NCBI RefSeq assembly: GCF_022899355.1
Contig: NZ_JALJCK010000003.1
Coordinates: 186,001 to 250,000 of the forward strand
Origin: Shinella yambaruensis
GTDB taxonomy: Bacteria; Pseudomonadota; Alphaproteobacteria; Rhizobiales; Rhizobiaceae
Length of the DNA stretch: 64,000 nt
Direction: 5' to 3'
The notes below the pieces were generated by a model. The model was not told where the DNA came from. It did no database searches and worked only from the letters and a program-made list of their open reading frames with translations. This document shows, in pieces, positions 1-64,000 of this stretch; within the stretch, counting starts at the first letter, position 1; every line of letters begins with the position of its first letter. The position numbers and the translations under genes were made by a program.

Positions 1-125
1 CCGTTCGGGCCGAGAATGCCGATCTTGGCGTCCGGATAGAACGACAGATGGATGTTCTCGAGGATCTTCTTGTTGCCATAGGCCTTGTTGAGCCCAGACA
101 TGTGGTAGATGAACTGACGTGCCAT
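1..125 (-). CDS. ettA: Energy-dependent translational throttle protein EttA (5' end only)
   Basis: The first 41 codons of an ABC-F ATPase, cut by the left edge. ABC-F proteins are soluble twin ATPases; EttA binds the ribosomal E site and gates entry into elongation according to the ATP/ADP ratio. The visible N-terminus begins [17 protein letters not shown] and runs to GPNG, the opening of the first Walker A loop. The aromatic 'QFIYHM' start and the '[13 protein letters not shown]' strand before Walker A are characteristic of EttA rather than of Uup or transporter ATPases. The start is the only ATG in frame before the loop. The rest of the protein lies outside the window. Confidence 0.9.
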
Positions 126-300
126 GAAAACGCGCTCCGGATCGGACAAATTTGCCCGCTATGTAGGCGAATTCTCCGCCCGCGGCAATCTGAGAAAGCC
201 GCATCGCGCCCCGGGGCGGAAACACCGCCCCGCATCGCCGTGACACCCTCCGCGGCAGCAGAGCAGTCCAGGTCGGCGCGGCATCGCCCGTCCGTCGCCC

Positions 301-1068
301 CTACCCCGCCTGCCCCGCGCCCGTTGCCCCCTCGGTGCAGCGGGACTTCGTCGGCGAGGCCGCGGCGATGCGGTCCGCGAGCGTCGGCGCGTCGCCGGCA
401 AGGCCGATGGTGAGGCCGGTCACGACAGGCCCGCCGTCCGTCTTGCGGCAGATGAGGCGCACCCGCTCGCCGGCCCCCGCCCCGAAGGCGGCGTCGAAGG
501 CGGCGCGGACTTCGGCAAGGGTGATCGCCGCCCCCGCCTTCTGCGTGAAGAGCGCGCGCACCGGCGAGGCGTTGAGCGCGTCGAGCAGGTCGAGCGAACG
601 GCTGTAGTAGACCTCCGGCGAGGCGGCGACGCAGCTGCCGCTGCGCAGCCATTGCTGGCGGTCGAGGCCGAGGCGCGCGGCGGGCATCGCGACCATCAGG
701 CGCGCCTTCGTGCCGGAAGCGAGCACGATATCCGGCAGCTCCGTCCACTTGCCCTTGCGCGCCTGCTGCTTGAGGCCCGCCTCGACGCCGCAATAGCTCT
801 TGCGCAGCTGGAAGCGGCTGAGCAGCGAGAACTGCCTTGCGGCCGGCGCGTCCACGGAGAAATCCGCGCAGCCGCGGCTTTTCGGCCGGGCGGCGCAGTA
901 GCCCGCCTGCCAGCCGACGGATAGGACCTCGCGCGCGCCGCCGCCCGCCGGCGCCGTCTGCGCGGCGGCGGGACGCGAACCGGCAGCCAGCGTGAGACAC
1001 GCGAGAAGCAACGGCAGGACGGCAAGGAAAAGGACGGCTTTGAAAATCAGTGCGGCATTGGTCGTCAT
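301..1068 (-). CDS. Exported RNase T2-fold protein lacking the catalytic motifs
   Basis: A 255-residue protein with a signal peptide (hydrophobic about 8-30, AAAQ cleavage region near 37). The RNase T2 scaffold is recognisable: 'LSVGWQAGYC' (49-58), 'YCGV' (92-95), 'KWTELP' (107-112) and the C-terminal region 'ITLAEVRAAFDAAFG' followed by 'GERVRLIC'. The two active-site blocks are not conserved. Where the family has F-x-L-H-G-L-W-P this protein has FSLLSRF (80-86), and where it has R-H-E-W-x-K-H-G-T-C it has RQQWLRSGSC (137-146), so both catalytic histidines, the Glu and the Lys are gone. Cysteines are kept, arguing for a folded non-catalytic protein rather than decay. Start chosen at ATG 1068 behind GGGGGAG; an upstream extension is possible but would spoil the signal peptide. 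Confidence 0.75.
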   Translation of the reverse strand: MTTNAALIFKAVLFLAVLPLLLACLTLAAGSRPAAAQTAPAGGGAREVLSVGWQAGYCAARPKSRGCADFSVDAPAARQFSLLSRFQLRKSYCGVEAGLKQQARKGKWTELPDIVLASGTKARLMVAMPAARLGLDRQQWLRSGSCVAASPEVYYSRSLDLLDALNASPVRALFTQKAGAAITLAEVRAAFDAAFGAGAGERVRLICRKTDGGPVVTGLTIGLAGDAPTLADRIAAASPTKSRCTEGATGAGQAG

Positions 1069-1257
1069 GACCGGCTCCCCCAACGAGAACAAAACGAGAT
1101 CATTTACAACCAAAGATCCGGAAAATGCAACCATGAATCGGAAAAAACGCGACATGCGCGAGGAAATCGAAAAATACACGCCGCATCCCATTGTCTTTCA
1201 ACCGCAAATCGCGTTGACCTTGCCAGAACGGGAGGGCCGAAACGGGAGGATGGACCG

Positions 1258-2217
1258 GTGTTTTCACAGGTTTCGACGCTGCAAAGCCCGAGCGGGGCGA
1301 GCCTTGCGCTGCGGCACGAGGCTGCCCGGGGCGTTCCCCGCGGCATCCTGCTGATCAGCCACGGCCTTGCCGAGCACAGCGCGCGATATGCGGCCTTCGC
1401 CGCGCGCCTGGCGGCAGAGGGGTTCCATGTCTATGCCCACGACCATCGCGGCCACGGCTTCACCAGCGCGCCGGATGCCCCGCGCGGCCAGTTCTCGCCG
1501 AAGGGCGGCATCGGCCGGGTGATCGCGGACATGCGCGCCGTGCGCGACCATGCGGCGGCACGGCATTCCGGCCTTCCGGTCGTGCTCTTCGGCCACTCGA
1601 TGGGCGGGCTCATGGCGCTCGCCTTTGCCGAGGCACACCCCGGCGATATCGACGCGCTCGCCGTGTGGAATTCCAATCTCGAACCCGGGCTTGCCGGGCG
1701 CGTGGCGCAGGCCGTGCTGGCGGTAGAACGCATGCTGAAGGGATCGGACGTGCCGAGCGGCGTGCTGCCGCGCCTGACCTTCGGGGCCTGGGGCCGCTCC
1801 ATCGCGAACCGCCGCACGGATTTCGACTGGCTGTCGCACGACCCGGCCGAGGTGGACGCCTATATCGCCGATCCCCGCTGCGGCTTCGACGTCAATGTCG
1901 CGATGTGGATCGACATCTTCGCCGTCACCTTCGCCAATGCCTCGGCACAAGGGCTTGCGCGCCTGCCGAGGCGGCTGCCGATCCATCTCGTCGGCGGCGA
2001 GGAGGACCCGGCGACGGATTTCGGCCGCGCGGTGCACGCCTTTGCCGGGCGACTGAAAAAATCGCGGCTTGAGGACGTCACGACAACCGTCTATCGCGGC
2101 ATGCGTCACGAAACGCTCAAGGAGAGCCGGCCGCTCCGCGATCCCGCTGTCGACGCCTTTGCCGGCTGGTGCCGGCGGGTGGCCGACGCATGGACCCGCG
2201 CCCCGGAACACGCATGA
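1258..2217 (+). CDS. Alpha/beta hydrolase, lysophospholipase / monoacylglycerol lipase-like (S33 type)
   Basis: A 319-residue cytoplasmic alpha/beta hydrolase of the serine aminopeptidase S33 / lysophospholipase group. Visible are the oxyanion segment HGLAEHS (35-41), DHRGHG (62-67) and the nucleophile elbow GHSMGG (112-117, Ser114). The acid is probably in GGEEDPATD and the base His in GMRHE near the C-terminus. These features give esterase chemistry on monoacylglycerols or lysophospholipids; the true substrate cannot be read. It starts at GTG 1258, seven bases after GGGAGGA; a nearer ATG (1250) is out of frame. Its stop overlaps the start of the EamA transporter (ATGA), so the two are translationally coupled. 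Confidence 0.85.
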   Translation: MFSQVSTLQSPSGASLALRHEAARGVPRGILLISHGLAEHSARYAAFAARLAAEGFHVYAHDHRGHGFTSAPDAPRGQFSPKGGIGRVIADMRAVRDHAAARHSGLPVVLFGHSMGGLMALAFAEAHPGDIDALAVWNSNLEPGLAGRVAQAVLAVERMLKGSDVPSGVLPRLTFGAWGRSIANRRTDFDWLSHDPAEVDAYIADPRCGFDVNVAMWIDIFAVTFANASAQGLARLPRRLPIHLVGGEEDPATDFGRAVHAFAGRLKKSRLEDVTTTVYRGMRHETLKESRPLRDPAVDAFAGWCRRVADAWTRAPEHA

Positions 2218-3161
2218 CCACATCCGCCACCATCGCCCCGCTGCGCAACGAGGTCGGCCTCGGGCTCCTGCTCATGGTGCTCTCGGTGCTCATCTCGCCG
2301 ATCATCGATATCTTCGCCAAGCTCGCGGTCACGTCGGTCCCCGCGACCGAGATCACCTTCGTGCGCCTGCTCTTCCAGATGACCGTGCTGGGGCCGATCT
2401 GTCTCCTGCGCGGCACGCTTTTGGACGTGACCTTCCGGAAGATGGGCCTGCATGCCGCCCGCGGCCTGCTGATGGCCATCACCATGATCACCTTCGTCAC
2501 GCCGCTCGCCGTCATGGAAGTGGCCGATGCCATCGCCATCTTCTTCGTCGAGCCGATCATCCTGACCATCCTCGGCTCGATCTTCCTGAAGGAGACCATC
2601 GGCTGGCGGCGCTACACGGCCTGCGGCGTCGGTTTCCTCGGCTCGCTGCTGGTCATCCAGCCGAGCCTGCAGGAGGTCGGCCCCATCGCGCTGCTGCCGG
2701 TCGTGGCGGCCTTCTCGCTCGCGCTGTTCTTCCTCCTCACCCGGCTCGTCGCCCAGAAGGAGGATCCCTGGTCCATGCAGTTCTATGCCGGCCTCTGGGG
2801 CGCGCTGTTCTCCGGCCTGCTGCTTCTAGCCGGCGGCAGGCTCGGCATCGCCATGCTCACGCCCGTCGTGCCGGACATGGCGAACACGCTCTACATCGCC
2901 GGCGCCGCCGTCGCCGCCACCATTGCCGGCGTGCTCGGCGTCTATGCCTATCGCTCGGCGCCCGCCTCCACGCTCGCCCCGCTGCAATATCTGGAGATCG
3001 TCTCGGCGACGATCCTCGGCTGGTTCGTGTTCGGCCATCTGCCGGATGCCGTGAAATGGCTCGGCATCGCCATCATCATCGCCTCCGGCCTCTATGTCAT
3101 CTGGCGCGAACGCAAGCTCAACAAGACGGCGACGATACCGCCCGTCTCCACGCCGATCTGA
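2214..3161 (+). CDS. EamA-family (DMT superfamily) transporter
   Basis: A 315-residue inner-membrane protein with about ten hydrophobic segments arranged as two EamA repeats (roughly 12-145 and 160-300). The conserved Glu-rich loop of the family ('EPIILTILGSIFLKE') is present in the first repeat. EamA proteins are exporters or exchangers of small metabolites such as amino acids; the substrate is not predictable. The ATG at 2214 overlaps the stop of the upstream hydrolase. Longer in-frame starts inside the hydrolase gene lack a ribosome-binding site and were not used. Confidence 0.88.
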   Translation: MTTSATIAPLRNEVGLGLLLMVLSVLISPIIDIFAKLAVTSVPATEITFVRLLFQMTVLGPICLLRGTLLDVTFRKMGLHAARGLLMAITMITFVTPLAVMEVADAIAIFFVEPIILTILGSIFLKETIGWRRYTACGVGFLGSLLVIQPSLQEVGPIALLPVVAAFSLALFFLLTRLVAQKEDPWSMQFYAGLWGALFSGLLLLAGGRLGIAMLTPVVPDMANTLYIAGAAVAATIAGVLGVYAYRSAPASTLAPLQYLEIVSATILGWFVFGHLPDAVKWLGIAIIIASGLYVIWRERKLNKTATIPPVSTPI

Positions 3162-3332
3162 CGCCGCCCGGCCGCGCAAAACGGCGCGGCAGGCATCATG
3201 TCAGTCTGAGCCGTCATGATCTCCCCGCGGGCGCCGGCTATCGTGCCCGGCAGCTTTTTGTTATCCAAAGGGAAACGGGCGAAAGGCCCGGCGTCCGGCC
3301 GCGTTCCGGCGCCGCCGGGAAGGGAGTGCACG

Positions 3333-4529
3333 ATGGAGAAGTCGAACCTGCCGCTATCCGGCATAAGGGTCATCGAGCTGGCGCGGGTCCTCGCCGGGCC
3401 CTGGGCCGGGCAGATGCTGGCCGACATGGGCGCCGACGTCATCAAGATCGAGAATCCCGACGGCGGCGACGACACCCGCGCCTGGGGCCCGCCCTTCGTG
3501 ACCGGCAAGGACGGCGAGAACCTCTCGGCCGCCTATTACCACTCCACCAACCGCGGCAAGCGCTCGATTACCGTCGACCTCAAGACCGAGGAAGGCCGCG
3601 CCGTCGTCCACCGCCTCATCGCGACGGCCGACGTGGTCATCGAGAACTTCAAGGTCGGCGGCCTCGTCAAGTACGGGCTCGATTACCAGAGCCTCGCCAA
3701 GGCGCATCCGAAACTCGTCTACTGCTCGATCACCGGCTTCGGCCAGGACGGCCCCTATGCCGCCCGCGCCGGCTACGACTATATCGTGCAGGGCATGTCC
3801 GGCTTCATGTCGGTGACGGGCGCGCCGGACGGCGAGCCGATGAAGGCGGGCGTCGCCATCGCCGATATCTTCACCGGCATCTATGCCGTCGCCGCCATCC
3901 AGGGCGCGCTCATCCATGTCATGAAGACCGGCCGGGGCCAGCATGTCGACATGGCGCTGCTCGACGTGCAGTCGGCCGTCATGGCGAACCAGAACATGAA
4001 CTTCCTTGCCTCCGGCAATGCGCCGACGCGGCTCGGCAACGCGCATCCGAACATCTCGCCCTACGAGGTGGTGCCGACGTCCGACGGGCACATCATCCTC
4101 GCCGTCGGCAATGACGGACAGTTCCGCAAGCTCTGCGGCATCCTGAAGCTCGAGGGCGTCGCCGACGACGAGCGCTTTGCCACCAACCGGGCGCGCGTCG
4201 CCCATCGCGGCGAGGTGCGCCGCCTCGTCACCGGGGCGACCGCCGGTGTCAGCAAGGCCGAGCTTCTCGCCGCCTGCGAGCGCGAGGGCGTGCCGGCCGG
4301 GCCGATCAATTCCATCGCCGAGACCTTCGCGGACCCGCAGGTGAAGGCGCGGGGCCTGCGCATCGACCTGCCGGATGCCGACGGCAACCGCATTCCCGGC
4401 GTGCGCACGCCGATCGTCTATTCGGGCACGCCCCTTGTCTATGACCGGCCGAGCCCGCGGCTTGGCGAACATACCGACGCCGTGATGGCGGAACTCGATG
4501 TCCTCGAAGCAGGAAAGAAAAGCGCATGA
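3333..4529 (+). CDS. Family III (CaiB/BaiF) CoA-transferase
   Basis: A 398-residue class III CoA-transferase, a fold of interlocked dimers that moves CoA between carboxylic acids through an aspartyl-CoA thioester. Seen: N-terminal 'LSGIRVIELARVLAGPWAGQMLADMGADVIKIE', the 'KRSITVDLKTEEGR' segment, 'YCSITGFGQDGP', and the catalytic Asp178 in 'AIADIFTG'. Length is normal. The start at ATG 3333 follows GGGAG; upstream in-frame codons are poor. Its stop overlaps the start of the ThDP enzyme (ATGA), so the pair probably forms one metabolic step or two successive ones. The acid activated is unknown. Similarity to formyl-CoA:oxalate transferase is at family level only. Confidence 0.88.
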   Translation: MEKSNLPLSGIRVIELARVLAGPWAGQMLADMGADVIKIENPDGGDDTRAWGPPFVTGKDGENLSAAYYHSTNRGKRSITVDLKTEEGRAVVHRLIATADVVIENFKVGGLVKYGLDYQSLAKAHPKLVYCSITGFGQDGPYAARAGYDYIVQGMSGFMSVTGAPDGEPMKAGVAIADIFTGIYAVAAIQGALIHVMKTGRGQHVDMALLDVQSAVMANQNMNFLASGNAPTRLGNAHPNISPYEVVPTSDGHIILAVGNDGQFRKLCGILKLEGVADDERFATNRARVAHRGEVRRLVTGATAGVSKAELLAACEREGVPAGPINSIAETFADPQVKARGLRIDLPDADGNRIPGVRTPIVYSGTPLVYDRPSPRLGEHTDAVMAELDVLEAGKKSA

Positions 4530-6175
4530 AGACCGGTGGCCAGTTGATCGTCGATGCTCTCGTTGCCAACGGCGTCAGGCGCGTCGCCTGCGTGCCGGGC
4601 GAAAGCTACCTCGCGGTGCTCGATGCGCTGCACGATACCGATATCGACGTGCTCGTCTGCCGCCAGGAAGGCGGCGCGGCGATGATGGCGGATTGCTGGG
4701 GCCGGCTGACGGGCGGGCCCGGCATCTGCATGGTCACGCGCGGGCCCGGCGCCACCAATGCCTCGGCGGGCCTGCACATCGCGCGGCAGGATTCGATCCC
4801 GATGATCCTCTTCATCGGCCAGGTGCAGCGCGATGCGCGCGAGCGCGAGGCCTTCCAGGAGGTGGAATACCGCCGCGCCTTCACCGAGGTCGCCAAATGG
4901 GTGGCGGAAATCGACGACGCCCGCCGCATTCCCGAATTCGTCACCCGCGCCTTTGCCGTCGCCACCTCCGGCCGTCCGGGCCCGGTGGTGCTGGCGCTGC
5001 CCGAGGACATGCTGACGGACACGGTCGAGACGGTCGAGGCGAAGGCCTATGCGCCGGTCGAGGCCCATCCCGGCCGCAGGCAGGTGGAGGAGCTGGCAGG
5101 CCGCCTTGAAGCCGCCGAGCGCCCGCTCGTCATCCTCGGCGGCACGCGCTGGTCGGAGGAGAGCGTCGCCGGCTTCACGGCCTTCGCGGAGCGCTGGTCG
5201 CTGCCGGTCGCCTGTTCCTTCCGCCGCCAGATGCTGTTCGATCACCGGCACCCGAACTATGCCGGCGACAGCGGCATCGGCGTCAACCCGGCGCTCGGCA
5301 GGGAGATCCGCGAGGCGGACCTCGTCGTCCTCCTCGGCGGGCGCTATTCGGAAATGCCGTCCTCGACCTACAGCCTGCTCAAGGTGCCCTACCCGCAGCA
5401 GACGCTGGTGCATGTCTATCCGGATCCGTCCGAGCTCGGCCGCGTCTACCGGCCTGACCTTGCGATCTGCGCCGCGCCGGAGGATTTCGTCGCCGCGCTC
5501 GACGGCCTCGCGCCGAAGGCAGCCCCGCGCTGGGCCGCGCGCACCGCCGCCATGCACGAATCCTACCTGAAATGGTCGACCCCGCCGGAAACCGGCCCGG
5601 GCGGCGTGCAGATGGGCCCGATCATGGCCTGGCTGGAGGAAAACACGCCGGAGGACACGATCTTCACCAACGGCGCCGGCAACTATGCCACCTGGGTGCA
5701 TCGCTTCCACCGCTTCCGCCGCTTTGCGACGCAGGCCGCCCCCACCTCCGGCTCGATGGGCTACGGCCTGCCGGCCGCGGTTGCCGCCAAGCAGCTCTTC
5801 CCGGGGCGTGAGGTCATCTGCTTTGCCGGCGACGGCTGCTTCATGATGCACGGCCAGGAATTCGCCACCGCCGTGCGCTACAACCTTCCGATCATCACCG
5901 TCGTCGTCAACAATGGCATCTACGGCACGATCCGCATGCACCAGGAGCGGGAATATCCCGGCCGCGTCAGCGCCACGGACCTCACCAACCCGGATTTCGC
6001 CGCGCTCGCCCGCGCCTATGGCGGCCATGGCGAGACGGTGGAGGTGACGGAGGACTTCGCGCCCGCCTTCCTGCGCGCCCGCTTGAGCGGCAAGCCGGCG
6101 ATCATCGAGGTGAAGCTCGACCCGGAAGCGATTACCCCGACGCGCACGCTCTCGGATATCCGCAGCGGGACGTGA
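4526..6175 (+). CDS. Thiamine-diphosphate-dependent enzyme, acetolactate synthase-like
   Basis: A 549-residue three-domain ThDP enzyme. The N-terminal PYR domain carries the cofactor-activating Glu48 in 'CRQEGGAAMMAD'. The central NAD/FAD-like domain spans about 185-340. The C-terminal PP domain has the GDG...NN cofactor motif starting at residue 435 (GDGCFMMHG) and ending in 'VVVNNGIYG'. The family covers acetolactate synthase, benzoylformate decarboxylase, oxalyl-CoA decarboxylase and relatives. No acetolactate regulatory subunit gene is adjacent, so a catabolic decarboxylase or lyase is more likely than branched-chain amino acid synthesis. It is coupled to the class III CoA-transferase by a 4-base overlap. 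Confidence 0.82.
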   Translation: MKTGGQLIVDALVANGVRRVACVPGESYLAVLDALHDTDIDVLVCRQEGGAAMMADCWGRLTGGPGICMVTRGPGATNASAGLHIARQDSIPMILFIGQVQRDAREREAFQEVEYRRAFTEVAKWVAEIDDARRIPEFVTRAFAVATSGRPGPVVLALPEDMLTDTVETVEAKAYAPVEAHPGRRQVEELAGRLEAAERPLVILGGTRWSEESVAGFTAFAERWSLPVACSFRRQMLFDHRHPNYAGDSGIGVNPALGREIREADLVVLLGGRYSEMPSSTYSLLKVPYPQQTLVHVYPDPSELGRVYRPDLAICAAPEDFVAALDGLAPKAAPRWAARTAAMHESYLKWSTPPETGPGGVQMGPIMAWLEENTPEDTIFTNGAGNYATWVHRFHRFRRFATQAAPTSGSMGYGLPAAVAAKQLFPGREVICFAGDGCFMMHGQEFATAVRYNLPIITVVVNNGIYGTIRMHQEREYPGRVSATDLTNPDFAALARAYGGHGETVEVTEDFAPAFLRARLSGKPAIIEVKLDPEAITPTRTLSDIRSGT

Positions 6176-6195
6176 TGTTTTTAAGGGCGTGAAAG

Positions 6196-6355
6196 CCCCT
6201 CATCCCGCTGCCGCGACCTTCTCCCCGCAAGCGGGGAGAAGGCGGATGGGGCGATGCCTCGCCTTCCAAAATACCGCCGATGCTTTGGGAAACCGTTGCG
6301 GCATTCCCCTTCGCCCCGCTTGCGGGGAGAAGGTGCCGGCGGGCGGATGAGGGGC
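6196..6355. repeat. Intergenic palindromic repeat, family B (inverted pair)
   Basis: Two oppositely oriented copies of a unit with the core CTTCTCCCCGCAAGCGGGGAG, about 6196-6242 and 6308-6355. Each is itself a strong hairpin, separated by about 65 bases. The outer ends read CCCCTCATCC and GGATGAGGGG. The same pair occurs at 9481-9671 and 14996-15136. It lies between the convergent stops of the ThDP gene and the small phosphatase-like gene, where it may act as a bidirectional transcription stop. Confidence 0.85.
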
Positions 6356-6362
6356 CAGGCCC

Positions 6363-6701
6363 TCAGCCGCGGATATGCTGCGTCTGCTCGTAGATCTTCG
6401 TCGAGCGCATGCCGGAGCGGCAATAGCCGAGCATCGGACGCGGCAGTTCGTCGAGCGCGTCGACCATGCCGTGCACGGCCTCGGCCGTCACGCCCATCGG
6501 GCCGACCGGCACATGGGCGACCTCGATGCCGAGCTCCTTCGCGCGCGCCGCGATGACGGAGAATTCCGGCTGGTCGGGCTGCTCGTGGTCCGGGCGGTGG
6601 CAGACGATGGATTTGAAGCCCAGGGCGGCGATGGCGTCGAGATCCTCGACGGCGATCTGGCCGGAGACGGAATATTCGTCGTTGATCTCGCGGATATCCA
6701 T
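6363..6701 (-). CDS. TIGR01244/DUF442 family phosphatase-like protein
   Basis: A 112-residue protein of the beta-lactamase-hydrolase-like (Blh N-terminal, DUF442) family. It has the protein-tyrosine-phosphatase P-loop C-x-x-G-x-R as Cys94-Arg-Ser-Gly-Met-Arg99, preceded by 'RPMLGY'. The opening 'DIREINDEYSVSGQIAVEDLDAIAALGFKSIV' is typical of the family. In other bacteria the domain sits next to or is fused to a sulfur dioxygenase-like metallohydrolase. Here it stands alone, at full length for the single-domain form. The physiological substrate is unknown. Convergent with the ThDP gene across repeat B. Confidence 0.82.
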   Translation of the reverse strand: MDIREINDEYSVSGQIAVEDLDAIAALGFKSIVCHRPDHEQPDQPEFSVIAARAKELGIEVAHVPVGPMGVTAEAVHGMVDALDELPRPMLGYCRSGMRSTKIYEQTQHIRG

Positions 6702-6859
6702 GGGCGGTTCCTTCTAGAAAACAGGGGTGCTCACCGTTTAAGCCCGCGCCGCGGGAGCGTCAATCACGCAAAATCTATAGCAATTCCCGAAAAGGCGCGA
6801 AGCGTGCCGCCCCCGGGACGAAAGAACGCCGCCTCTTCGTTCGAAAGCGCACAAGTATC

Positions 6860-7714
6860 CTAGCGGACCTCGAAGGCAAGGCCGTAGCCGACGCTTTCGC
6901 CGGGCGCGAAATCGGCGGCCTCGCCGGCGGCGATCAGCTCGGCGCGCGGCACGAGCCGGTGCGAGACGGGCTCGATGCCGAGCACCGCCGAGCCGGGCGA
7001 CAGGTTCCGCCAGACCTGGAGATGCGGCAGCGTATCCGTGCGAAAGCGGATATGGACGCTGCGACCGCCGAGCGCCGCGATCGGGCCGATGGCGATCTCT
7101 GCCCAGCCGTGCGTCGCCGTTTCGGCCGCCGGCACGCAGAAGATCTCGCGGTCGCCCTCGCCGAAGCGCCACGGCAGGCTGCCGCCGGGCAGCATCGCCC
7201 CGGTCAGCCGCGTATCCGCATCGAAGAGGCCGGTGCCGAAATTGATGTGATACATGCCGAAGGGCGGCCAGGACGTGTCGCCCGTATTGGTGACGCGGTC
7301 GTCGAGCGTGATGTGGCCCGTGCGTCGGTCGGCCCGCCAGCGGCGCGCGAGGTCGGCCTTGCCGCCATGGGCGAGCGAAACGGCGACGCGCCCCTCGCAG
7401 ACCACCTCCCCCTCGTCCTCCTCGATCAGCACGTCCCGTGCCGGCGAGGAGGAGAACGAGCCGTGCAGCGGATAGAGCCGCCCGTCGGCCGCGCCCTCGA
7501 CCGGCACCGGATGGCGGATGTGATCCGGCCCGCAGGTGAACAGGAAGCCGGGCAGCGCCTTGTCGATGCGCGGATCGCCATCCGACGGCACAGCCGCCCC
7601 CGGCGCGAGATCGACGCCATGGAAGACGGCGCCGGCGACATCGAGCACCGATTGCGGCGTCAGGTCGAGGCGGAAGGACTGGTCGGGCGTTTGGGCGGTA
7701 AGGGAAAAGGTCAT
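6860..7714 (-). CDS. DUF4432 / aldose 1-epimerase-like protein
   Basis: A 284-residue cytoplasmic protein of the galactose-mutarotase-like beta-sandwich superfamily, DUF4432 branch. Conserved features seen are 'YPLHGSFSS' (putative catalytic His), 'GMYHINFGTGLFD' and 'LGIEPVSH' near the C-terminus. These resemble the aldose epimerase active-site His and Glu positions. No sugar operon flanks it, so the sugar cannot be inferred. The start at ATG 7714 was chosen because upstream in-frame codons carry no family sequence. Confidence 0.75.
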   Translation of the reverse strand: MTFSLTAQTPDQSFRLDLTPQSVLDVAGAVFHGVDLAPGAAVPSDGDPRIDKALPGFLFTCGPDHIRHPVPVEGAADGRLYPLHGSFSSSPARDVLIEEDEGEVVCEGRVAVSLAHGGKADLARRWRADRRTGHITLDDRVTNTGDTSWPPFGMYHINFGTGLFDADTRLTGAMLPGGSLPWRFGEGDREIFCVPAAETATHGWAEIAIGPIAALGGRSVHIRFRTDTLPHLQVWRNLSPGSAVLGIEPVSHRLVPRAELIAAGEAADFAPGESVGYGLAFEVR

Positions 7715-8049
7715 CCGGGACTCCGGCAAGGGGCAATCGAACGGCGGCATGCTAGAGCAATTCCCGCAGAAGTGCGACGCGGTTTTGCGTCCGGAACCGC
7801 AGAAAAACAAAAGGATAGCGTGTTTTTTGCAAACCGGCGGAAAACGCGAAACGCTCCACGGCAGGGCGGCGGAACATTACGCCTGGCAAGGCTCGTCTCT
7901 CATCGCTCCAAGGGAACCATCACGGCAGGTCACAAGTTTTTGCAATACGCGTTGACCTTACGTTCACCATCGATTCAGTTTTTTCATATTAAGGTCTGAA
8001 TTGAAGTGTTCCGTCCGCGCGATATGTGCAAGCAGGCAGGTCAAGAGCC
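7715..8049. other. 335-bp divergent intergenic region
   Basis: Separates the minus-strand DUF4432 gene from the plus-strand L,D-transpeptidase gene, so it should hold both promoters. Near 7755-7800 is a segment 'AGAGCAATTCCCGCAG' of the kind scattered in rhizobial intergenic DNA. A TTGACC motif at about 7951 followed by AT-rich sequence (7970-7995) is a possible promoter for the transpeptidase gene. No coding sequence or RNA gene was recognised. Confidence 0.4.
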
Positions 8050-9468
8050 GTGAATTCTATTTTTAAAACAAGCCTTTCGCTCCTTGCAGCGGCTTCCGTC
8101 CTGGGAATCGCCGCCCTGCCGGCACATGCCCAGCAGCGTTTCTCCGCGCGCGACACGGTCCTGGTCTCGCCGGAAGGCGATATCCTCGACTATGTTCCGG
8201 ACGACGGCAGCGTGCGCGCGATGCGCGACGACCGCGGCCGCACCGTCTATGTCGACGGCTGGGGCAACATCGTCGCCACCGCCATGCAGGCCGACCGCTA
8301 CTTCGCCCGCGGCGACGATTATCGCCCGCGCCGTGACCGCTACCGCGAGATGCGCGGCTATCCGGAAGCGAACCCCGACTATTTCCCGCCGGCGCCCGAG
8401 GCCGACTATGGCGATGAACTGACGACGAGTTCCGTACCGGAAATGCGCGAAGGCCTGCCGGGCAGCATCGAGCGCCAGCCCCTGCCGGATGCCGATTTCG
8501 GCGGCTCGCAGGCCCTGCCCGATTTCTCCGACGACAGTGCGGCCCTGCCGGAAAACGGCACCGATCCCGATGCGGAGTTCGTGCCCGGCCCGAAATTCGA
8601 CCCGGCGATCGCGATCGGCAAGGTGTCGTCCGCCGAGATCACCGCGCTTCAGGTCTTCCTCGACCGCGAGGGCTTTTCGCCGGGCGTGATCGACGGCAAG
8701 AAGGGCTCGAACGTCACCAAGGCGATCGAGGCCTGGCAGCAGGCGACGGGCGAGACGCTCGACCCGAACAATGCCGACGACATCCTGGAGCGGCTGCGCC
8801 TGTCCGGCGGCCTTGCCTTCACCACCTACGAGATCACCGCCGCCGACGCGGCCGGCCCCTATGTCGCCGCCATCCCCGACGACTATGCCCAGAAGGCGGC
8901 GCTGCCGCATCTCTCCTTCACCTCGACCACCGAGATGCTGGCCGAGAAGTTCCACATGGACGAGGCCTATCTGAAGGAGATCAATCCAGGCGTCGATTTC
9001 ACCATTCCCGGCACGATCATCAAGGTCGTCGACACGGGCGAGAGGAAGACCGGCAAGGTCGCCAAGATCCTCGCCGACAAGGGCCGCAAGCAGGTGCTCG
9101 CCTATGACGAGAACGGCACGCTGATCGCCGCCTATCCGGCCAGCATCGGTTCGGCCGACACGCCCTCGCCGTCCGGCACGGTCACGGTCGAGCGCATCGC
9201 GCTCAATCCGGGCTATACCTACAATCCGAAGATCAATTTCCAGCAGGGCAACAACAACAAGGTGCTGACCCTGCAGCCCGGCCCGAACGGTCCGGTCGGC
9301 ACGGTCTGGATCGCGCTGTCGAAGCCGACCTACGGCATCCACGGCACGCCGGAACCCTCGAAGATCGGCAAGACCCAGAGCCACGGCTGCATTCGCCTGA
9401 CCAACTGGGACGCAACGGAGCTCGCCAAGATGACCAGCGCCGGCGTGACGGTCGAATTCGTCGACTGA
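8050..9468 (+). CDS. L,D-transpeptidase (YkuD) with peptidoglycan-binding domain
   Basis: A 472-residue exported enzyme. A signal peptide (MNSIFKTSLSLLAAASVLG...AHAQ) is followed by a low-complexity acidic/Pro-rich region (about 90-190). Next come a PG_binding_1 domain (about 200-255), a linker, and a C-terminal YkuD catalytic domain (about 335-472) with the H...SHGC signature, catalytic Cys447 in SHGCIR. Such enzymes make 3-3 peptidoglycan crosslinks or attach lipoproteins to peptidoglycan. The start is uncertain: GTG 8050 puts the signal peptide in register, while GTG 8026 would add eight residues; neither has a strong Shine-Dalgarno sequence. Confidence 0.85.
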   Translation: MNSIFKTSLSLLAAASVLGIAALPAHAQQRFSARDTVLVSPEGDILDYVPDDGSVRAMRDDRGRTVYVDGWGNIVATAMQADRYFARGDDYRPRRDRYREMRGYPEANPDYFPPAPEADYGDELTTSSVPEMREGLPGSIERQPLPDADFGGSQALPDFSDDSAALPENGTDPDAEFVPGPKFDPAIAIGKVSSAEITALQVFLDREGFSPGVIDGKKGSNVTKAIEAWQQATGETLDPNNADDILERLRLSGGLAFTTYEITAADAAGPYVAAIPDDYAQKAALPHLSFTSTTEMLAEKFHMDEAYLKEINPGVDFTIPGTIIKVVDTGERKTGKVAKILADKGRKQVLAYDENGTLIAAYPASIGSADTPSPSGTVTVERIALNPGYTYNPKINFQQGNNNKVLTLQPGPNGPVGTVWIALSKPTYGIHGTPEPSKIGKTQSHGCIRLTNWDATELAKMTSAGVTVEFVD

Positions 9469-9480
9469 CGAATGGGGGTA

Positions 9481-9671
9481 GCCCCTCATCCGGCTGCCGC
9501 CACCTTCTCCCCGCAAGCGGGGAGAAGGGATATGCCGCGCCGGCTTCCTCGCTCAATGACCGCTTGTAGGTAAGCCTCTCCCGCTTGCCAGTAATCGGAT
9601 ATGAATGAACCGTTGCTCCATCCCCTTCTCCCCGCTTGCGGGGAGAAGGTGCCGGCAGGCGGATGAGGGGC
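9481..9671. repeat. Intergenic palindromic repeat, family B (inverted pair)
   Basis: Second copy of the inverted pair described at 6196-6355: hairpin units at about 9481-9529 and 9623-9671 with a roughly 95-base spacer. It lies between the convergent 3' ends of the L,D-transpeptidase and chemoreceptor genes. Confidence 0.85.
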
Positions 9672-9697
9672 AGCCCGCCGGCAGAGAAGGCCAGCGG

Positions 9698-11221
9698 TCA
9701 AGCCGCCCGCACATACCCCGATCCCTGGGCCGGGCGGGCCGCGCCGCTAGTGCGGAAGGCGCTGAGCTGGGCGGCGATGGAGGCGGCCTCCTGCGTCAGC
9801 GCCTGGCTGGCAGCATTGGCCTGCTCGACCATCGCGGCGTTCTGCTGGGTGATCTGGTCCATGGCATTGACCGCCTGGTTGACCGCCTGCAGGCCCGTCG
9901 CCTGTTCCGCCGTGCTGGCACGGATGGTGTTGAAGACGGCGCTGACCTCCACGACCTGGGTGACGATCTGGCGCAGCGACTGGGCGACCTCGCCCACCGA
10001 GCGCACGCCGTCCTCGACCTGGCCATGCGACCTGGCGATGAGGTTCTGGATGTCCTTCGCCGCATCGGCGCAGCGCTGGGCGAGCGCCCGCACTTCCGAG
10101 GCGACGACGGCAAAGCCGCGCCCCGCCTCGCCGGCCCGCGCCGCCTCGATGCCGGCGTTGAGCGCCAGCAGATTGGTCTGGAAGGCGATCTCGTCGATCA
10201 CCTCGATGATGTTGGCGATGGCCGAGGAGGAGGCCTGGATCTCGCCCATGGCGAGGATCGCGTGCTCCACGATTTCGCCGCCGCGCTGCGCATTGTCGCG
10301 CGCCGCCATGACGAGGGCGTTCGCCTCGTCGGCGTTCTGGGCGGTCTGGCGCACGGTGGTGGTCACCTGCTCGACGGCGGCGGCGGTCTCCTCCAGGTTC
10401 GCGGCCTGCCGCTCCGTGCGCTTGGCGAGGTCGTCGGAGGCCGCCGCGATCTCCTGCGCGCTGAGATGGATGGAGCCCGCGCCGGCGCCGATATTGCCGA
10501 TCGCCTGCGAGAGCGTGGAAATGGCGTGGTTGAAATCCTCGCGCAGCGCCTCGTAGGCCTCCGGCAGCGGGCCGGTGATGCGCGCGGTGAGGTCGCCGTC
10601 GGAAATGCGCTTCAGCGCGGCGCCGAAACTGTCGCTGACGATCTTGCGCTCCTCGGCGACGACCTGCGCCTGCACCGCCTGCTGCTTGGCGAGATCCGAC
10701 ATGTCGTTGTAGACGGAGATGGAGAGGTCCATGTCGAGGAACATGGCCTTGAGCAGGCTGGAGAAGCGCGCCGCAAACTCCTCCGGCCCGATTTCCTGGC
10801 GGGCAAAGAGCCCCTGCTTCGGCCAGAGCGATTTCACCGCCTCCGTCAGGAGATGCTCGACGATCAGCGCATAGCCGCCAATATACCAGCGCGGCTCCAG
10901 GCCGATGCGCGCATGCACATGGCCGATCGTCTGCACCTTGGACGCGTAGTCGCCGGTGAAATCGCCGGCCGCGATGTTCGCCCAGTGCCCGAGCTGGGCA
11001 TTCTTCGCCCGATTCATGTGGGCGTCGTTGGAGAAGAGGTGGTTCACCTCCGGGCTCTTGCGCACGATCGCATAGAACTTGTCCAGCGCCGGGCCGAGCT
11101 CCTTCTCGATGAAGGGTTTGAGCGTGCGGAGCCGCCTCAGCGCTGCCTCGTCGAGGCCGAGATAGTCCAGACGGCGCGCGATGTCGTGGTTCTGGCTGGC
11201 GGTCTGCGGGGCTGGCTTCAT
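9698..11221 (-). CDS. Globin-coupled methyl-accepting chemotaxis protein (soluble, HemAT type)
   Basis: A 507-residue chemoreceptor without transmembrane segments. The N-terminal globin-sensor domain (about 10-175) has the family signature '[19 protein letters not shown]' with proximal haem-ligand His103. A HAMP-like segment (about 200-255, '[25 protein letters not shown]') leads to a long MCP signalling coiled coil whose hairpin tip is '[40 protein letters not shown]'. It should sense O2 or another haem ligand and signal to CheA. The C-terminus does not end in a CheR-binding pentapeptide. The start at ATG 11221 removes a short non-conserved extension. No che genes lie nearby. Confidence 0.9.
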
Positions 11222-11420
11222 TCCGGGGGTATCCTGGCAACTCGAGAAAACGGGGAAAGCAGCGGAAAATCGGGGCAACGGCGCCGGGCGGCACCGCGTC
11301 TTGCCCGTAACCCTTCATGGGTCCCCGCGGCGGCGCATCGCCGGCGAGGTCGCTTTCTAACGCGATATCATTAGGTTAAGCGTGGTAAATTGTTCATTAC
11401 CGGCATGGCGTTGCGGCGCG

Positions 11421-11451
11421 AAAAACGGCTGCGCCCTTTGTCGCAGCCGTT
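11421..11451 (-). terminator. Rho-independent terminator of the ParA-like gene
   Basis: On the minus strand a 10-bp GC-rich stem (AACGGCTGCG/CGCAGCCGTT) with an 8-base loop is followed by a run of five T. It sits just past the stop of the ParA-like gene. Confidence 0.8.
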
Positions 11452-11476
11452 CTTGTCAATCGTCAATCCGGAAGGC

Positions 11477-12193
11477 TCAGGCCGCCCGCTGCAGCGTGCG
11501 GAAGAAGCCGCGTTCGGTGGCGATGCGCTTGCGCACCGGCAGCAGGCGCAGGACCTCGTCGGCAAAAAGGCGCGCATTCTCGCAGGCCTTGTCGAGATTG
11601 CTCACCCTGGCCGCATCCATCGTATAGAGCGTGCCGCCGCAATCGAAGATGTCGCGGAAGGCGGTGCGCTCGCCGATCGGCGTGTCGAGCACCGCAACGC
11701 CGCGGGCGGCGAGCAGCGCCTTGATGGCGCTCATCGCGCGGGTCGTCACCAGCGAATTCATGCGGGTGAGCACGACCGAATGGTTGATGCGGATGCCCGC
11801 CTTCTCGTCGAGCTGCTTCAGGAGCTCGAGGATATGCGCCGCCCCGCGCGCATCCATGGCACAGCCCTGCACCGGGATCATCACATGGTCGGACAGGCCG
11901 ATAGCCGTGGCGACCAGCGCGTCGCGCGCGCCGGCGAGGTCGATGATGAAATAGTCGGTCGTATCGCGGTTCTCCCGGATATGGCACTGGATGGAAGCCA
12001 TGGTGACTTCCGAGATGACGGCGATGTTGCACTGGCGGCCGGAAACCTCGTGCCAGTGGCTGATCCAGCGCTGCGGGTCCGCATCGAGGATGGTGATGCG
12101 ATGGCCCCGGCTTGCAAGCTCGGTGGCAAGGATCAGCGCCGCAGTGGTCTTGCCCGCGCCGCCCTTGGCATTGGCAAATGTGATGACTGGCAT
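11477..12193 (-). CDS. Orphan ParA/MinD-type ATPase (VirC1-like)
   Basis: A 238-residue deviant-Walker ATPase. The P-loop 'FANAKGGAGKTT' has signature Lys10 and Lys15; 'DADPQRWISHW' (switch) and 'YFIIDLAGARD' (Walker B region) follow. This is the short ParA form without an N-terminal HTH, similar to ParA-like proteins of Rhizobiales such as VirC1. Such ATPases position plasmids, protein clusters or secretion machinery. No parB or parS-like gene adjoins it, so its cargo is unknown; a role in placing the neighbouring soluble chemoreceptor cluster is conceivable but unproven. ATG 12193 follows GAGGAAAG. Confidence 0.82.
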   Translation of the reverse strand: MPVITFANAKGGAGKTTAALILATELASRGHRITILDADPQRWISHWHEVSGRQCNIAVISEVTMASIQCHIRENRDTTDYFIIDLAGARDALVATAIGLSDHVMIPVQGCAMDARGAAHILELLKQLDEKAGIRINHSVVLTRMNSLVTTRAMSAIKALLAARGVAVLDTPIGERTAFRDIFDCGGTLYTMDAARVSNLDKACENARLFADEVLRLLPVRKRIATERGFFRTLQRAA

Positions 12194-12356
12194 GTCTTTC
12201 CTCATGAATGCTGCGAGCTTTCTCATCGCTCTCGTCAGGCGGCCCGGTGAGAATGGCGCCCGCTTGCTCAAACCTTTCAAAACATGGTTAACGAAATGGA
12301 AACATGCGCATGGCGAAGATTAACGAGAACGGCGCCGGACTTTCACCTTCTCAGGC

Positions 12357-12388
12357 AAAAGGCCCGGAAAACCGTGGTTTTCCAGGCC
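12357..12388 (-). terminator. Rho-independent terminator of the dehydrogenase operon
   Basis: On the minus strand a 13-bp stem GGCCTGGAAAACC/GGTTTTCCGGGCC (one G-U pair, 2-base loop) is followed by TTTT. It lies 26 bases past the stop of the iron alcohol dehydrogenase gene, the last gene of the operon. Confidence 0.82.
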
Positions 12389-12413
12389 CCTGTCATTTGT
12401 TAACGGCAAGAAT

Positions 12414-13559
12414 TCAGATGCACTCGACGAAGAGGCGCTTGGCCGCGTCCAGCGTCAGCTCCACCGGGTTGCCGCCGGCCGTCGGATCGACGATCGCCAT
12501 GGCGGCCATCTCGTCGATCCGGTCCGTGCCGACGCCGAGCGCCGACAGCTTGTCCGGCACGCCGAGCTCCTCGCGCAGGCGCAGCACATAGTCGAAGAAA
12601 CCGTCGAAGCCGCCGGATATGCCGAGATAGGCGGCGGCGCCGGCGATCTTCGCCTCGATGGCCGGGCGGTTGAAGGTCAGGACCGGCGGCATGACGACGG
12701 CATTGGTCATGCCGTGGTGCGTGTTGTAGATGGCGCCGACCGGATGCGACAGCGAATGGATCGCGCCGAGGCCCTTCTGGAAGGCGACGGCGCCCATGGC
12801 GGCCGCCGACATCATGTTGGCACGGGCCTCGATATCGGTCCCGTCCTTGTAGGCGCGCGGCAGGAATTCCTTGACGAGGCGCATGCCCTCCAGCGCGATG
12901 CCCTGGCTCATCGGGTGGTAGAACGGCGACGAATAGGCTTCGAGGCAATGGGCGAAGGCGTCCATGCCAGTGCCCGAGGTGATGACCTTCGGCATGCCCA
13001 CCGTCAGCTCCGGATCGCAGATCGTCACCGAGGGCAGGAACTTCGGATGGAAGATCACCTTCTTGGTGTGCGTCTCGGAATTGGTGATGACAGAGGCGCG
13101 GCCGACTTCCGAGCCGGTGCCGGCCGTCGTCGGCACGGCGACGATCGGCGCGATGCCGTCGGAATTGGCGCGGGTCCACCAGTCGCCGATATCCTCGAAA
13201 TCCCAGACCGGCCGCGTCTGGCCGGACATGAAGGCGACGGCCTTGCCGAGGTCGAGGCCGGAGCCGCCGCCGAAGGCGACGACCCCGTCATGGCCGCCGT
13301 CGCGGAACGCCTTGACGCCGGCTTCGAGGTTCCTGTCGGTCGGGTTCGGATCGACCTCGGCGAACATCGCCCGGCCGAGGCCGGCGGCGTCGAGAATGTC
13401 GAGCGCTTCCTTCGTGATCGCCATGGTCGAAAGGCCGCGGTCGGTGACGAGCAGCGGCTTCTTCATGCCCACGGCCTTGCAGTGGTCGGCGAGTTCCTTG
13501 ATGCGGCCGGCCCCGAACTTGATCGCGGTCGGGTAGCTCCAGTTGGCGGTGATGGTCAT
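12414..13559 (-). CDS. Iron-containing alcohol dehydrogenase
   Basis: A 381-residue group III (Fe-dependent) alcohol dehydrogenase. The NAD-binding GGGSGLDLGK motif is near 96-105. The metal site is made by the Asp in 'VGMPKVITSGTGMDAFAHCLEAY' and the histidines of 'AIHSLSHPVGAIYNTHHG'. It interconverts an alcohol and an aldehyde. It is five bases downstream of the aldehyde dehydrogenase gene, so the two probably oxidise an alcohol to an acid in sequence. With the glutamine-synthetase-like ligase upstream, the substrate may be a gamma-glutamylated amino alcohol (inference). ATG 13559 was preferred to a TTG three codons upstream. Confidence 0.85.
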   Translation of the reverse strand: MTITANWSYPTAIKFGAGRIKELADHCKAVGMKKPLLVTDRGLSTMAITKEALDILDAAGLGRAMFAEVDPNPTDRNLEAGVKAFRDGGHDGVVAFGGGSGLDLGKAVAFMSGQTRPVWDFEDIGDWWTRANSDGIAPIVAVPTTAGTGSEVGRASVITNSETHTKKVIFHPKFLPSVTICDPELTVGMPKVITSGTGMDAFAHCLEAYSSPFYHPMSQGIALEGMRLVKEFLPRAYKDGTDIEARANMMSAAAMGAVAFQKGLGAIHSLSHPVGAIYNTHHGMTNAVVMPPVLTFNRPAIEAKIAGAAAYLGISGGFDGFFDYVLRLREELGVPDKLSALGVGTDRIDEMAAMAIVDPTAGGNPVELTLDAAKRLFVECI

Positions 13560-13564
13560 GCTCT

Positions 13565-14944
13565 TCAAGCTTTCCTGAAATGGTAGGATTTCGGTCTCGT
13601 GAGGTTGTGGAAGCCGATGACGGAGAGCGAGCCGCCGCGGCCCGTTTCCTTGACGCCGGTCCAGCAGAGCGCCGGGTCGAGATAGTCGGCACGGTTCATG
13701 AAGACGGTGCCGGTCTCAAGGTCCCGGGCGATGTTTGCGGCGCGATCGGCGTCCTTCGTCCAGAGCGAGACGGTGAGGCCATACTTGCAGTCGTTCATCA
13801 GGGCGAGCGCTTCTTCATCGCTCTTGACCTTCATGATGCCAACGGCCGGGCCGAACGTCTCTTCCGTCATGAATTCCATCGAATGGTCGACATCGACGAG
13901 GATCTGCGGGGCGACATACGCGCCGCCGTCATCGGCCGGGAAGAGTTTTGGATCGACCAGAGCCTTCGCGCCCTTCGCGACCGCATCGGCGATCTGCGAG
14001 CGCACGGTGGCGGCGAAGCGCTTGTGTGCCATCGGGCCGAGGGTGGTTTCCGGATCGAGCGGGTTGCCGAGCTTGTAATTGGACACCCAGGCGACGGATT
14101 TTTCCACGAAGGCGTCGTAGAGCTTCTCGTTGACGTAGATGCGCTCGATGCCGCAGCAGCACTGGCCGGAATTGTAGGTCGCGCCGTCCATCAGCGTGTC
14201 GACGGCGGCGTCGAGGTCGGCGTCTTCCATGACGTAACCCGGATCCTTGCCGCCGAGTTCGAGGCCGACCGGCGTGAAGGTGCCGGCCGCCGCGCGCTCG
14301 ATCGACCGGCCGCCTTCGACCGAACCGGTGAAGTTGACGAAGTCGAACGCGTTGCCGGCGATCAGCGCCGAGGTCGTGTCATGGTCGAGGAAGACGTTCT
14401 GGAAGACATCCTCCGGCACGCCCGCCTCGTTGAAGGCGCGCACCAGCCGCTCGCCGACGAGCAGCGTCTGGGCGGCGTGCTTGATGATGACGACATTGCC
14501 GGCCATCAGCGCCGGCGCGACCGTGTTGATCGCGGTCATGTAAGGGTAGTTCCACGGCGCGATGACGAAGACGACGCCATGCGGCTCGCGCTCGATGCGG
14601 CGCTCGAAACGCTCGCTGTTCTCGATGACGATCGGCGCCAGCGAGGAGCCGGCGATCTCGGCGACGTAGTTGGAGCGCTCGTTGAAGCCCTTGAACTCGC
14701 CGCCGTAGCGGACCGGGCGGCCCATCTGCCAGGCGATTTCCGGCACGATCTCGTCGGCCATCTCGTTGACGCGGGCAACGCCCTTGAGGACGAGCTGGAC
14801 GCGCTCTTCGAGCGGGCGCCTGGCCCAGGCCTTCTGCGCCTTCTTCGCGCGGGCGACAGCCTCTTGCGCGGCCGCCAGCGGCATCGCCTCGCGCTCGGCA
14901 TAGACCGAGCCGTCGACGGGGGATATGCATTTGATCACAGTCAT
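13565..14944 (-). CDS. NAD(P)-dependent aldehyde dehydrogenase
   Basis: A 459-residue ALDH-superfamily enzyme. The oxyanion Asn is in 'APWNYPYMTAINTV' (about 129-142), the general base is Glu229 in 'LELGGKDP', and the nucleophile is Cys263 in 'NSGQCCCG'. The length fits the shorter semialdehyde dehydrogenase branch. The product of the neighbouring alcohol dehydrogenase is the obvious candidate substrate. Three consecutive cysteines (262-264) at the active site are a small oddity but occur in the family. ATG 14944 was chosen; the in-frame upstream sequence is non-conserved. Confidence 0.85.
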   Translation of the reverse strand: MTVIKCISPVDGSVYAEREAMPLAAAQEAVARAKKAQKAWARRPLEERVQLVLKGVARVNEMADEIVPEIAWQMGRPVRYGGEFKGFNERSNYVAEIAGSSLAPIVIENSERFERRIEREPHGVVFVIAPWNYPYMTAINTVAPALMAGNVVIIKHAAQTLLVGERLVRAFNEAGVPEDVFQNVFLDHDTTSALIAGNAFDFVNFTGSVEGGRSIERAAAGTFTPVGLELGGKDPGYVMEDADLDAAVDTLMDGATYNSGQCCCGIERIYVNEKLYDAFVEKSVAWVSNYKLGNPLDPETTLGPMAHKRFAATVRSQIADAVAKGAKALVDPKLFPADDGGAYVAPQILVDVDHSMEFMTEETFGPAVGIMKVKSDEEALALMNDCKYGLTVSLWTKDADRAANIARDLETGTVFMNRADYLDPALCWTGVKETGRGGSLSVIGFHNLTRPKSYHFRKA

Positions 14945-14995
14945 GATCGACTTCCTGTTGGTTCTATTCGGAATTTCAGTTCTGGCGTTCCGGTT

Positions 14996-15136
14996 GCCCC
15001 TCATCCGGCCTGCCGGCCACCTTCTCCCCGCAAGCAGGGAGAAGGAAATATGCCGTGCCGTTTTCCCAGACCAACACCCTTTCGCAGGGCAGGTCCCCTC
15101 TCCCCGCTTGCGGGGAGAGGGCTAGGGTGAGGGGCA
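14996..15136. repeat. Intergenic palindromic repeat, family B (inverted pair)
   Basis: Third family B pair: units at about 14996-15044 and 15096-15136. The first hairpin has one base change (CAAGCAGGGAG). It lies inside the operon, between the ligase and aldehyde dehydrogenase genes, so transcription must pass through it. Confidence 0.82.
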
Positions 15137-15151
15137 ATTCCCGAAACGCTT

Positions 15152-16522
15152 CTACGCCCTCTCGAAGCCGCGCGCCACCTCCCAGTCGGTGATGCGGCGG
15201 TCGTATTCTTCCTGCTCCCATTCGGCTGCGCGCACATAGTGGTCGACGACGTCGTCGCCGAAGGCCTCGCGCAGCATGTCGGATTCCTTCAGCGCGGCGG
15301 CCGCGCCGCGCAGGGTCTTGGGGATCTCGCGGATGTCCTTGCCGCCATAGGCGTCGCCCTCGAAGGGTGCCTCCAGCTCCAGCTTCTGCTCGATGCCGGC
15401 CATGCCGGCCGCCAGCAGCGCCGCCATGGCGAGATAGGGGTTGAGGTCCGATCCGCCGACGCGGCATTCGATGCGGATGCCCTTGGTGCCCTCGCCGCAC
15501 AGGCGATAGCCGGCGGTGCGGTTGTCCTTGCTCCAGATCGCCTTGGTGGGCGCGAAGGTGCCGGCGACGAAGCGCTTGTAGGAATTGATGTAGGGCGCGA
15601 GGAAATAGGTGATCTCGCTGGCATGGGCGAGCAGGCCCGCCACATACATGCGCATCAGCTCCGACATGCCGTATTTGCCGTCCTTGTCGAAGAACTTCGG
15701 CTCCTTGCCGTCGAGGCTCCACAGCGACTGGTGGATGTGCGAGGAGGAGCCGGCCAGGTTGTAGTTCCACTTGGCGAGGAAGGTGACGGCCTTGCCGCGC
15801 TGCCAGGCGATCTCCTTGGTGGCGTTCTTGATGATCGAATGCCGGTCGGCCATGGTCAGCGCCTCGGCATACCGCACGTTGATCTCCTCCTGGCCGGGCG
15901 AGGCCTCGCCCTTGGAGTTCTCGACCGGAATGCCGGCGCCCTGCAGGCCGTTGCGCAGCGCCCGCATGACATCCTCTTCCTTGGTGGTCTGGAAGATATG
16001 GTAGTCCTCGTTGTAGCCGGACGCCGTGCGCAGGTCGCGGTAGCCGCTCTCGCGCGCATCGTCGAAGGTCTGGTCGAACAGGTAGAATTCGAGCTCGCTC
16101 GCCATGAAGGGCTTCAGGCCCATGGCCTCCAGCCGCTTGACCTGCTTCTTCAGCACGGCGCGCGGCGAGTGCGGGACCTCGGCATGGGTGTGGTGGTCGA
16201 GCACGTCGCAGAGCACGAGCGCGGTGCCTTCGAGCCACGGCAATTTGCGCAGCGTCGCAAGGTCCGGCTTCATCGTGTAGTCGCCGTAGCCGGCGGCCCA
16301 GCTCGTCGACCGGTAGCCGGGAACGGTCTCCATCTCCATGTCGGTCGCCAGGAGGTAGTTGCAGCTGTGCGTCTCTTCATGAGCGCTGTCGATGAAATAC
16401 TGCGCGTGGAAACGCTTGCCCATCAGGCGCCCCTGCATGTCGACGAGGCATGCCAGAACGGTATCGACGCGGCCCTCGGCCACATCCTTCTTCAGGTCGT
16501 CAAAACTATAGGTCATGGTCAT
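15152..16522 (-). CDS. Glutamine synthetase-family ligase (gamma-glutamylamide synthetase type)
   Basis: A 456-residue member of the GS fold. It carries the ATP/metal-binding features 'SELEFYLFD' (Glu ligands), 'GEASPGQEEINVRYAEAL', 'HIHQSLW' and 'IECRVGGSDLNPYLA'. The length and lack of an adenylylation-site context place it with PuuA/GlnT/IpuC-type ligases that join glutamate to an amine, rather than with housekeeping GlnA. Next to an alcohol and an aldehyde dehydrogenase it probably protects a primary amine as a gamma-glutamylamide so that the remainder can be oxidised. The amine is unknown. Start ATG 16522 or 16516. Confidence 0.78.
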   Translation of the reverse strand: MTMTYSFDDLKKDVAEGRVDTVLACLVDMQGRLMGKRFHAQYFIDSAHEETHSCNYLLATDMEMETVPGYRSTSWAAGYGDYTMKPDLATLRKLPWLEGTALVLCDVLDHHTHAEVPHSPRAVLKKQVKRLEAMGLKPFMASELEFYLFDQTFDDARESGYRDLRTASGYNEDYHIFQTTKEEDVMRALRNGLQGAGIPVENSKGEASPGQEEINVRYAEALTMADRHSIIKNATKEIAWQRGKAVTFLAKWNYNLAGSSSHIHQSLWSLDGKEPKFFDKDGKYGMSELMRMYVAGLLAHASEITYFLAPYINSYKRFVAGTFAPTKAIWSKDNRTAGYRLCGEGTKGIRIECRVGGSDLNPYLAMAALLAAGMAGIEQKLELEAPFEGDAYGGKDIREIPKTLRGAAAALKESDMLREAFGDDVVDHYVRAAEWEQEEYDRRITDWEVARGFERA

Positions 16523-16597
16523 CGGTGGCGGTCCTGGCGGTTGCTGCTTCATGCCGGACCGGGCTTTGCCGGCCCGGCCCGGAGGGATTGGATGCGA

Positions 16598-17653
16598 TCA
16601 GCCGTTGACGTAGGGCGGACCGGCCTTGTTGATGATGGCGTTGTAGTCCTCGAAGATCTTCACCACCTTGGCGGCCGTCTCGCTCTGGCCGGCGATCTCC
16701 TTCCAGAACACCTTGGCCGCATCTTCCACGACCTTCCACTCCTCGGCCGGAATGCTGGTGAGCTTCAGCTTCGTGCCTTCGGCGCGCAGCTTCGCCTCGC
16801 CGCCCCAGTACCACTGGTCGCGGTAGTTGTTGCCGGCCTCGATCGCCGTCAGGACCAGCTTCTTCAGGTGGTCCGGCAGTTCCGCCCACTTCTGCTCGTT
16901 GACGAAGAAGGAGCCGATCCAGGCGCCCGAGATGTTGTTGGTCAGGAAGTGGTCCGTCACGTCGGCCCAGCCGACCGTGTAGTCCTCGGTGATGCCCGAC
17001 CAGGCCATGCCGTCGAGCTCGCCGGTCTGCACGGCGACCTGCGCGTCTTCATAGGGGATCGTCACCGGCACGACGCCGAACTGGCTGAGGAAGCGGCCGG
17101 CCGTCGGGAAGGTATAGAGGCGCAGGCCCTCGAGGTCCTTGACGGAGGTGATCGCCTTCTTGGTGTTGAAGTGGCAGGGATCCTGGCCCGAGGAGGAGAG
17201 CCAGACGACGCCGCCGACCTTCTCGTAGGACGACTTCCAGATGTCGGCGAGGCCGTATTGCTTGAAGAGCACCGGCACGTCGAGGATCTGCTTGGTGGCG
17301 AGCGGGAAGTAGCCGCCGAAGGTGGCGACGTCCGCCGGGGACGCCATGGAATCGTCGTCCGAATGCACGGCATCGATCGTGCCGGCCTGAAGCGCGCGGA
17401 ACAGTTCACCCGTCGGCACGATCTGGTCGGCGAAGTAGAGCTCGATCTCCAGCTCGCCCTTGGCGGCGGCGTTGATTGCGTCGATGATCGGCTTGGTGAC
17501 GTGCTCGCCGAGCGCAGCGCCCGCATAGGTCTGGAAACGCCACTTGATGGCGGTCTGCGCCTTCACGATGGCGGGGGCGGAAAGCGTGGCGGCGCCGGCC
17601 GCGCCGATTGTGACTGCCCCGGCCCGTGTCAGAAATTGCCGTCTGTTGGTCAT
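16598..17653 (-). CDS. TRAP transporter substrate-binding protein (DctP type)
   Basis: A 351-residue periplasmic receptor. It has a twin-arginine signal (MTNRRQFLTRAGAVTIG, cleavage near VKAQ, residue 33) and then a DctP fold with the family's conserved region 'LEGLRLYTFPTAGRFLSQFG', whose Arg normally salt-bridges the ligand carboxylate. It should therefore bind a carboxylate-bearing ligand. It is followed downstream by the GS-like ligase and preceded by its two membrane partners, giving a DctQ-DctM-DctP-ligase-ALDH-ADH order in transcription. Confidence 0.88.
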   Translation of the reverse strand: MTNRRQFLTRAGAVTIGAAGAATLSAPAIVKAQTAIKWRFQTYAGAALGEHVTKPIIDAINAAAKGELEIELYFADQIVPTGELFRALQAGTIDAVHSDDDSMASPADVATFGGYFPLATKQILDVPVLFKQYGLADIWKSSYEKVGGVVWLSSSGQDPCHFNTKKAITSVKDLEGLRLYTFPTAGRFLSQFGVVPVTIPYEDAQVAVQTGELDGMAWSGITEDYTVGWADVTDHFLTNNISGAWIGSFFVNEQKWAELPDHLKKLVLTAIEAGNNYRDQWYWGGEAKLRAEGTKLKLTSIPAEEWKVVEDAAKVFWKEIAGQSETAAKVVKIFEDYNAIINKAGPPYVNG

Positions 17654-17784
17654 ATCTCTATCCCTCTGGTTAAACGTCTCGCTTTTGCCGGGAACGGCCG
17701 TTCATCCCGGTCGGTCAATCGTCTTTTCTTCTCTCGGCCTCATTCTCCCTTGCAGGCCGGCGGCTGCCGCCGCCGGCGAACCGG

Positions 17785-19107
17785 TCATTTGGCGTAATAG
17801 TGGTTCGGCAGCCACGTCGCGATCTCCGGGAACACGCCGATGATGATCAGGCTCGCCAGCATGATGCCGACGAAGGGCCAGATCGAGCGGTAGATGTCCC
17901 GCATGCCGATCTCGGGCGGCGCCATCGCCCGCATCATGAACAGGTTGTAGCCGAAGGGCGGGGTGATGTAGGCGATCTGGCAGGTGATCGTGTAGAGCAC
18001 GCCGTACCACACGAGGTCGAAGCCGAGCTTCTGCACCAGCGGGATGTAGAGCGGCGCGACGATGACGAGCATGGCCGTGTCGTCGAGGAACATGCCCATG
18101 ACGAGGAACGAGACCTGCATCAGCACCAGGACCTGCCAGGGTTCCAGGCCAAGGTCGCCGAGGAAGAAGCGCTCGATCGACTTGACCGCGCCGAGACCGT
18201 CGAAGACGGCGCCGAAGCAGAGCGAGGCGATCAGGATCCACATGAACATGCAGGTGATGCCGAGCGTCTTCTGCAGGACGTCGTTCCACAGGCGCACGCT
18301 GAGGCGCCCGCGCCACCAGGCGACCAGCGCCGAGCAGATGGCGCCGACGGCGGAGCTTTCCACCAGGCTCGAAATGCCGCTGAGGAACAGCCACATCATC
18401 AGCGCGAAGATGCCGAGCGGCACGATGCCGGCAGACAGGAGCGCCACTTTCTCGCGGAAAGGCACGTTGCGTTCCGACGGCGGCAGGGCGGGGCCGAGCG
18501 CCGGGTTCACGCGGCAGCGCACATAGACGTAGATCGCCATCAGCGCCGCCATCATCAGGCCCGGCAGCACGCCAGCGAGCCAGAGCTGGCCGACCGGCAC
18601 GCGGGCGATCATGCCGTAGAGCACGAGCACGACGCTCGGCGGCAGGAGGATGCCGAGCGTCGAACCGCCCTGCACGACGCCCGTCATCATGACCTTGTCG
18701 TAGCCGCGGCGCAGCAGCTCCGGCAGCGCGATGGTGGCGCCGATCGCCATGCCGGCGACCGAAAGGCCGTTCATGGCGGAGATGACGACCATGAGGCCGA
18801 CCGTGCCGAGCGCAAGGCCGCCGTTGATCGGCCCCATCCAGACGTGGATCGCCTTGTACATGTCCTCGGCGATGCCCGATTCCGACAGCATGTAGCCCAT
18901 GAAGACGAACATCGGCACCGTCAGCATCGGATACCATTTGACGAGCTTCATCACCGAGGCGAAGCCCATTTCGGAGCCGCCCGTGCCCCATAGCAGGAAG
19001 GCCGCGACGACGCCCACGAAACCGATGACGGCAAAGACCCGCTGCCCGGTGAGCAGCAGCACCATCATGCCGGCGAACATCGTGATTGCGATGAATTCGT
19101 AGCTCAT
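17785..19107 (-). CDS. TRAP transporter large permease (DctM type)
   Basis: A 440-residue inner-membrane protein with about 12 hydrophobic spans. It is the Na+-coupled transport subunit of a TRAP system. 'GSTLGILLPPSVVLVLYG' and 'FLDDTAMLVIVAPLYIPLV' match the conserved DctM motifs. Its start overlaps the last four bases of the DctQ gene, and the DctP gene follows after a 131-base gap. Confidence 0.9.
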   Translation of the reverse strand: MSYEFIAITMFAGMMVLLLTGQRVFAVIGFVGVVAAFLLWGTGGSEMGFASVMKLVKWYPMLTVPMFVFMGYMLSESGIAEDMYKAIHVWMGPINGGLALGTVGLMVVISAMNGLSVAGMAIGATIALPELLRRGYDKVMMTGVVQGGSTLGILLPPSVVLVLYGMIARVPVGQLWLAGVLPGLMMAALMAIYVYVRCRVNPALGPALPPSERNVPFREKVALLSAGIVPLGIFALMMWLFLSGISSLVESSAVGAICSALVAWWRGRLSVRLWNDVLQKTLGITCMFMWILIASLCFGAVFDGLGAVKSIERFFLGDLGLEPWQVLVLMQVSFLVMGMFLDDTAMLVIVAPLYIPLVQKLGFDLVWYGVLYTITCQIAYITPPFGYNLFMMRAMAPPEIGMRDIYRSIWPFVGIMLASLIIIGVFPEIATWLPNHYYAK

Positions 19108-19613
19108 GCGATGGGCCTTCCCCGCAACTCGGCGATATCCTTGAAGAGCGAAGCGGTGGCCTGCGCGAGCATCATCACGACACCGAAGGTCATGACGATC
19201 TTGATCGGCGCCATATAGGGCGCCCAGGCGGTAAAACTCTTTTCCTTGAACTGGATGGCATAGGTCGTGCTGGTGATGCCGCCATAGAGCATGAAGCCGA
19301 GGAAGACGATCAGCGCGATCGCCGTGACGGTGTCGAAGGCCGCCCGCTTCTTCGCCGACCAGGTGCCGTAGAACAGGTCCATCCGCACATGGTCGCCGGT
19401 CTGCATGGCGAAGGCGCCGCCGAGCATGTAGTAGGCCGCCATGGTGAACTGCGCCGATTCCAGCGTCCAGTTCGCCGGCAGGTGGAAGGCCTTCGAGACG
19501 GAGGAATACAGCAGAATCGCGAACATCGCGAAGATCAGGTACATCGCGAAAAGGCCGACACGCCGGTTGAACGTGTCGACAAAGCGAACATAGGTCTTGA
19601 TGAAATCAGGCAT
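19104..19613 (-). CDS. TRAP transporter small permease (DctQ type)
   Basis: A 169-residue membrane protein with four hydrophobic segments, the small subunit that pairs with DctM. It starts at ATG 19613 behind a GGGGGCAGGGG purine run. A longer in-frame reading to 19679 has no family similarity. It is the first gene of the TRAP-ligase-dehydrogenase set; a 133-base gap separates it from the amidohydrolase gene upstream. Confidence 0.85.
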   Translation of the reverse strand: MPDFIKTYVRFVDTFNRRVGLFAMYLIFAMFAILLYSSVSKAFHLPANWTLESAQFTMAAYYMLGGAFAMQTGDHVRMDLFYGTWSAKKRAAFDTVTAIALIVFLGFMLYGGITSTTYAIQFKEKSFTAWAPYMAPIKIVMTFGVVMMLAQATASLFKDIAELRGRPIA

Positions 19614-19746
19614 GGCCCCTGCCCCCGTTCCGGACGACGGCAATCTCAGTCGGGCCGGGCCTCCGATATGACAACGCAAGCATCCGCTTGGCCTCTCCTG
19701 TTTGTGTTCTTCTCCGTCTCCACGGATGTCGTTCCCCGGGTCTTTG

Positions 19747-20508
19747 TTATTGGATTGCGGAAAGGCTCTTTTTGAGCAGTCCCGCCAGATAATCGGCCAC
19801 GACCCTTTGGCCGGCTTCGTCCTTCACGAGGTCGTTGCGGACCTCGATCATCACATTGGCAAGGCCGTTGGCAAGGCCGTGCTCCCTCAGCGTATGCGTC
19901 ACCCCGTCCTCCGGTCCATACGGTTCGTTGCGGCGGATATCGAAGGGCCCGGCGCTGCCGGCCGCCGCCAGCATGGCATCGGCAAGGCGCGTGTCGGCAT
20001 CGTGCAGGATGCCGATCTCGACGGCGCGCGGCTTGCCGAAATAGACCGGCGTGAAACTGTGCATGGTGACGATGACCGGCGCCCTGCCCTCAGCGATCCG
20101 GCTCTTCACAAGGCCGGACAGCCTGTCGCGGAACGGCAGGTAGAGCGCTTGCGTGCGCGCATCGCGCGCCGCCTGGTCGAGCCCGGCATTGCCCGGAACG
20201 GCGAAGACCTCGCTCTTTTCCGGCATGGCGGCCGGCGATTCCGGCGGACGGTTGCAATCGTAGACGAGGCGGGAGAATCGCTGGAAAACCAGTGTCGCGT
20301 CAAGGCTTTGCGCCATGAGGCGCGAGACGGCGAGCGCGCCCGGATCCCAGGCGATATGGCTTTCGAGCGCTTCCTCGGTGAGGCCGAGCGTGCCGAGCGC
20401 CTTCGGCAGCAGCCGGGATGCATGCTCGCAGACCAGGACGACCGGACCGCGGGCAACACCATTCTCCAGGGCGACGGGGTCGCCCTCCTCTCCAGTCAGA
20501 ATTCCCAT
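19747..20508 (-). CDS. N-formylglutamate amidohydrolase family protein
   Basis: A 253-residue zinc amidohydrolase of the HutG-type N-formylglutamate deformylase family. Motifs: 'VLVCEHASRLLP' (early His), 'HIAWDPGALAVS', 'VYDCNRPPESPAAMP', 'VTMHSFTPVYFGKPRAVEIG' and the C-terminal 'VMIEVRNDLV'. The family cleaves N-acyl groups from glutamate-like compounds. No hut genes flank it. As the first gene of a set with a gamma-glutamyl ligase it might release glutamate from a modified intermediate (inference). Divergent from the RpiR-type regulator across 171 bases. Confidence 0.8.
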   Translation of the reverse strand: MGILTGEEGDPVALENGVARGPVVLVCEHASRLLPKALGTLGLTEEALESHIAWDPGALAVSRLMAQSLDATLVFQRFSRLVYDCNRPPESPAAMPEKSEVFAVPGNAGLDQAARDARTQALYLPFRDRLSGLVKSRIAEGRAPVIVTMHSFTPVYFGKPRAVEIGILHDADTRLADAMLAAAGSAGPFDIRRNEPYGPEDGVTHTLREHGLANGLANVMIEVRNDLVKDEAGQRVVADYLAGLLKKSLSAIQ

Positions 20509-20679
20509 CAGCCTGATCCCCTCGACCGGCTCTTATCATTTATGAAGAGAATTCTTCACAGCCTTGCCGCTGTCAACGGGGTAGTGAAAAAATCTCTTCA
20601 AAAAAACATTTGACTCGAATTGTGACAGCGATGTTTAATTTCCCGAACTCCGGCGAAGACCGGAGCGCAGGGGAACAAT

Positions 20680-21579
20680 TTGACACTCAACCAAGCATCC
20701 ATGACGGTGTCGGATGTGATCAGTGCCCATTTCGACGCGTTGACGCGCGCCGAAAAGCAGCTGGCCACGTCATTGCTCGACAACTATCCCGTCTCCGGCC
20801 TCGGCAGCATCACGACGGTGGCGGAAAACGCCGGCGTGTCGACGCCCACGGTCGCCCGCATGGTGCAGAAGCTGGGATTTCGCGGTTTCCCGGATTTCCA
20901 GGCCCGCCTGCACCATGAGCTGGAAGCCACCCTGTCGAGCCCGATCAGCAAGCACGACCGCTGGGCGGCCAGGGCGCCCGGCACGCATATCCTCAACCGC
21001 TTCGCCGACGCGATCATGACCAACCTGCGCCAGACGCTCTCGCAGGTGGAGACCGCCGACTTCGACAGCGCCAGCGCCCTCCTCGCCGACCGCCAGCGCA
21101 GCATCTACATCATCGGCGGGCGCATCACGAAGGCGCTGGCCGACTACCTCTTCACCCATCTCCAGGTCATCCGCCCGAACGTCACGCAGATCGCCGCCAA
21201 TCCCAGCTCCTGGCCGCACTACGTCCTGAACATGAAGGCCGGCGACGTGCTCGTGATCTTCGATATCCGCCGCTACGAGCAGGAGATGGAGACGCTCGGC
21301 CGCGTCGCCCGCGAGCGCGGCGTCGAGATCGTGCTCTTTACCGACCAGTGGGCCTCGCCCGTCGCCAAGGTCGCGGCGAAGGTCTTTCGCGTGCATATCG
21401 AGGCGCCGTCGGCCTGGGACTCGTCCGTCGTGACGCTGTTCATCGTGGAGGCGCTGATCGAGGCCGTCCAGAGTTCGGGCTGGGAGGAAACCAGCGGCCG
21501 AATGAAGACGCTGGAGGGCCTCTTCGAGGCCAGCCGGCTGTTTCGCAAACCAAAACCGGAGGTTCCCGGAAAGCCCTGA
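20680..21579 (+). CDS. MurR/RpiR-family transcriptional regulator
   Basis: A 299-residue regulator with an N-terminal HTH_6 domain (about 5-80, 'TTVAENAGVSTPTVARMVQKLGFRGFPDFQARL') and a C-terminal SIS domain (about 130-260, 'IYIIGGRITKALADYLFTHL', 'DVLVIFDIRRYEQEM'). It probably binds a phosphorylated or polyol-like effector, as RpiR proteins commonly do. The start is taken at TTG 20680 because it follows AGGGGAA at good spacing; the next ATG (20701) has no ribosome-binding site. It lies between the divergent amidohydrolase/TRAP operon and the ABC importer operon and could control both. Confidence 0.85.
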   Translation: MTLNQASMTVSDVISAHFDALTRAEKQLATSLLDNYPVSGLGSITTVAENAGVSTPTVARMVQKLGFRGFPDFQARLHHELEATLSSPISKHDRWAARAPGTHILNRFADAIMTNLRQTLSQVETADFDSASALLADRQRSIYIIGGRITKALADYLFTHLQVIRPNVTQIAANPSSWPHYVLNMKAGDVLVIFDIRRYEQEMETLGRVARERGVEIVLFTDQWASPVAKVAAKVFRVHIEAPSAWDSSVVTLFIVEALIEAVQSSGWEETSGRMKTLEGLFEASRLFRKPKPEVPGKP

Positions 21580-21682
21580 TCGACATCCGAAAAAAACGAA
21601 ATAAAACTGTCACATAAGCTTCATCTGCCGCCAGTATCAGCTTCGCCGAAGTTGACTGACTCACAAAAGGAGAACACCCGTG

Positions 21683-22786
21683 ATGTCACATACGAAACGT
21701 CTGCTTTCGCTCTCCACCGCGCTGGCGATCGCCGTTCCCTCGCTCGCCTTCGCCGAGCCGAGCGCCGAGCTCATCGAGGCCGCAAAGAAGGAAGGCATGC
21801 TGACGACGATCGCGCTGCCGCACGACTGGTGCGGCTATGGCGAGGTCATCGCCTCCTTCAAGGCCAAGTACCCGGAAATCCAGGTCAACGAACTGAACCC
21901 GGATGCCGGCTCGGCCGACGAGATCGAAGCCATCAAGGCCAACAAGGACAACAAGGGCCCGCAGTCGCCCGACGTGATCGACGTCGGCCTGTCCTTCGGT
22001 CCGTCGGCAAAGGCCGAAGGCCTGCTGCAGCCCTACAAGGTCTCCACCTGGGACGAGATCCCGGACACCATCAAGGATCCGGAAGGCTACTGGTACGGCG
22101 ACTACTACGGCGTGATGTCCTTCTTCGTGAACAAGGACCTCGTCGAGAACACGCCAAAGGACTGGGCCGACCTGCTGAAGCCGGAATATTCCGGACAGGT
22201 CGCGCTTGCCGGCGATCCGCGCGCCTCCAACCAGGCCATCCTCGGCGTTCTGGCCGCCGGCCTCGGCAAGGATGCGAAGGCCGGCAAGGAAGCCGGCGAA
22301 GCGGGCCTTGCCTACTTTGCCGAAATGAACAAGGCCGGCAACTTCGTTCCGGTCATCGGCAAGTCCGGCACGCTGGCGCAGGGCTCCACCCCGATCATCA
22401 TCGCCTGGGACTACAACGCGCTCGGCTGGGCCAAGACCCTCAACGGCAACCCGCCGACGGAAGTCGTCGTTCCGGAAAAGGGCGTCCTTGCCGGCGTCTA
22501 CGTCCAGGCGATCTCGGCCTATGCGCCGCATCCGAACGCCGCCAAGCTGTGGATGGAGCACCTCTATTCCGACGAGGGCCAGCTCGGCTGGCTGAAGGGC
22601 TATTGCCATCCGGCACGCTTCAACGCCATGGTCAAGGCCGGCAAGATCCCGCAGGACCTGATCGACGCGCTGCCGCCGGCCGAATCCTATGAGAAGGCCT
22701 ACTTCCCGACGCTCGAGGAAGTGGACGCCAACAACGCCGCCGTGACCGGCGCCTGGGACTCGGTCGTCGGCGCGAACGTGCAGTAA
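21683..22786 (+). CDS. ABC transporter extracellular solute-binding protein
   Basis: A 367-residue periplasmic binding protein of the iron(III)/polyamine-like cluster (SBP_bac_6/8 type). It has a Sec signal peptide (MSHTKRLLSLSTALAIAVPSLAFA, cleaved near residue 24) and a mature domain with 'GLLQPYKVSTWDEIPDTIKDPEGYWYGDYYGVMSFFVN'. It heads a four-gene importer. A strong AAAGGAGA precedes it; GTG 21680 is the alternative start. The ligand is not predictable; thiamine, iron, polyamine and phosphonate binders share this fold. Confidence 0.85.
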   Translation: MSHTKRLLSLSTALAIAVPSLAFAEPSAELIEAAKKEGMLTTIALPHDWCGYGEVIASFKAKYPEIQVNELNPDAGSADEIEAIKANKDNKGPQSPDVIDVGLSFGPSAKAEGLLQPYKVSTWDEIPDTIKDPEGYWYGDYYGVMSFFVNKDLVENTPKDWADLLKPEYSGQVALAGDPRASNQAILGVLAAGLGKDAKAGKEAGEAGLAYFAEMNKAGNFVPVIGKSGTLAQGSTPIIIAWDYNALGWAKTLNGNPPTEVVVPEKGVLAGVYVQAISAYAPHPNAAKLWMEHLYSDEGQLGWLKGYCHPARFNAMVKAGKIPQDLIDALPPAESYEKAYFPTLEEVDANNAAVTGAWDSVVGANVQ

Positions 22787-22800
22787 CGACAACATCCCCC

Positions 22801-22827
22801 GTCGCCCCGGCCCGTCGCCGGGGCGAC
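22801..22827 (+). promoter_or_regulatory. Intercistronic mRNA hairpin after the binding-protein gene
   Basis: A perfect 11-bp stem GTCGCCCCGGC/GCCGGGGCGAC with a 5-base loop and no following T-run. It lies between the binding-protein gene and the first permease gene. Such hairpins stabilise the upstream message and let the binding protein be made in excess over the membrane parts. Confidence 0.6.
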
Positions 22828-22870
22828 GATTGCGGTATGCCAATGACGGCAACCCCATGAGGCCAACTTA

Positions 22871-23761
22871 ATGTCATCAGACAGCTCAGCAGCACCGCCC
22901 CCCGCGCGGGCGCCCTTCCGCCTCCCGCTGCACTGGCTCGGCGCGGCGCCGTTCGCGATCTTCGTCCTGTTGTTCCTGATCATGCCGACGATGCGCATCG
23001 TCGTCGGCGCCTTCCAGACGCCGGACGGAAGCTTCACGCTCGACAATATCCGGGGCCTGTTCACCACCTCCATCCTCTCGGCCTACTGGATATCGATCAA
23101 GATCTCCATCGCCTCCGCCCTGCTCGGCTGCCTGATCGGCTTTTCCGTCGCATCCGCCGTGGTGCTCGGCGGCCTGCCGAAATGGATCCGCGGCCCGCTC
23201 CTGACCTTTTCCGGCGTCGCCTCCAACTTCGCCGGCGTGCCGCTCGCCTTCGCCTTCCTTGCGACACTCGGCCCGGTCGGCCTCATCACGGTGTTCCTGA
23301 AGTCCCAGCTCGGCATCGACCTGCGCGCGCTCGGCTTCAACATCCTGTCCTTCTGGGGCCTGACGATCACCTATCTGTTCTTCCAGATCCCGCTGATGAT
23401 CCTCATCATCACGCCCGCGCTCGACGGCCTGAAGCGCGAATGGCGGGAAGCGGCGCAGATCCTCGGCGCCACGAACGCGCAATACTGGCGCATGGTCGCC
23501 TTCCCGATCCTGCTGCCCTCCTTCCTCGGCACGCTGGCGCTGCTCTTCGCGAACGCCTTCGGGGCCGTCGCCACCGCCATCGCGCTCACCGGTTCCTCGC
23601 TCTCCATCGTGCCGATCCTGCTCTTCGCGCAGATCCGCGGCGACGTCTTGGGCAACCCGCATCTCGGCTATGCGCTCGCCTTCGGCATGATCGTCGTGAC
23701 GGGCATCGCCAACACGATCTACATCTGGCTGCGCGCCCGCAGCGAAAGGTGGCTGAAATGA
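22871..23761 (+). CDS. ABC transporter permease
   Basis: A 296-residue inner-membrane permease with six hydrophobic spans and the EAA coupling loop ('LKREWREAAQILGATNAQYWRMVAFPILLPSFLG') that contacts the ATPase. It is the first of two permeases for the 21.7-25.6 kb importer. Its stop overlaps the next permease start (ATGA). Confidence 0.88.
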   Translation: MSSDSSAAPPPARAPFRLPLHWLGAAPFAIFVLLFLIMPTMRIVVGAFQTPDGSFTLDNIRGLFTTSILSAYWISIKISIASALLGCLIGFSVASAVVLGGLPKWIRGPLLTFSGVASNFAGVPLAFAFLATLGPVGLITVFLKSQLGIDLRALGFNILSFWGLTITYLFFQIPLMILIITPALDGLKREWREAAQILGATNAQYWRMVAFPILLPSFLGTLALLFANAFGAVATAIALTGSSLSIVPILLFAQIRGDVLGNPHLGYALAFGMIVVTGIANTIYIWLRARSERWLK

Positions 23762-24540
23762 GAAAGTTCTGGGCCTGGGGCGCCCTCATCTTCGGAATGC
23801 TCTATTTCATCCTGCCGCTGCTCGGCATGACCAACTTCTCCCTGAAAATGCGCCGCGGCGTCTATTCGCTGGATGCCTATGCCGTCGTGCTCGGCGATCC
23901 GCGCTTCCAGGCGACCTTCACCTATTCGATCCTGATGGCGCTCGCGACCATCGTCTTCGGCGTGCTGCTCGTCGTGCCGACCGCCTACTGGGTGCGGCTG
24001 AAGCTGCCGGGCCTTCGTCCCTATATCGAATTCGTCACGCTGCTGCCGCTGGTCATCCCGGCCATCGTCATCGTCTTCGGCTATATCCGGCTCTACAACA
24101 CCTCGAGCTGGCTGCCGCTGACCGGCTCGATCACCGGCACGAACATCCTCCTGATGTTCGGCTATGCAACGCTGGCGCTGCCCTACATGTACCGCTCCGT
24201 CGATACGGGCCTGCGCTCGATCGACATCGCGACGCTGACGGAAGCGGCTCAGAGCCTCGGTGCCGGCTGGACGACGATCCTCGCCAGGATCATCCTGCCG
24301 AACGTGCTGGTCGCGGTGCTGTCGGGCGCGTTCCTCACCTTCGCCATCGTCATCGGCGAGTTCACCATGGCCGCCCTGCTCAACCGTCCGGCCTTCGGTC
24401 CCTACATGCAGCTGCTCGGCGCCAACCGCGCCTACGAGCCGGCCGCGCTTGCGGTCATGTCCTTCGCGCTGACCTGGGGCTGCCTCGGCCTGATCCAGCT
24501 TGTTTCCCGTTTCCAGAAGGGCGCGCAGAGCGCGACTTAA
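23758..24540 (+). CDS. ABC transporter permease
   Basis: A 260-residue inner-membrane permease with six spans and an EAA loop ('LTEAAQSLGAGWTTILARIILPNVLVAVLSG'). It forms the heterodimeric channel with the preceding permease. The start ATG 23758 overlaps the previous stop; it lies within a longer open frame, but only this part encodes the permease. Confidence 0.88.
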   Translation: MRKFWAWGALIFGMLYFILPLLGMTNFSLKMRRGVYSLDAYAVVLGDPRFQATFTYSILMALATIVFGVLLVVPTAYWVRLKLPGLRPYIEFVTLLPLVIPAIVIVFGYIRLYNTSSWLPLTGSITGTNILLMFGYATLALPYMYRSVDTGLRSIDIATLTEAAQSLGAGWTTILARIILPNVLVAVLSGAFLTFAIVIGEFTMAALLNRPAFGPYMQLLGANRAYEPAALAVMSFALTWGCLGLIQLVSRFQKGAQSAT

Positions 24541-24549
24541 GGACTTTCC

Positions 24550-25611
24550 ATGAGCTTTCTCACCCTCACCAGCCTCCAGAAGTCCTTCGGCCCCGTCCAG
24601 GTGGTCAAGGATTTCAACATGTCGATCGAAAAGGGCGAGTTCATCTCGTTCCTCGGCCCGTCGGGCTGCGGCAAGACCACCGTGCTGCGCATGATCGCCG
24701 GCTTCGAGACGCCCTCGGGCGGCGCGATCACCATCGACGGCAGGAGCCAGCAGAACCTGCGCCCCAACCAGCGCAATATCGGCATGGTGTTCCAGGCCTA
24801 CGCCCTCTTCCCGAACATGAACGTTGCCGAAAACGTCGCCTTCGGCCTCAAGGTCGCCGGCCGGCCGAAGGCCGAGATCGACGCGCGCGTCAAGGAGATG
24901 CTCGGCCTCATCAAGCTCGACCACCTCGCCGACCGCTACCCCTACCAGATGTCGGGCGGCCAGCAGCAGCGTGTGGCGCTCGCCCGCGCACTCGCGCCCA
25001 AGCCCCAGGTCCTCCTGCTCGACGAACCGCTCTCCGCCCTCGACGCCAAGATCCGCGTGTCGCTGCGCGAGGAAATCCGGCAGATCCAGCAGCAGCTCGG
25101 CATCACCACGGTCTTCGTCACTCACGACCAGGAAGAGGCCCTGTCGATCTCCGACCGCATCGTCGTGATGAATGCCGGCAAGGCGGACCAGATCGGCAAG
25201 CCCGCGGACATCTACAACCGTCCCGCCACCCGTTTCGTCGCCAACTTCGTCGGCACGCTGAACCTCATCGAGGCGAAGGTCGTCGATCCCGCCGCCAACC
25301 GCGTCTCGATCGGCGACCAGGGCGTGACGCTGCGCGAGCCGCTCGGCAATGCGAAGGCCGGCGACACCGTCTCGCTGGCGCTGCGCCCGGAAGCCGGCTC
25401 GACCGCCCCCGACGCCAGGGGCGACACGGCGCTGACGGGCGAGGTCGTCTCCTCGAACTTCCTCGGCTCGGTCATCCGCACCCGCATGAAGGTCGGCGAC
25501 AGCATCATCTCCTTCGACATGTTCAACAGCCCCGGCCTCGTGCCGCCGACGGTCGGCGAGACGGTCACGCTGCGCTTCACGGCCGGCGATCTCCTGGTCA
25601 TCCGCGACTGA
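24550..25611 (+). CDS. ABC transporter ATP-binding protein (PotA/FbpC-like)
   Basis: A 353-residue ATPase subunit. Walker A GPSGCGKTT (about 37-45), Q-loop 'GMVFQAYALFP', signature '[15 protein letters not shown]', Walker B '[12 protein letters not shown]', H-loop 'VTHDQEEAL', then a C-terminal TOBE-type regulatory domain (about 240-353). It powers the importer encoded by the three preceding genes. Confidence 0.9.
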   Translation: MSFLTLTSLQKSFGPVQVVKDFNMSIEKGEFISFLGPSGCGKTTVLRMIAGFETPSGGAITIDGRSQQNLRPNQRNIGMVFQAYALFPNMNVAENVAFGLKVAGRPKAEIDARVKEMLGLIKLDHLADRYPYQMSGGQQQRVALARALAPKPQVLLLDEPLSALDAKIRVSLREEIRQIQQQLGITTVFVTHDQEEALSISDRIVVMNAGKADQIGKPADIYNRPATRFVANFVGTLNLIEAKVVDPAANRVSIGDQGVTLREPLGNAKAGDTVSLALRPEAGSTAPDARGDTALTGEVVSSNFLGSVIRTRMKVGDSIISFDMFNSPGLVPPTVGETVTLRFTAGDLLVIRD

Positions 25612-25619
25612 GCGTGCCG

Positions 25620-25660
25620 GCACGGCCGCGAAGCGGTTTTCCAGGTTTCGGCCGTGCTTT
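25620..25660 (+). terminator. Possible terminator after the ABC importer operon
   Basis: A 9-bp stem GCACGGCCG/CGGCCGTGC with a 20-base loop followed by only TTT. It lies nine bases past the ATPase stop and ahead of the FMN riboswitch. Confidence 0.45.
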
Positions 25661-25677
25661 GGAAAAATCTGTCGTGA

Positions 25678-26454
<777 letters not shown>

Positions 26455-26521
26455 ATCACGATTTGAAGACGCGGAATCGATCCGTCAGGATAGGCCCGCA
26501 AGCCTTTGAAAAGGCTCGATG

Positions 26522-26552
26522 AAGCCCGGCAGCGATGCCGGGCTTTTCCTTT
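26522..26552 (+). terminator. Rho-independent terminator of ribH2
   Basis: A 9-bp stem AAGCCCGGC/GCCGGGCTT with a 6-base loop followed by TTTTCCTTT, 68 bases after the ribH2 stop. Confidence 0.85.
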
Positions 26553-26566
26553 GCACCTCCCTCTCC

Positions 26567-26664
26567 TCCGTCATCCTCGGGCTTGACCCGAGGATCCACA
26601 GCCGCTCGTGACCGTGTGTGCCGTGGCGCATGGATCCTCGGGTCAAGCCCGAGGATGACGGAGG
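26567..26664. repeat. Intergenic palindromic repeat, family C (inverted pair)
   Basis: Two inverted units with the core GTCATCCTCGGGCTTGACCC and its reverse complement, separated by about 37 bases. Each core is a near-palindrome (CCTCGGG...CCCGAGG). Related pairs are at 58163-58272 and 61736-61874. Lies between the convergent ribH2 and LuxR-type genes. Confidence 0.85.
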
Positions 26665-26713
26665 AAGAAGGGGAATGGTCCCGCCTTCGCTAACGACACC
26701 CCTGTCGCCCCGC

Positions 26714-27511
26714 CTACCCCTGAAGGTTCTTCAGATAGATCGACAGCAGCTGGATCTGCGAGGAGATGCCGAGCTTGCGGTAGACGTTGCGGCGATGGAC
26801 CTTCACCGTGCCGGTGGAGATGTCGAGCTTCAGGCCGATCGATTCCGACGAATGTCCCTGCAGGACGAGCTCGATGATCGAGGCCTCGCGGTCCGTCAGG
26901 TTCAGCTTGCGCCACACCCTGTCGGCCGCGCTCAAGGGCTCGCTCCGCCGCCCCCGCCCCTGGCCCGTCTCCGCGAAGCGCCCGGCAAGCCCGCTCCAGG
27001 CGCGCCGCACCACGGCGGCGACGAAGGGTTCTGCATCGCTGAGCAGGGCGAATTCCGGCGCGGGGAAGACGCCGGTCTTCTCGCGCCGCATCAGCGAGAC
27101 CACCACCGTCACGCCGTCGTCCACCGGCACGAAGAAACCGATCTCCTCGGCAAGCCGGGTCTGCGAATAGTAGGTGCGGAAATATTCGCTGGAGAAGAAC
27201 CGGTCCGGCGCCAGCTCCCGCATGCGGAAGACGCCGGCGCGGCCGGCGCGCGTCGTGCGGTAGAACGGATCGAGCAGGTAGGGTCCGGCCTGGTAGAGCG
27301 TCACGAAGACGTGGTGGTCGTCCGCATCGAAGGTGCTGAAGAGGTCGATCGGCCGCGCCTTCTCGTGATAGGCGAAGATGACGATGTCGTCGAAGCGCAC
27401 CAGCGCCCGCATCATCGCAAGCAGGGTCTCTCCGGTCTGCCGGTCGGAGCTCTCCGGCGCGCCGGCCCAGTCGGCCAGGGTGCGAAAAAGTGCCGTGAAA
27501 TCGACCCGCAT
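26714..27511 (-). CDS. LuxR-type transcriptional regulator
   Basis: A 265-residue regulator with a C-terminal LuxR/FixJ HTH (about 200-262, 'LTDREASIIELVLQGHSSESIGLKLDISTGTVKVHRRNVYRKLGI'). The N-terminal half (about 1-170) is PAS/GAF-like but unassigned; it is neither an autoinducer-binding domain with the usual W-x-x-x-Y-x-x-x-D pattern nor a receiver domain. It is divergent from the polyamine-type ABC/dehydrogenase operon at 27.7-32.7 kb and probably regulates it, sensing the imported compound or a product. The first ATG (27511) is used. Confidence 0.82.
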   Translation of the reverse strand: MRVDFTALFRTLADWAGAPESSDRQTGETLLAMMRALVRFDDIVIFAYHEKARPIDLFSTFDADDHHVFVTLYQAGPYLLDPFYRTTRAGRAGVFRMRELAPDRFFSSEYFRTYYSQTRLAEEIGFFVPVDDGVTVVVSLMRREKTGVFPAPEFALLSDAEPFVAAVVRRAWSGLAGRFAETGQGRGRRSEPLSAADRVWRKLNLTDREASIIELVLQGHSSESIGLKLDISTGTVKVHRRNVYRKLGISSQIQLLSIYLKNLQG

Positions 27512-27597
27512 GGCGCCGCTGCTCCCCGATTTCCCCTGCGGCAGCCGGAATGGACTGCCGCCGGATATACTCCTTCCACAGCCGATTTACGGATAAA

Positions 27598-27620
27598 ATA
27601 CCTCTCTCGGGGTATATACC
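27598..27620. promoter_or_regulatory. Candidate operator in the luxR-type/ABC divergent region
   Basis: The interval holds ATACC-N8-GGTAT (27598-27615) overlapping a perfect palindrome GGTATATACC (27611-27620), about 87 bases before the ABC ATPase start and 87 bases before the regulator start. The central position between divergent genes suits a binding site of the adjacent LuxR-type regulator. This is inferred from symmetry only. Confidence 0.4.
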
Positions 27621-27706
27621 ACCCATCGGCCGCTGACTAGCATCCCCCTCGACGGTGGCCAAGGCGGCAGAGATCGCCAAGAGACCAACAACCGCAGGGA
27701 ACAGAC

Positions 27707-28786
27707 GTGACATCCGCCCCAACGAACGACATCGAGTTCCGTTCGGTGACCAAGCGCTATGGCGCGGTGACCGCGGTCTCCGACATCAATCTTTCCGTGC
27801 CGAAGGGTGCCTTCGTCGCACTTCTCGGTCCGTCCGGCTGCGGCAAGACCACCTGTCTTCGCATGATCGGCGGCTTCGAGCAGCCGAGCGAGGGCGAGGT
27901 GCTGATCGCCGGAAAGGTCGCCAACGGCGTTCCGGCCTATCGCCGCCCGGTCAACATGGTCTTCCAGCACTATGCCCTCTTCCCGCATTTCGACGTTGAG
28001 CGGAACGTCGCCTACGGGCTGCGGCAGCTGCGCCCGAAGCTGCCGGCGGCGGAGATCGCCCGCCGTGTCGGCGAGGCGCTGGAGATGGTGCGCCTCACCG
28101 GTTTCGCCGGGCGCCGCATCCACGAAATGTCCGGCGGCCAGCAGCAGCGCGTGGCGCTCGCCCGCGCGCTCGTCAACAAGCCCTCCGTGCTACTGCTCGA
28201 CGAGCCGCTCGCCGCGCTCGACAAGAAGCTGCGCACCGCCATGCAGATCGAGTTGCAGACGCTGCAGCGCGATCTCGGCATCACCTTCGTGCTCGTCACG
28301 CACGACCAGGAGGAGGCGCTGTCGATGAGCGACCTCGTCTGCGTGATGAGCGCCGGCCGCATCCGCCAGCTCGCGACGCCGCAGGAGGTCTACGACCGGC
28401 CCGCCGATCTCTTCGTGGCCGATTTCGTCGGCAAGACGAACCGATTTGCCGGCACGCTGGAAGCCGGCGGCACCGTGCGCCTCGGCAATGGCGCGGCCCT
28501 GCCCGCAGCGCGCGCCGATCTTGCGCCGGGCGCGGTCACGGTCGCGCTTCGCCCGGAGGCGATCCGCCTTTCGCGCGGCACGGCCGGCGCGACCACGCTG
28601 GAAGGCACGGTCACGCATCGCATCTTCCTCGGCTCGGCCGCCGAGTATTCCGTCGCCGTCGACGGGCTCGGCGACCTGCTCGTCACCGCCGAACGCCACA
28701 GCCAATCGCAAAACGACCTCGTCGCGCCGGGCGAACGGGTCGCCATAAGCTTCGATCCCGGCCAGACGCATATCTTTCCGGCCTGA
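27707..28786 (+). CDS. ABC transporter ATP-binding protein (PotA-like)
   Basis: A 359-residue ATPase. Walker A GPSGCGKTT, Q-loop 'MVFQHYALFPHFDVERNVAYGL', signature '[15 protein letters not shown]', Walker B '[12 protein letters not shown]', H-loop 'VTHDQEEAL', and a C-terminal TOBE domain (about 275-355). The domain order and sequence match the spermidine/putrescine importer ATPase. It starts at GTG 27707 after CAGGGA and is the first gene of a five-gene operon with binding protein, two permeases and a dehydrogenase. Confidence 0.9.
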   Translation: MTSAPTNDIEFRSVTKRYGAVTAVSDINLSVPKGAFVALLGPSGCGKTTCLRMIGGFEQPSEGEVLIAGKVANGVPAYRRPVNMVFQHYALFPHFDVERNVAYGLRQLRPKLPAAEIARRVGEALEMVRLTGFAGRRIHEMSGGQQQRVALARALVNKPSVLLLDEPLAALDKKLRTAMQIELQTLQRDLGITFVLVTHDQEEALSMSDLVCVMSAGRIRQLATPQEVYDRPADLFVADFVGKTNRFAGTLEAGGTVRLGNGAALPAARADLAPGAVTVALRPEAIRLSRGTAGATTLEGTVTHRIFLGSAAEYSVAVDGLGDLLVTAERHSQSQNDLVAPGERVAISFDPGQTHIFPA

Positions 28787-28816
28787 GGGAAACAGGCCCA
28801 ACAGGGGAACAGCATC

Positions 28817-29980
28817 ATGTCGAAATGGTTCAGAGAGAATGCCCCGATCAGCGCTCGGGAACTGACGGACGAGTTCATGCGGCTGAAACGCGGCTCCGTC
28901 ACGCGCCGCCACTTCCTGGCCGTCACCGGCCTCGGCTTCGCCGCCGCCGTGCTGGCGCGCCAGCCCGGGCTCTTCACCGGCGAGGCGCACGCGCAGGAAG
29001 ACCTCGGCTCCGCCATGTCGCTCGCCACCTGGCCGAACTACCACGACCCGGCGACCTTCGAGGCCTTCACCGCCGCGACGGGCGTCGCCGTCGAGGTCAA
29101 CGTCTTCGGCTCGAACGAGGAGATGCTGGCCAAGCTCCAGGCCGGCGGCACCGGCTGGGACCTCTTCGTGCCCACCAACTACACGATCTCCACCTATGCC
29201 GGCCTCGGCCTGATCGACCCGCTCGACCTTGCCAAGGTGCCGAACTTCGACCCCGGCACCCAGAACACCCGCTTCACCAACGAGGGCACGGTCGACGGCA
29301 AGGTCTATGCCCTGCCGAAGAACTGGGGCACGACGGGCATCGCCGTCAATGCCGACAAGGTGAAGTCGAAGGTGACGAGCTGGAAGGAGTTCTTCGAGGT
29401 CGCCATGACCGAGGCGGACGGCCGTGCCATGGTGCACGACTACCAGCTCACCACGATCGGCAACGCCCTCGTCTCGCTCGGCTTCTCCTTCAATTCGGTC
29501 AAGCCCGAGGAACTGGCCAAGGCCGAGGAACTGCTGATCAGGGTCAAGCCACACCTCTACGCCATCAACAGCGACTACCAGCCCTCCATGCGCGCCTCCG
29601 ACGCCTGGATGACCATGTGCTGGACGAACGACGGCGCACAGCTCAACCGCGACATCCCGGAAATCCAGTTCGCGCTCGGCTCCGACGGCGGCGAGATCTG
29701 GTCGGATTTCTACGCGGTGCCGACAAGCGCGGCCAACAAGCCGGCCGGCTACGCCCTGCTCAACTTCCTGATGGACCCGCAGAACGCGGTGAAGGAGCAC
29801 ATCGCCAACGGCGCGCCGACGACGGACAGCCGCGTGCTCTCGCTGCTGCCGGCCGAAATCACCGGCAACAGGATTGTCTATCCCGACGAGGCCGCCCTGA
29901 CCCCGCTCGAATTCGGCGCCGCCGTGACGCTGACGGACCCGGCGCGGGCAGAGCTGATGGCGCGGTTCAAGTCGGCGTAG
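28817..29980 (+). CDS. Polyamine-type ABC substrate-binding protein (PotD/PotF-like)
   Basis: A 387-residue periplasmic binding protein with an unusually long N-terminal leader (about 35 residues) before a twin-arginine motif (TRRHFLAVTG), cleaved near EAHAQE. The mature part has 'LATWPNYHDPATFEAFTAATGVAVEV', 'LFVPTNYTISTYAGLGLIDPLD', 'YALPKNWGTTGIAVN' and 'VPTSAANKPAGYALLNFLMDPQ', characteristic of PotD/F relatives. The ligand is probably a cationic or amine compound, but the specificity residues cannot be judged without alignment. Confidence 0.85.
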   Translation: MSKWFRENAPISARELTDEFMRLKRGSVTRRHFLAVTGLGFAAAVLARQPGLFTGEAHAQEDLGSAMSLATWPNYHDPATFEAFTAATGVAVEVNVFGSNEEMLAKLQAGGTGWDLFVPTNYTISTYAGLGLIDPLDLAKVPNFDPGTQNTRFTNEGTVDGKVYALPKNWGTTGIAVNADKVKSKVTSWKEFFEVAMTEADGRAMVHDYQLTTIGNALVSLGFSFNSVKPEELAKAEELLIRVKPHLYAINSDYQPSMRASDAWMTMCWTNDGAQLNRDIPEIQFALGSDGGEIWSDFYAVPTSAANKPAGYALLNFLMDPQNAVKEHIANGAPTTDSRVLSLLPAEITGNRIVYPDEAALTPLEFGAAVTLTDPARAELMARFKSA

Positions 29981-30021
29981 CGGAAGCGGCGCGAAAGGCG
30001 AAGGGAAACCTTTTCGGCTGG

Positions 30022-30166
30022 TCAATCTCCCCCCTTGTGGGGGAGATGCCCGGCAGGGCAGAGGGGGGTGCAACACCAAGCAGCCCCTTCATCACCCACT
30101 CCGCCGCGCCGTCGCTACCCCCCTCTGTCGGCTTCGCCGACATCTCCCCCACAAGGGGGAGATTGA
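30022..30166. repeat. Intergenic palindromic repeat, family A (inverted pair)
   Basis: Two inverted units, about 30022-30069 and 30117-30166, with the core CTCCCCCTTGTGGGGGAG and flanks GATGCCCGGCAGGGCAGAGG. The second unit carries the variant arm TGTCGGCTTCGCCGACA in place of TGCCCTGCCGGGCA. It lies inside the operon between the binding-protein and permease genes. Other copies: 37796-37949, 46626-46780, 48325-48444, 49678-49831, 63199-63335. Confidence 0.85.
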
Positions 30167-30257
30167 TCGGAGCAAGCCGCAAGGTTCCGCCCTCCCCTGC
30201 CTTGCGGGGAGAAGCCGCCAACGAACCGGACGCATTTCTCAAACAGGATCAACCGCA

Positions 30258-31124
30258 ATGCCCCTGACGATGACGACGAAAAGACGGCTGGTGACGGCGG
30301 CGCTGCTGGCGCCGGCCTCCGCCTGGCTGTTCGTCTTCCTCGTGCTGCCCTTCATCGCCATGGTGGTCTTCTCCGTCGGCGAGCGCGGACCGGCGGGCGG
30401 CTATCAGGCGGCATTCACCTTCGCGCAATATGCCAACCTGCCGGCGCGTTCCGCCGCCTACTGGAACACGCTCATGCTGGCGCCCGCCGGCGCCTTCCTG
30501 TGCCTCCTCGTCGCCTATCCGACGGCCTATTACCTCGCCGTCAAGGCGAGCCCGCGCCACCGGCTGCTGCTCGTCTCGCTGGTCGTCGTGCCGTTCTGGA
30601 CGAGCCTGCTCGTGCGCACCTATGCCTGGATGTACATCCTCGGCTCGCGCGGCATTCCCAATCTGCTCGACATGATCGGCATTGCGGACGTGCGCCTGCT
30701 CAATACGCCCGGCGCCGTGCTGCTCGGCATCGTCTACGGCTACCTGCCGCTGATGATCATGCCGATCTATGTCAGCCTCGAAAAGCTCGACCGCCGCCTG
30801 CTCGAAGCCTCCGCCGACCTCGGCGCGAAACCCCTGTCGACCTTCTTCTCCGTCACCCTGCCGCTGTCGCTGCCGGGCGTCATGACGGGCGTCGCGCTCG
30901 TCACCATCCTGCTTCTCGGCGAATATCTCATCCCGCAGCTCCTCGGCGGCGGCAAGGTCTTCTTCATCGGCAACGCGCTGGTCGATCTCTTCCTGCAATC
31001 GCGCAACTGGCCCTTCGGCTCGGCCATCGCCGTCACGCTGGTCGCCATCGTCGTGGTGGTGCTGATGGTCGCCATGCGCATCGCCTGGCGGATTTCCGGC
31101 ACGAGACAGGTGGACCTCGTCTGA
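30258..31124 (+). CDS. ABC transporter permease (PotB-like)
   Basis: A 288-residue inner-membrane permease with six spans and an EAA loop ('LLEASADLGAKPLSTFFSVTLPLSLPGVMTG'). The conserved 'PFWTSLLVRTYAWM' stretch is typical of PotB/YdcU-type permeases. Its TGA overlaps the next permease start by one base (TGATG). Confidence 0.9.
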   Translation: MPLTMTTKRRLVTAALLAPASAWLFVFLVLPFIAMVVFSVGERGPAGGYQAAFTFAQYANLPARSAAYWNTLMLAPAGAFLCLLVAYPTAYYLAVKASPRHRLLLVSLVVVPFWTSLLVRTYAWMYILGSRGIPNLLDMIGIADVRLLNTPGAVLLGIVYGYLPLMIMPIYVSLEKLDRRLLEASADLGAKPLSTFFSVTLPLSLPGVMTGVALVTILLLGEYLIPQLLGGGKVFFIGNALVDLFLQSRNWPFGSAIAVTLVAIVVVVLMVAMRIAWRISGTRQVDLV

Positions 31125-31948
31125 TGCGCGCGCTGATCACCGCCGTCTATCTCTTCCTCTACGCGCCGATCGCGCTCGTCGTGCTGTTCTCCTTCAATGC
31201 GGGGCGCAATGCGAGCGAGTTCACCGGATTTTCCGTCGAATGGTACGGCAAGGCGCTCGCCAATCCGTTCCTCATCACGGCCTTGCAGAACAGCCTGATC
31301 ATCGCCCTCGTCAGCGCCACGCTCGCCGCCGTCTTCGGCACCATGGCCGCGCTCGGCCTCGAACGGCTGGGCAGCCGCGCCCGCGCGGTCTTCGACGGCC
31401 TGCTCGCCGCCGCCATCGTCGTGCCGGGCGTCGTCATCGGCATCGCGACGCTCGTCGCCCTCGTCGCCGTCTTCGGCGCGATCAACCCGGCGATCGCCGC
31501 CATCTGGCCCGGCGAGAGGCCGCCGCAGCTCGGCCTCGGCTACGGCTCGATCATCGCCGCACACGGCCTCTTCACCATGGCGCTCGTCACCATGATCGTG
31601 AAGGCGCGCATCGCGACGCTCGGGCGCGACATCGTCGAGGCCTCGGCCGATCTCTATGCGACGCCGCTCACCACCTTCCGCGACATCGTGCTGCCGCAGA
31701 TCCTGCCCTCGGTGCTCGCCGGCTTCCTGCTCGCCTTCACCTTCTCCTTCGACGATTTCATCGTGGCTTTCTTCGTCGCGGGCTCCAAGACGACGCTGCC
31801 GATCTACGTCTTCGCCTCGATCCGCCGCGGCGTGACGCCGGAGGTGAACGCCATCGCGACGATGGTGCTGGTCGCCTCGCTGCTCCTGATCCTCATCGCC
31901 CGCCTGCTGATGCGGGAGAAAACCCGAAAATCGCCTGCCGGAGAGTAA
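31124..31948 (+). CDS. ABC transporter permease (PotC-like)
   Basis: A 274-residue inner-membrane permease with six spans. 'YAPIALVVLFSFN' at the N-terminus and the EAA loop 'IVEASADLYATPLTTFRDIVLPQILPSVLAG', followed by 'FSFDDFIVAFFVAGSKTTLPIYVFASIRRGVTPEVNA', are diagnostic of PotC. It pairs with the preceding permease. Confidence 0.9.
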   Translation: MRALITAVYLFLYAPIALVVLFSFNAGRNASEFTGFSVEWYGKALANPFLITALQNSLIIALVSATLAAVFGTMAALGLERLGSRARAVFDGLLAAAIVVPGVVIGIATLVALVAVFGAINPAIAAIWPGERPPQLGLGYGSIIAAHGLFTMALVTMIVKARIATLGRDIVEASADLYATPLTTFRDIVLPQILPSVLAGFLLAFTFSFDDFIVAFFVAGSKTTLPIYVFASIRRGVTPEVNAIATMVLVASLLLILIARLLMREKTRKSPAGE

Positions 31949-31953
31949 GACCG

Positions 31954-32715
31954 ATGATCCTGAAGAACCGTGTCGCCATCGTCACCGGAGCGGGCTCCGG
32001 CATCGGCCGGGCCGGCGCGCGCATCATGGCGCGCGAGGGCGCCACGGTCTGCGTCGCCGACCGCGACGAGGCGCGCGCGGCCGAGACCGTCGATTTCATC
32101 CGTGCCGACGGCGGCAAGGCCGAGGCGGTCATCGTCGACGTCACCGACGACGTGGAGCTGAAGATGGCGGTCGCGTCCGTGCTGTCGCGCCACGGCCGCA
32201 TCGACATCCTGCACAACCATGCCGGCGCGCAGGTCGCCGGCGATCTGGAGAGCGTACCGCTCGACGGGCTCGACCTCTCCTGGAACCTCAACGTGCGCGC
32301 GCACCTGATCGCCGCCCGCCTCGTCATGCCGGCCATGAGGGCGCAGGGCAAGGGCGTCATCCTCAACACGGCCTCCTCCTCCGGCGTGCTCTACGACCGC
32401 GAGATGATCGCCTATACGACGACGAAACACGCCGTCATCGCCATGACCAGGCAGATGGCCGGCGACTATGCCCGCCACGGCATCCGCGTCAACGCGCTCT
32501 GCCCGGGCTGGGTGGACACGCCCTTCAATGCCCCCTTCATCGCGCAGATGGGCGGGCGCGAGGCGATCGAAGGCTATATCAGGGAGAAGGTGCCGATGGG
32601 CCGCTGGGCGGATGTCGAGGAGATCGCCGAGCCGATCCTCTTCCTCGTCTCCGACCGGTCAAGCTACATGACCGGCCAGATTCTCGTGGTCGACGGCGGC
32701 GAGACCGTGACCTAG
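31954..32715 (+). CDS. Short-chain dehydrogenase/reductase (SDR)
   Basis: A 253-residue classical SDR. Cofactor motif TGAGSGIG (11-18), the NAG-like segment 'NHAGAQVAG', catalytic Tyr154-x-x-x-Lys158 (YTTTK) with the Ser in 'NTASSSG', and 'RVNALCPGWVDTPF'. It oxidises an alcohol or reduces a ketone with NAD(P). It is the last gene of the polyamine-type ABC operon, so the imported compound or its product may carry a hydroxyl group (inference). Start ATG 31954 follows GGAGAG five bases after the permease stop. Confidence 0.88.
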   Translation: MILKNRVAIVTGAGSGIGRAGARIMAREGATVCVADRDEARAAETVDFIRADGGKAEAVIVDVTDDVELKMAVASVLSRHGRIDILHNHAGAQVAGDLESVPLDGLDLSWNLNVRAHLIAARLVMPAMRAQGKGVILNTASSSGVLYDREMIAYTTTKHAVIAMTRQMAGDYARHGIRVNALCPGWVDTPFNAPFIAQMGGREAIEGYIREKVPMGRWADVEEIAEPILFLVSDRSSYMTGQILVVDGGETVT

Positions 32716-32760
32716 AGCATTTCCGGCGAACTCCGGTTCGCCGGAAATGCTCTAGATTCT
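32713..32760 (+). terminator. 19-bp hairpin terminator containing the SDR stop codon
   Basis: A perfect 19-bp inverted repeat, 32713-32731 and 32736-32754, with a TCCG loop, followed by GATTCTTGTTTTT. The TAG stop of the SDR gene is the first three bases of the stem. Confidence 0.85.
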
Positions 32761-32783
32761 TGTTTTTACCGCATTATCCGACA

Positions 32784-32803
32784 CCGAAGCGATCTCGCTT
32801 CGG
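32784..32803. repeat. Short hairpin between convergent genes
   Basis: A 9-bp perfect stem CCGAAGCGA/TCGCTTCGG with a 2-base loop, followed at 32805-32817 by GGAAATGCTCTA, the same sequence as the arm of the preceding terminator. The stop codon of the minus-strand transpeptidase (32815-32817) lies in that copy. Together they form a bidirectional stop region typical of rhizobial intergenic elements. Confidence 0.6.
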
Positions 32804-32814
32804 CTGGAAATGCT

Positions 32815-33537
32815 CTAAGCGCCGACCGCCGCGCCCATCGGTCCCTGATGCACGACGATGCGGGCGTGATAGGGTACGCGCTTGTAGAGGTCGAGCACAT
32901 CCTGGTTGATCAGTCGCACGCAGCCGGACGACGTCGCCTTGCCGATCGATTTCCATTCCGGCGAGCCGTGCAGGCGGTAGAGCGTGTCCTTGCCGTTCTG
33001 GAAGATGTAGAGCGCCCGCGCGCCGAGCGGGTTCTTGATGCCCGGCTCCATGCCGCCGTTCTCGACGGAATATCGGGCAAGGCTCGGCGTGCGCGCGATC
33101 ATGTCGGCCGGCACCTTCCAGCGCGGCCAGGGCTGGCGCCAGTGGATGATGCCCTCGCCTTCCCAGGCGAAGCCCTCGCGGCCGATGCCGACGCCGTAGC
33201 GCATCGCCGTGCCGCCCGGCTCCACCACATAGAGGAAGCGGCCGGGCGTATCGACGACCACCGTGCCCGGCGTCTCGCCGGTCGGGTCCTTCACGCGCTG
33301 GCGATAATATTTCGGATCGATTTCCCGGTAGGGAATGGCAGGGATGAGATGGCCGCCATCCTCGACGGCGGCGTAGCGCGCGGCGAGCTCCTCGTCGCTC
33401 GCCGGCACGATCGGGTAGCTGACCTTCTGCGGAACCGGGGCATTCCTGACCGACGTTTCCGTGGTTGCGCATCCCGCAAGCGTCGCGGCGGCGCCCATGA
33501 AAAAGGCTCTGCGCGACAATGTGCACACCGTAGGCAT
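32815..33537 (-). CDS. L,D-transpeptidase (YkuD), exported lipoprotein candidate
   Basis: A 240-residue YkuD enzyme. The N-terminus combines an SRRAFFMG twin-arginine-like motif with a lipobox L-A-G-C (Cys23), so it may be a Tat-exported lipoprotein. The catalytic domain (about 105-235) has 'YRLHGSPEW' and 'ATSSGCVRLIN', that is SSGC where the usual motif is SHGC; the Cys is retained and this variant is common in rhizobial paralogues. It should act in peptidoglycan crosslinking in the periplasm. ATG 33537 follows AAGGAGA. Longer in-frame readings add no conserved sequence. Confidence 0.85.
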   Translation of the reverse strand: MPTVCTLSRRAFFMGAAATLAGCATTETSVRNAPVPQKVSYPIVPASDEELAARYAAVEDGGHLIPAIPYREIDPKYYRQRVKDPTGETPGTVVVDTPGRFLYVVEPGGTAMRYGVGIGREGFAWEGEGIIHWRQPWPRWKVPADMIARTPSLARYSVENGGMEPGIKNPLGARALYIFQNGKDTLYRLHGSPEWKSIGKATSSGCVRLINQDVLDLYKRVPYHARIVVHQGPMGAAVGA

Positions 33538-33704
33538 TCTCTTTACGATCTCCTTGGGAAGAAAAGGGAGGTTTGTCAGATGGCTAGCCAAACCGCGGGC
33601 GGGCTGGCAAGAAACATCGGGATCACTTCTTCGGCATTAGTGCCTGCCCGGCCGGGCGGCCAGTGCACGAAGGACACGGCTCACCGGAAAACGGGGGAAA
33701 CACG

Positions 33705-34304
33705 ATGGCGCCTGTGGAAATCGACCCTGCCCATGTCCGCGAATTTCCAGGGCAGGAAGCGTTCCATCGCTGGCTGGCGGAAAACCACGCCACGGCGCCC
33801 GAGGTCTGGATCAAGATCCACAAGCGCGCCTCCGGCCTTGCCTCCATCGATCCCGAGGAGGCGATCGAGGTTGTGCTCTGCTGGGGCTGGATCGACGGCA
33901 TCCGCAAGGGGCTCGACGAGAAGAGCTTTTTCCAGCGCTACTGCCCGCGGGGCAGGAAGAGCGTGTGGAGCAGGAAGAACGTCGAGACGGTGGGCCGGCT
34001 GATTAAGGACGGGCGAATGACCGGACACGGCCTGAAACATGTGGAGGCCGCCAAGGCGGACGGCCGCTGGGACAAGGCCTATGGCAGCGGCAAGGACATG
34101 AAGATCCCGCCGGACCTGCAGGCGGCGATCGACGCCGAGCCGGCCGCAAGGGCGATGCTCGGCAGGCTCACCGAGCAGAACCGCTTCGCCCTCGCCTTCC
34201 GCGTCCACACGATGAAGACCGAGGCCGGCCGCAGGCGGAAGATCGAGACCTTCGTGGAGATGCTGAAGCGCGGCGAGACGATCTATCCGCAGAAGCGGAG
34301 GTAG
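33705..34304 (+). CDS. YdeI/OmpD-associated family protein
   Basis: A 199-residue cytoplasmic protein of the YdeI (bacteriocin-protection, DUF1905-associated) family. Family hallmarks: 'EFHRWLAENHATAPEVWIKIHKRASG'-like opening, 'EVVLCWGWIDGIRKGLDEKSFFQRYCPRG' and 'SVWSRKNVETVGRLIKDGRM'. The biochemical function is not established; homologues are linked to stress and antimicrobial-peptide tolerance. ATG 33705 behind GGGGGAA was chosen over an upstream in-frame start. Confidence 0.85.
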   Translation: MAPVEIDPAHVREFPGQEAFHRWLAENHATAPEVWIKIHKRASGLASIDPEEAIEVVLCWGWIDGIRKGLDEKSFFQRYCPRGRKSVWSRKNVETVGRLIKDGRMTGHGLKHVEAAKADGRWDKAYGSGKDMKIPPDLQAAIDAEPAARAMLGRLTEQNRFALAFRVHTMKTEAGRRRKIETFVEMLKRGETIYPQKRR

Positions 34305-34338
34305 ATCGTCCGGCTCATCCGCCTGCCGTCGTCGACAG

Positions 34339-35376
34339 TCAGTCGCGGCTGGCCGAGCGCTGGCCGGCAAGCCAGTTGTGCCAGTCGTTCACGCTGCCGT
34401 AGAAGACGTTGAGGTCGATCTTGCCGGTGACGCCGTGCGACAGGCCCGAGCCGGAATACTGCCAGAACACCCAGCGGCGGTTCGGATAGCGCTTGGACGG
34501 ATGGGCGGCGACGGAGCGCAGCCAGAACGGATGGTTCGTCAGCTCGCCCGAAAGATTGTCCTCGTAGAAATCCGGCGCCGTATAGATGATCGGCCGCTTG
34601 CCGTAGTGGCGTTCCAGCATCTCGGAGAAGACGCGGATCTTCTCGACGTACTGGGCGCGCGTGAGACGCTTCTTGCAGCGCGATTCACCGTTGTATTCCG
34701 CATCGATGACCGGCGGCAGCGCATCGGGATCCTTCGGCACGTTGCGGATGAACCATTCGGCCTGCGAGCTTGCGACGCGGCACCAGTAGAAGAAGTGGTA
34801 GGCGCCGCGCTTGATGCCGGCTTCCTTGGCCTTGCGCCAGTTCTTCTGGAACATCGGATCGAGATGGTCGCCGCCATCCGTCGCCTTGATGAAGGCGAAG
34901 TTAGCGCCCTGCATGCGCAGCTTCACCCAGTCGATATCGCCCTGCCAGCGCGAAACGTCGACGCCGTGTACCTGATAATGCTTGGGCGCACGCTTGCCGA
35001 AATTGATCGGATGGGCGTCGCGGAACTGCTGGCTGTAGACGCGGGAGCGTTTCCGCGAGCCGCCTTCGGATGCGGGCTCCTCGGCCGTCACGGCCTCCGC
35101 CGGCCGTTCGGCGGGAATGGCCGATTGCTGGGTGACGCTCTCGAAGACGTGGGTCCCCGCCGCCGGACCGGCCCAGGCGAGCATCTCCGCCCCCTCCGCC
35201 GTCACCTTGCTCTCGCCGACGGCGACCTCCGGCACGGGGCCGCTCGCCTTCGAAACCGAGGCGGTGGTCTCCGAGGACGGCTTGATGGCGAGCGCCGACA
35301 TGGGGTTGGAGCTCGACGCACACCCCGTCATGGCGGCACAGGCAAGGAGGACCGTTGTAAGGACCGAAAGACGCAT
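34339..35376 (-). CDS. Glycoside hydrolase family 25 lysozyme-like lipoprotein
   Basis: A 345-residue exported protein. A signal peptide ends in the lipobox M-T-G-C (Cys19), then a Ser/Ala-rich linker (20-105), then a GH25 catalytic domain (about 135-340). The strand with GVDVSRWQG carries Asp140, and 'PVIDAEYN' supplies the acidic pair of the N-acetylmuramidase active site. 'FAFIKATDGGDHLDPMFQKNW' and 'RWVFWQYSGSG' are further family motifs. It probably cleaves peptidoglycan glycan strands from an outer- or inner-membrane anchor. ATG 35376 was chosen since it opens the signal peptide. Confidence 0.88.
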   Translation of the reverse strand: MRLSVLTTVLLACAAMTGCASSSNPMSALAIKPSSETTASVSKASGPVPEVAVGESKVTAEGAEMLAWAGPAAGTHVFESVTQQSAIPAERPAEAVTAEEPASEGGSRKRSRVYSQQFRDAHPINFGKRAPKHYQVHGVDVSRWQGDIDWVKLRMQGANFAFIKATDGGDHLDPMFQKNWRKAKEAGIKRGAYHFFYWCRVASSQAEWFIRNVPKDPDALPPVIDAEYNGESRCKKRLTRAQYVEKIRVFSEMLERHYGKRPIIYTAPDFYEDNLSGELTNHPFWLRSVAAHPSKRYPNRRWVFWQYSGSGLSHGVTGKIDLNVFYGSVNDWHNWLAGQRSASRD

Positions 35377-35513
35377 AGGCACCCGCACGCAAAACAAACC
35401 GAAGCCCCGCCCTTTCGACACATGGACGGAATTACTAACGGAAGATTACCGCGAAATATTAAATGCAACGTTTACGGCCATCGCGACATTTCAGGGAGTT
35501 AGCCCCGCCCGCA

Positions 35514-36086
35514 TCACGATCCCCGCCGGCTGCCCTTCACAAATGCGTGTCCGCGCGGCGAAAGCCGGTAGCCGACGGCAAGGCTCTCCGTCAGCCCCAG
35601 TTCCTTGAGCTGCCGGATCTTCCGCTTGAGCGCCAGCTTTTCCACGCCGAGCCGTTCGGCCATCTCCGCGGCGGTGCGCCCGTCCCTTTCCGCGATCATG
35701 GCGAGCACCGCGCGTGTCCACGGTGCCGCACGGTCGAGCGCGTCCAGCCGGGCGTCCAGCGCGGCGATATCGGACGGACCGACCGTATCGTTTTCACGCA
35801 GGCTTTCCCGCGGGTCCTTGCCCGCGACATGGAAGGCGATCCGGTAAAGCTGCCCCTCCGGCCGGAGGTCGCCGAGCAGGTCGGCACGCGCGGCATAACC
35901 GGCCGCCCGCACATCCGCGTCGGGAACGGTGTGAATATCCACGGCCGCGACACTGTCGATGGCGAGCACGCCCGCGGCGGTGCGCAGCGTTCCGCCGGCG
36001 CGCACCGTCGGCCTCGACCAGCGGCGGAAGGCGAGCGTCACCTCGCCCCTGCCGATCCTTTCAAGCATGTCCGCCTTGAACAGCAT
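35514..36086 (-). CDS. ASCH-like domain protein with C-terminal winged helix
   Basis: A 190-residue soluble protein. The first ~50 residues (MLFKADMLERIGRGEVTLAFRRW...RAGG) look like an ASCH/PUA-type RNA-binding domain. Residues about 120-185 look like a winged HTH ('GRTAAEMAERLGVEKLALKRKIRQLKELGLTESL'). Both are pattern-level readings. It lies 15 bases downstream of the urocanase-like gene, so it is probably co-transcribed with the ergothioneine-type operon, but its job there is unknown. Confidence 0.6.
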   Translation of the reverse strand: MLFKADMLERIGRGEVTLAFRRWSRPTVRAGGTLRTAAGVLAIDSVAAVDIHTVPDADVRAAGYAARADLLGDLRPEGQLYRIAFHVAGKDPRESLRENDTVGPSDIAALDARLDALDRAAPWTRAVLAMIAERDGRTAAEMAERLGVEKLALKRKIRQLKELGLTESLAVGYRLSPRGHAFVKGSRRGS

Positions 36087-36101
36087 CGCCCCTCGCCGGC
36101 A

Positions 36102-37763
36102 TCAACCCACCGTCACGTAGCCGATGCCCTTCTTCGCGATCTCGTCGAGCGATTCGTCATAACCGGCATCGGCATAGCGGATGACGCCGAGCGACGTGTC
36201 GTTCGTCAAGGCATGCTCCAGCCGTTCCGCACCGTCCGCCGTGCCGTCGGCGACGAGCGTCACGCCGCAGCTCGTCATATAGCCCGCATAACCGCCGCCG
36301 CCCGAATGAATGACGACGAGATCGGCCATGGAGGAGGAGAGCAGCATGGCGTCGAGCAGCGGCCAGTCGGCAATGGCGTCCGAGCCGTCCTTCATGCGCT
36401 CGGTCATGATGTTCGGGTGCGCCATGGCCCCGGCATCGAGATGGTCGCGCGAAAAGGCGACCGGCCCCTTCAGTTCGCCGGCCGCAACCAGCCGGTTGAC
36501 CGCCAGCGCCAGCGCCGTGCGCTCGCCGTGGCCGAGCCAGGCGATGCGCGCCGGCAGGCCCTCGAAGGGCACGTTGTCCCGCGCCAGCCGGATCCAGTTG
36601 GTGACGATCCCGTTGTCCGGGAACATCTCCAGGACGAGATCGTCGATCCGCGCGATGTCGCTCTCCGCGCCGGACAGCGCCATCCAGCGGAACGGCCCGA
36701 TGGCCCGCGCGAAGAGCGGCCGCAGATAGGCCTCGGTGAAGATCGGGATGTCGAAGGCATTGGCGACGCCCCCTTCCCGCGCCTGCGTGCGGATCAGGTT
36801 GCCGTTGTCGAACACCTCGGCGCCCTGCCTCTGGAATTCCAGCATGGCCGAGACATGCTCGACGATGGAGGCGCGGCTTGCCGCCATCAACTGCCCCTGC
36901 CCGTCGTCGCGCAGGCCCTTCACCTGGTCGAGGCTCATGCCCTTCGGCACATAGCCGTAGACGAGATCGTGCGCCGAGGTCTGGTCGGTGACGATGTCGG
37001 GCACGATGCCGCGCCGGGCGATCTCCGGGTAGATTTCCGCCGCATTGCCGACGAGCCCGATCGAGGTCGCGCGCTTCTCCTTCACGGCTTCGTCGATCAC
37101 CGAAAGCGCCGTATCGAGATCCGGCGCGACATGCTCCAGATAGCCGACGGCCTTGCGCGCCGCCGCGCGCGCCGGATCGATATCGACGCAGAGGATGGCC
37201 GCCCCCGCCATACGGCCGGCAAGCGGCTGTGCGCCGCCCATGCCGCCGAGGCCGGCCGTCAGGATGAAGCGGCCGGCGAGGCTGCCGCCGAAGCGCTTTT
37301 CCGCGATGCGCATGAAGATCTCGTAGGTACCCTGGATGACGCCCTGGCTGCCGATATACTGCCAGGCCCCGGCCGTCAGCCCGCCCCAGCAGATCAGCCC
37401 CTTGCGCTGGAGCTCGTAGAAAACCTCGGCCTTCGCCCATTGCCCGACGATGTTGCAGTTCGCCATGATGACGAGCGGCGCCTTGGCATGGGTCTTCAGC
37501 AGGCCGACCGGCTTGCCGGACTGGATAATGAGCGTCTGGTCCTCGTCCATCTCCGTCAGCGCCTTGACGATGGCCCTGTGCGCCGCCCAGTTGCGCGCCG
37601 CCTTGCCGAGCGCGGCATAGACGATGAGATTGTCCGGATCCTCGCCGACCGACAGAACGTTCTCGAGGAGCCGCAAAAGCCCCTCCTGCCGCCAGCCCCT
37701 GGCGCGCAAAACGTCGCCGCTCGGGATCGGATAGTTCGGATGGCGCGGATTGGGCTTGGGCAT
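36102..37763 (-). CDS. Urocanase-family hydratase, probable thiourocanate hydratase
   Basis: A 553-residue urocanase-fold protein. It keeps the NAD-binding core 'FILTAGLGGMGGAQPLAGRMAGA', the 'TLIIQSGKPVG' and 'WQYIGSQGVIQGTYEIF' segments. It diverges from HutU elsewhere: the usual 'SLHNGGGVGWG' region reads 'VIHSGGGGYAGYM', and the N-terminus lacks the common HutU opening. With a MIO-less HAL homologue and a DUF917 gene in the same operon it is best read as thiourocanate hydratase, giving 2-thiohydantoin-5-propionate. ATG 37763 behind GAGGAGA was chosen over ATG 37784. Separated from the DUF917 gene by a family A repeat. Confidence 0.78.
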   Translation of the reverse strand: MPKPNPRHPNYPIPSGDVLRARGWRQEGLLRLLENVLSVGEDPDNLIVYAALGKAARNWAAHRAIVKALTEMDEDQTLIIQSGKPVGLLKTHAKAPLVIMANCNIVGQWAKAEVFYELQRKGLICWGGLTAGAWQYIGSQGVIQGTYEIFMRIAEKRFGGSLAGRFILTAGLGGMGGAQPLAGRMAGAAILCVDIDPARAAARKAVGYLEHVAPDLDTALSVIDEAVKEKRATSIGLVGNAAEIYPEIARRGIVPDIVTDQTSAHDLVYGYVPKGMSLDQVKGLRDDGQGQLMAASRASIVEHVSAMLEFQRQGAEVFDNGNLIRTQAREGGVANAFDIPIFTEAYLRPLFARAIGPFRWMALSGAESDIARIDDLVLEMFPDNGIVTNWIRLARDNVPFEGLPARIAWLGHGERTALALAVNRLVAAGELKGPVAFSRDHLDAGAMAHPNIMTERMKDGSDAIADWPLLDAMLLSSSMADLVVIHSGGGGYAGYMTSCGVTLVADGTADGAERLEHALTNDTSLGVIRYADAGYDESLDEIAKKGIGYVTVG

Positions 37764-37795
37764 GGTCGTCTCCTCAGCGTTCATGGGGAGGTTCA

Positions 37796-37949
37796 CCCCC
37801 CTCTGCCCTGCCGGGCATCTCCCCCACAAGGGGAGAGATCGGCTGGACGCGATGGCATCTCTTCATTTGCAACGGCAGCCTGAGGCTAGACGTTGCCTCT
37901 CCAATCTCCCCCCTTGTGGGGGAGATGCCCGGCAGGGCAGAGGGGGGTG
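37796..37949. repeat. Intergenic palindromic repeat, family A (inverted pair)
   Basis: Inverted units at about 37796-37842 and 37901-37949, inside the ergothioneine-type operon between the DUF917 and urocanase-like genes. Confidence 0.85.
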
Positions 37950-37966
37950 CAGCCGCACCCATCCGC

Positions 37967-39064
37967 TTAAACCGTCGTCTCCAGCGCATACCGCGCCAGC
38001 TCGATCCCCATCGCCTTCTCCACCGACGGATAGACGGTCGGATCCAGCACGCTGGAGGCGAGCGGGATGATCGTCTTCGGCACGTGCAGCACGAACACCG
38101 TCATGCCGGCCTCGAGCTGGCCGACGCTGAGCGGCTCGCCCTCGGGCGAGAGCGTGGTGATGACGTCGGGGAACGTGGCAAGGCGTTTGCCGCCCGCCGA
38201 TTCCACCGCCATGTATTCGTTCATCACATGCAGCACGGAGGCATCGTCCCCCCTGCCGACCGTCACCGTGCCGATGTCGAAGGCTTCCTTCGTGTAGACA
38301 ACCGACTTGTCCGTGATGACACCCTCTGCGAGGATCGAACCGCCCGTCGTCCTGACGATGGCGTCGATGATCGCCGCACCGCCCTTGCCCTCGGCGGCGA
38401 TGATCGCCTCGCCGAGCTTCAGGGCCAGCGAGATGCCGCCGAGCGCCGCGTTCCTGCGCACATAGGAGGCGCGCAAGGGATTGCGGCAGGAAGCGATGAA
38501 GCCGCCGGACATGTCGGAGGCCGTGCGCAGGATCGGCGAGACCTTCGCGGTCGCGCCGCGCACGACGAGCTCGATATAGCGGTTCTCGTCGCGGTTTCCC
38601 CCCACGGCGGTCTGGATCATCTGCTCGGGCGAGCCCGCCATGCCGATCGACCCCATGTCCCCGGTCGGATGCGCCCGCATGTCGCCGACGGCGTCGAGCA
38701 CCTTCGTGCCGAGGATCGCCGCGGGCAGCCAGCCGTTGAGCGTCGAGGACTTGCCGTTCTGCCCGACCATCAGCGCCGCGACCTTCTCGCCGAGCGCGTC
38801 CTGCAGAAGCTCCACCGCCTTCACATAGTCGACGCCGCGCATTTCCCAGGGCGTGGTGGAGGCCGGCGCGCCGATGGCGGCGGCGGTCGCCACCCAGTCG
38901 TCATCGGACAATTCATCGATGGAGACCAGCTCCGGCTTGCCGATCGAGACGGCGGCATAGCCGAGCATGCGGCCATGGTCCGCCCAGCCACCGCCGCCGG
39001 CGGCATAGACCGAGCCGCCCTTGACCGCCGCCTCGACGTCTTTTTCCTTTAAGATCCGGCCCAT
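37967..39064 (-). CDS. DUF917 protein, probable thiohydantoin-propionate desulfurase
   Basis: A 365-residue protein of the DUF917 family, now named after S-methyl-thiohydantoin desulfurase. Family features: 'GGGGWADHGRMLGYAAV' at the N-terminus, 'GRMLG', 'NRDENRYIELVVRG' and 'LAEGVITDKSVVYTKEAFDIGTVTVGR'. In the known ergothioneine route a DUF917 enzyme hydrolyses 3-(5-oxo-2-thioxoimidazolidin-4-yl)propionate to hydantoin-5-propionate and sulfide. ATG 39064 follows AGGAGG and overlaps the end of the M20 gene by 16 bases, so it is tightly coupled. Confidence 0.8.
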   Translation of the reverse strand: MGRILKEKDVEAAVKGGSVYAAGGGGWADHGRMLGYAAVSIGKPELVSIDELSDDDWVATAAAIGAPASTTPWEMRGVDYVKAVELLQDALGEKVAALMVGQNGKSSTLNGWLPAAILGTKVLDAVGDMRAHPTGDMGSIGMAGSPEQMIQTAVGGNRDENRYIELVVRGATAKVSPILRTASDMSGGFIASCRNPLRASYVRRNAALGGISLALKLGEAIIAAEGKGGAAIIDAIVRTTGGSILAEGVITDKSVVYTKEAFDIGTVTVGRGDDASVLHVMNEYMAVESAGGKRLATFPDVITTLSPEGEPLSVGQLEAGMTVFVLHVPKTIIPLASSVLDPTVYPSVEKAMGIELARYALETTV

Positions 39065-40335
39065 CGGACGTCCTCCTGACTCAATGTCTTATCCAGTTGA
39101 ATCACCGCGTTAAAAAGCACCGCCGCGCCGAGCGCGATATCGTCCGTCTCGGCGAACTCCTCCGGCGCATGGCTGCGCCCGCCAAGGCAGGGCACGAAGA
39201 TCATCGCCGCCCGCGTCACCTTCGCCAGGAAGGCCGTGTCATGCCCGGCACCGGAGGCCATGCGGCGATGGCTTGCGCCGGCCATCTCGCAGGCCGCATC
39301 CAGCACATCGAGCAGCAGCGGATCGCCGGGCGTCGGCATGTTGTCGGAGAGGCGGCGCGGCGGCGCGATGAGCGTGCCGGTCTCCCGTGCGAGCTGCTCC
39401 GCCATCTGCTCGACGGAGGCGGCAAAAACATCCATCGTGGTGCGGTGCTCGGCCCGCGCGTCGATCAACAGGCGCGCGCGCGACGGCACGACATTGGCCG
39501 CGTTCGGCGCGATGGAGAATTCGCCGACGGTCGCCGTGAAATGCCCCGGTCCTTCCGAGAGCGACTTCGCCAGCGCCTCGATGCCCGTTACCAGCCGTGC
39601 CGCGGCCGCAAGCGCATCGGCGCGCGCGCCCATCGGCGTCGTGCCGGCATGGTCCGCCCGGCCCTCGACGATGATCTCGATGCGCGTGATGCCGGCGATC
39701 GCCGTCACCACGCCGATATCCAGTTTTTCCGTTTCCAGCACCGGCCCCTGCTCGATATGCAGTTCGAGGAAGGCCGCGATGTCCTTGCGGGCCTGCGCCT
39801 GCAGGCGCGCCGGGTCGCCGCCGACATCGCGAATGCCCTGCTCCAGCGTCAGGCCGCTGCTCTCGCGCGCCAGCCAGTCCGCCGGCAGGACGCCGGCCAT
39901 GCCGCGGCTGCCGATGCAGGAGACGCCGAAGATCGACACTTCCTCGGCAAGGAAATCGACGACCTCCAGGTCATGGTCGAGTTCGATCCCCTGGTACGCA
40001 AGGGCGCAGGCGACTTCCAGCGCCACCGCCACGCCGGCGATGCCGTCGTAACGCCCGCCGTCCGGCACCGTGTCGGAATGGGAGCCGAGCATGATCGTGC
40101 CGAGGCCCGGTTTCCTGCCCGGCCGGCGGGCGATGAGATTGCCCGCGGCGTCGATGCGCGTTTCGAGCCCGGCCGCCCGAAACCTCTGGTCAAGAAAATC
40201 CCGCCCCGCCGGGAACAGAGCGGTAAAGGCACGCCGTGTGTAGGGCCGGCCGGGCTCGGTGAGCCGGGCAAGCCCGTCGATCACATCCTCTATGCGGGCG
40301 GGATCGACCGGCAGATTGGTTCGCGGCGCCGCCAT
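39049..40335 (-). CDS. M20-family amidase, probable N-carbamoyl-L-glutamate amidohydrolase
   Basis: A 428-residue Zn/Mn amidohydrolase of the HyuC/AllC/AtuE subfamily. Metal-site motifs are 'LGSHSDTVPDGGRYDGIAGV', 'FLAEEVSIFG' and 'LELHIEQGPVLE', with the dimerisation-domain substrate motif 'GRADHAGTTPMGAR'. The subfamily hydrolyses N-carbamoyl amino acids and allantoate. In this operon N-carbamoyl-glutamate is the logical substrate and L-glutamate, CO2 and NH3 the products. Its ATG at 40335 overlaps the preceding stop by one base. Confidence 0.85.
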   Translation of the reverse strand: MAAPRTNLPVDPARIEDVIDGLARLTEPGRPYTRRAFTALFPAGRDFLDQRFRAAGLETRIDAAGNLIARRPGRKPGLGTIMLGSHSDTVPDGGRYDGIAGVAVALEVACALAYQGIELDHDLEVVDFLAEEVSIFGVSCIGSRGMAGVLPADWLARESSGLTLEQGIRDVGGDPARLQAQARKDIAAFLELHIEQGPVLETEKLDIGVVTAIAGITRIEIIVEGRADHAGTTPMGARADALAAAARLVTGIEALAKSLSEGPGHFTATVGEFSIAPNAANVVPSRARLLIDARAEHRTTMDVFAASVEQMAEQLARETGTLIAPPRRLSDNMPTPGDPLLLDVLDAACEMAGASHRRMASGAGHDTAFLAKVTRAAMIFVPCLGGRSHAPEEFAETDDIALGAAVLFNAVIQLDKTLSQEDVRWAGS

Positions 40336-41714
40336 CAGGGGGCACCTGCGGAAACGAGCGTCGGCAACGGGCGCACGAAGGCGCCGGACCCGGGTTCGGC
40401 GAGCACCCGTTTGCCGTCGAAGGCGAGCTTGCCGCGCAGCCAGGTCGCCGAGACGCGCCACGGCAGGCGGATGCCGTTATAGGGCGACCAGCCGACGACG
40501 TTGTGGCCGCTCGCCGCCGCGTCATAGCTGTAAGGCTCGGGCGTCAGCACGGTGATGTCCGCGTCCTTGCCGGCTTCGAGCGCGCCCTTCACATGATCGA
40601 GCCGGAAATGCCGAGCGGGGTTCAGGGCCATCAGCTCGGCCGCCCGCGTCAGCGGAATGCCGCGCTCCAGCGCGCCCTTGACGAAGAGCGGCACCATGAC
40701 CTCCAGCCCCGGCACGCCGGAAGCGTTGGCCAGCATGTCCGGATTGGTCTTGCGGTCCTCCGACCAGCTCACATGGTCGGTGGAAACGAGCGTCACATTG
40801 CCCGCGGCGACATGCCGCCAGAGCTTTTCGACCTCGGCGCGCGGGCGGATCGGCGGGTTGATCTTCGCCTTGCCACCGAGCCGGGCGACGTCGTTCTCCT
40901 CGTCGAGCGTGAGATAGTGGATGCAGCACTCGATGGTCGCCCGAAAACCCTGCGCGCGATAGGCGCTGGCGATCTCGTAGCCCCGGCCGAGCGAGCAATG
41001 CACCACATGGGCCGGGCAGCCGGTTGCCGCGCCGGTCTCGTAGATCTGGTTGGAGGCGATGAGTTCCGTCAGCGGCGGGCGCGACAGGCCATGGGCGCGG
41101 TAATCCGTGATGCCGGCCGCCTTCACCCTGGCGATCGCGGCGCGCACCGCCTCGTCGTCCTCGTTGTGCACGCCGGCCGTCAGACCGGTCGGGGCGATGG
41201 CGCGGAAGCAATCCTCCAGCAGCGCCGCCGGGATGCGCGGAAAGCGCTTCGGGTCCGTGCCGAAGGTGGAGAACTTGAAGGCCGCGACACCCGCCTCGAC
41301 CATTTCCCCGATCCGCGCCGGCCCCTCCTGCGGATCGACCGTGCCGTAGAGCGCGAAATCGACGCGCGCCTGCGGCCCGGCATGGTCCACCTTGCGCCGC
41401 ACGGCCTCGGCCGAGCACACGAGGTTGCCCTCGTCATAGGGCATGTCGACGATGGTGGTGACGCCGCCCGCCGCCGCCGAGCGCGTCGACCAGATGAAAT
41501 CCTCCTGGTTCTTCTGCGACAGCGAATGCACCTGCGCGTCGATCGCGCCGGGAAGGATCAGCGCGCCCGAAAGGTCGTGCCGCTCCCTCGCCGCCGGCAT
41601 GGCCCCCTGGCCGATATGCGCCACCTTGCCGTCACGCACGGCGACATGGCCGCCGTCGACGATGCGATCCGCCAGGACCACGGTGCCTTTCAGGACGAGA
41701 TCGAAATCGGCCAT
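40335..41714 (-). CDS. Hydantoinase/dihydropyrimidinase-like amidohydrolase
   Basis: A 459-residue cyclic amidohydrolase. The N-terminal sandwich part leads to 'PGAIDAQVHSL', where the first metal-binding His of the usual H-x-H is Gln61 (Q-V-H63). The bridging Lys is in 'VAAFKFSTFG'; further ligands are likely in 'GVHNEDDE', 'HVVHCSLG' and 'VSTDHVSW'. It should open the hydantoin ring of hydantoin-5-propionate to N-carbamoyl-glutamate. It lies 12 bases after the HAL-like gene and overlaps the M20 gene, consistent with translational coupling. Confidence 0.83.
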   Translation of the reverse strand: MADFDLVLKGTVVLADRIVDGGHVAVRDGKVAHIGQGAMPAARERHDLSGALILPGAIDAQVHSLSQKNQEDFIWSTRSAAAGGVTTIVDMPYDEGNLVCSAEAVRRKVDHAGPQARVDFALYGTVDPQEGPARIGEMVEAGVAAFKFSTFGTDPKRFPRIPAALLEDCFRAIAPTGLTAGVHNEDDEAVRAAIARVKAAGITDYRAHGLSRPPLTELIASNQIYETGAATGCPAHVVHCSLGRGYEIASAYRAQGFRATIECCIHYLTLDEENDVARLGGKAKINPPIRPRAEVEKLWRHVAAGNVTLVSTDHVSWSEDRKTNPDMLANASGVPGLEVMVPLFVKGALERGIPLTRAAELMALNPARHFRLDHVKGALEAGKDADITVLTPEPYSYDAAASGHNVVGWSPYNGIRLPWRVSATWLRGKLAFDGKRVLAEPGSGAFVRPLPTLVSAGAP

Positions 41715-41726
41715 GGTCTGTCTCCG

Positions 41727-43265
41727 TCAGGGCTTGAGGGCGAAGAAGGCGTCGAATTGCGCCATGGGCGCGGCCTCCACGAAGGCGGCAAGCGCCTCGG
41801 GGCTGGCAAGGTCGCGGTCGAGCGCCTCGATCTCGGCGGAAAGCGGCCGGTCCTTGCGGTAGAACGGGCTGATCGCCCGCGTGCGCTGGTAGGCGATGGC
41901 GACGACGCCGGCGACATTGTCGCCGGCAAGGTCGATCGCCTGGGCGGAGAGCATGGCTTCGAGGGCGGCGAGCTGGCGCAGGTCCCGCACCTGGCTCTCC
42001 ATGCGCTCGACGATCAGCGGCAGGAAGGTAGCCTCCTCCTCCAGCCCGCCGGCGACGACGATGGACTGCGCCGAGATCGGCACCGCCAGCGACTGGATGC
42101 GCATGTAGAGCTCCACCGCGAGCTTCAGGAGCGGCCCGAAGCCCGTCGCCGTCTCGCCGGGCGCCACGAGGTTGACCGGCAGGTTGCGGCGCACGCCGTT
42201 GGCAAGCAGCACGCAGCGGTTCAGCACGTTGCGCGCAAGATGGGCGAACCCCGTCTGCGCCGCCTCGACATAGAGCGTCGTCGAGAGCGGCAGCGAGCCG
42301 CCGGAGGCCATGACGTGGTTGTCGAGCACGACCGGATTGTCGTCGGACTGCGCCGTTGCCTCGACGATGCGCTCGGCGGCGTTCATCAGCGTATCGAGGC
42401 AGGCGCCGAAGACCTGCGCGGTCATGCGCAGGCTGAGCGGATCGTGGATCGCCGACGGCTTCGGCCAATGGCCGGAGGCGGCCTGCGCCTCGAACCAGGT
42501 GCCGGCAAGCGCCTCGCCATGGGCCGAGAGCCTTGCCGCCACGCGCCAGGGATCGGCCGAGGCGCCGAGCGCCAGCGAGGAGAGAACGCCCGTCACCATG
42601 AGGTTGCGGATCGCCATCGCCGCCTCGCGCACCACATTGGCCGCCGCGGCATGCGAGATGGCATTGACGCTGAGGGCGGCCAGCGCATCGCGCGGCTGCA
42701 TGCGATAGGGTTGGAGGCCGGCGCGCTTCAGTGCCTCCAGGGCCGGCAGGCGTTCGCCGCCGTACCACGCCTCGCCCTCGCCGGTCAGGACCGCCGCGAT
42801 CTGGCCCATCAGGCCGATATCGGCGCAGCCCATCGAGCCATGCCGGCGCACGACGGGCACGACATCCCGTTCGAGCAGCCCGAGCAGGGCGTCGATCAGC
42901 TCCGGGCTGCAGCCGGAATAGCCGCCGAGCGCGGTGTTGACGCGAATGCCCATTGCCTTGCGCACGATCGGCAGCGTGAACGGCTCGCCGGTGCCGAAAT
43001 GGTGGGCCCTCACCAGGCTGTTGTTGAACTCGATGAGGTCGTCGGCCGTCCAGAGCTTGTCCTTCATCGAGCCGACGCCGGTATTCGCGCCGTAGATCGG
43101 CAGGCCCGTGGCGAGGCGATCGGTGATGACGCGGCGCGACGTGCCGACACGCCCCATGCCGATCTCGCAGGCCACCGGCCGACGCGCGGCCGTGCCGATC
43201 GCCTCCAGCGTCGCGAAATCGAGCGGCTGGCCGGTCAGATAGAGCGTGTCGGCGGAAGCGAGCAT
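41727..43265 (-). CDS. HAL-superfamily lyase without MIO triad, probable ergothionase
   Basis: A 512-residue aromatic amino acid lyase homologue. It aligns with histidine ammonia-lyase at 'YGANTGVGS' (58-66), 'DPLSLRMTAQVFGACLDTL', 'SDDNPVVLDNHVMASGG' and 'GGLEEEATFL'. The sequence that should contain the self-processing Ala-Ser-Gly (family: G-S-V-G-A-S-G-D-L) reads GSMGCADIG, with Cys147-Ala-Asp149 in its place, so the MIO electrophile cannot form. Known ergothionases are HAL relatives lacking MIO that eliminate trimethylamine from ergothioneine to give thiourocanate. The downstream genes supply the remaining four steps. ATG 43265 is the best start. Confidence 0.8.
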   Translation of the reverse strand: MLASADTLYLTGQPLDFATLEAIGTAARRPVACEIGMGRVGTSRRVITDRLATGLPIYGANTGVGSMKDKLWTADDLIEFNNSLVRAHHFGTGEPFTLPIVRKAMGIRVNTALGGYSGCSPELIDALLGLLERDVVPVVRRHGSMGCADIGLMGQIAAVLTGEGEAWYGGERLPALEALKRAGLQPYRMQPRDALAALSVNAISHAAAANVVREAAMAIRNLMVTGVLSSLALGASADPWRVAARLSAHGEALAGTWFEAQAASGHWPKPSAIHDPLSLRMTAQVFGACLDTLMNAAERIVEATAQSDDNPVVLDNHVMASGGSLPLSTTLYVEAAQTGFAHLARNVLNRCVLLANGVRRNLPVNLVAPGETATGFGPLLKLAVELYMRIQSLAVPISAQSIVVAGGLEEEATFLPLIVERMESQVRDLRQLAALEAMLSAQAIDLAGDNVAGVVAIAYQRTRAISPFYRKDRPLSAEIEALDRDLASPEALAAFVEAAPMAQFDAFFALKP

Positions 43266-43380
43266 TTTCAAAAAGCCTGTCTCGAACGGCAATCCCGGCA
43301 AAAGCGCCCGTCCGGAATGCGTAAAACCGAATGCGGATGTTATGCGGAACGCGGCCCGAACCCATATCCCAAAATCCGTA

Positions 43381-43399
43381 CGGTTCATGCTATGAACCG
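43381..43399. promoter_or_regulatory. LysR-type operator candidate (T-N11-A palindrome)
   Basis: A perfect inverted repeat CGGTTCAT-GCT-ATGAACCG, containing TTCAT-N3-ATGAA and therefore the T-N11-A core recognised by LysR proteins. It is in the 163-bp divergent region, 30 bases before the LysR start and about 116 bases before the ergothionase-like start, positioned for autoregulation and operon activation. Confidence 0.7.
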
Positions 43400-43428
43400 A
43401 ACAGACGGAAAACCCGAAGGAGCCGCCC

Positions 43429-44592
43429 GTGGATCTATCCACGCTTCGCCTTGTGCACAGCATTCTCGAAGAACGCGGCATCCGCAGGGCGGCGGCCGCG
43501 GAAGGACGCCCCGCCTCCAGCGCCAGCGCGGCGCTGCGCCGGATGGAGGCCGTGCTGTCGGTGCCGCTGGTGCGCCGCGACGGGCAGGCGCTCGTGCCGA
43601 CGCTCGACGCCGAGGCCCGCCTGCCGCGCTTCGCCGAAATCGCCGAAGCGGCCGCCGCGCTCGCCGCCCTCGGCAAAGGCGGGGAAACGAGGCCGGCCGT
43701 CTCGCTCGCCGCCCTTTCCCGCTTTTCCGCGACGGCCCGCGCCGGCAGCATCAACGGCGCCGCCAAGTCCCTCGGCCTCGGCCAGCCGCAGCTCACCCGC
43801 CAGCTCAGCCATCTGGAGGCGGCGATCGGCTGCAAGCTCCTCGCGCGTTCGGCGACGGGCATCACCTGCACGCCCGCGGGCCTGGAAGCGCTGGCGCTCG
43901 CAGAACGCATCGGCGCGGCCTGGGAGTCCCTCTCCACCGCATCGGCCGAACGGTTCCGCCGCAGCGCCGCCACCTGGCGGCTCGGCGCGATCATCCCCTT
44001 CGGCCATGAAAGCGAGATCGCCGCCATGCTCGCCCGCCTCGCCGTGGCGTGGCGCGCGGTGCGGCCCCGCCAGCCGCTCTTCCTCTCCTCCACCACGGCG
44101 GACGAACTGGTCTCGGGCCTGAAAAACCGCCGCTTCGACCTGATCCTGCTCGACACCGACCGCTACCCCGCCGAATTCGAAGGCAGCCTGATCGGCCGCT
44201 CCCGGCTGGCGCTTGCCGGCCCGCGCAGGCTGGACAGCGCCGAGAAGCAGGATTTCGCAACGCTGCTGTGCCATTACCCGATCGCCGTGCCGAGCCCGCG
44301 CAGCGGCCTGCGGCAGATGACCGACCGCTTCCTCGAAGCGACGCTTTCCCCCGCCGAGCGCACCCGCCTGACGCTGGTGGAGGTGGATTCGATCCCCGTC
44401 ATCATCAATCTCGTGCTCGGCCACGGCCATCTCTCGGTGCTGCCGGAGCACTCCGTCGCCAACATCAAGCCGCCGCCGGCGCTGCTGCCGCTCGATGACG
44501 CCTACCAGCAATCGCTGAGCCTCGTCTGGCCGCGCGACGCGCTTTCCCGCAAGGCCGCCGAGACGATGCTCGCGTTGCTGACAAAGGCCTAG
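43429..44592 (+). CDS. LysR-family regulator with two tandem N-terminal HTH domains
   Basis: A 387-residue regulator, about 85 residues longer than a normal LysR protein because the DNA-binding domain appears twice. Residues 1-60 (LSTLRLVHSILEERGIRRAA...RRMEAVLSVPLVRR) have the LysR wHTH pattern in degraded form. Residues 92-152 (LAALSRFSATARAGSINGAAKSLGLGQPQLTRQLSHLEAAIGCKLLAR) are a standard copy. The C-terminal effector domain covers about 170-385. It probably controls the divergent ergothioneine operon. GTG 43429 follows GAAGGA. Its stop overlaps the convergent AraC-type gene by four bases. Confidence 0.82.
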   Translation: MDLSTLRLVHSILEERGIRRAAAAEGRPASSASAALRRMEAVLSVPLVRRDGQALVPTLDAEARLPRFAEIAEAAAALAALGKGGETRPAVSLAALSRFSATARAGSINGAAKSLGLGQPQLTRQLSHLEAAIGCKLLARSATGITCTPAGLEALALAERIGAAWESLSTASAERFRRSAATWRLGAIIPFGHESEIAAMLARLAVAWRAVRPRQPLFLSSTTADELVSGLKNRRFDLILLDTDRYPAEFEGSLIGRSRLALAGPRRLDSAEKQDFATLLCHYPIAVPSPRSGLRQMTDRFLEATLSPAERTRLTLVEVDSIPVIINLVLGHGHLSVLPEHSVANIKPPPALLPLDDAYQQSLSLVWPRDALSRKAAETMLALLTKA

Positions 44593-45563
44593 CCCTTCGC
44601 CCCGGCCCTCAGCCGGCGACGGGTCTCCGTCGGGCTCTCGTGATAGTGCGCCCGGTAGCTGCGCGAGAAGGCGGAGGAGGAGTTGAAGCCGGTGAGCGCC
44701 GCGATATCGGCAAACTCGGCCCTCGTCTCGATGACCTTGCGCCGGGCGGCATTGAGGCGGAGCGCGAGATAGTGCTGGTGCGGCGCGACGCCCATCGTCT
44801 CCTGGAACAGGTCCTGGAGATGGCGCGCGCTGACGCCGACGCGCTTTGCAAGCCGCGTCAGGGTGAGCGGCGCGTCCACCGTCTCCTCCATCAGCCGCAC
44901 CGCCTGGCTGACGCGCTGGTCGGCGACGCGCATGTTGCCGAGCGCCGGCACCTGCAACAGGCCGCCGGTGCGCTCGTGCTCGTAGATGAAGAGCCGCGAG
45001 ACTTCGAGCGCCAGCGAATAGCCCTGCCGGCGGCGGATGATCTCCAGCATCAGGTCGAGCGTCGGCAGCGAGCCGCCGGTGGTGATGCGCTTGCCGTCGA
45101 TGACGTAGCGCTGCCGCTCGACGTCGATCTGCGGATAGGCGGAGGCGAATTCCTCCATGTCCTCCCAGTGGATCGTTACGGAATGGCCGTCGAGCAGGCT
45201 CGCCTCGGCAAGCAGCCAGCTGCCCGATTCGATGCCGGCCATGGCGATGCGGTGGCGGGCGGTCTGCGAGAGCTGGCGGCGCAACAAAGGCGTCGCACTC
45301 ATCTGCCATTGATAGCTCGACAGCACGAAAAGCGGCTGGGTCTCCCGCTCCGGCCGGAACGGACCGTCCACGGGCACGGGGATGCGGCTGCGCGTTTCGA
45401 CCGGCAAGCCGTCGGGCGAGAAAATCCGCCAGCGGTAAAGGTCCTGGCCGGAGATGCGGTTGGCGGCGCGCAGGGGCTCGATGACCGAGGCGACGAGGAT
45501 GAGGTTCGTCTCGGGCAGGACGAGAATATCGATGTCGAGCGTTTCCGAGGAGGGATCCAGCAT
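44589..45563 (-). CDS. GlxA-type AraC family regulator (CdhR-like)
   Basis: A 324-residue regulator with an N-terminal class I glutamine-amidotransferase/DJ-1-like domain (about 10-195) lacking an obvious catalytic Cys at the elbow ('AMAGIESGSWLLAEA'). A C-terminal AraC double HTH follows (about 220-315, 'LTLTRLAKRVGVSARHLQDLFQETMGVAPHQHYLALRLNAAR', 'ADIAALTGFNSSSAFSRSYRAHY'). This architecture includes CdhR and GbdR, known regulators of carnitine and glycine betaine catabolism. It is divergent from the BKACE/carnitine operon and probably activates it. ATG 45563 (after AGGA) is preferred to TTG 45599. Confidence 0.88.
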   Translation of the reverse strand: MLDPSSETLDIDILVLPETNLILVASVIEPLRAANRISGQDLYRWRIFSPDGLPVETRSRIPVPVDGPFRPERETQPLFVLSSYQWQMSATPLLRRQLSQTARHRIAMAGIESGSWLLAEASLLDGHSVTIHWEDMEEFASAYPQIDVERQRYVIDGKRITTGGSLPTLDLMLEIIRRRQGYSLALEVSRLFIYEHERTGGLLQVPALGNMRVADQRVSQAVRLMEETVDAPLTLTRLAKRVGVSARHLQDLFQETMGVAPHQHYLALRLNAARRKVIETRAEFADIAALTGFNSSSAFSRSYRAHYHESPTETRRRLRAGAKG

Positions 45564-45677
45564 GCGGCGATCCTGCGGCTCCGTCTCCCGAATTGTCAAG
45601 GATGGATCCGAAAAGTGAAAGCACTGCGCCTTCTCTTGGCTCGTAATGGCTTCAACGAGAATACTGGGAGAACGACA

Positions 45678-46592
45678 ATGCCCCTAGCGATGAACCGCGA
45701 CGTTTTCATCACCTGCGCCGTCACCGGCTCCGGCGACACCGCCGGCAAATCCCCCCATGTGCCGCGCTCGCCGAGAGAGATCGCCGAATCGGCGATCGAG
45801 GCCGCCAAGGCCGGTGCCGCCGTCGTGCACTGCCATGTGCGCGATCCGGAAACCGGCGCGCCGAGCCGCCGCAACGACCTCTACCGCGAGGTGACCGAGC
45901 GCATCCGCGACGCGGAAGTCGACGTGGTGCTGAACCTCACCGCCGGCATGGGCGGCGACATGATCTTCGGCAACACCGAGCAGCCGCTGCCGCTCAATCC
46001 CAACGGCACCGACATGGCCGGCGCGACGGAGCGCGTTTCCCACGTCGCCGAATGCCTGCCGGAAATCTGTACGCTCGATTGCGGCACGATGAACTTCTCG
46101 CTCGGCGACTACGTGATGACCAACACGCCGTCCATGCTGCGCGCCATGGGCCGGATGATGACCGATCTCGGCGTGCGCCCGGAGATCGAGGCCTTCGACA
46201 CCGGCCATCTCTGGTTCGCCAAGCAGCTCGTCGAGGAAGGCGTCATCGAGGATCCGGTGCTCATCCAGCTCTGCATGGGCATTCCGTGGGGCGCGCCCGA
46301 CGACCTCAACACCTTCATGGCGATGGTCAACAACGTGCCCTCGAACTGGACTTTCTCGGCCTTCTCCATCGGCCGCAACGCCATGGCCTATCCGGCCGCG
46401 GCGGTGCTTGCCGGCGGCAATGTCCGTGTCGGCCTGGAGGACAACCTCTATGTCGGCAAGGGCCAGCTCGCCACCAATGCGCAGCTCGTCGACAAGGCCG
46501 TCAACATCATCGAGAGCATGGGTGCCCGGGTCATCGGCCCGGCCGACGTGCGCGAGAAGCTGAAGCTTACGAAGCGGGCACCGCGGGGCTGA
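45678..46592 (+). CDS. BKACE (DUF849) beta-keto acid cleavage enzyme, dehydrocarnitine type
   Basis: A 304-residue zinc TIM-barrel enzyme of the 3-keto-5-aminohexanoate cleavage/BKACE family. Motifs: 'FITCAVTGSGDTAGKSPHVPRSPREIAESAIEAAKAGAAVVHCHVRDPETG' with the Zn-binding H-x-H, 'VVLNLTAGMGGDM', and 'GNVRVGLEDNLYVGKGQLATNAQLV'. Beside a carnitine dehydrogenase the substrate is 3-dehydrocarnitine: with acetyl-CoA it gives betainyl-CoA and acetoacetate. This pairing is established in Sinorhizobium. ATG 45678 follows GGGAG. Confidence 0.88.
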   Translation: MPLAMNRDVFITCAVTGSGDTAGKSPHVPRSPREIAESAIEAAKAGAAVVHCHVRDPETGAPSRRNDLYREVTERIRDAEVDVVLNLTAGMGGDMIFGNTEQPLPLNPNGTDMAGATERVSHVAECLPEICTLDCGTMNFSLGDYVMTNTPSMLRAMGRMMTDLGVRPEIEAFDTGHLWFAKQLVEEGVIEDPVLIQLCMGIPWGAPDDLNTFMAMVNNVPSNWTFSAFSIGRNAMAYPAAAVLAGGNVRVGLEDNLYVGKGQLATNAQLVDKAVNIIESMGARVIGPADVREKLKLTKRAPRG

Positions 46593-46625
46593 CGGGAACG
46601 AGGCACGAGGGCGCAACGCGTTTAT

Positions 46626-46780
46626 CCCCCCTCTGCCCTGCCGGGCATCTCCCCCTCAAGGGGGGAGATCGGCAAGAAGCAAGTTCCTTGTCTCAACCGC
46701 AACGTCTGTAGAGGGCAAGGCATCTCCCCATCCGATCTCCCCCTTTGAGGGGGAGATGCCCGGCAGGGCAGAGGGGGGTG
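46626..46780. repeat. Intergenic palindromic repeat, family A (inverted pair)
   Basis: Inverted units at about 46626-46672 and 46735-46780 between the BKACE gene and the carnitine dehydrogenase gene. Confidence 0.85.
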
Positions 46781-46819
46781 CCGCATCTAGACACCAAGAG
46801 TTATGAAGGCAGCATCTCT

Positions 46820-48313
46820 ATGACCACCATCACCAAGGCAGCCTGTGTCGGCGGCGGCGTCATCGGCGGCGCATGGGTCGCCCGCTTCGCGCTGGCCGGC
46901 ATCGACGTGAACATCTTCGATCCGCATCCGGAAGCCGAGCGCATCATCGGCGAGGTGATGGCCAATGCCGAGCGCGCCTATGGCATGCTCACCATGGCCC
47001 CGCTGCCGCCGAAGGGGAAGATCACCTTCTGCAAGAGCCTGGAAGAAGCCGTGGAAGACGCTGACTGGATTCAGGAAAGCGTGCCCGAGCGGCTGGAGCT
47101 GAAGCGCGGCGTGCTGACGAAGATCGACGCGGCGGCAAAGCCCGACGCCCTCATCGGCTCCTCCACGTCGGGCCTGATGCCGACGGACCTCCAGCGCGAC
47201 ATGAAGCATCCCGAACGCCTGTTCGTCGCGCATCCCTACAATCCCGTCTACCTGCTGCCGCTCGCCGAACTCGTCGGCGGCCAGAAGACGTCGCGCGCCG
47301 TCTTGGAAGACGCCAAGGCAAAGCTCGCGCCGATCGGCATGAAGGGCGTGATCATCAACAAGGAGATCGAGGCTTTCGTCGGCGACCGCCTGCTGGAAGC
47401 CGTCTGGCGCGAAGGCCTCTGGCTCATCAAGGACGACATCTGCGACACCGAGACGCTCGACGACGTGATCCGCTATTCGTTCGGCATGCGCTGGGCGCAG
47501 ATGGGCATGTTCGAGACCTACCGCATCGCCGGCGGCGAAGCGGGCATGCGCCACTTCCTCGCCCAGTTCGGCCCCTGCCTCTCCTGGCCCTGGACGAAGC
47601 TGACCGACGTCGTCGACCTCGACGACGCGCTCGTCGAAAAGATCGCCGGCCAGTCGGACGCCCAGTCCGGCGCGCGCGGCATCCGCGAGCTGGAACGCAT
47701 CCGCGACCAGAATCTCGTCGGCATCATGCACGCACTGAAGGCGGGCGACGAAGGCCGCGGCTGGGGTTCGGGCAAGCTGCTCGCCGAGTTCGAGGCGCAT
47801 CTCTGGGCCAAGGCCGGCAAGGCGAAGGTCGAGGTTTCCGCAAGCGAACCGCTGCGCCTCGTCGACACCAAGGTCAACGCCGCCTGGGTCGACTACAACG
47901 GCCATATGACGGAGCACCGCTATCTCCAGCTCTTCGGCGACACGACCGACGCGCTGCTGCGGCTGGTCGGCGTCGACTTCGCCTATGTCGAGGCCGGCCA
48001 CAGCTACTACACGGTGGAGACCCATATCCGCCATCTCGGCGAGGCCAAGCTCGGCCAGGCGCTCTACACGACGCTGCAACTGCTCTCCTTCGACAACAAG
48101 CGCATGCACTACTTCACCCGCATCCACGACGCGGCGACGGGCGACGTCATCGCGACGGCCGAGCAGATGGTGCTGCATGTCGACTCAAAGGCCGGCAGGA
48201 GCGTCGACGCGCCCGCCGAGGTGCTGGCGAAGATCGCGCCGATCGCCGAAGCCCATGCCGGGCTGCCGAAGCCGGACGGCGCAGGCCGCAGCGTCGGGCA
48301 AAGAAAGAACTGA
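46820..48313 (+). CDS. lcdH: L-carnitine dehydrogenase fused to betainyl-CoA thioesterase
   Basis: A 497-residue two-domain protein. Residues 1-325 are a 3-hydroxyacyl-CoA-dehydrogenase-fold domain with the NAD motif 'CVGGGVIGGAW' (9-19), 'FVAHPYNPVYLLPLAELVGG' and a helical C-terminal part. Residues about 350-497 are a hotdog thioesterase with 'VDYNGHMTEHRYLQLFGD'. In rhizobia the first half oxidises L-carnitine to 3-dehydrocarnitine with NAD+, and the second hydrolyses betainyl-CoA from BKACE to glycine betaine. The gene is downstream of the BKACE gene, so both activities flank that step. The ribosome-binding site is weak. Confidence 0.9.
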   Translation: MTTITKAACVGGGVIGGAWVARFALAGIDVNIFDPHPEAERIIGEVMANAERAYGMLTMAPLPPKGKITFCKSLEEAVEDADWIQESVPERLELKRGVLTKIDAAAKPDALIGSSTSGLMPTDLQRDMKHPERLFVAHPYNPVYLLPLAELVGGQKTSRAVLEDAKAKLAPIGMKGVIINKEIEAFVGDRLLEAVWREGLWLIKDDICDTETLDDVIRYSFGMRWAQMGMFETYRIAGGEAGMRHFLAQFGPCLSWPWTKLTDVVDLDDALVEKIAGQSDAQSGARGIRELERIRDQNLVGIMHALKAGDEGRGWGSGKLLAEFEAHLWAKAGKAKVEVSASEPLRLVDTKVNAAWVDYNGHMTEHRYLQLFGDTTDALLRLVGVDFAYVEAGHSYYTVETHIRHLGEAKLGQALYTTLQLLSFDNKRMHYFTRIHDAATGDVIATAEQMVLHVDSKAGRSVDAPAEVLAKIAPIAEAHAGLPKPDGAGRSVGQRKN

Positions 48314-48324
48314 CGACGCGAGCC

Positions 48325-48444
48325 GCCCCCCCTCTGCCCTGCCGGGCATCTCCCCCTCAAGGGGGGAGATCGGCAAGGGGCAAGGCGGTGCCACAATCAA
48401 TCTCCCCCCTTGAGGGGGAGATGCCCGGCAGGGCAGAGGGGGGT
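48325..48444. repeat. Intergenic palindromic repeat, family A (inverted pair, compact)
   Basis: Inverted units at about 48325-48373 and 48397-48444 with a spacer of only about 25 bases, between the carnitine dehydrogenase and acyl-CoA dehydrogenase genes. Confidence 0.85.
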
Positions 48445-48492
48445 GGCCACAAATGGCACCTCTCACGAAAAGAGTATGGGGAGGACTTTTCC

Positions 48493-49653
48493 ATGAACTT
48501 CGCATTGACCGACGAACAGCAGATGATCGTGGATACGGTCCGCGCCTTCGTCGAAACGGAAATCTATCCGCACGAAAACGAGGTCGAGCGCACCGGCCAT
48601 GTGCCGCCGGAGCTCGGCCGGGAGATCGCCCGCAAGTGCAAGGAGATCGGCTTCTTCGGCTGCAACATGCCGGAGGAAGTGGGCGGCGCCGGCCTCGACC
48701 ACACCTCCTTCACGCTCGTCGAGCGCGAGCTCGGCCGCGGCTCCATGGCGCTGACCGTCTTCTTCGGCCGCCCCTCCGGCATCCTGATGGCCTGCAACGA
48801 CGCGCAGCGCGAAAAATACCTGCTGCCCGCCGTCAGCGGCGAGAAATTCGACGCCCTCGCCATGACCGAACCGGACGCCGGCTCGGACGTGCGCGGCATG
48901 AAGTGCTTTGCCCGCAAGGACGGCGACGACTGGATCGTCAACGGCACGAAACACTTCATCAGCCACGCCAACATCGCCGATTTCGTCATCGTCTTCATCG
49001 CCACCGGCGAGGAGGATACGCCGCGCGGCAAGAAGAAGCTGATCACCTGCTTCCTCGTCGACCGCGGCACGCCGGGCTTCGAGATCCGCGACGGCTACAA
49101 TTCCGTCTCGCACCGCGGCTACAAGAACTGCATCCTCAATTTCGACGAATGCCGCCTGCCCTCCGCCCAGATCCTCGGCGAGGTGCACAAGGGTTTCGAC
49201 ATCGCCAACGACTGGCTCTACGCGACGCGCCTGACGGTCGCCGCCACCTCCGTCGGCCGCGCCCGCCGCGCCTTCGACTACGCCCTCAACTACGCCGCCG
49301 AGCGAAAGCAGTTCGGCAAGCCGATCGGCGCCAACCAGGGCGTCTCCTTCAAGCTCGCCGACATGATCACCGAGATCGATGCCGCCGACCTCCTGACGCT
49401 GTCGGCCGCCTGGCGGCTCGACCAGGGCCTGCCGTCGAACCGGGAGATCGCCTCGGCGAAGGTCTACGCCACGGAAATGCTTGCCCGCGTCACCGACGAG
49501 GCGATCCAGATCTTCGGCGGCATGGGCCTGATGGACGACCTGCCGCTCGCCCGCTTCTGGCGCGACGCCCGCGTCGAGCGCATCTGGGACGGCACGTCGG
49601 AAATCCAGCGGCACATCATCAGCCGCGACCTGCTCCGGCCGCTGGGGGCGTGA
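48493..49653 (+). CDS. Acyl-CoA dehydrogenase, candidate gamma-butyrobetainyl-CoA dehydrogenase
   Basis: A 386-residue FAD flavoprotein of the acyl-CoA dehydrogenase family: N-terminal helical domain, the flavin/substrate motif 'ALAMTEPDAGSDVRGM', 'VNGTKHFISHA' and the C-terminal 'AIQIFGGMGL'. The usual catalytic base Glu in the C-terminal [YW]-E-G-T motif is Asp366 (IWDGTSEIQ), a Glu-to-Asp change. In this operon the likely reaction is gamma-butyrobetainyl-CoA to crotonobetainyl-CoA. ATG 48493 follows GGGGAGGAC. Confidence 0.82.
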   Translation: MNFALTDEQQMIVDTVRAFVETEIYPHENEVERTGHVPPELGREIARKCKEIGFFGCNMPEEVGGAGLDHTSFTLVERELGRGSMALTVFFGRPSGILMACNDAQREKYLLPAVSGEKFDALAMTEPDAGSDVRGMKCFARKDGDDWIVNGTKHFISHANIADFVIVFIATGEEDTPRGKKKLITCFLVDRGTPGFEIRDGYNSVSHRGYKNCILNFDECRLPSAQILGEVHKGFDIANDWLYATRLTVAATSVGRARRAFDYALNYAAERKQFGKPIGANQGVSFKLADMITEIDAADLLTLSAAWRLDQGLPSNREIASAKVYATEMLARVTDEAIQIFGGMGLMDDLPLARFWRDARVERIWDGTSEIQRHIISRDLLRPLGA

Positions 49654-49677
49654 GCATGGCAGGCGTGGCCCGCAACA

Positions 49678-49831
49678 CCCCCCTCTGCCCTGCCGGGCAT
49701 CTCCCCCTCAAGGGGGGAGATCGGCAGGAGGCGAAAACTCCGCTTGATCGGCAACGCCGGCGGTGGGTTAAACGGTCCCCCATCCAATCTCCCCCCTTGA
49801 GGGGGAGATGCCCGGCAGGGCAGAGGGGGGT
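49678..49831. repeat. Intergenic palindromic repeat, family A (inverted pair)
   Basis: Inverted units at about 49678-49724 and 49784-49831. The right end, AGAGGGGGGT, lies seven bases before the GTG start of the acyl-CoA synthetase gene and is the only purine-rich segment there, so the repeat seems to supply its ribosome-binding site. Confidence 0.85.
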
Positions 49832-49837
49832 AAAGCC

Positions 49838-51898
49838 GTGACCCGCCCCCTCGACCGCCTCATCCGCCCGAAATCCATCGCCGTCTTCGGCGGCAAGGAA
49901 GCCCGCCGCGTCATCTACCAGTGCGACAAGATGGGCTTCTCCGGCGAAATCTGGCCGGTGCATCCGCGCGAGGAGGAGATCCTCGGCCGCAAATGCTACC
50001 GCTCGGTCGCCGACCTGCCCGGCGCGCCGGACGCCTCCTTCGTCGGCGTCAACCGTGAGCTGACCATCGGCATCATCCGCGACCTTGCGGCCCGCCGCGC
50101 GGGCGGGGCCGTCTGCTACGCCTCCGGTTTCCGCGAGGCCGTCAGCGAGCTTGCCGATGGCGACGACCTGCAGAAGGCGCTGGTTGCGGCCGCAGGTAGC
50201 ATGCCGATCCTCGGGCCGAACTGCTACGGCTTCATCAACATGCTGGACGGCGCGCTGCTCTGGCCCGACCAGCACGGCATGCTGCGCATCGACAAGGGCG
50301 TCGCCGTCCTCACCCAGTCGTCCAACATCGCCTGCAACATTTCCATGCAGCAGCGCGGCCTGCCGCTCGCCTATATCCTGACCGCCGGCAACCAGGCCCA
50401 GACCGGCCTTGCCGATCTCGCCTGCGCGGTCCTCGAAGACCCGCGCGTCACCGCCGTCGGCCTGCATATCGAGGGCTTCGACAGCCTCGAAGCGCTGGAA
50501 CGCCTCGGCCAGCGCGCCCGCGACCTGAAGAAGCCGGTCGTCACGCTGAAGGTCGGCAAGTCGGAACAGGCGCAGCTCGCCACCGTCTCGCACACCGCCT
50601 CCCTCGCCGGCAACGACGCGGTCTCCTCGGCCCTCCTCGCCCGTCTCGGCATCGGCCGCGTCGAGACGCTGCCGGAGCTTCTGGAAACGCTGAAGCTGCT
50701 GCATGTCGCCGGCCCCCTGCCGAACCACGACATCTCCTCGATGAGCTGCTCGGGAGGCGAGGCCTCGCTGATGGCCGATGCCGGGGTGAAGCGAAAGGTG
50801 AACTATCGCGCGCTCGAAGATTTCCAGCGCCAGCCGCTGCGCGAAACGCTCGGCCAGATGGTGACGATCTCCAACCCGCTCGACTACCATACCTTCGTCT
50901 GGGGCAACCGCGAGAAGCAGACCGCCGCCTTCACGACGATGATGCGGGGCGGCTACGGCCTGAACCTCGTCGTGCTCGATTTCCCCCGCCTCGACCGCTG
51001 CGATGCGGCCGACTGGGTCACCACCTGCCACGCCGTCATCGACGCCTCGAAAGCCGCGGGCGCGAATGCCGGCATCGTCGCCAGCATGGGCGAGAACATG
51101 CCGGAGGAAACGGCCGAGATGCTGATGCGGAACGGCGTCGTGCCCTTCTACGGCATCGAGGAGGCGCTTGCCGCCGCCGACGCCGCCGCCGGCATCGGCG
51201 AAGCCTGGGCCGGTCCGCAGTCTCGGCCGCTCCTCAAGGCGCCGGCCGGCGAAGGCGAGCCCGTCACCTTCACCGAGCATGAGGCCAAGCAGGCGCTTGC
51301 TGCCCATGGCCTGCCGGTGCCGAAGGGTCTTGTCGCCGAGACGGCGGACACGGCCGCCGACGCCGCCGAAACGCTCGGCTTCCCCGTCGTGCTGAAGGGC
51401 CTCGGCGTCGCGCACAAGACCGAGGCCGGGGCCGTCAAGCTGAACCTTGCGAGCCGCGAGGCCGTGCTGGAGGCCGCGAAGGCCATGGCCGGCGTCGCCT
51501 CCGGCTTCCTCATCGAGAAGATGGTGGGCAAGCCCGTCGCCGAACTCATCGTCGGCGCGATGCGCGATCCGGTGGCAGGCCCCGTCCTGACGATCGGCGC
51601 GGGCGGAATTCTCGTCGAACTGCTCGAGGATTCGGCGATCCTGACGCTGCCGACGAGCGAAACGGCCATCCGAGACGCCATATCCGGCCTCAAGGTCGCA
51701 AAGCTGCTCGGCGGCTATCGCGGCGCGCCGAAGGGCGATATCGACGCCCTTGTCGCCGCCGTCGCATCAGCGGCATCCTATGTCGTTTCAAACGCTTCAA
51801 TAATCGAAGAACTGGACATTAATCCAATAATGGTGCTGCCGGAATGCGACGGTGTCGTCGCGGCCGATGCGCTGATCCGTCTGAGGAAAAACCCATGA
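49838..51898 (+). CDS. NDP-forming acyl-CoA synthetase, candidate gamma-butyrobetaine-CoA ligase
   Basis: A 686-residue fused alpha-beta acetate-CoA-ligase (ADP-forming) type enzyme. It has an N-terminal CoA-binding domain (about 8-135), two succinyl-CoA-ligase-like domains with the phospho-His candidate His252 in 'SHTASLAGND', and a C-terminal ATP-grasp domain (about 470-685, 'VLKGLGVAHKTEAGAVKLNL', 'EELDINPIMVLP'). It activates a carboxylate to its CoA ester with ATP, giving ADP and phosphate through a phosphohistidine. In this operon gamma-butyrobetaine or another trimethylammonium acid is the likely substrate. GTG start; the stop overlaps the hydratase start (ATGA). Confidence 0.82.
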   Translation: MTRPLDRLIRPKSIAVFGGKEARRVIYQCDKMGFSGEIWPVHPREEEILGRKCYRSVADLPGAPDASFVGVNRELTIGIIRDLAARRAGGAVCYASGFREAVSELADGDDLQKALVAAAGSMPILGPNCYGFINMLDGALLWPDQHGMLRIDKGVAVLTQSSNIACNISMQQRGLPLAYILTAGNQAQTGLADLACAVLEDPRVTAVGLHIEGFDSLEALERLGQRARDLKKPVVTLKVGKSEQAQLATVSHTASLAGNDAVSSALLARLGIGRVETLPELLETLKLLHVAGPLPNHDISSMSCSGGEASLMADAGVKRKVNYRALEDFQRQPLRETLGQMVTISNPLDYHTFVWGNREKQTAAFTTMMRGGYGLNLVVLDFPRLDRCDAADWVTTCHAVIDASKAAGANAGIVASMGENMPEETAEMLMRNGVVPFYGIEEALAAADAAAGIGEAWAGPQSRPLLKAPAGEGEPVTFTEHEAKQALAAHGLPVPKGLVAETADTAADAAETLGFPVVLKGLGVAHKTEAGAVKLNLASREAVLEAAKAMAGVASGFLIEKMVGKPVAELIVGAMRDPVAGPVLTIGAGGILVELLEDSAILTLPTSETAIRDAISGLKVAKLLGGYRGAPKGDIDALVAAVASAASYVVSNASIIEELDINPIMVLPECDGVVAADALIRLRKNP

Positions 51899-52677
51899 CC
51901 GGACCGATAAGACAGCGCCGCGAGGGCGGCATCCTGGAAGTGACGATCGATCGTCCAAAGGCGAACGCCATCGACCTTGCGACCAGCCGCATCATGGGAA
52001 AGATCTTCGCCGACTTTCGCGACGACGAGAGCCTGCGGGTCGCCATCGTCACCGGCGCGGGAGAGAAATTCTTCTGTCCGGGATGGGACCTGAAGGCCGC
52101 CGCCGCGGGCGACGCGGTCGATGGCGACTATGGCGTCGGCGGCTTCGGCGGCATGCAGGAACTGCGCGACCTCAACAAGCCGATCATCGCCGCCGTCAAC
52201 GGCATCTGCTGCGGCGGTGGGCTTGAAATCGCGCTCTCCACCGACCTCATCCTCGCGGCCGAGCACGCGACCTTCGCCCTGCCGGAAATCCGCTCCGGCA
52301 CGGTGGCCGACGCCGCCTCGATCAAGCTGCCGAAGCGCATCCCCTACCACATCGCCATGGACATGCTGCTGACCGGTCGCTGGCTGGATGTTCAGGAGGC
52401 GCATCGCTGGGGTTTCGTGAACGAGATCCTGCCCGCGGAAAAGCTGCTCGACCGGGCCTGGGAGCTCGCGCGCCTGCTCGAAAGCGGCCCGCCGCTCGTC
52501 TATGCCGCGATCAAGGAAGTGGTGCGCGCCGCCGAGGGCGAGACCTTCCAGGCGACGATGAACAAGATCACCCGCCGGCAATTCCGGACGGTCGATATCC
52601 TCTATTCCAGCGAGGACCAGCTCGAAGGCGCCCGCGCCTTCGCGGAAAAGCGCGATCCCGTCTGGAAGGGGCGATAG
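51895..52677 (+). CDS. Enoyl-CoA hydratase family, CaiD-like carnitinyl-CoA dehydratase
   Basis: A 260-residue crotonase. Oxyanion and catalytic region: 'AAVNGICCGGGLEIALSTDLILAAEHATFALPEIRSGTVADAASIKLPKRIPYHIAMDMLLTGR'. The Glu of 'GGGLE' and the 'FALPE' and 'LPKRIP' segments resemble CaiD more than generic enoyl-CoA hydratases. It would hydrate crotonobetainyl-CoA to L-carnitinyl-CoA. It is coupled to the acyl-CoA synthetase gene by a 4-base overlap and closes the butyrobetaine-to-carnitine set. Confidence 0.83.
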   Translation: MTGPIRQRREGGILEVTIDRPKANAIDLATSRIMGKIFADFRDDESLRVAIVTGAGEKFFCPGWDLKAAAAGDAVDGDYGVGGFGGMQELRDLNKPIIAAVNGICCGGGLEIALSTDLILAAEHATFALPEIRSGTVADAASIKLPKRIPYHIAMDMLLTGRWLDVQEAHRWGFVNEILPAEKLLDRAWELARLLESGPPLVYAAIKEVVRAAEGETFQATMNKITRRQFRTVDILYSSEDQLEGARAFAEKRDPVWKGR

Positions 52678-52954
52678 GAGAAGCGCCCCTGCATCGGGCG
52701 CGATCCGCGTTCCTCCATAAGCTCAGCTTGTGGCAGGAATAGATAATTTAGGACGTTACACGCGGCTTCTGCGTGGGTAGCTTATGAACAAAGCGCCGCA
52801 TCCACGGCAGAAAGAGGAGGCTTTCGGGAGACGGAAATGCATTGCCACCGCCATAAAAAGCCGGTTGCAAGGTTGCCTTTGAGGACAAAAACAGAAATCC
52901 TGCCAATCATAACGACAAATGCCCACGAATGGGCCAGCGAAAGGGAACAGGGGA

Positions 52955-54544
52955 ATGACTGATTACACCAGATATCTCACCAGCCAGGTCACGCTCGGCA
53001 GGATGAACCGCCGCGAATTCATGGGTCGCGCCGCCGCGTTCGGCATCACGCTCGCCGCCGCCGGCACCCTCTTCGACACCGCGGCCAAGGCGCAGGAACC
53101 CAAGCGCGGCGGCAATCTGAAACTGGGCCTGGAAGGCGCCGCCGCGACGGACTCCAAGGATCCGGCCAAGGCGCTCTCCCAGTTCATGTTCGTCGTCGGC
53201 CGGAACTGGGGCGACATGCTCGTCGAATCCGAGCCGCTGACCGGCCAGCCCGTGCCGGCGCTCGCCGAATCCTGGGAACCTTCCGCCGACGCCTCGACCT
53301 GGACGTTCAACATCCGCAAGGGCGTGAAATTCCACGACGGCAAGGAACTGACCGTCGATGATGTCATCAAGACGCTGCAGCGACACACCGACGAGAAGTC
53401 GGAATCGGGCGCGCTCGGCGTCATGAAGTCGATCAAGGAAATCAAGGCCGACGGCGACAAGCTGGTGCTGGTGCTGACGGAAGGCAATGCCGACCTGCCG
53501 CTGCTGCTCACCGACTACCATCTCGTCATCCAGCCGAACGGCGGCCTCGACGATCCGAACGCCATGATCGGCACCGGCCCCTACAAGGTGACGAGCTTCG
53601 AGGCGGGCGTGCGCGCCACCTTCGAGCGCAACACGGACGACTGGCGCCAGGACCGCGGCTTCGTCGACACGATCGAGATGATCGCGATGAACGACGCGAC
53701 GGCCCGCATCGCCGCGCTCTCCTCCGGCCAGGTGCACTATATCAACCGCGTCGATCCGAAGACGGTCGATCTCCTGAAGCGCGCGCCGACCGTGGAAATC
53801 CTCTCCACCTCCGGCCGCGGGCACTACGTCTTCATCATGCATTGCAACACGGCGCCGTTCGACAATGTCGATCTGCGCCTGGCGCTGAAATATGCGATGG
53901 ACCGCGAGACCATGCTGGAGAAGGTGCTCGGCGGCTACGGCAAGGTCGGCAACGACTTCCCGATCAACGAGACCTATGCCCTCTTCCCCGAAGGCATCGA
54001 GCAGCGCGCCTACGACCCGGACAAGGCGTCCTTCCACTACAAGAAGTCCGGTCACAGCGGCTCGGTCCTCCTGCGCACGTCGGACGTCGCCTTCCCGGGC
54101 GCCGTCGACGCCGCGGTCCTCTACCAGGAAAGCGCCAAGAAGGCCGGCATCGAGATCGAGGTGAAGCGCGAGCCCGGCGACGGCTACTGGTCGAACGTCT
54201 GGAACGTCCAGCCCTTCTCCACCTCCTACTGGGGCGGCCGCCCGACGCAGGACCAGATGTATTCCACCGCCTATCTCTCGACGGCGGACTGGAACGACAC
54301 CCGCTTCCTGCGCGAGGACTTCGACAAGCTGCTGCTCGAGGCCCGCTCGGAACTCGACGAGGCCAAGCGCAAGGACATGTACCGCACCATGGCCATGATG
54401 GTGCGTGACGAGGGCGGCCTGATCCTGCCGATGTTCAACGACTTCGTGAACGCCTGCGGCAAGAACGTGAAGGGCTACGTCCACGACATCGGCAACGACA
54501 TGTCGAACGGATATGTCGCAACCCGCGTGTGGCTCGACGCCTGA
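52955..54544 (+). CDS. ABC transporter substrate-binding protein, family 5 (dipeptide-type)
   Basis: A 529-residue SBP_bac_5 receptor with a twin-arginine signal (MNRREFMGRAAAFGITLAAAG, cleaved near AAKAQE). Family motifs include 'LAESWEPSADASTWTFNIRKGVKFHDGKELTVDDVI' and 'DLRLALKYAMDRETML'. Family 5 receptors bind oligopeptides, nickel, opines and other solutes. Following the carnitine genes on the same strand after 277 bases, a betaine is a plausible ligand, but no aromatic-cage residues can be assigned by eye. ATG 52955 follows AGGGGA. Confidence 0.87.
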   Translation: MTDYTRYLTSQVTLGRMNRREFMGRAAAFGITLAAAGTLFDTAAKAQEPKRGGNLKLGLEGAAATDSKDPAKALSQFMFVVGRNWGDMLVESEPLTGQPVPALAESWEPSADASTWTFNIRKGVKFHDGKELTVDDVIKTLQRHTDEKSESGALGVMKSIKEIKADGDKLVLVLTEGNADLPLLLTDYHLVIQPNGGLDDPNAMIGTGPYKVTSFEAGVRATFERNTDDWRQDRGFVDTIEMIAMNDATARIAALSSGQVHYINRVDPKTVDLLKRAPTVEILSTSGRGHYVFIMHCNTAPFDNVDLRLALKYAMDRETMLEKVLGGYGKVGNDFPINETYALFPEGIEQRAYDPDKASFHYKKSGHSGSVLLRTSDVAFPGAVDAAVLYQESAKKAGIEIEVKREPGDGYWSNVWNVQPFSTSYWGGRPTQDQMYSTAYLSTADWNDTRFLREDFDKLLLEARSELDEAKRKDMYRTMAMMVRDEGGLILPMFNDFVNACGKNVKGYVHDIGNDMSNGYVATRVWLDA

Positions 54545-55653
54545 TGACCGGCAACGGACCGGCGCACGGTCCGGAGCTGACAGCAACGGCGGCTGCGGGC
54601 GAAGCCCCGCAGTCTGCCGGCGTTGCCGGGTCGGTTGCGTCCACTGGAGCCCCCGTCGACGAAGGCACGCCTTCGTTCTGGGCGAAACTCAGCAAGAGCA
54701 GCCCCCTGGTTGCGCTCATCCTGCAACGCCTCGCGCTCAGCGTGGCCTTGCTCTTCGCCGTGTCCCTGATGATCTTCGGGGGCGTGGAAGCCTTGCCGGG
54801 CGATTTCGCGACGACCTATCTCGGCCAGTCCGCAACGCCCCAGGCCATCGAGAACATCCGCAAGGACCTCGGCCTCGACCAGCCGGCCACCACACGCTAC
54901 TTCAAGTGGCTCGGCGGCGCGATCCAGGGCGATTTCGGCAATTCCTGGGCGTCCAAGAACTCGGTCAGCGAGCAGATCGGCAAGCGCCTCGGCAATTCGC
55001 TGTTCCTCGCCTTCTTCGCGGCGATCATCTCGGTGCCGCTCGCGGTCGGCCTCGGCATGCTCGCGGTGCAATACCGCAACCGCATGCCCGACAAGATCAT
55101 CAACGTCATCTCGCTGGCGGCGATCTCGCTGCCGGAATTCTTCGTCGGCTACCTCCTGATCCTGTTCTTCGCCGTGCAGATGGGCGTCGCGACCTTCCCG
55201 GCGACGGTCTACGATTCGATGACGATCGGCCAGCGCCTGTCGGCCATCGCCCTGCCGACCGCCACCCTCGTCCTCGTCGTGCTCGCCCACATGATGCGCA
55301 TGACGCGGGCGGCGATCCTCAACGTCATGTCCTCGGCCTATGTCGAGACGGCGGAGCTGAAGGGGCTTTCGAGCCTGCGCATCATCGCCAGGCACGCGGC
55401 GCCGAACGCCGTCGCGCCGGTCATCAATGTCATCGCGCTCAACCTCGCCTATCTCGTGGTCGGCGTGGTCGTCGTCGAGGTGGTCTTCGTCTATCCCGGC
55501 ATGGGCCAGTACATGGTCGACGCCGTGACGGTGCGCGACATGCCGGTGGTGCAGGCCTGCGGCCTGATCTTCGCCGCCTTCTATATCTTCCTCAACATGT
55601 TCGCCGACATCCTCGCGATCGTCGCGAACCCCAGATTGAGGCACCCGCGATGA
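54544..55653 (+). CDS. ABC transporter permease (DppB-like) with N-terminal extension
   Basis: A 369-residue permease with six spans and the EAA loop 'YVETAELKGLSSLRIIARHAAPNAVAPVINV'. Unusually, a ~60-residue Ala/Gly/Pro/Ser-rich hydrophilic stretch precedes the first span, which begins near residue 62; DppB proteins normally start at the membrane helix. The ATG at 54544 overlaps the receptor stop by one base. No internal start with a good ribosome-binding site was seen, so the extension is probably real and cytoplasmic. Confidence 0.85.
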   Translation: MTGNGPAHGPELTATAAAGEAPQSAGVAGSVASTGAPVDEGTPSFWAKLSKSSPLVALILQRLALSVALLFAVSLMIFGGVEALPGDFATTYLGQSATPQAIENIRKDLGLDQPATTRYFKWLGGAIQGDFGNSWASKNSVSEQIGKRLGNSLFLAFFAAIISVPLAVGLGMLAVQYRNRMPDKIINVISLAAISLPEFFVGYLLILFFAVQMGVATFPATVYDSMTIGQRLSAIALPTATLVLVVLAHMMRMTRAAILNVMSSAYVETAELKGLSSLRIIARHAAPNAVAPVINVIALNLAYLVVGVVVVEVVFVYPGMGQYMVDAVTVRDMPVVQACGLIFAAFYIFLNMFADILAIVANPRLRHPR

Positions 55654-56477
55654 GACTTTCCACCATCCCTATCAGCGCATGGGTCGGCATCCTGGGCATC
55701 CTGCTCGCCGTCTTCTGCGCCCTCTTCGCCCCGCTCATCGCCCCCTATGGCGAAAGCCAGATCGTCGGCGCCGTCTGGCAGCCGATGGGCGGCGACCATC
55801 TGCTCGGCACCGACAATCTCGGCCGCGACCTCTTCTCGCGGCTGATCTTCGGCGCGCGCACCACGATCTTCGTAGCGCTGGCGGCGACCGTGCTCTCCTT
55901 CTCGCTCGGCATGCTGCTCTCCTTCACGGCGGCGGTGACGGGCGGGTTCGTCGACCAGGCCTTCTCGCGCTTCAACGATCTGATGATGGCGATCCCGACG
56001 CTGATCTTCGCCCTCGTCGTGCTCGCCGTGCTGCCGCAGCAGCTCTGGATCCTCATCCTCGTGATGGCGGTCCTCGACAGTACCCGCGTCTACCGCATCG
56101 GCCGCGCCGTCGCGCTCGACGTGGCGGTCATGGAATTCGTGGAGGCGGCAAGGCTGCGCGGCGAAGGCACGGGCTGGATCATCTTCCGGGAGATCCTGCC
56201 CAACACGCTCTCGCCGCTGCTCGCCGAATTCGGCCTGCGCTTCGCCTTCTCGATCCTCTTCCTCTCCACCCTCTCCTTCCTCGGCCTCGGCATCCAGCCG
56301 CCGGCGGCGGACTGGGGCGGCATGGTGAAGGACAACAAGGACGGCATCATCTTCGGCATTTCCGCAGCCCTCATTCCGGGCGGGGCGATCGCCGGGCTCG
56401 CCATCTGCGTCAACCTCGTCGTCGACTGGCTGATGAAACGAACCTCCAGCCTCAAGGGAGGGCGCGGCGATGCCTGA
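55650..56477 (+). CDS. ABC transporter permease (DppC-like)
   Basis: A 275-residue permease. 'HLLGTDNLGRDLFSRLIFGARTTIFVALAATVLSF' is the hallmark of DppC/OppC, and the EAA loop is 'FVEAARLRGEGTGWIIFREILPNTLSPLLAE'. It overlaps both neighbours by short ATGA-type junctions and pairs with the DppB-like subunit. Confidence 0.9.
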   Translation: MRLSTIPISAWVGILGILLAVFCALFAPLIAPYGESQIVGAVWQPMGGDHLLGTDNLGRDLFSRLIFGARTTIFVALAATVLSFSLGMLLSFTAAVTGGFVDQAFSRFNDLMMAIPTLIFALVVLAVLPQQLWILILVMAVLDSTRVYRIGRAVALDVAVMEFVEAARLRGEGTGWIIFREILPNTLSPLLAEFGLRFAFSILFLSTLSFLGLGIQPPAADWGGMVKDNKDGIIFGISAALIPGGAIAGLAICVNLVVDWLMKRTSSLKGGRGDA

Positions 56478-58101
56478 TCTTCTTTCCGTCCGCAACCTCA
56501 AGATCGAGGCGACCAGCTATCCGCCGGGCGAACCGCCGAAGACCGTGACGCTCGTCGAAGGCGTGAACTTCGACGTGCAAAAGGGCAAGGTGCTCGGCCT
56601 CATCGGCGAATCGGGCGCCGGCAAGTCGACCATCGGCCTCACCGCGCTCGCCTATGGCCGCGGCGGCGTGCGCATCACCGGCGGCGAGGTCAAGCTCAAC
56701 GGCGAGGACCTGTTGAAGCTCGGTCCGGCCGGCATCCGCAAGGTGCGCGGCTGCAAGGTCTGCTACGTCGCGCAGTCCGCGGCAGCGGCTTTCAACCCTG
56801 CCCACCGGCTCGGCGAGCAGGTGATCGAGGCCTCGCTGAAGCACGGCGTCATGGGCCGTGCGGAGGCGGAAAAGCGCGCGCTCTACCTCTTCAAGGTGCT
56901 CGGCCTGCCAAGCCCGGAAACCTTCGGCCAGCGCTATCCACACCAGGTCTCCGGCGGCCAGCTCCAGCGCGCCATGACCGCCATGGCGCTCTGCCCGAAC
57001 CCTGAACTCATCGTCTTCGACGAGCCGACCACCGCGCTCGACGTGACGACGCAGATCGACGTGCTCGCCGCCATCAAGCACGCCATCGAGGAGACCCACA
57101 CCGCCGCGCTCTACATCACCCACGACCTTGCGGTCGTCGCGCAGATCACGGACGACATCCTCGTGCTCCGGCACGGCAAGATGGTGGAATACGGCTCGGT
57201 GAAGCAGATCATCGAGGCGCCGACGCAGGACTATACCCGGGCGCTGGTCAACGTGCGCGGCACCAAGCGCGAGGAGGCGCCCGACCAGTCGGACACGCTC
57301 CTCAAGGTCGACAACATCACCGCCGGCTATTCCAACGGCTTCAAGGTGCTGCAGAACGTCTCGCTGCACCTGCCGAAGGGCCAGACGCTCGCGGTCGTCG
57401 GCGAATCCGGTTCCGGCAAGTCCACCCTCGCCCGCGTCATCACCGGCCTGCTGCCGCCGCAGGAGGGCACGATCAGCTTCGACGGCACGCCTCTGCCGCG
57501 GGCGCTGAAGGGCCGGACGAACGACCAGCTCCGCCGCATCCAGATGATCTACCAGATGGCCGATACCGCGATGAATCCGCGCCAGACGGTGCGCGACATC
57601 ATCGGCCGGCCGCTCACCTTCTACTACGGCCTTCGCGGGGCCAGGAAGACCGAGCGGGTGAAGGAACTGCTGGAGCAGATCGAGATGGGCGGCCGCTTCG
57701 CCGACCGTTATCCGGCGGAGCTCTCCGGCGGCCAGAAGCAGCGCGTCGCCATCGCACGGGCGCTGGCGGCCCAGCCGGAGCTCATCCTCTGCGACGAGCC
57801 GACCTCCGCGCTCGACCCGCTGGTGGCCGAAGGCATCCTGAAGCTTCTCCTGAAACTCCAGGACGAGACCCACGTCTCCTACATGTTCATCACCCACGAC
57901 ATCGCCATCGTGCGCGCCATCGCCGATTCGGTGGCCGTGATGCACCGCGGCCGCCTCGTGCGCTTCGGCCCGAAATCGAAGGTGCTCTCGCCGCCCTTCG
58001 ACGACTACACCGACCTGCTTTTGAAATCGGTCCCCGAAATGGAGATCGGCTGGCTGGAGAAGGTGCTGACGACACGCCGCATGGAAAGCGCCGGCAACTG
58101 A
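56470..58101 (+). CDS. Dipeptide-type ABC transporter, fused double ATPase (DppD-DppF)
   Basis: A 543-residue protein with two complete ABC domains. The first has Walker A GESGAGKST (about 45-53), signature 'VSGGQLQRAMTAMAL' and 'IVFDEPTTALDVTTQ'. The second has GESGSGKST (about 313-321), 'LSGGQKQRVAIARAL' and 'LILCDEPTSALDPLV'. Such fusions replace separate DppD and DppF subunits. It starts inside the preceding permease gene and is the last gene of the importer, followed by a terminator. Confidence 0.9.
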   Translation: MPDLLSVRNLKIEATSYPPGEPPKTVTLVEGVNFDVQKGKVLGLIGESGAGKSTIGLTALAYGRGGVRITGGEVKLNGEDLLKLGPAGIRKVRGCKVCYVAQSAAAAFNPAHRLGEQVIEASLKHGVMGRAEAEKRALYLFKVLGLPSPETFGQRYPHQVSGGQLQRAMTAMALCPNPELIVFDEPTTALDVTTQIDVLAAIKHAIEETHTAALYITHDLAVVAQITDDILVLRHGKMVEYGSVKQIIEAPTQDYTRALVNVRGTKREEAPDQSDTLLKVDNITAGYSNGFKVLQNVSLHLPKGQTLAVVGESGSGKSTLARVITGLLPPQEGTISFDGTPLPRALKGRTNDQLRRIQMIYQMADTAMNPRQTVRDIIGRPLTFYYGLRGARKTERVKELLEQIEMGGRFADRYPAELSGGQKQRVAIARALAAQPELILCDEPTSALDPLVAEGILKLLLKLQDETHVSYMFITHDIAIVRAIADSVAVMHRGRLVRFGPKSKVLSPPFDDYTDLLLKSVPEMEIGWLEKVLTTRRMESAGN

Positions 58102-58107
58102 CGGAAG

Positions 58108-58137
58108 CGGGCGGCCAAGGCCGCCCGTCTGACTTTT
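58108..58137 (+). terminator. Rho-independent terminator of the dipeptide-type importer operon
   Basis: A 9-bp stem CGGGCGGCC/GGCCGCCCG with a 2-base loop followed by TCTGACTTTT, immediately after the ATPase stop. Confidence 0.78.
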
Positions 58138-58162
58138 GAGAGCTCGCTCAAGCCTCTCCACT

Positions 58163-58272
58163 CGTCATCCTCGGGCTTGACCCGAGGATCCACGCGGCAG
58201 TCCCGGCGCTTACAGACGACCATCCCGGTACCTGCGGATGGTGGATCCTCGGGTCAAGCCCGCGGATGACGA
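58163..58272. repeat. Intergenic palindromic repeat, family C (inverted pair)
   Basis: Inverted units at about 58163-58193 and 58241-58272. The second has one base change (CGCGGATGAC for CGAGGATGAC). Lies between convergent genes. Confidence 0.85.
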
Positions 58273-58330
58273 TGGAGAATGGAGCGAGGTTTAGCAAAAC
58301 AAGACAGCTCCATGAACTGCATAGCTCCAC

Positions 58331-58684
58331 TCAATTCTGCGTGCAGGCCACATCCCCCAGCCGGCTGGCCGATTCGCCTTCGGCCATTACCGTCTCCTCG
58401 CCACGCGCCGTGCAATTGCCCTTCTCGCCGACGCCCGTGCGGAATTTCACCATGGGCTGGCCCTCGATCATGATGCTCGGCACGATCTCGTAGAGTTCCG
58501 GCGGGCAGTTCACCACGTCGGAGAGGCGCAGCGCCGGCGCACCGCCGATGAAGACGCTCTTCGAACCGGACATGGCGCAGGATGGAATGGGCTGCGGCGC
58601 ATCCTCGGCCACGGAAACGGACGGCCCCGCCGCCCCGAGAGCGAAGCCCAGAAAGGCACCCGCAAACCGCAAAGATTTCATCAT
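58331..58684 (-). CDS. Exported PAAR-like protein
   Basis: A 117-residue protein with a signal peptide (MMKSLRFAGAFLGFALGAAGPSVSVAED, cleaved near residue 26). The mature part repeats the PAAR pattern: 'SVFIGGAPALRLSDVVNCPPE', 'SIMIEGQPMVKF', then 'ETVMAEGESASRLGDVAC'. PAAR domains normally cap type VI secretion spikes and lack signal peptides; here the domain is exported alone and no type VI genes are nearby. Its job is unknown. It follows the ACT-protein gene with an ATGA overlap and a good AAGGGAG site. Confidence 0.7.
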   Translation of the reverse strand: MMKSLRFAGAFLGFALGAAGPSVSVAEDAPQPIPSCAMSGSKSVFIGGAPALRLSDVVNCPPELYEIVPSIMIEGQPMVKFRTGVGEKGNCTARGEETVMAEGESASRLGDVACTQN

Positions 58685-59097
58685 CTGTCTCCCTTTTCAC
58701 GCGCCGCACGCGACAGCGCACGCAACGTTTCCAATGCCCGTTCGCCATCCCGCTCCGGCACGAATATATGGTCGTGATGGTAGCCGGCAACCACGTTGGC
58801 GCTGATCCCCTGCCCCGTCAGCGCCGTCGCGAAGGCCGCCGTCAGCCCCACCGCCTCCAGCGAGGAGTGCACGGTGAGCGTGATCATCCGCATCGGCGGG
58901 CTTGCCGCCAGCCCTTCCGCCGCCTCGGCCGGCAGGATCAGCGTCACGCCCTCCGCCTCGCGGAAGAGACCGACCGGCCCGCGAGAAAGATGGTCTTCCA
59001 GATCCCCGGCCGGCACGCAGGCATAGACGAAGGCCCCGTCCGCCAGCGCCGGCTCCATCGTCGCCAGCAATGCGTCGAGATCGGTGATCCCGCTCAT
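58681..59097 (-). CDS. ACT-domain protein
   Basis: A 138-residue protein made of two ACT-like halves: 'VYACVPAGDLEDHLSRGPVGLFREAEGVTLILPAE' and 'RMITLTVHSSLEAVGLTAAFATALTGQGISANVVAGYHHDHIFVP'. ACT domains bind amino acids or similar small ligands. Free-standing ones of this type are common and uncharacterised. It overlaps both neighbours by four bases (esterase gene upstream, PAAR-like gene downstream). Confidence 0.78.
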   Translation of the reverse strand: MSGITDLDALLATMEPALADGAFVYACVPAGDLEDHLSRGPVGLFREAEGVTLILPAEAAEGLAASPPMRMITLTVHSSLEAVGLTAAFATALTGQGISANVVAGYHHDHIFVPERDGERALETLRALSRAAREKGDR

Positions 59098-60005
59098 GGA
59101 TTCGCCATCCGGCGCACGGCATCGCACAGCGCCGCAAAACCGGCCTTCGCTCCCGCGCTCATGAATCGCGCGCGCAGCCAGGCGTGGATCATCTGCTTCT
59201 CCTCGCGAAACTCCACCGGAACACCGGCAAGCGCCAGCCGCGCCGCATAGGCCCGCGCATCGTCGCGCAACGGATCGAAATGGGCGCCGGTGATGAAGGC
59301 GGGCGGCAGGCCGGCAAGGTTTTCCGCCCGCAACGGGAAGGCATGCACGGCCTCCTCCGGCGCCTTGTAGACCTCGCGGTAATAGGCGACGTCGGCGGTC
59401 GAAAGACCCGGCGCCTCGGCCATCTCCAGATAGGAGCCGGAGGCGAGGTCGCCGCCGAGGCCCGGATAGACCAGCGCCTGCCCGGCAATGCCCGTCAGCC
59501 CCTCGTCGCGCGCCTTCAGCACGATGCCGGCGGCAAGGTTGCCGCCCGCGCTGTCGCCGACCACCACGACCGGGTGGCTTTCCAGGAGAAGCTCGATCAG
59601 CACGGCCCAGCAATCGTCGAAAGCGGCGGGCCAGACATGCTCCGGCGACAGGCGGTAATCGACGGACACGAGCTCGGCGCCCGCGGCCTCGGAAAGCTCG
59701 GCACAGATCGCATCATGGCTGTCGAGCGAGCCGACGACGAAGCCGCCGCCGTGGATGTAGAAAAGCCGCGTCGCGCTCGTCACCGCCGCCGGGCGATAAC
59801 GGCGCACCGGGATGCGCCCCGCGATGACACCGTCCTGCTTGATCATGCCCGCCGGCGGCGGCGCGTCGAAGGCGGCGCAGAGCGCATCGTACCAGCCGCG
59901 CTGCTGCCCGATATCCGCGTCGACGGCATCGGCTGGATAAAAATCCTCGCAGCGCTTGTGGAAGGCCAGGATGCCCTCCTCGGTCGGCATGGGGCGTTCG
60001 GTCAT
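59094..60005 (-). CDS. Alpha/beta hydrolase, HSL family esterase
   Basis: A 303-residue esterase of the hormone-sensitive-lipase (family IV) group. The oxyanion motif is HGGG in 'YIHGGGFVVG' and the nucleophile Ser is in 'GDSAGGN'. The acid is likely in 'GAHFDPLRDD' and the base His in 'QMIHAW'. It hydrolyses short-chain esters; the natural substrate is unknown. It is the first gene of a three-gene minus-strand operon and is divergent from a LysR regulator. Confidence 0.86.
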   Translation of the reverse strand: MTERPMPTEEGILAFHKRCEDFYPADAVDADIGQQRGWYDALCAAFDAPPPAGMIKQDGVIAGRIPVRRYRPAAVTSATRLFYIHGGGFVVGSLDSHDAICAELSEAAGAELVSVDYRLSPEHVWPAAFDDCWAVLIELLLESHPVVVVGDSAGGNLAAGIVLKARDEGLTGIAGQALVYPGLGGDLASGSYLEMAEAPGLSTADVAYYREVYKAPEEAVHAFPLRAENLAGLPPAFITGAHFDPLRDDARAYAARLALAGVPVEFREEKQMIHAWLRARFMSAGAKAGFAALCDAVRRMANP

Positions 60006-60215
60006 GGCGGCTCCTCGTTGCCGGCGCCGTTCCGGCGTGACGGAATGGGCGCCGGGGCGTGTCCTGTCGCATTGTCCGGTGCCGGAGCGGCGCTGCCCCG
60101 GCTGGAAATGGCGGGGATCATAGCAGCGCGCGCCCCGCGCGCCTGTCCCGTCCGCGGCTTTCCCAAGGAATTTTCGGCGCTTGCCTCGCCCGCGCCGGGC
60201 ATATTAACTGTCGCC

Positions 60216-61124
60216 ATGGCGTTCACCTTCCGGCAACTGCAATATTTCGTCGCCGTCGCGGAGCAGGGTTCCGTGACGCGCGCGGCGCAAAACCTCTCGA
60301 TCTCGCAATCCTCGATCACCGAGGCGATCAAGGAGCTCGAATCCGACCTCGGCGTCGAGCTGTTCGAGCGCCATCCGCGCGGCCTCACGACGACGCACAA
60401 CGGCCACCAGTTCCTGCGCCACGCCACGAAGATCCTCGCGAACGTCTCGGATGCCCGCCGCTCCTTCTCCGACAACCGCACGGCGGAAAAGGGCCAGCTC
60501 AATCTCGGCGTCACCTCCCTCGTCGCCGGCTACGTGCTGTCGGACCTGCTCTCGCGCTATCGCCGCGCCTTTCCCGGCATCGAGGTGAGCGCCATCGAGG
60601 ACAACGGCTCCTATCTGGAGCATCTCCTGGTCGGCGGCGAGCTGGACGTCGCCGTCATGGTCATCTCGAACCTGCGCGACCGCATGGCGCTGCAGGCGGA
60701 GATCCTCGAAACCTCGCCCTACCGCCTCTGGCTGCCGATCGGCCATCCGCTCGTCTCGGCCGACATCATCTCCGTCAGCGACATCGCCAAGGAGCCGCTG
60801 ATCATGCTGACGGTCGACGAAATCGAGGAGAACACCGGCAAGCTGCTGACCGCGCTCGGCGCCCGCCCGCATGTCGCCTTCCGCACCCGCTCGGTGGAGG
60901 CGGTGCGCAGCCTCGTCGCGACAGGCGCCGGCATCGCGCTCCTGCCCGACCTCGTCTATCGCCCCTGGTCGCTGGAAGGCGACCGCATCGAAAGCCGCGA
61001 CGTGTCGGGGGCGCTTCCCGTCGTGCAGGTCGGCATGGTCTGGCGCAAGGGCTCCAGCCTGCCGCAGGCGGCAAGGGATTTCGTCGGGCTGGCCGAGGCG
61101 CTGCGGAGCGGTCGGGGACGGTAG
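60216..61124 (+). CDS. LysR-family transcriptional regulator
   Basis: A 302-residue LysR protein: N-terminal wHTH (about 3-62, 'FRQLQYFVAVAEQGSVTRAAQNLSISQSSITEAIKELESDLGVELFERHPRG') and an effector-binding domain (about 90-295). It is divergent from the esterase/ACT/PAAR operon across 210 bases and probably regulates it. The effector is unknown. ATG 60216 is the natural start. Confidence 0.88.
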   Translation: MAFTFRQLQYFVAVAEQGSVTRAAQNLSISQSSITEAIKELESDLGVELFERHPRGLTTTHNGHQFLRHATKILANVSDARRSFSDNRTAEKGQLNLGVTSLVAGYVLSDLLSRYRRAFPGIEVSAIEDNGSYLEHLLVGGELDVAVMVISNLRDRMALQAEILETSPYRLWLPIGHPLVSADIISVSDIAKEPLIMLTVDEIEENTGKLLTALGARPHVAFRTRSVEAVRSLVATGAGIALLPDLVYRPWSLEGDRIESRDVSGALPVVQVGMVWRKGSSLPQAARDFVGLAEALRSGRGR

Positions 61125-61194
61125 CGGCGGCATCGAACCTCTTCCTGCGGCTTCATCCCCGCACGCCAGCGCGCCGGGGTTTTGCGGGAGCATT

Positions 61195-61260
61195 CGGACG
61201 GGGCGCTGGAGGCTGCCTCGACTGAATGTTTGTATGCGGCACCGTCCAGCGCCCCGTTCG
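61195..61260 (+). repeat. Long hairpin downstream of the LysR gene
   Basis: Arms 61195-61210 and 61245-61260 pair over 16 bp (one G-U) around a 34-base loop, and the second arm is followed after four bases by TTTTT. It may be a terminator for the LysR gene 70 bases upstream or part of a structured RNA. Confidence 0.6.
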
Positions 61261-61735
61261 GCGGTTTTTGCCCGCGACTTCGGCCTCTCTGCGATGGCGG
61301 GGTACGTGGGAACGGTGGCGCGCCCTTCCGAAGAAGGGGTCATGCACGCCCTCAGGGTTCACGGTGCCGCAGCCACGACTGCCGGTCGGCACCGTCTTCC
61401 ACTGCGCCATGCGAGCGGGGGGGAAGCCCCCGGACGCCGCATGGTGCAGCCGCCATGTTGTGTGCCACACAGGCACGCCCGGCGACGTGATCGGGGCAAA
61501 ACGGCGGTCCGGTCCGACGCCCCGCCATTTCCCCCGTTTCGCCGGAGGGAGACCATTTTCCGCGCGCCCGGTGCGTCAAGGTGTGCGTCGCCCCCTCACG
61601 CCCCGCGCCGACCCCGCCTCGCCGCAACGCCTTGCGGTGTATCCGCGGCGGGATGGGAGGATTGTAGGCACGGGGTTGAGGGGTGGGGAAAATGCGGGGC
61701 GTGTTTTTTGGCGGCGAGGGCGTGCCGTGGGGCGT

Positions 61736-61874
61736 GGGTCCTCGGGTCAAGCCCGAGGATGACGGAGAGGAGGAGAGGTTGCCAGCCCCTTTGCCGGTGC
61801 GGCATCCGGCTCCCTTGCTTCAGCCCTAATCCTCTCTTCTTTCGTCATCCTCGGGCTTGACCCGAGGATCCACA
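61736..61874. repeat. Intergenic palindromic repeat, family C (inverted pair, opposite order)
   Basis: Units at about 61736-61767 and 61840-61874. Their order is reversed relative to the pairs at 26567 and 58163: the GATGACG ends point inward instead of outward. Confidence 0.82.
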
Positions 61875-62013
61875 AGACGCGGTACGCCCTCGCCGCTTTC
61901 GGAATTTCCGATACCGGCATTCTGATTAATGAATTTGCGAAAGCGGCGAAAGCGCGGCACCTTCTCATCCGGGAACAATACCGCAGACAAGCGGACCAAA
62001 CCGGGAGACTGTC

Positions 62014-63174
62014 ATGAAGCGACTTCTGCATTCCTGCACCGCGCTTACCCTTTCGCTCGCCTTCGCCACCGCCGCCATCGCCCAGGAGCCGCTGAAGGAG
62101 CTCGGGCCCGGCGAGGGCGAAGTCTCCATCGTCGCCTGGGCCGGCTATATCGAGCGCGGCGAGACGGACAAGAACTATGACTGGGTCACCGAATTCGAGA
62201 AGAAGACGAGCTGCAAGGTGACGGTGAAGACCGCCGCCACCTCGGATGAAATGGTGGCGCTGATGAACGAGGGCGGCTTCGACCTCGTCACCGCCTCGGG
62301 CGATGCTTCGCTCCGCCTCGTCGCGGGCAAGCGCGTGCAGCCGATCAACACCGACCTCATCCCGAGCTGGAAGACCGTCGACGAGCGCCTGCAGAACGCG
62401 CCCTGGCACACGGTGAACGGCGTGCACTACGGCACGCCCTATCTCTGGGGGCCGAACGTGCTGATGTACAACACCGAGGCCTTCAAGGACGCGGCGCCGA
62501 CGAGCTGGAAGGTCGTCTTCGAAGAGATGACGCTGCCGGACGGCAAGTCGAACAAGGGCCGCGTGCAGGCCTATGACGGCCCGATCCACATCGCCGACGC
62601 CGCGACCTACCTGATGGCGCACAAGCCGGACCTCGGCATCAAGGACCCCTACGAACTCAACGAGGACCAGTACAAGGCCGCGCTCGACCTGCTTCGCGTC
62701 CAGCGCACGCTGGTCGGCCGCTACTGGCACGACGCGATGATCCAGATCGACGACTTCAAGAACGAGGGCGTCGTCGCCTCCGGCTCCTGGCCGTTCCAGG
62801 TGAACCTGATGCAGGCGGAAAAGCAGCCGATCGCCTCGACCTTCCCGGAAGAGGGCGTGACGGGCTGGTCGGACACGACCATGCTGCATGCCGAAAGCCA
62901 GCATCCGAACTGCGCCTATATGTGGATGGAGCATTCGCTTTCCGCCAAGGTGCAGGGCGATGCCGCCGCCTGGTTCGGCGCGGTTCCCTCGGTCCCGGCG
63001 GCCTGCAAGGGCAATGCGCTCTTGACCGACGAGGGGTGCTCGACCAACGGTTTCGACAATTTCGAGAAGATCCGCTTCTGGCGCACGCCGGTGACCAAGT
63101 GCGAAAGCCAGGGGGAATGCGTGCCGTATCACCGCTGGGTCTCCGACTATATCGGCGTGATCGGCGGGCGTTGA
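62014..63174 (+). CDS. Polyamine-type ABC substrate-binding protein (PotD/PotF-like)
   Basis: A 386-residue periplasmic binding protein with a Sec signal peptide (MKRLLHSCTALTLSLAFATAAIAQ, cleaved near 24). The mature fold has 'VSIVAWAGYIERG', 'FDLVTASGDASLRLVAGKRVQPIN', 'GTPYLWGPNVLMYN' and 'SGSWPFQVNLMQAEKQPIASTFPEEGVTGWSD', features of the spermidine/putrescine binder group. It carries several cysteines in the C-terminal third, unusual for the family. It precedes an ABC ATPase gene in the same direction. Confidence 0.85.
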   Translation: MKRLLHSCTALTLSLAFATAAIAQEPLKELGPGEGEVSIVAWAGYIERGETDKNYDWVTEFEKKTSCKVTVKTAATSDEMVALMNEGGFDLVTASGDASLRLVAGKRVQPINTDLIPSWKTVDERLQNAPWHTVNGVHYGTPYLWGPNVLMYNTEAFKDAAPTSWKVVFEEMTLPDGKSNKGRVQAYDGPIHIADAATYLMAHKPDLGIKDPYELNEDQYKAALDLLRVQRTLVGRYWHDAMIQIDDFKNEGVVASGSWPFQVNLMQAEKQPIASTFPEEGVTGWSDTTMLHAESQHPNCAYMWMEHSLSAKVQGDAAAWFGAVPSVPAACKGNALLTDEGCSTNGFDNFEKIRFWRTPVTKCESQGECVPYHRWVSDYIGVIGGR

Positions 63175-63198
63175 GGTAAAACGGCGCGGCATACTCCC

Positions 63199-63335
63199 CG
63201 ATCTCCCCCCTTGAGGGGGAGATGTCGCCGAAGGCGACAGAGGGGGGTGGCCGCGAAGCGGCAAATGTTACGGAGCGGGCGGGACTACCCCCCTCTGCCC
63301 TGCCGGGCATCTCCCCCACAAGGGGGGAGATCGGA
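63199..63335. repeat. Intergenic palindromic repeat, family A (inverted pair)
   Basis: Inverted units at about 63199-63248 and 63287-63335 between the binding-protein and ATPase genes. The first unit has the variant arm TGTCGCCGAAGGCGACA, the second the usual TGCCCTGCCGGGCA. Confidence 0.85.
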
Positions 63336-63418
63336 TAGACGCGCCGTCCTCCTCCCACGCCACTTTCTGCGATCGGCGCAGTACAGCGCCCATCGCCCAA
63401 GACAAACCGGAGTCCCCC

Positions 63419-64000
63419 ATGACCGCCGTCCTGTTCCAGCAAGTCTCCCGCCATTTCGGCGCCGTGCGTGCCGTCGACAGCGTGGATCTCGCCATCGCCG
63501 AGGGCGAATTCTTCGCGATGCTGGGACCGTCCGGCTCCGGCAAGACGACGTGCCTGCGCCTGATGGCCGGCTTCGAGCAGCCGACGTCGGGCCATATCGA
63601 GATCTTCGGCGAGACGGCGGAGGGCGTGCCGCCCTACCGGCGCAACGTCAACACGGTGTTCCAGGACTACGCCCTCTTCCCGCATCTCTCGATCCTCGAG
63701 AACGTCGCCTACGGGCTGATGGTCAAGGGCGTCGGCAAGGCCGAGCGGCTGAAGGCGGCCGAGGAGGCGCTTGCCATGGTGAAGCTGCCCGGCTACGGCG
63801 CGCGCCGGCCCGGCCAGCTCTCCGGCGGCCAGCGCCAGCGCGTGGCGCTCGCCCGGGCGCTGGTCAACCGGCCCCGCGTGCTGCTGCTGGACGAACCGCT
63901 CGGCGCGCTCGACCTCAAGCTGCGCGAGCAGATGCAGGAGGAACTGAAATCCCTGCAGAAATCGCTCGGCATCACCTTCGTCTTCGTCACCCACGACCAG
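63419..64000 (+). CDS. ABC transporter ATP-binding protein (PotA-like), truncated by window edge
   Basis: The first 194 codons of an ATPase that runs off the right edge. It starts [20 protein letters not shown]; Walker A is GPSGSGKTT, the Q-loop '[23 protein letters not shown]', signature '[15 protein letters not shown]', Walker B '[12 protein letters not shown]', and the sequence ends at the H-loop 'VTHDQ'. It partners the binding protein encoded just upstream. The first ATG (63419) fits the family N-terminus. Confidence 0.9.

Follow-up and report, generated by a model that had tools for sequence, protein, structure and literature searches.

Five consecutive genes in a 64,000-nucleotide stretch of DNA (the window) from a soil bacterium, a Shinella-like rhizobium, very probably form an operon for the catabolism of ergothioneine to L-glutamate, a pathway already known in other bacteria. 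The five-step route proposed in a preliminary description of this DNA is supported by curated models, residues, trees, structure comparison and co-occurrence, from which we infer activity on ergothioneine.

Operon structure and predicted pathway

All five genes predicted from the open reading frames of the window lie on the minus strand and are of the kinds originally claimed. They encode (i) a lyase of 512 aa with a HAL fold lacking MIO, the presumed ergothionase (41727..43265), (ii) ErtD, a hydantoinase-like hydantoin-5-propionate amidohydrolase of 459 aa (40335..41714), (iii) ErtE, an N-carbamoyl-L-glutamate amidohydrolase of the M20 type (428 aa; 39049..40335), (iv) a thiohydantoin desulfurase (DUF917/S-Me-THD-like, 365 aa; 37967..39064), and (v) a urocanase-like thiourocanate hydratase (36102..37763), which has 553 aa when read from the ATG at 37763. 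The tight spacing described previously was found at three junctions, i.e., the 12-bp gap between the lyase and hydantoinase genes, the 1-bp overlap between the hydantoinase and M20 genes, and the 16-bp overlap between the M20 and DUF917 genes. It does not extend to the fourth junction, absent from the preliminary description, where a palindrome-filled gap of 203 bp (37764-37966) precedes the hydratase gene and makes co-transcription of that gene less certain than that of the other four. The arrangement itself is not due to chance, since all five genes lie on one strand in 71 of the 80 named loci; within the fetched stretches of the remainder, the lyase and D genes were absent in five, the lyase gene in three and the hydratase gene in one.

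In the proposed pathway, the MIO-less lyase would cleave ergothioneine to thiourocanate and trimethylamine, a step suggested by its residues, tree placement, fold and genomic partners. The hydratase would then convert thiourocanate to thiohydantoin propionate, from which the DUF917 enzyme would release sulfide to give hydantoin-5-propionate; ErtD would open the ring of this intermediate, and ErtE would hydrolyze the resulting N-carbamoyl-L-glutamate to L-glutamate, CO2 and ammonia. These four later steps were assigned by curated equivalog models, and the step chemistry is that of the five-step bacterial catabolism of ergothioneine reportedly described by Beliaeva, Leisinger and Seebeck in 2021. 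The window has the same five kinds of enzyme as that route, four of them supported here by models, and differs from it in its divergent lyase clade, the palindrome before its last gene, and the adjoining LysR gene and carnitine cluster.

Four of the five proteins exceeded the curated cut-offs of NCBIfam 20.0 equivalog models for the ergothioneine (Ert) route: the hydratase with NF058530 (1041.4 bits, cut-off 930), the desulfurase with NF058529 (602.6, cut-off 440), ErtD with NF058538 (801.9, cut-off 600), and ErtE with NF058540 (597.3, cut-off 520), the last of these also scoring higher (666.7, cut-off 486) with the 'Zn-dependent hydrolase' model NF009531. The hydratase scored 680.0 with hutU, above the low cut-off of 375 for that model; in contrast, for an ordinary urocanase from a relative, hutU gave the higher score, 964, against 677 for NF058530. 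A variant of the pathway acting on S-methyl-ergothioneine was rejected, as the corresponding models were reached neither by the hydratase (729.1, cut-off 880) nor by the desulfurase (NF058532; 288.7, cut-off 450). The lyase was named by no NCBIfam model, its best matches being hutH models at scores far below cut-off, and the same was true of three other ert-cluster lyases that were scanned. The clade to which it belongs is recognizable by residues and gene neighbors and not by a named model. The expectation that automatic annotation would call the operon histidine utilization held in part: the plasmid record of a relative lists a urocanate hydratase, together with an aromatic amino acid ammonia-lyase, a DUF917 protein, an amidohydrolase and a Zn-dependent hydrolase, but NCBIfam 20.0 names four of the five proteins as ergothioneine enzymes.

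The lyase and its relatives

The lyase (P0001) is a member of PF00221 (Pfam Lyase_aromatic). Its top match in the PDB was the ergothionase of Treponema denticola, 6s7j (183 bits; next match, 145), which also headed the search with a profile of the lyase clade (263 bits; next, 208). Foldseek comparison of the AlphaFold model likewise placed 6s7j first, by a small margin (E 1.6e-26, compared with 1.4e-24 for the best HAL); the model is of low confidence at residues 398-411, E409 included. At about 28% identity, the window lyase shares with the Treponema enzyme its fold, its lack of MIO, and residues Y58, K68, K381 and E409, corresponding to the Tyr, Lys, Lys and Glu that we take to be the catalytic set. 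Among alignment rows, which are not independent, this Y-K-K-E set was carried by 86 of the 88 rows of the clade and by 21 of a further 23, as well as by the Treponema chain and by all four lyases from other ert clusters; it occurred in none of 11 HutH or four other paralogues. HutH shares the fold and PF00221 with the window lyase but has MIO: all 11 HutH rows carry A-S-G at the MIO site, with Ala and Val at the two lysine positions. The window lyase has C147-A148 at the triad position, one residue shorter, so MIO formation is not expected, bearing out its earlier description as a HAL-family lyase without MIO.

The preliminary description had held that a lyase grouping among MIO-containing HALs would count against the pathway; the tree joining the clade with MIO-bearing HutH was rejected (p-AU 0.0004, and 2.6e-6 with more clade members). 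Support for uniting the clade with known ergothionases was 97/93, with values of 94/92 after removal of four other ert lyases and 93/90 for a wider clade both falling below the star threshold, and the lyase trees were accompanied by long-branch warnings. Union of the clade with the other MIO-less lyase type (L151, L155) was not rejected (p-AU 0.06). The window lyase belongs to a branch of the family distinct from the structurally known ergothioneine lyase, and its clade is probably sister to the Treponema enzyme plus the Burkholderia-type ert-cluster lyases. The ert-cluster lyases of Burkholderia arboris (L159) and Paracoccus denitrificans (L163), as well as those of L033 and L034, are like the window lyase encoded beside ert B-E, but are only 27-30% identical to it and fall on a separate branch.

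That the operon is a second histidine-utilization (hut) locus can practically be dismissed. The HAL and urocanase folds, and the hydratase score above the low hutU cut-off, would fit such a locus; we rejected it on the models, the missing MIO triad and the trees. In addition, a separate MIO-bearing HutH is encoded elsewhere in the genome (C11, 605 bits), and the operon has a desulfurase, ErtD and ErtE in place of the usual hut enzymes.

The 88 clade rows and five other ergothionase-type rows differ at positions fixed in each (e.g., Met67, Cys147, Gln155), and at the former MIO site the other ergothionases, 6s7j among them, have Glu, whereas the window clade has Cys, Thr or Ala. An invariant Cys, considered as a mark of the clade, was dropped when 8 of 23 further rows proved to differ (15 Cys, 3 Thr, 5 Ala). 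The fixed differences could point to an operon serving a close relative of ergothioneine, most likely its oxidized form, ergothioneine sulfonate, with the divergent lyase tuned to that substrate. PMC13405746 lists among its references a report on bacterial ergothioneine sulfonate catabolism (Yan et al. 2022), cited there for a rhizobial relative, Agrobacterium radiobacter; it also gives BAM63550 as the accession of the ergothionase of Burkholderia sp. HME13. We nevertheless consider this substrate unlikely, as the desulfurase and thiourocanate hydratase both score above cut-off and a sulfonate would have no obvious need of them. The substitution where MIO would otherwise form, together with the importer found beside the lyase in relatives (discussed later), offers handles on the mechanism of a cofactor-free ergothionase and on its substrates.

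Distribution, uptake and the fate of trimethylamine

The desulfurase was found above cut-off in 26 of 199 sampled genomes of the rhizobial family. At a profile threshold of E <= 1e-90, the lyase clade was present in 20 of the 199, all of them desulfurase carriers, and in none of the 173 others. Two relatives carry the other lyase type instead, and four keep ert BCDE in a genome without any ergothionase, which indicates that BCDE can have other feeds. In searches limited to the few top-ranking candidates of each genome, the lyase clade was matched in 28 of 397 genomes across the order, with five other families accounting for 21, and in 5 of 398 genomes drawn across the phylum, all from the family of the window. 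Confinement of the clade to the Rhizobiaceae, an earlier idea, was dropped on the order-wide result. The link between lyase and BCDE is not absolute, since 5 of the 21 loci from other families had no ert B-E gene in the fetched stretch (two of these lie near contig ends).

The BCDE clusters lacking an ergothionase, and the genes of carnitine catabolism that are frequent neighbors of the operon among the 80 named loci, might suggest that the lyase makes thiourocanate from another betaine or N-methylated thiohistidine, with ergothioneine a minor substrate. This is very hard to credit, because the clade retains the Y-K-K-E of the Treponema ergothionase and we know of no alternative substrate of either kind. 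It is possible, although doubtful, that ergothionases fall into two classes, the second being this clade, which occurs in six or more families of the order, accompanied by a glycine-betaine-type importer of its own and in most cases by ert genes, and that the route is modular, exchangeable entry enzymes feeding a shared thiourocanate-to-glutamate core. Modularity is suggested by equivalent clusters that differ in lyase type and by the ergothionase-free BCDE clusters of relatives; we hold the second class to be less probable because Cys is not fixed in the wider clade. If it exists, the change from Glu to Cys (Thr or Ala in some branches) may alter substrate activation or favor oxidized ergothioneine. 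Ergothioneine is an antioxidant of mushrooms; its breakdown is predicted for many genomes of the rhizobial family, and bacterial use could affect the availability of this fungal compound.

The operon itself encodes no uptake system. An OpuAC-type (glycine-betaine-type) importer adjoins the lyase gene in 20 of the 21 loci from other families, 19 of them with all four importer genes, as well as in L036, L057 and L164. A full set of orthologues (61-73% identity) is present in the genome of the window, unlinked to the operon. This ABC transporter, whose orthologues neighbor the same lyase in most of the loci examined from the order's other families, is our best candidate for uptake. As a linked importer, the Pot-type ABC genes at 27.7-31.9 kb were rejected, since other genes intervene and nothing ties them to ergothioneine; a PotA relative (>60% identity) occurs in 34 of 106 fetched loci. 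A carnitine cluster adjoins the window operon, and our literature search found no paper joining carnitine, ergothioneine and a Rhizobium catabolic gene cluster. For ergothioneine synthesis, the genome had no EgtD match, the control genomes likewise having none above cut-off. With respect to trimethylamine, a search for DUF1989, presumably linked to TMAO demethylase (a link we did not find in print), returned one 362-aa ORF; with gln_synth_III, a model that we take to cover gamma-glutamylmethylamide synthetase, the score stayed below the cut-off (241 of 469.6 bits), and neither search established a route for trimethylamine.

Control regions and the intergenic palindrome

Divergent from the lyase gene, on the plus strand, lies a gene for a LysR-type protein with two HTH_1 stretches by Pfam (43429..44592), which probably controls the operon. 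A relative of this protein (>38% identity) is present in 51 of the 80 named loci; our literature search on tandem-HTH LysR proteins returned no paper on this regulator by title. The region between the two genes (43266..43428) contains an inverted repeat at 43375-43405 with 14-nt arms that are 86% complementary, and blocks of the control region are conserved in nine Shinella-type sequences, the window counted. The search for sigma-70-like sites found none, an Rfam scan of 28000-50500 gave nothing at the gathering level, and terminator-like sites numbered 7, compared with 4.2 (sd 2.4) in shuffled sequences. The palindrome at 37764-37966 folds at -150.6 kcal/mol (z -12.55), a stability equaled by none of 200 shuffles, and is a dispersed element: its 19-base arm has 78 exact copies in the genome, and the reversed control has none.

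The operon and its model-assigned enzymes

Five consecutive genes occupy the minus strand at 36102-43265: the lyase gene (41727-43265), a hydantoinase-like gene (40335-41714), an M20 gene (39049-40335), a DUF917 gene (37967-39064) and a urocanase-like gene (36102-37763). The preliminary description had read them, from sequence alone, as a complete ergothioneine catabolic operon, and this reading was borne out by the gene layout and by four of the five enzymes, which scored over their model cut-offs. The operon is a further example of an already known pathway; earlier ergothioneine-related studies reportedly include Beliaeva 2021, Maurer 2019, Muramatsu 2013 and Yan 2022.

Scored in bits against NCBIfam 20.0 models, the products matched thiourocanate hydratase (B; 1041, cut-off 930), thiohydantoin desulfurase (C; 603, cut-off 440), ErtD (D; 802, cut-off 600) and ErtE (E; 597, cut-off 520), while neither of the two S-methyl variant models tried reached its cut-off. 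The M20 protein scored higher still on the general "Zn-dependent hydrolase" model (667 bits, cut-off 486). The hydratase also exceeded the low hutU cut-off (680 vs 375), and an ordinary urocanase of a relative showed the opposite pattern (hutU 964, thiourocanate hydratase 677). The hydratase of the window has 7ned as its nearest PDB entry (806 bits; other urocanases ≤608), deposited under the name urocanate hydratase, which we take to be the Paenibacillus thiourocanate hydratase. For the desulfurase, the only solved relative in the PDB is a distant one, 2o3i.

The gene junctions first described (overlaps of 16 and 1 bp, a 12-bp gap) proved correct. A fourth, absent from that description, is a 203-bp gap between the DUF917 and urocanase-like genes (37764-37966), occupied by a palindrome that belongs to a dispersed element (fold -150.6 kcal/mol, z -12.55). 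A 19-base arm of the palindrome has 78 exact copies, 35 and 43 by strand, in the 6.87-Mb genome, in which the reversed control has none. Among ten relatives examined, with start codons guessed, this gap ranges from about 20 to 602 bp, and the exact 16-base arm lies within it in one (L072). The element, consisting of inverted arms with most pairs about 113 bp apart, is also found between genes elsewhere, for example near 46638-46766, 48339-48431 and 49690-49818. We call the genome Shinella-like because eight Shinella records are among the loci at 92-96% desulfurase identity.

A divergent first enzyme

The window lyase, the presumed ergothionase, is named by no NCBIfam model, reaching 222 and 215 bits on histidine ammonia-lyase models whose cut-offs are 524 and 539. 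Scans of three lyases from other ert clusters (L033, L159, L163) gave the same outcome. Its best solved match is Treponema denticola ergothionase (6s7j), whether in a single-sequence search (183 bits, against 145 for the next), in a profile search (263 bits, against 208) or in a comparison of the predicted fold (Foldseek E 1.6e-26, then HAL at 1.4e-24; mean pLDDT 86.5, below 50 at 398-411).

We aligned 108 lyases: 88 of the window clade (window included), 11 HutH (MIO-bearing histidine ammonia-lyases), four other ert-cluster lyases, four further paralogues and the Treponema chain. Matches of ≤300 bits and exact duplicates were left out; many rows are closely related, and some organisms appear twice, via different collections. 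Residues Y58, K68, K381 and E409, presumably the counterparts of the four catalytic residues of Treponema ergothionase, are all retained in 86 of 88 clade rows; the full set is also present in the Treponema chain and in all four lyases of other ert clusters, and is absent from all 11 HutH and all four paralogues. At the position of the HAL A-S-G triad, the window lyase has C-A, one residue shorter. This site holds Cys in 87 of 88 clade rows and Glu in the five other ergothionase-type rows; in 23 further rows it holds Cys (15), Thr (3) or Ala (5), never Glu, with Y-K-K-E in 21 and Y-R-K-E in two.

In a tree of 39 rows, 19 of them kept from the window clade after thinning at 85% identity, this clade was a single branch (100/100) whose stem was very long (3.79); together with the Treponema enzyme and the lyases of other ert clusters it made up one group (97/93). 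Support for this group was 97/93 with Treponema removed, 94/92 (not starred) with the four other ert lyases removed, and 100/100 with the paralogues removed. A clade of window lyases and HutH was rejected (p-AU 0.0004); a grouping with L151 and L155, two paralogues that lack MIO, was not (p-AU 0.06). When 12 rows from other families were added and the window clade was thinned to 10, the wider clade (100/100) had a shorter stem (1.59), its union with HutH was again rejected (p-AU 2.6e-6), and it joined the known ergothionases at 93/90 (not starred). Grouping with MIO-bearing HAL, which the preliminary description had named as its refutation, was rejected in both analyses. Given these supports and p-AU values, we hold firmly, on sequence comparison, that the window lyase is not a HutH; its clade is probably, but not certainly, the sister of the known ergothionases.

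Distribution and a possibly exchangeable entry step

The desulfurase scored over its cut-off in 26 of 199 family genomes, and the lyase clade (profile E ≤1e-90) was found in 20, all within those 26; the other 173 genomes had no member of it (hypergeometric 1.6e-22, a yardstick only, since kinship among genomes is ignored). Of the six remaining desulfurase genomes, two (G170, G096) carry the other lyase type, and in four (G049, G068, G152, G156) the sole lyase, in the genomes searched, is HutH-type. The loci L035, L037, L039 and L043 hold ert B-E clusters where the genome's sole PF00221 lyase is of the HutH type; these clusters may take thiourocanate or another precursor directly. By Pfam, UbiD and CoA-transferase III genes lie near L035 and a TRAP-type binding protein near L037.

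In the best 80 of 452 confirmed loci, all rhizobial by title, all five genes lie on one strand in 71; the remainder have B+C+E (5), B-E (3) or lack B (1). Eight have no linked lyase, and in the five of these checked a clade member is present elsewhere (53-55% identity). Ten plasmid records carry a desulfurase relative; their fetched stretches held a window-type lyase (51-94%) in three, the other type in two (Burkholderia arboris, Paracoccus denitrificans) and no lyase in five. A Microvirga ossetica plasmid (L160) carries desulfurase, amidohydrolase and M20 genes adjoining an amino-acid-type ABC transporter, with no hydratase or lyase in the stretch. The other lyase type may act outside the cytoplasm, as the L033 lyase (4924-6666) begins with what appears, by eye, to be an N-terminal signal peptide.

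Phylum-wide, the desulfurase was found in six of 398 genomes drawn, five from this family, and the lyase clade in five of 398, all from this family. Order-wide, the clade occurred in 28 of 397 genomes: seven of this family and 21 from five others. Near these 21 lyases we found all of B-E in 11, C-D-E in four and B+C in one; the fetched stretches around five (L192, L193, L195, L204, L205) held no B-E gene, L193 and L195 being close to contig ends. Because of these five, lyase and ert genes are usually, not always, together outside the family. One locus (L175, genome G586) encodes another two lyases that lack the A-S-G triad (6348-8009, 17142-18752), near OpuAC-type-related transporter genes, urocanase and NtaA/DmoA-type monooxygenases.

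Judged by title and abstract opening, no paper found on ergothioneine degradation deals with this lyase clade; the search lacked most subscription papers and so does not prove novelty. Related papers include PMC13405746 and PMC7653990. Bench tests would be worthwhile for the divergent first enzyme, for the importer to which it is linked in other families and for the exchangeable entry step.

Transport, regulation and the carnitine neighbourhood

A relative of the L036 ABC transporter adjoins 20 of the 21 other-family lyases, with all four genes in 19. Three loci (L192, L193, L204) pair a clade lyase with the four-gene importer and no B-E gene in the fetched stretch. The transporter lies inside the cluster in L036, whose fetched stretch contains no D or E, and in L057; in L164 three transporter genes stand beside the cluster, at the stretch edge. 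The L036 binding protein belongs to the OpuAC (glycine betaine) family, and PMC9732360 describes a bacterial ergothioneine importer that is likewise an ABC system. The window's genome has a complete set, unlinked, at another place (C31; binding protein 70-73%, others 61-69%). As EgtD was not found in this genome, the substrate is probably taken up, not made.

Divergent from the lyase gene is a LysR-type regulator gene (43429-44592). Two HTH_1 stretches, which look unusual for such a regulator, are present in eight of ten LysR proteins scanned, the window's among them. The intergenic region contains an inverted repeat (14-nt arms, 86% complementary) within a block that is conserved across nine Shinella-type sequences, counting that of the window. 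A carnitine catabolic cluster follows at 44589-52677, its carnitine 3-dehydrogenase scoring over its cut-off (904.8 vs 592) and its AraC-type regulator and keto-acid cleavage enzyme matching their families below theirs. The searches made demonstrated no trimethylamine route. Near the best 80 of 452 loci, relatives of the carnitine regulator occur in 48 and of the dehydrogenase in 44.
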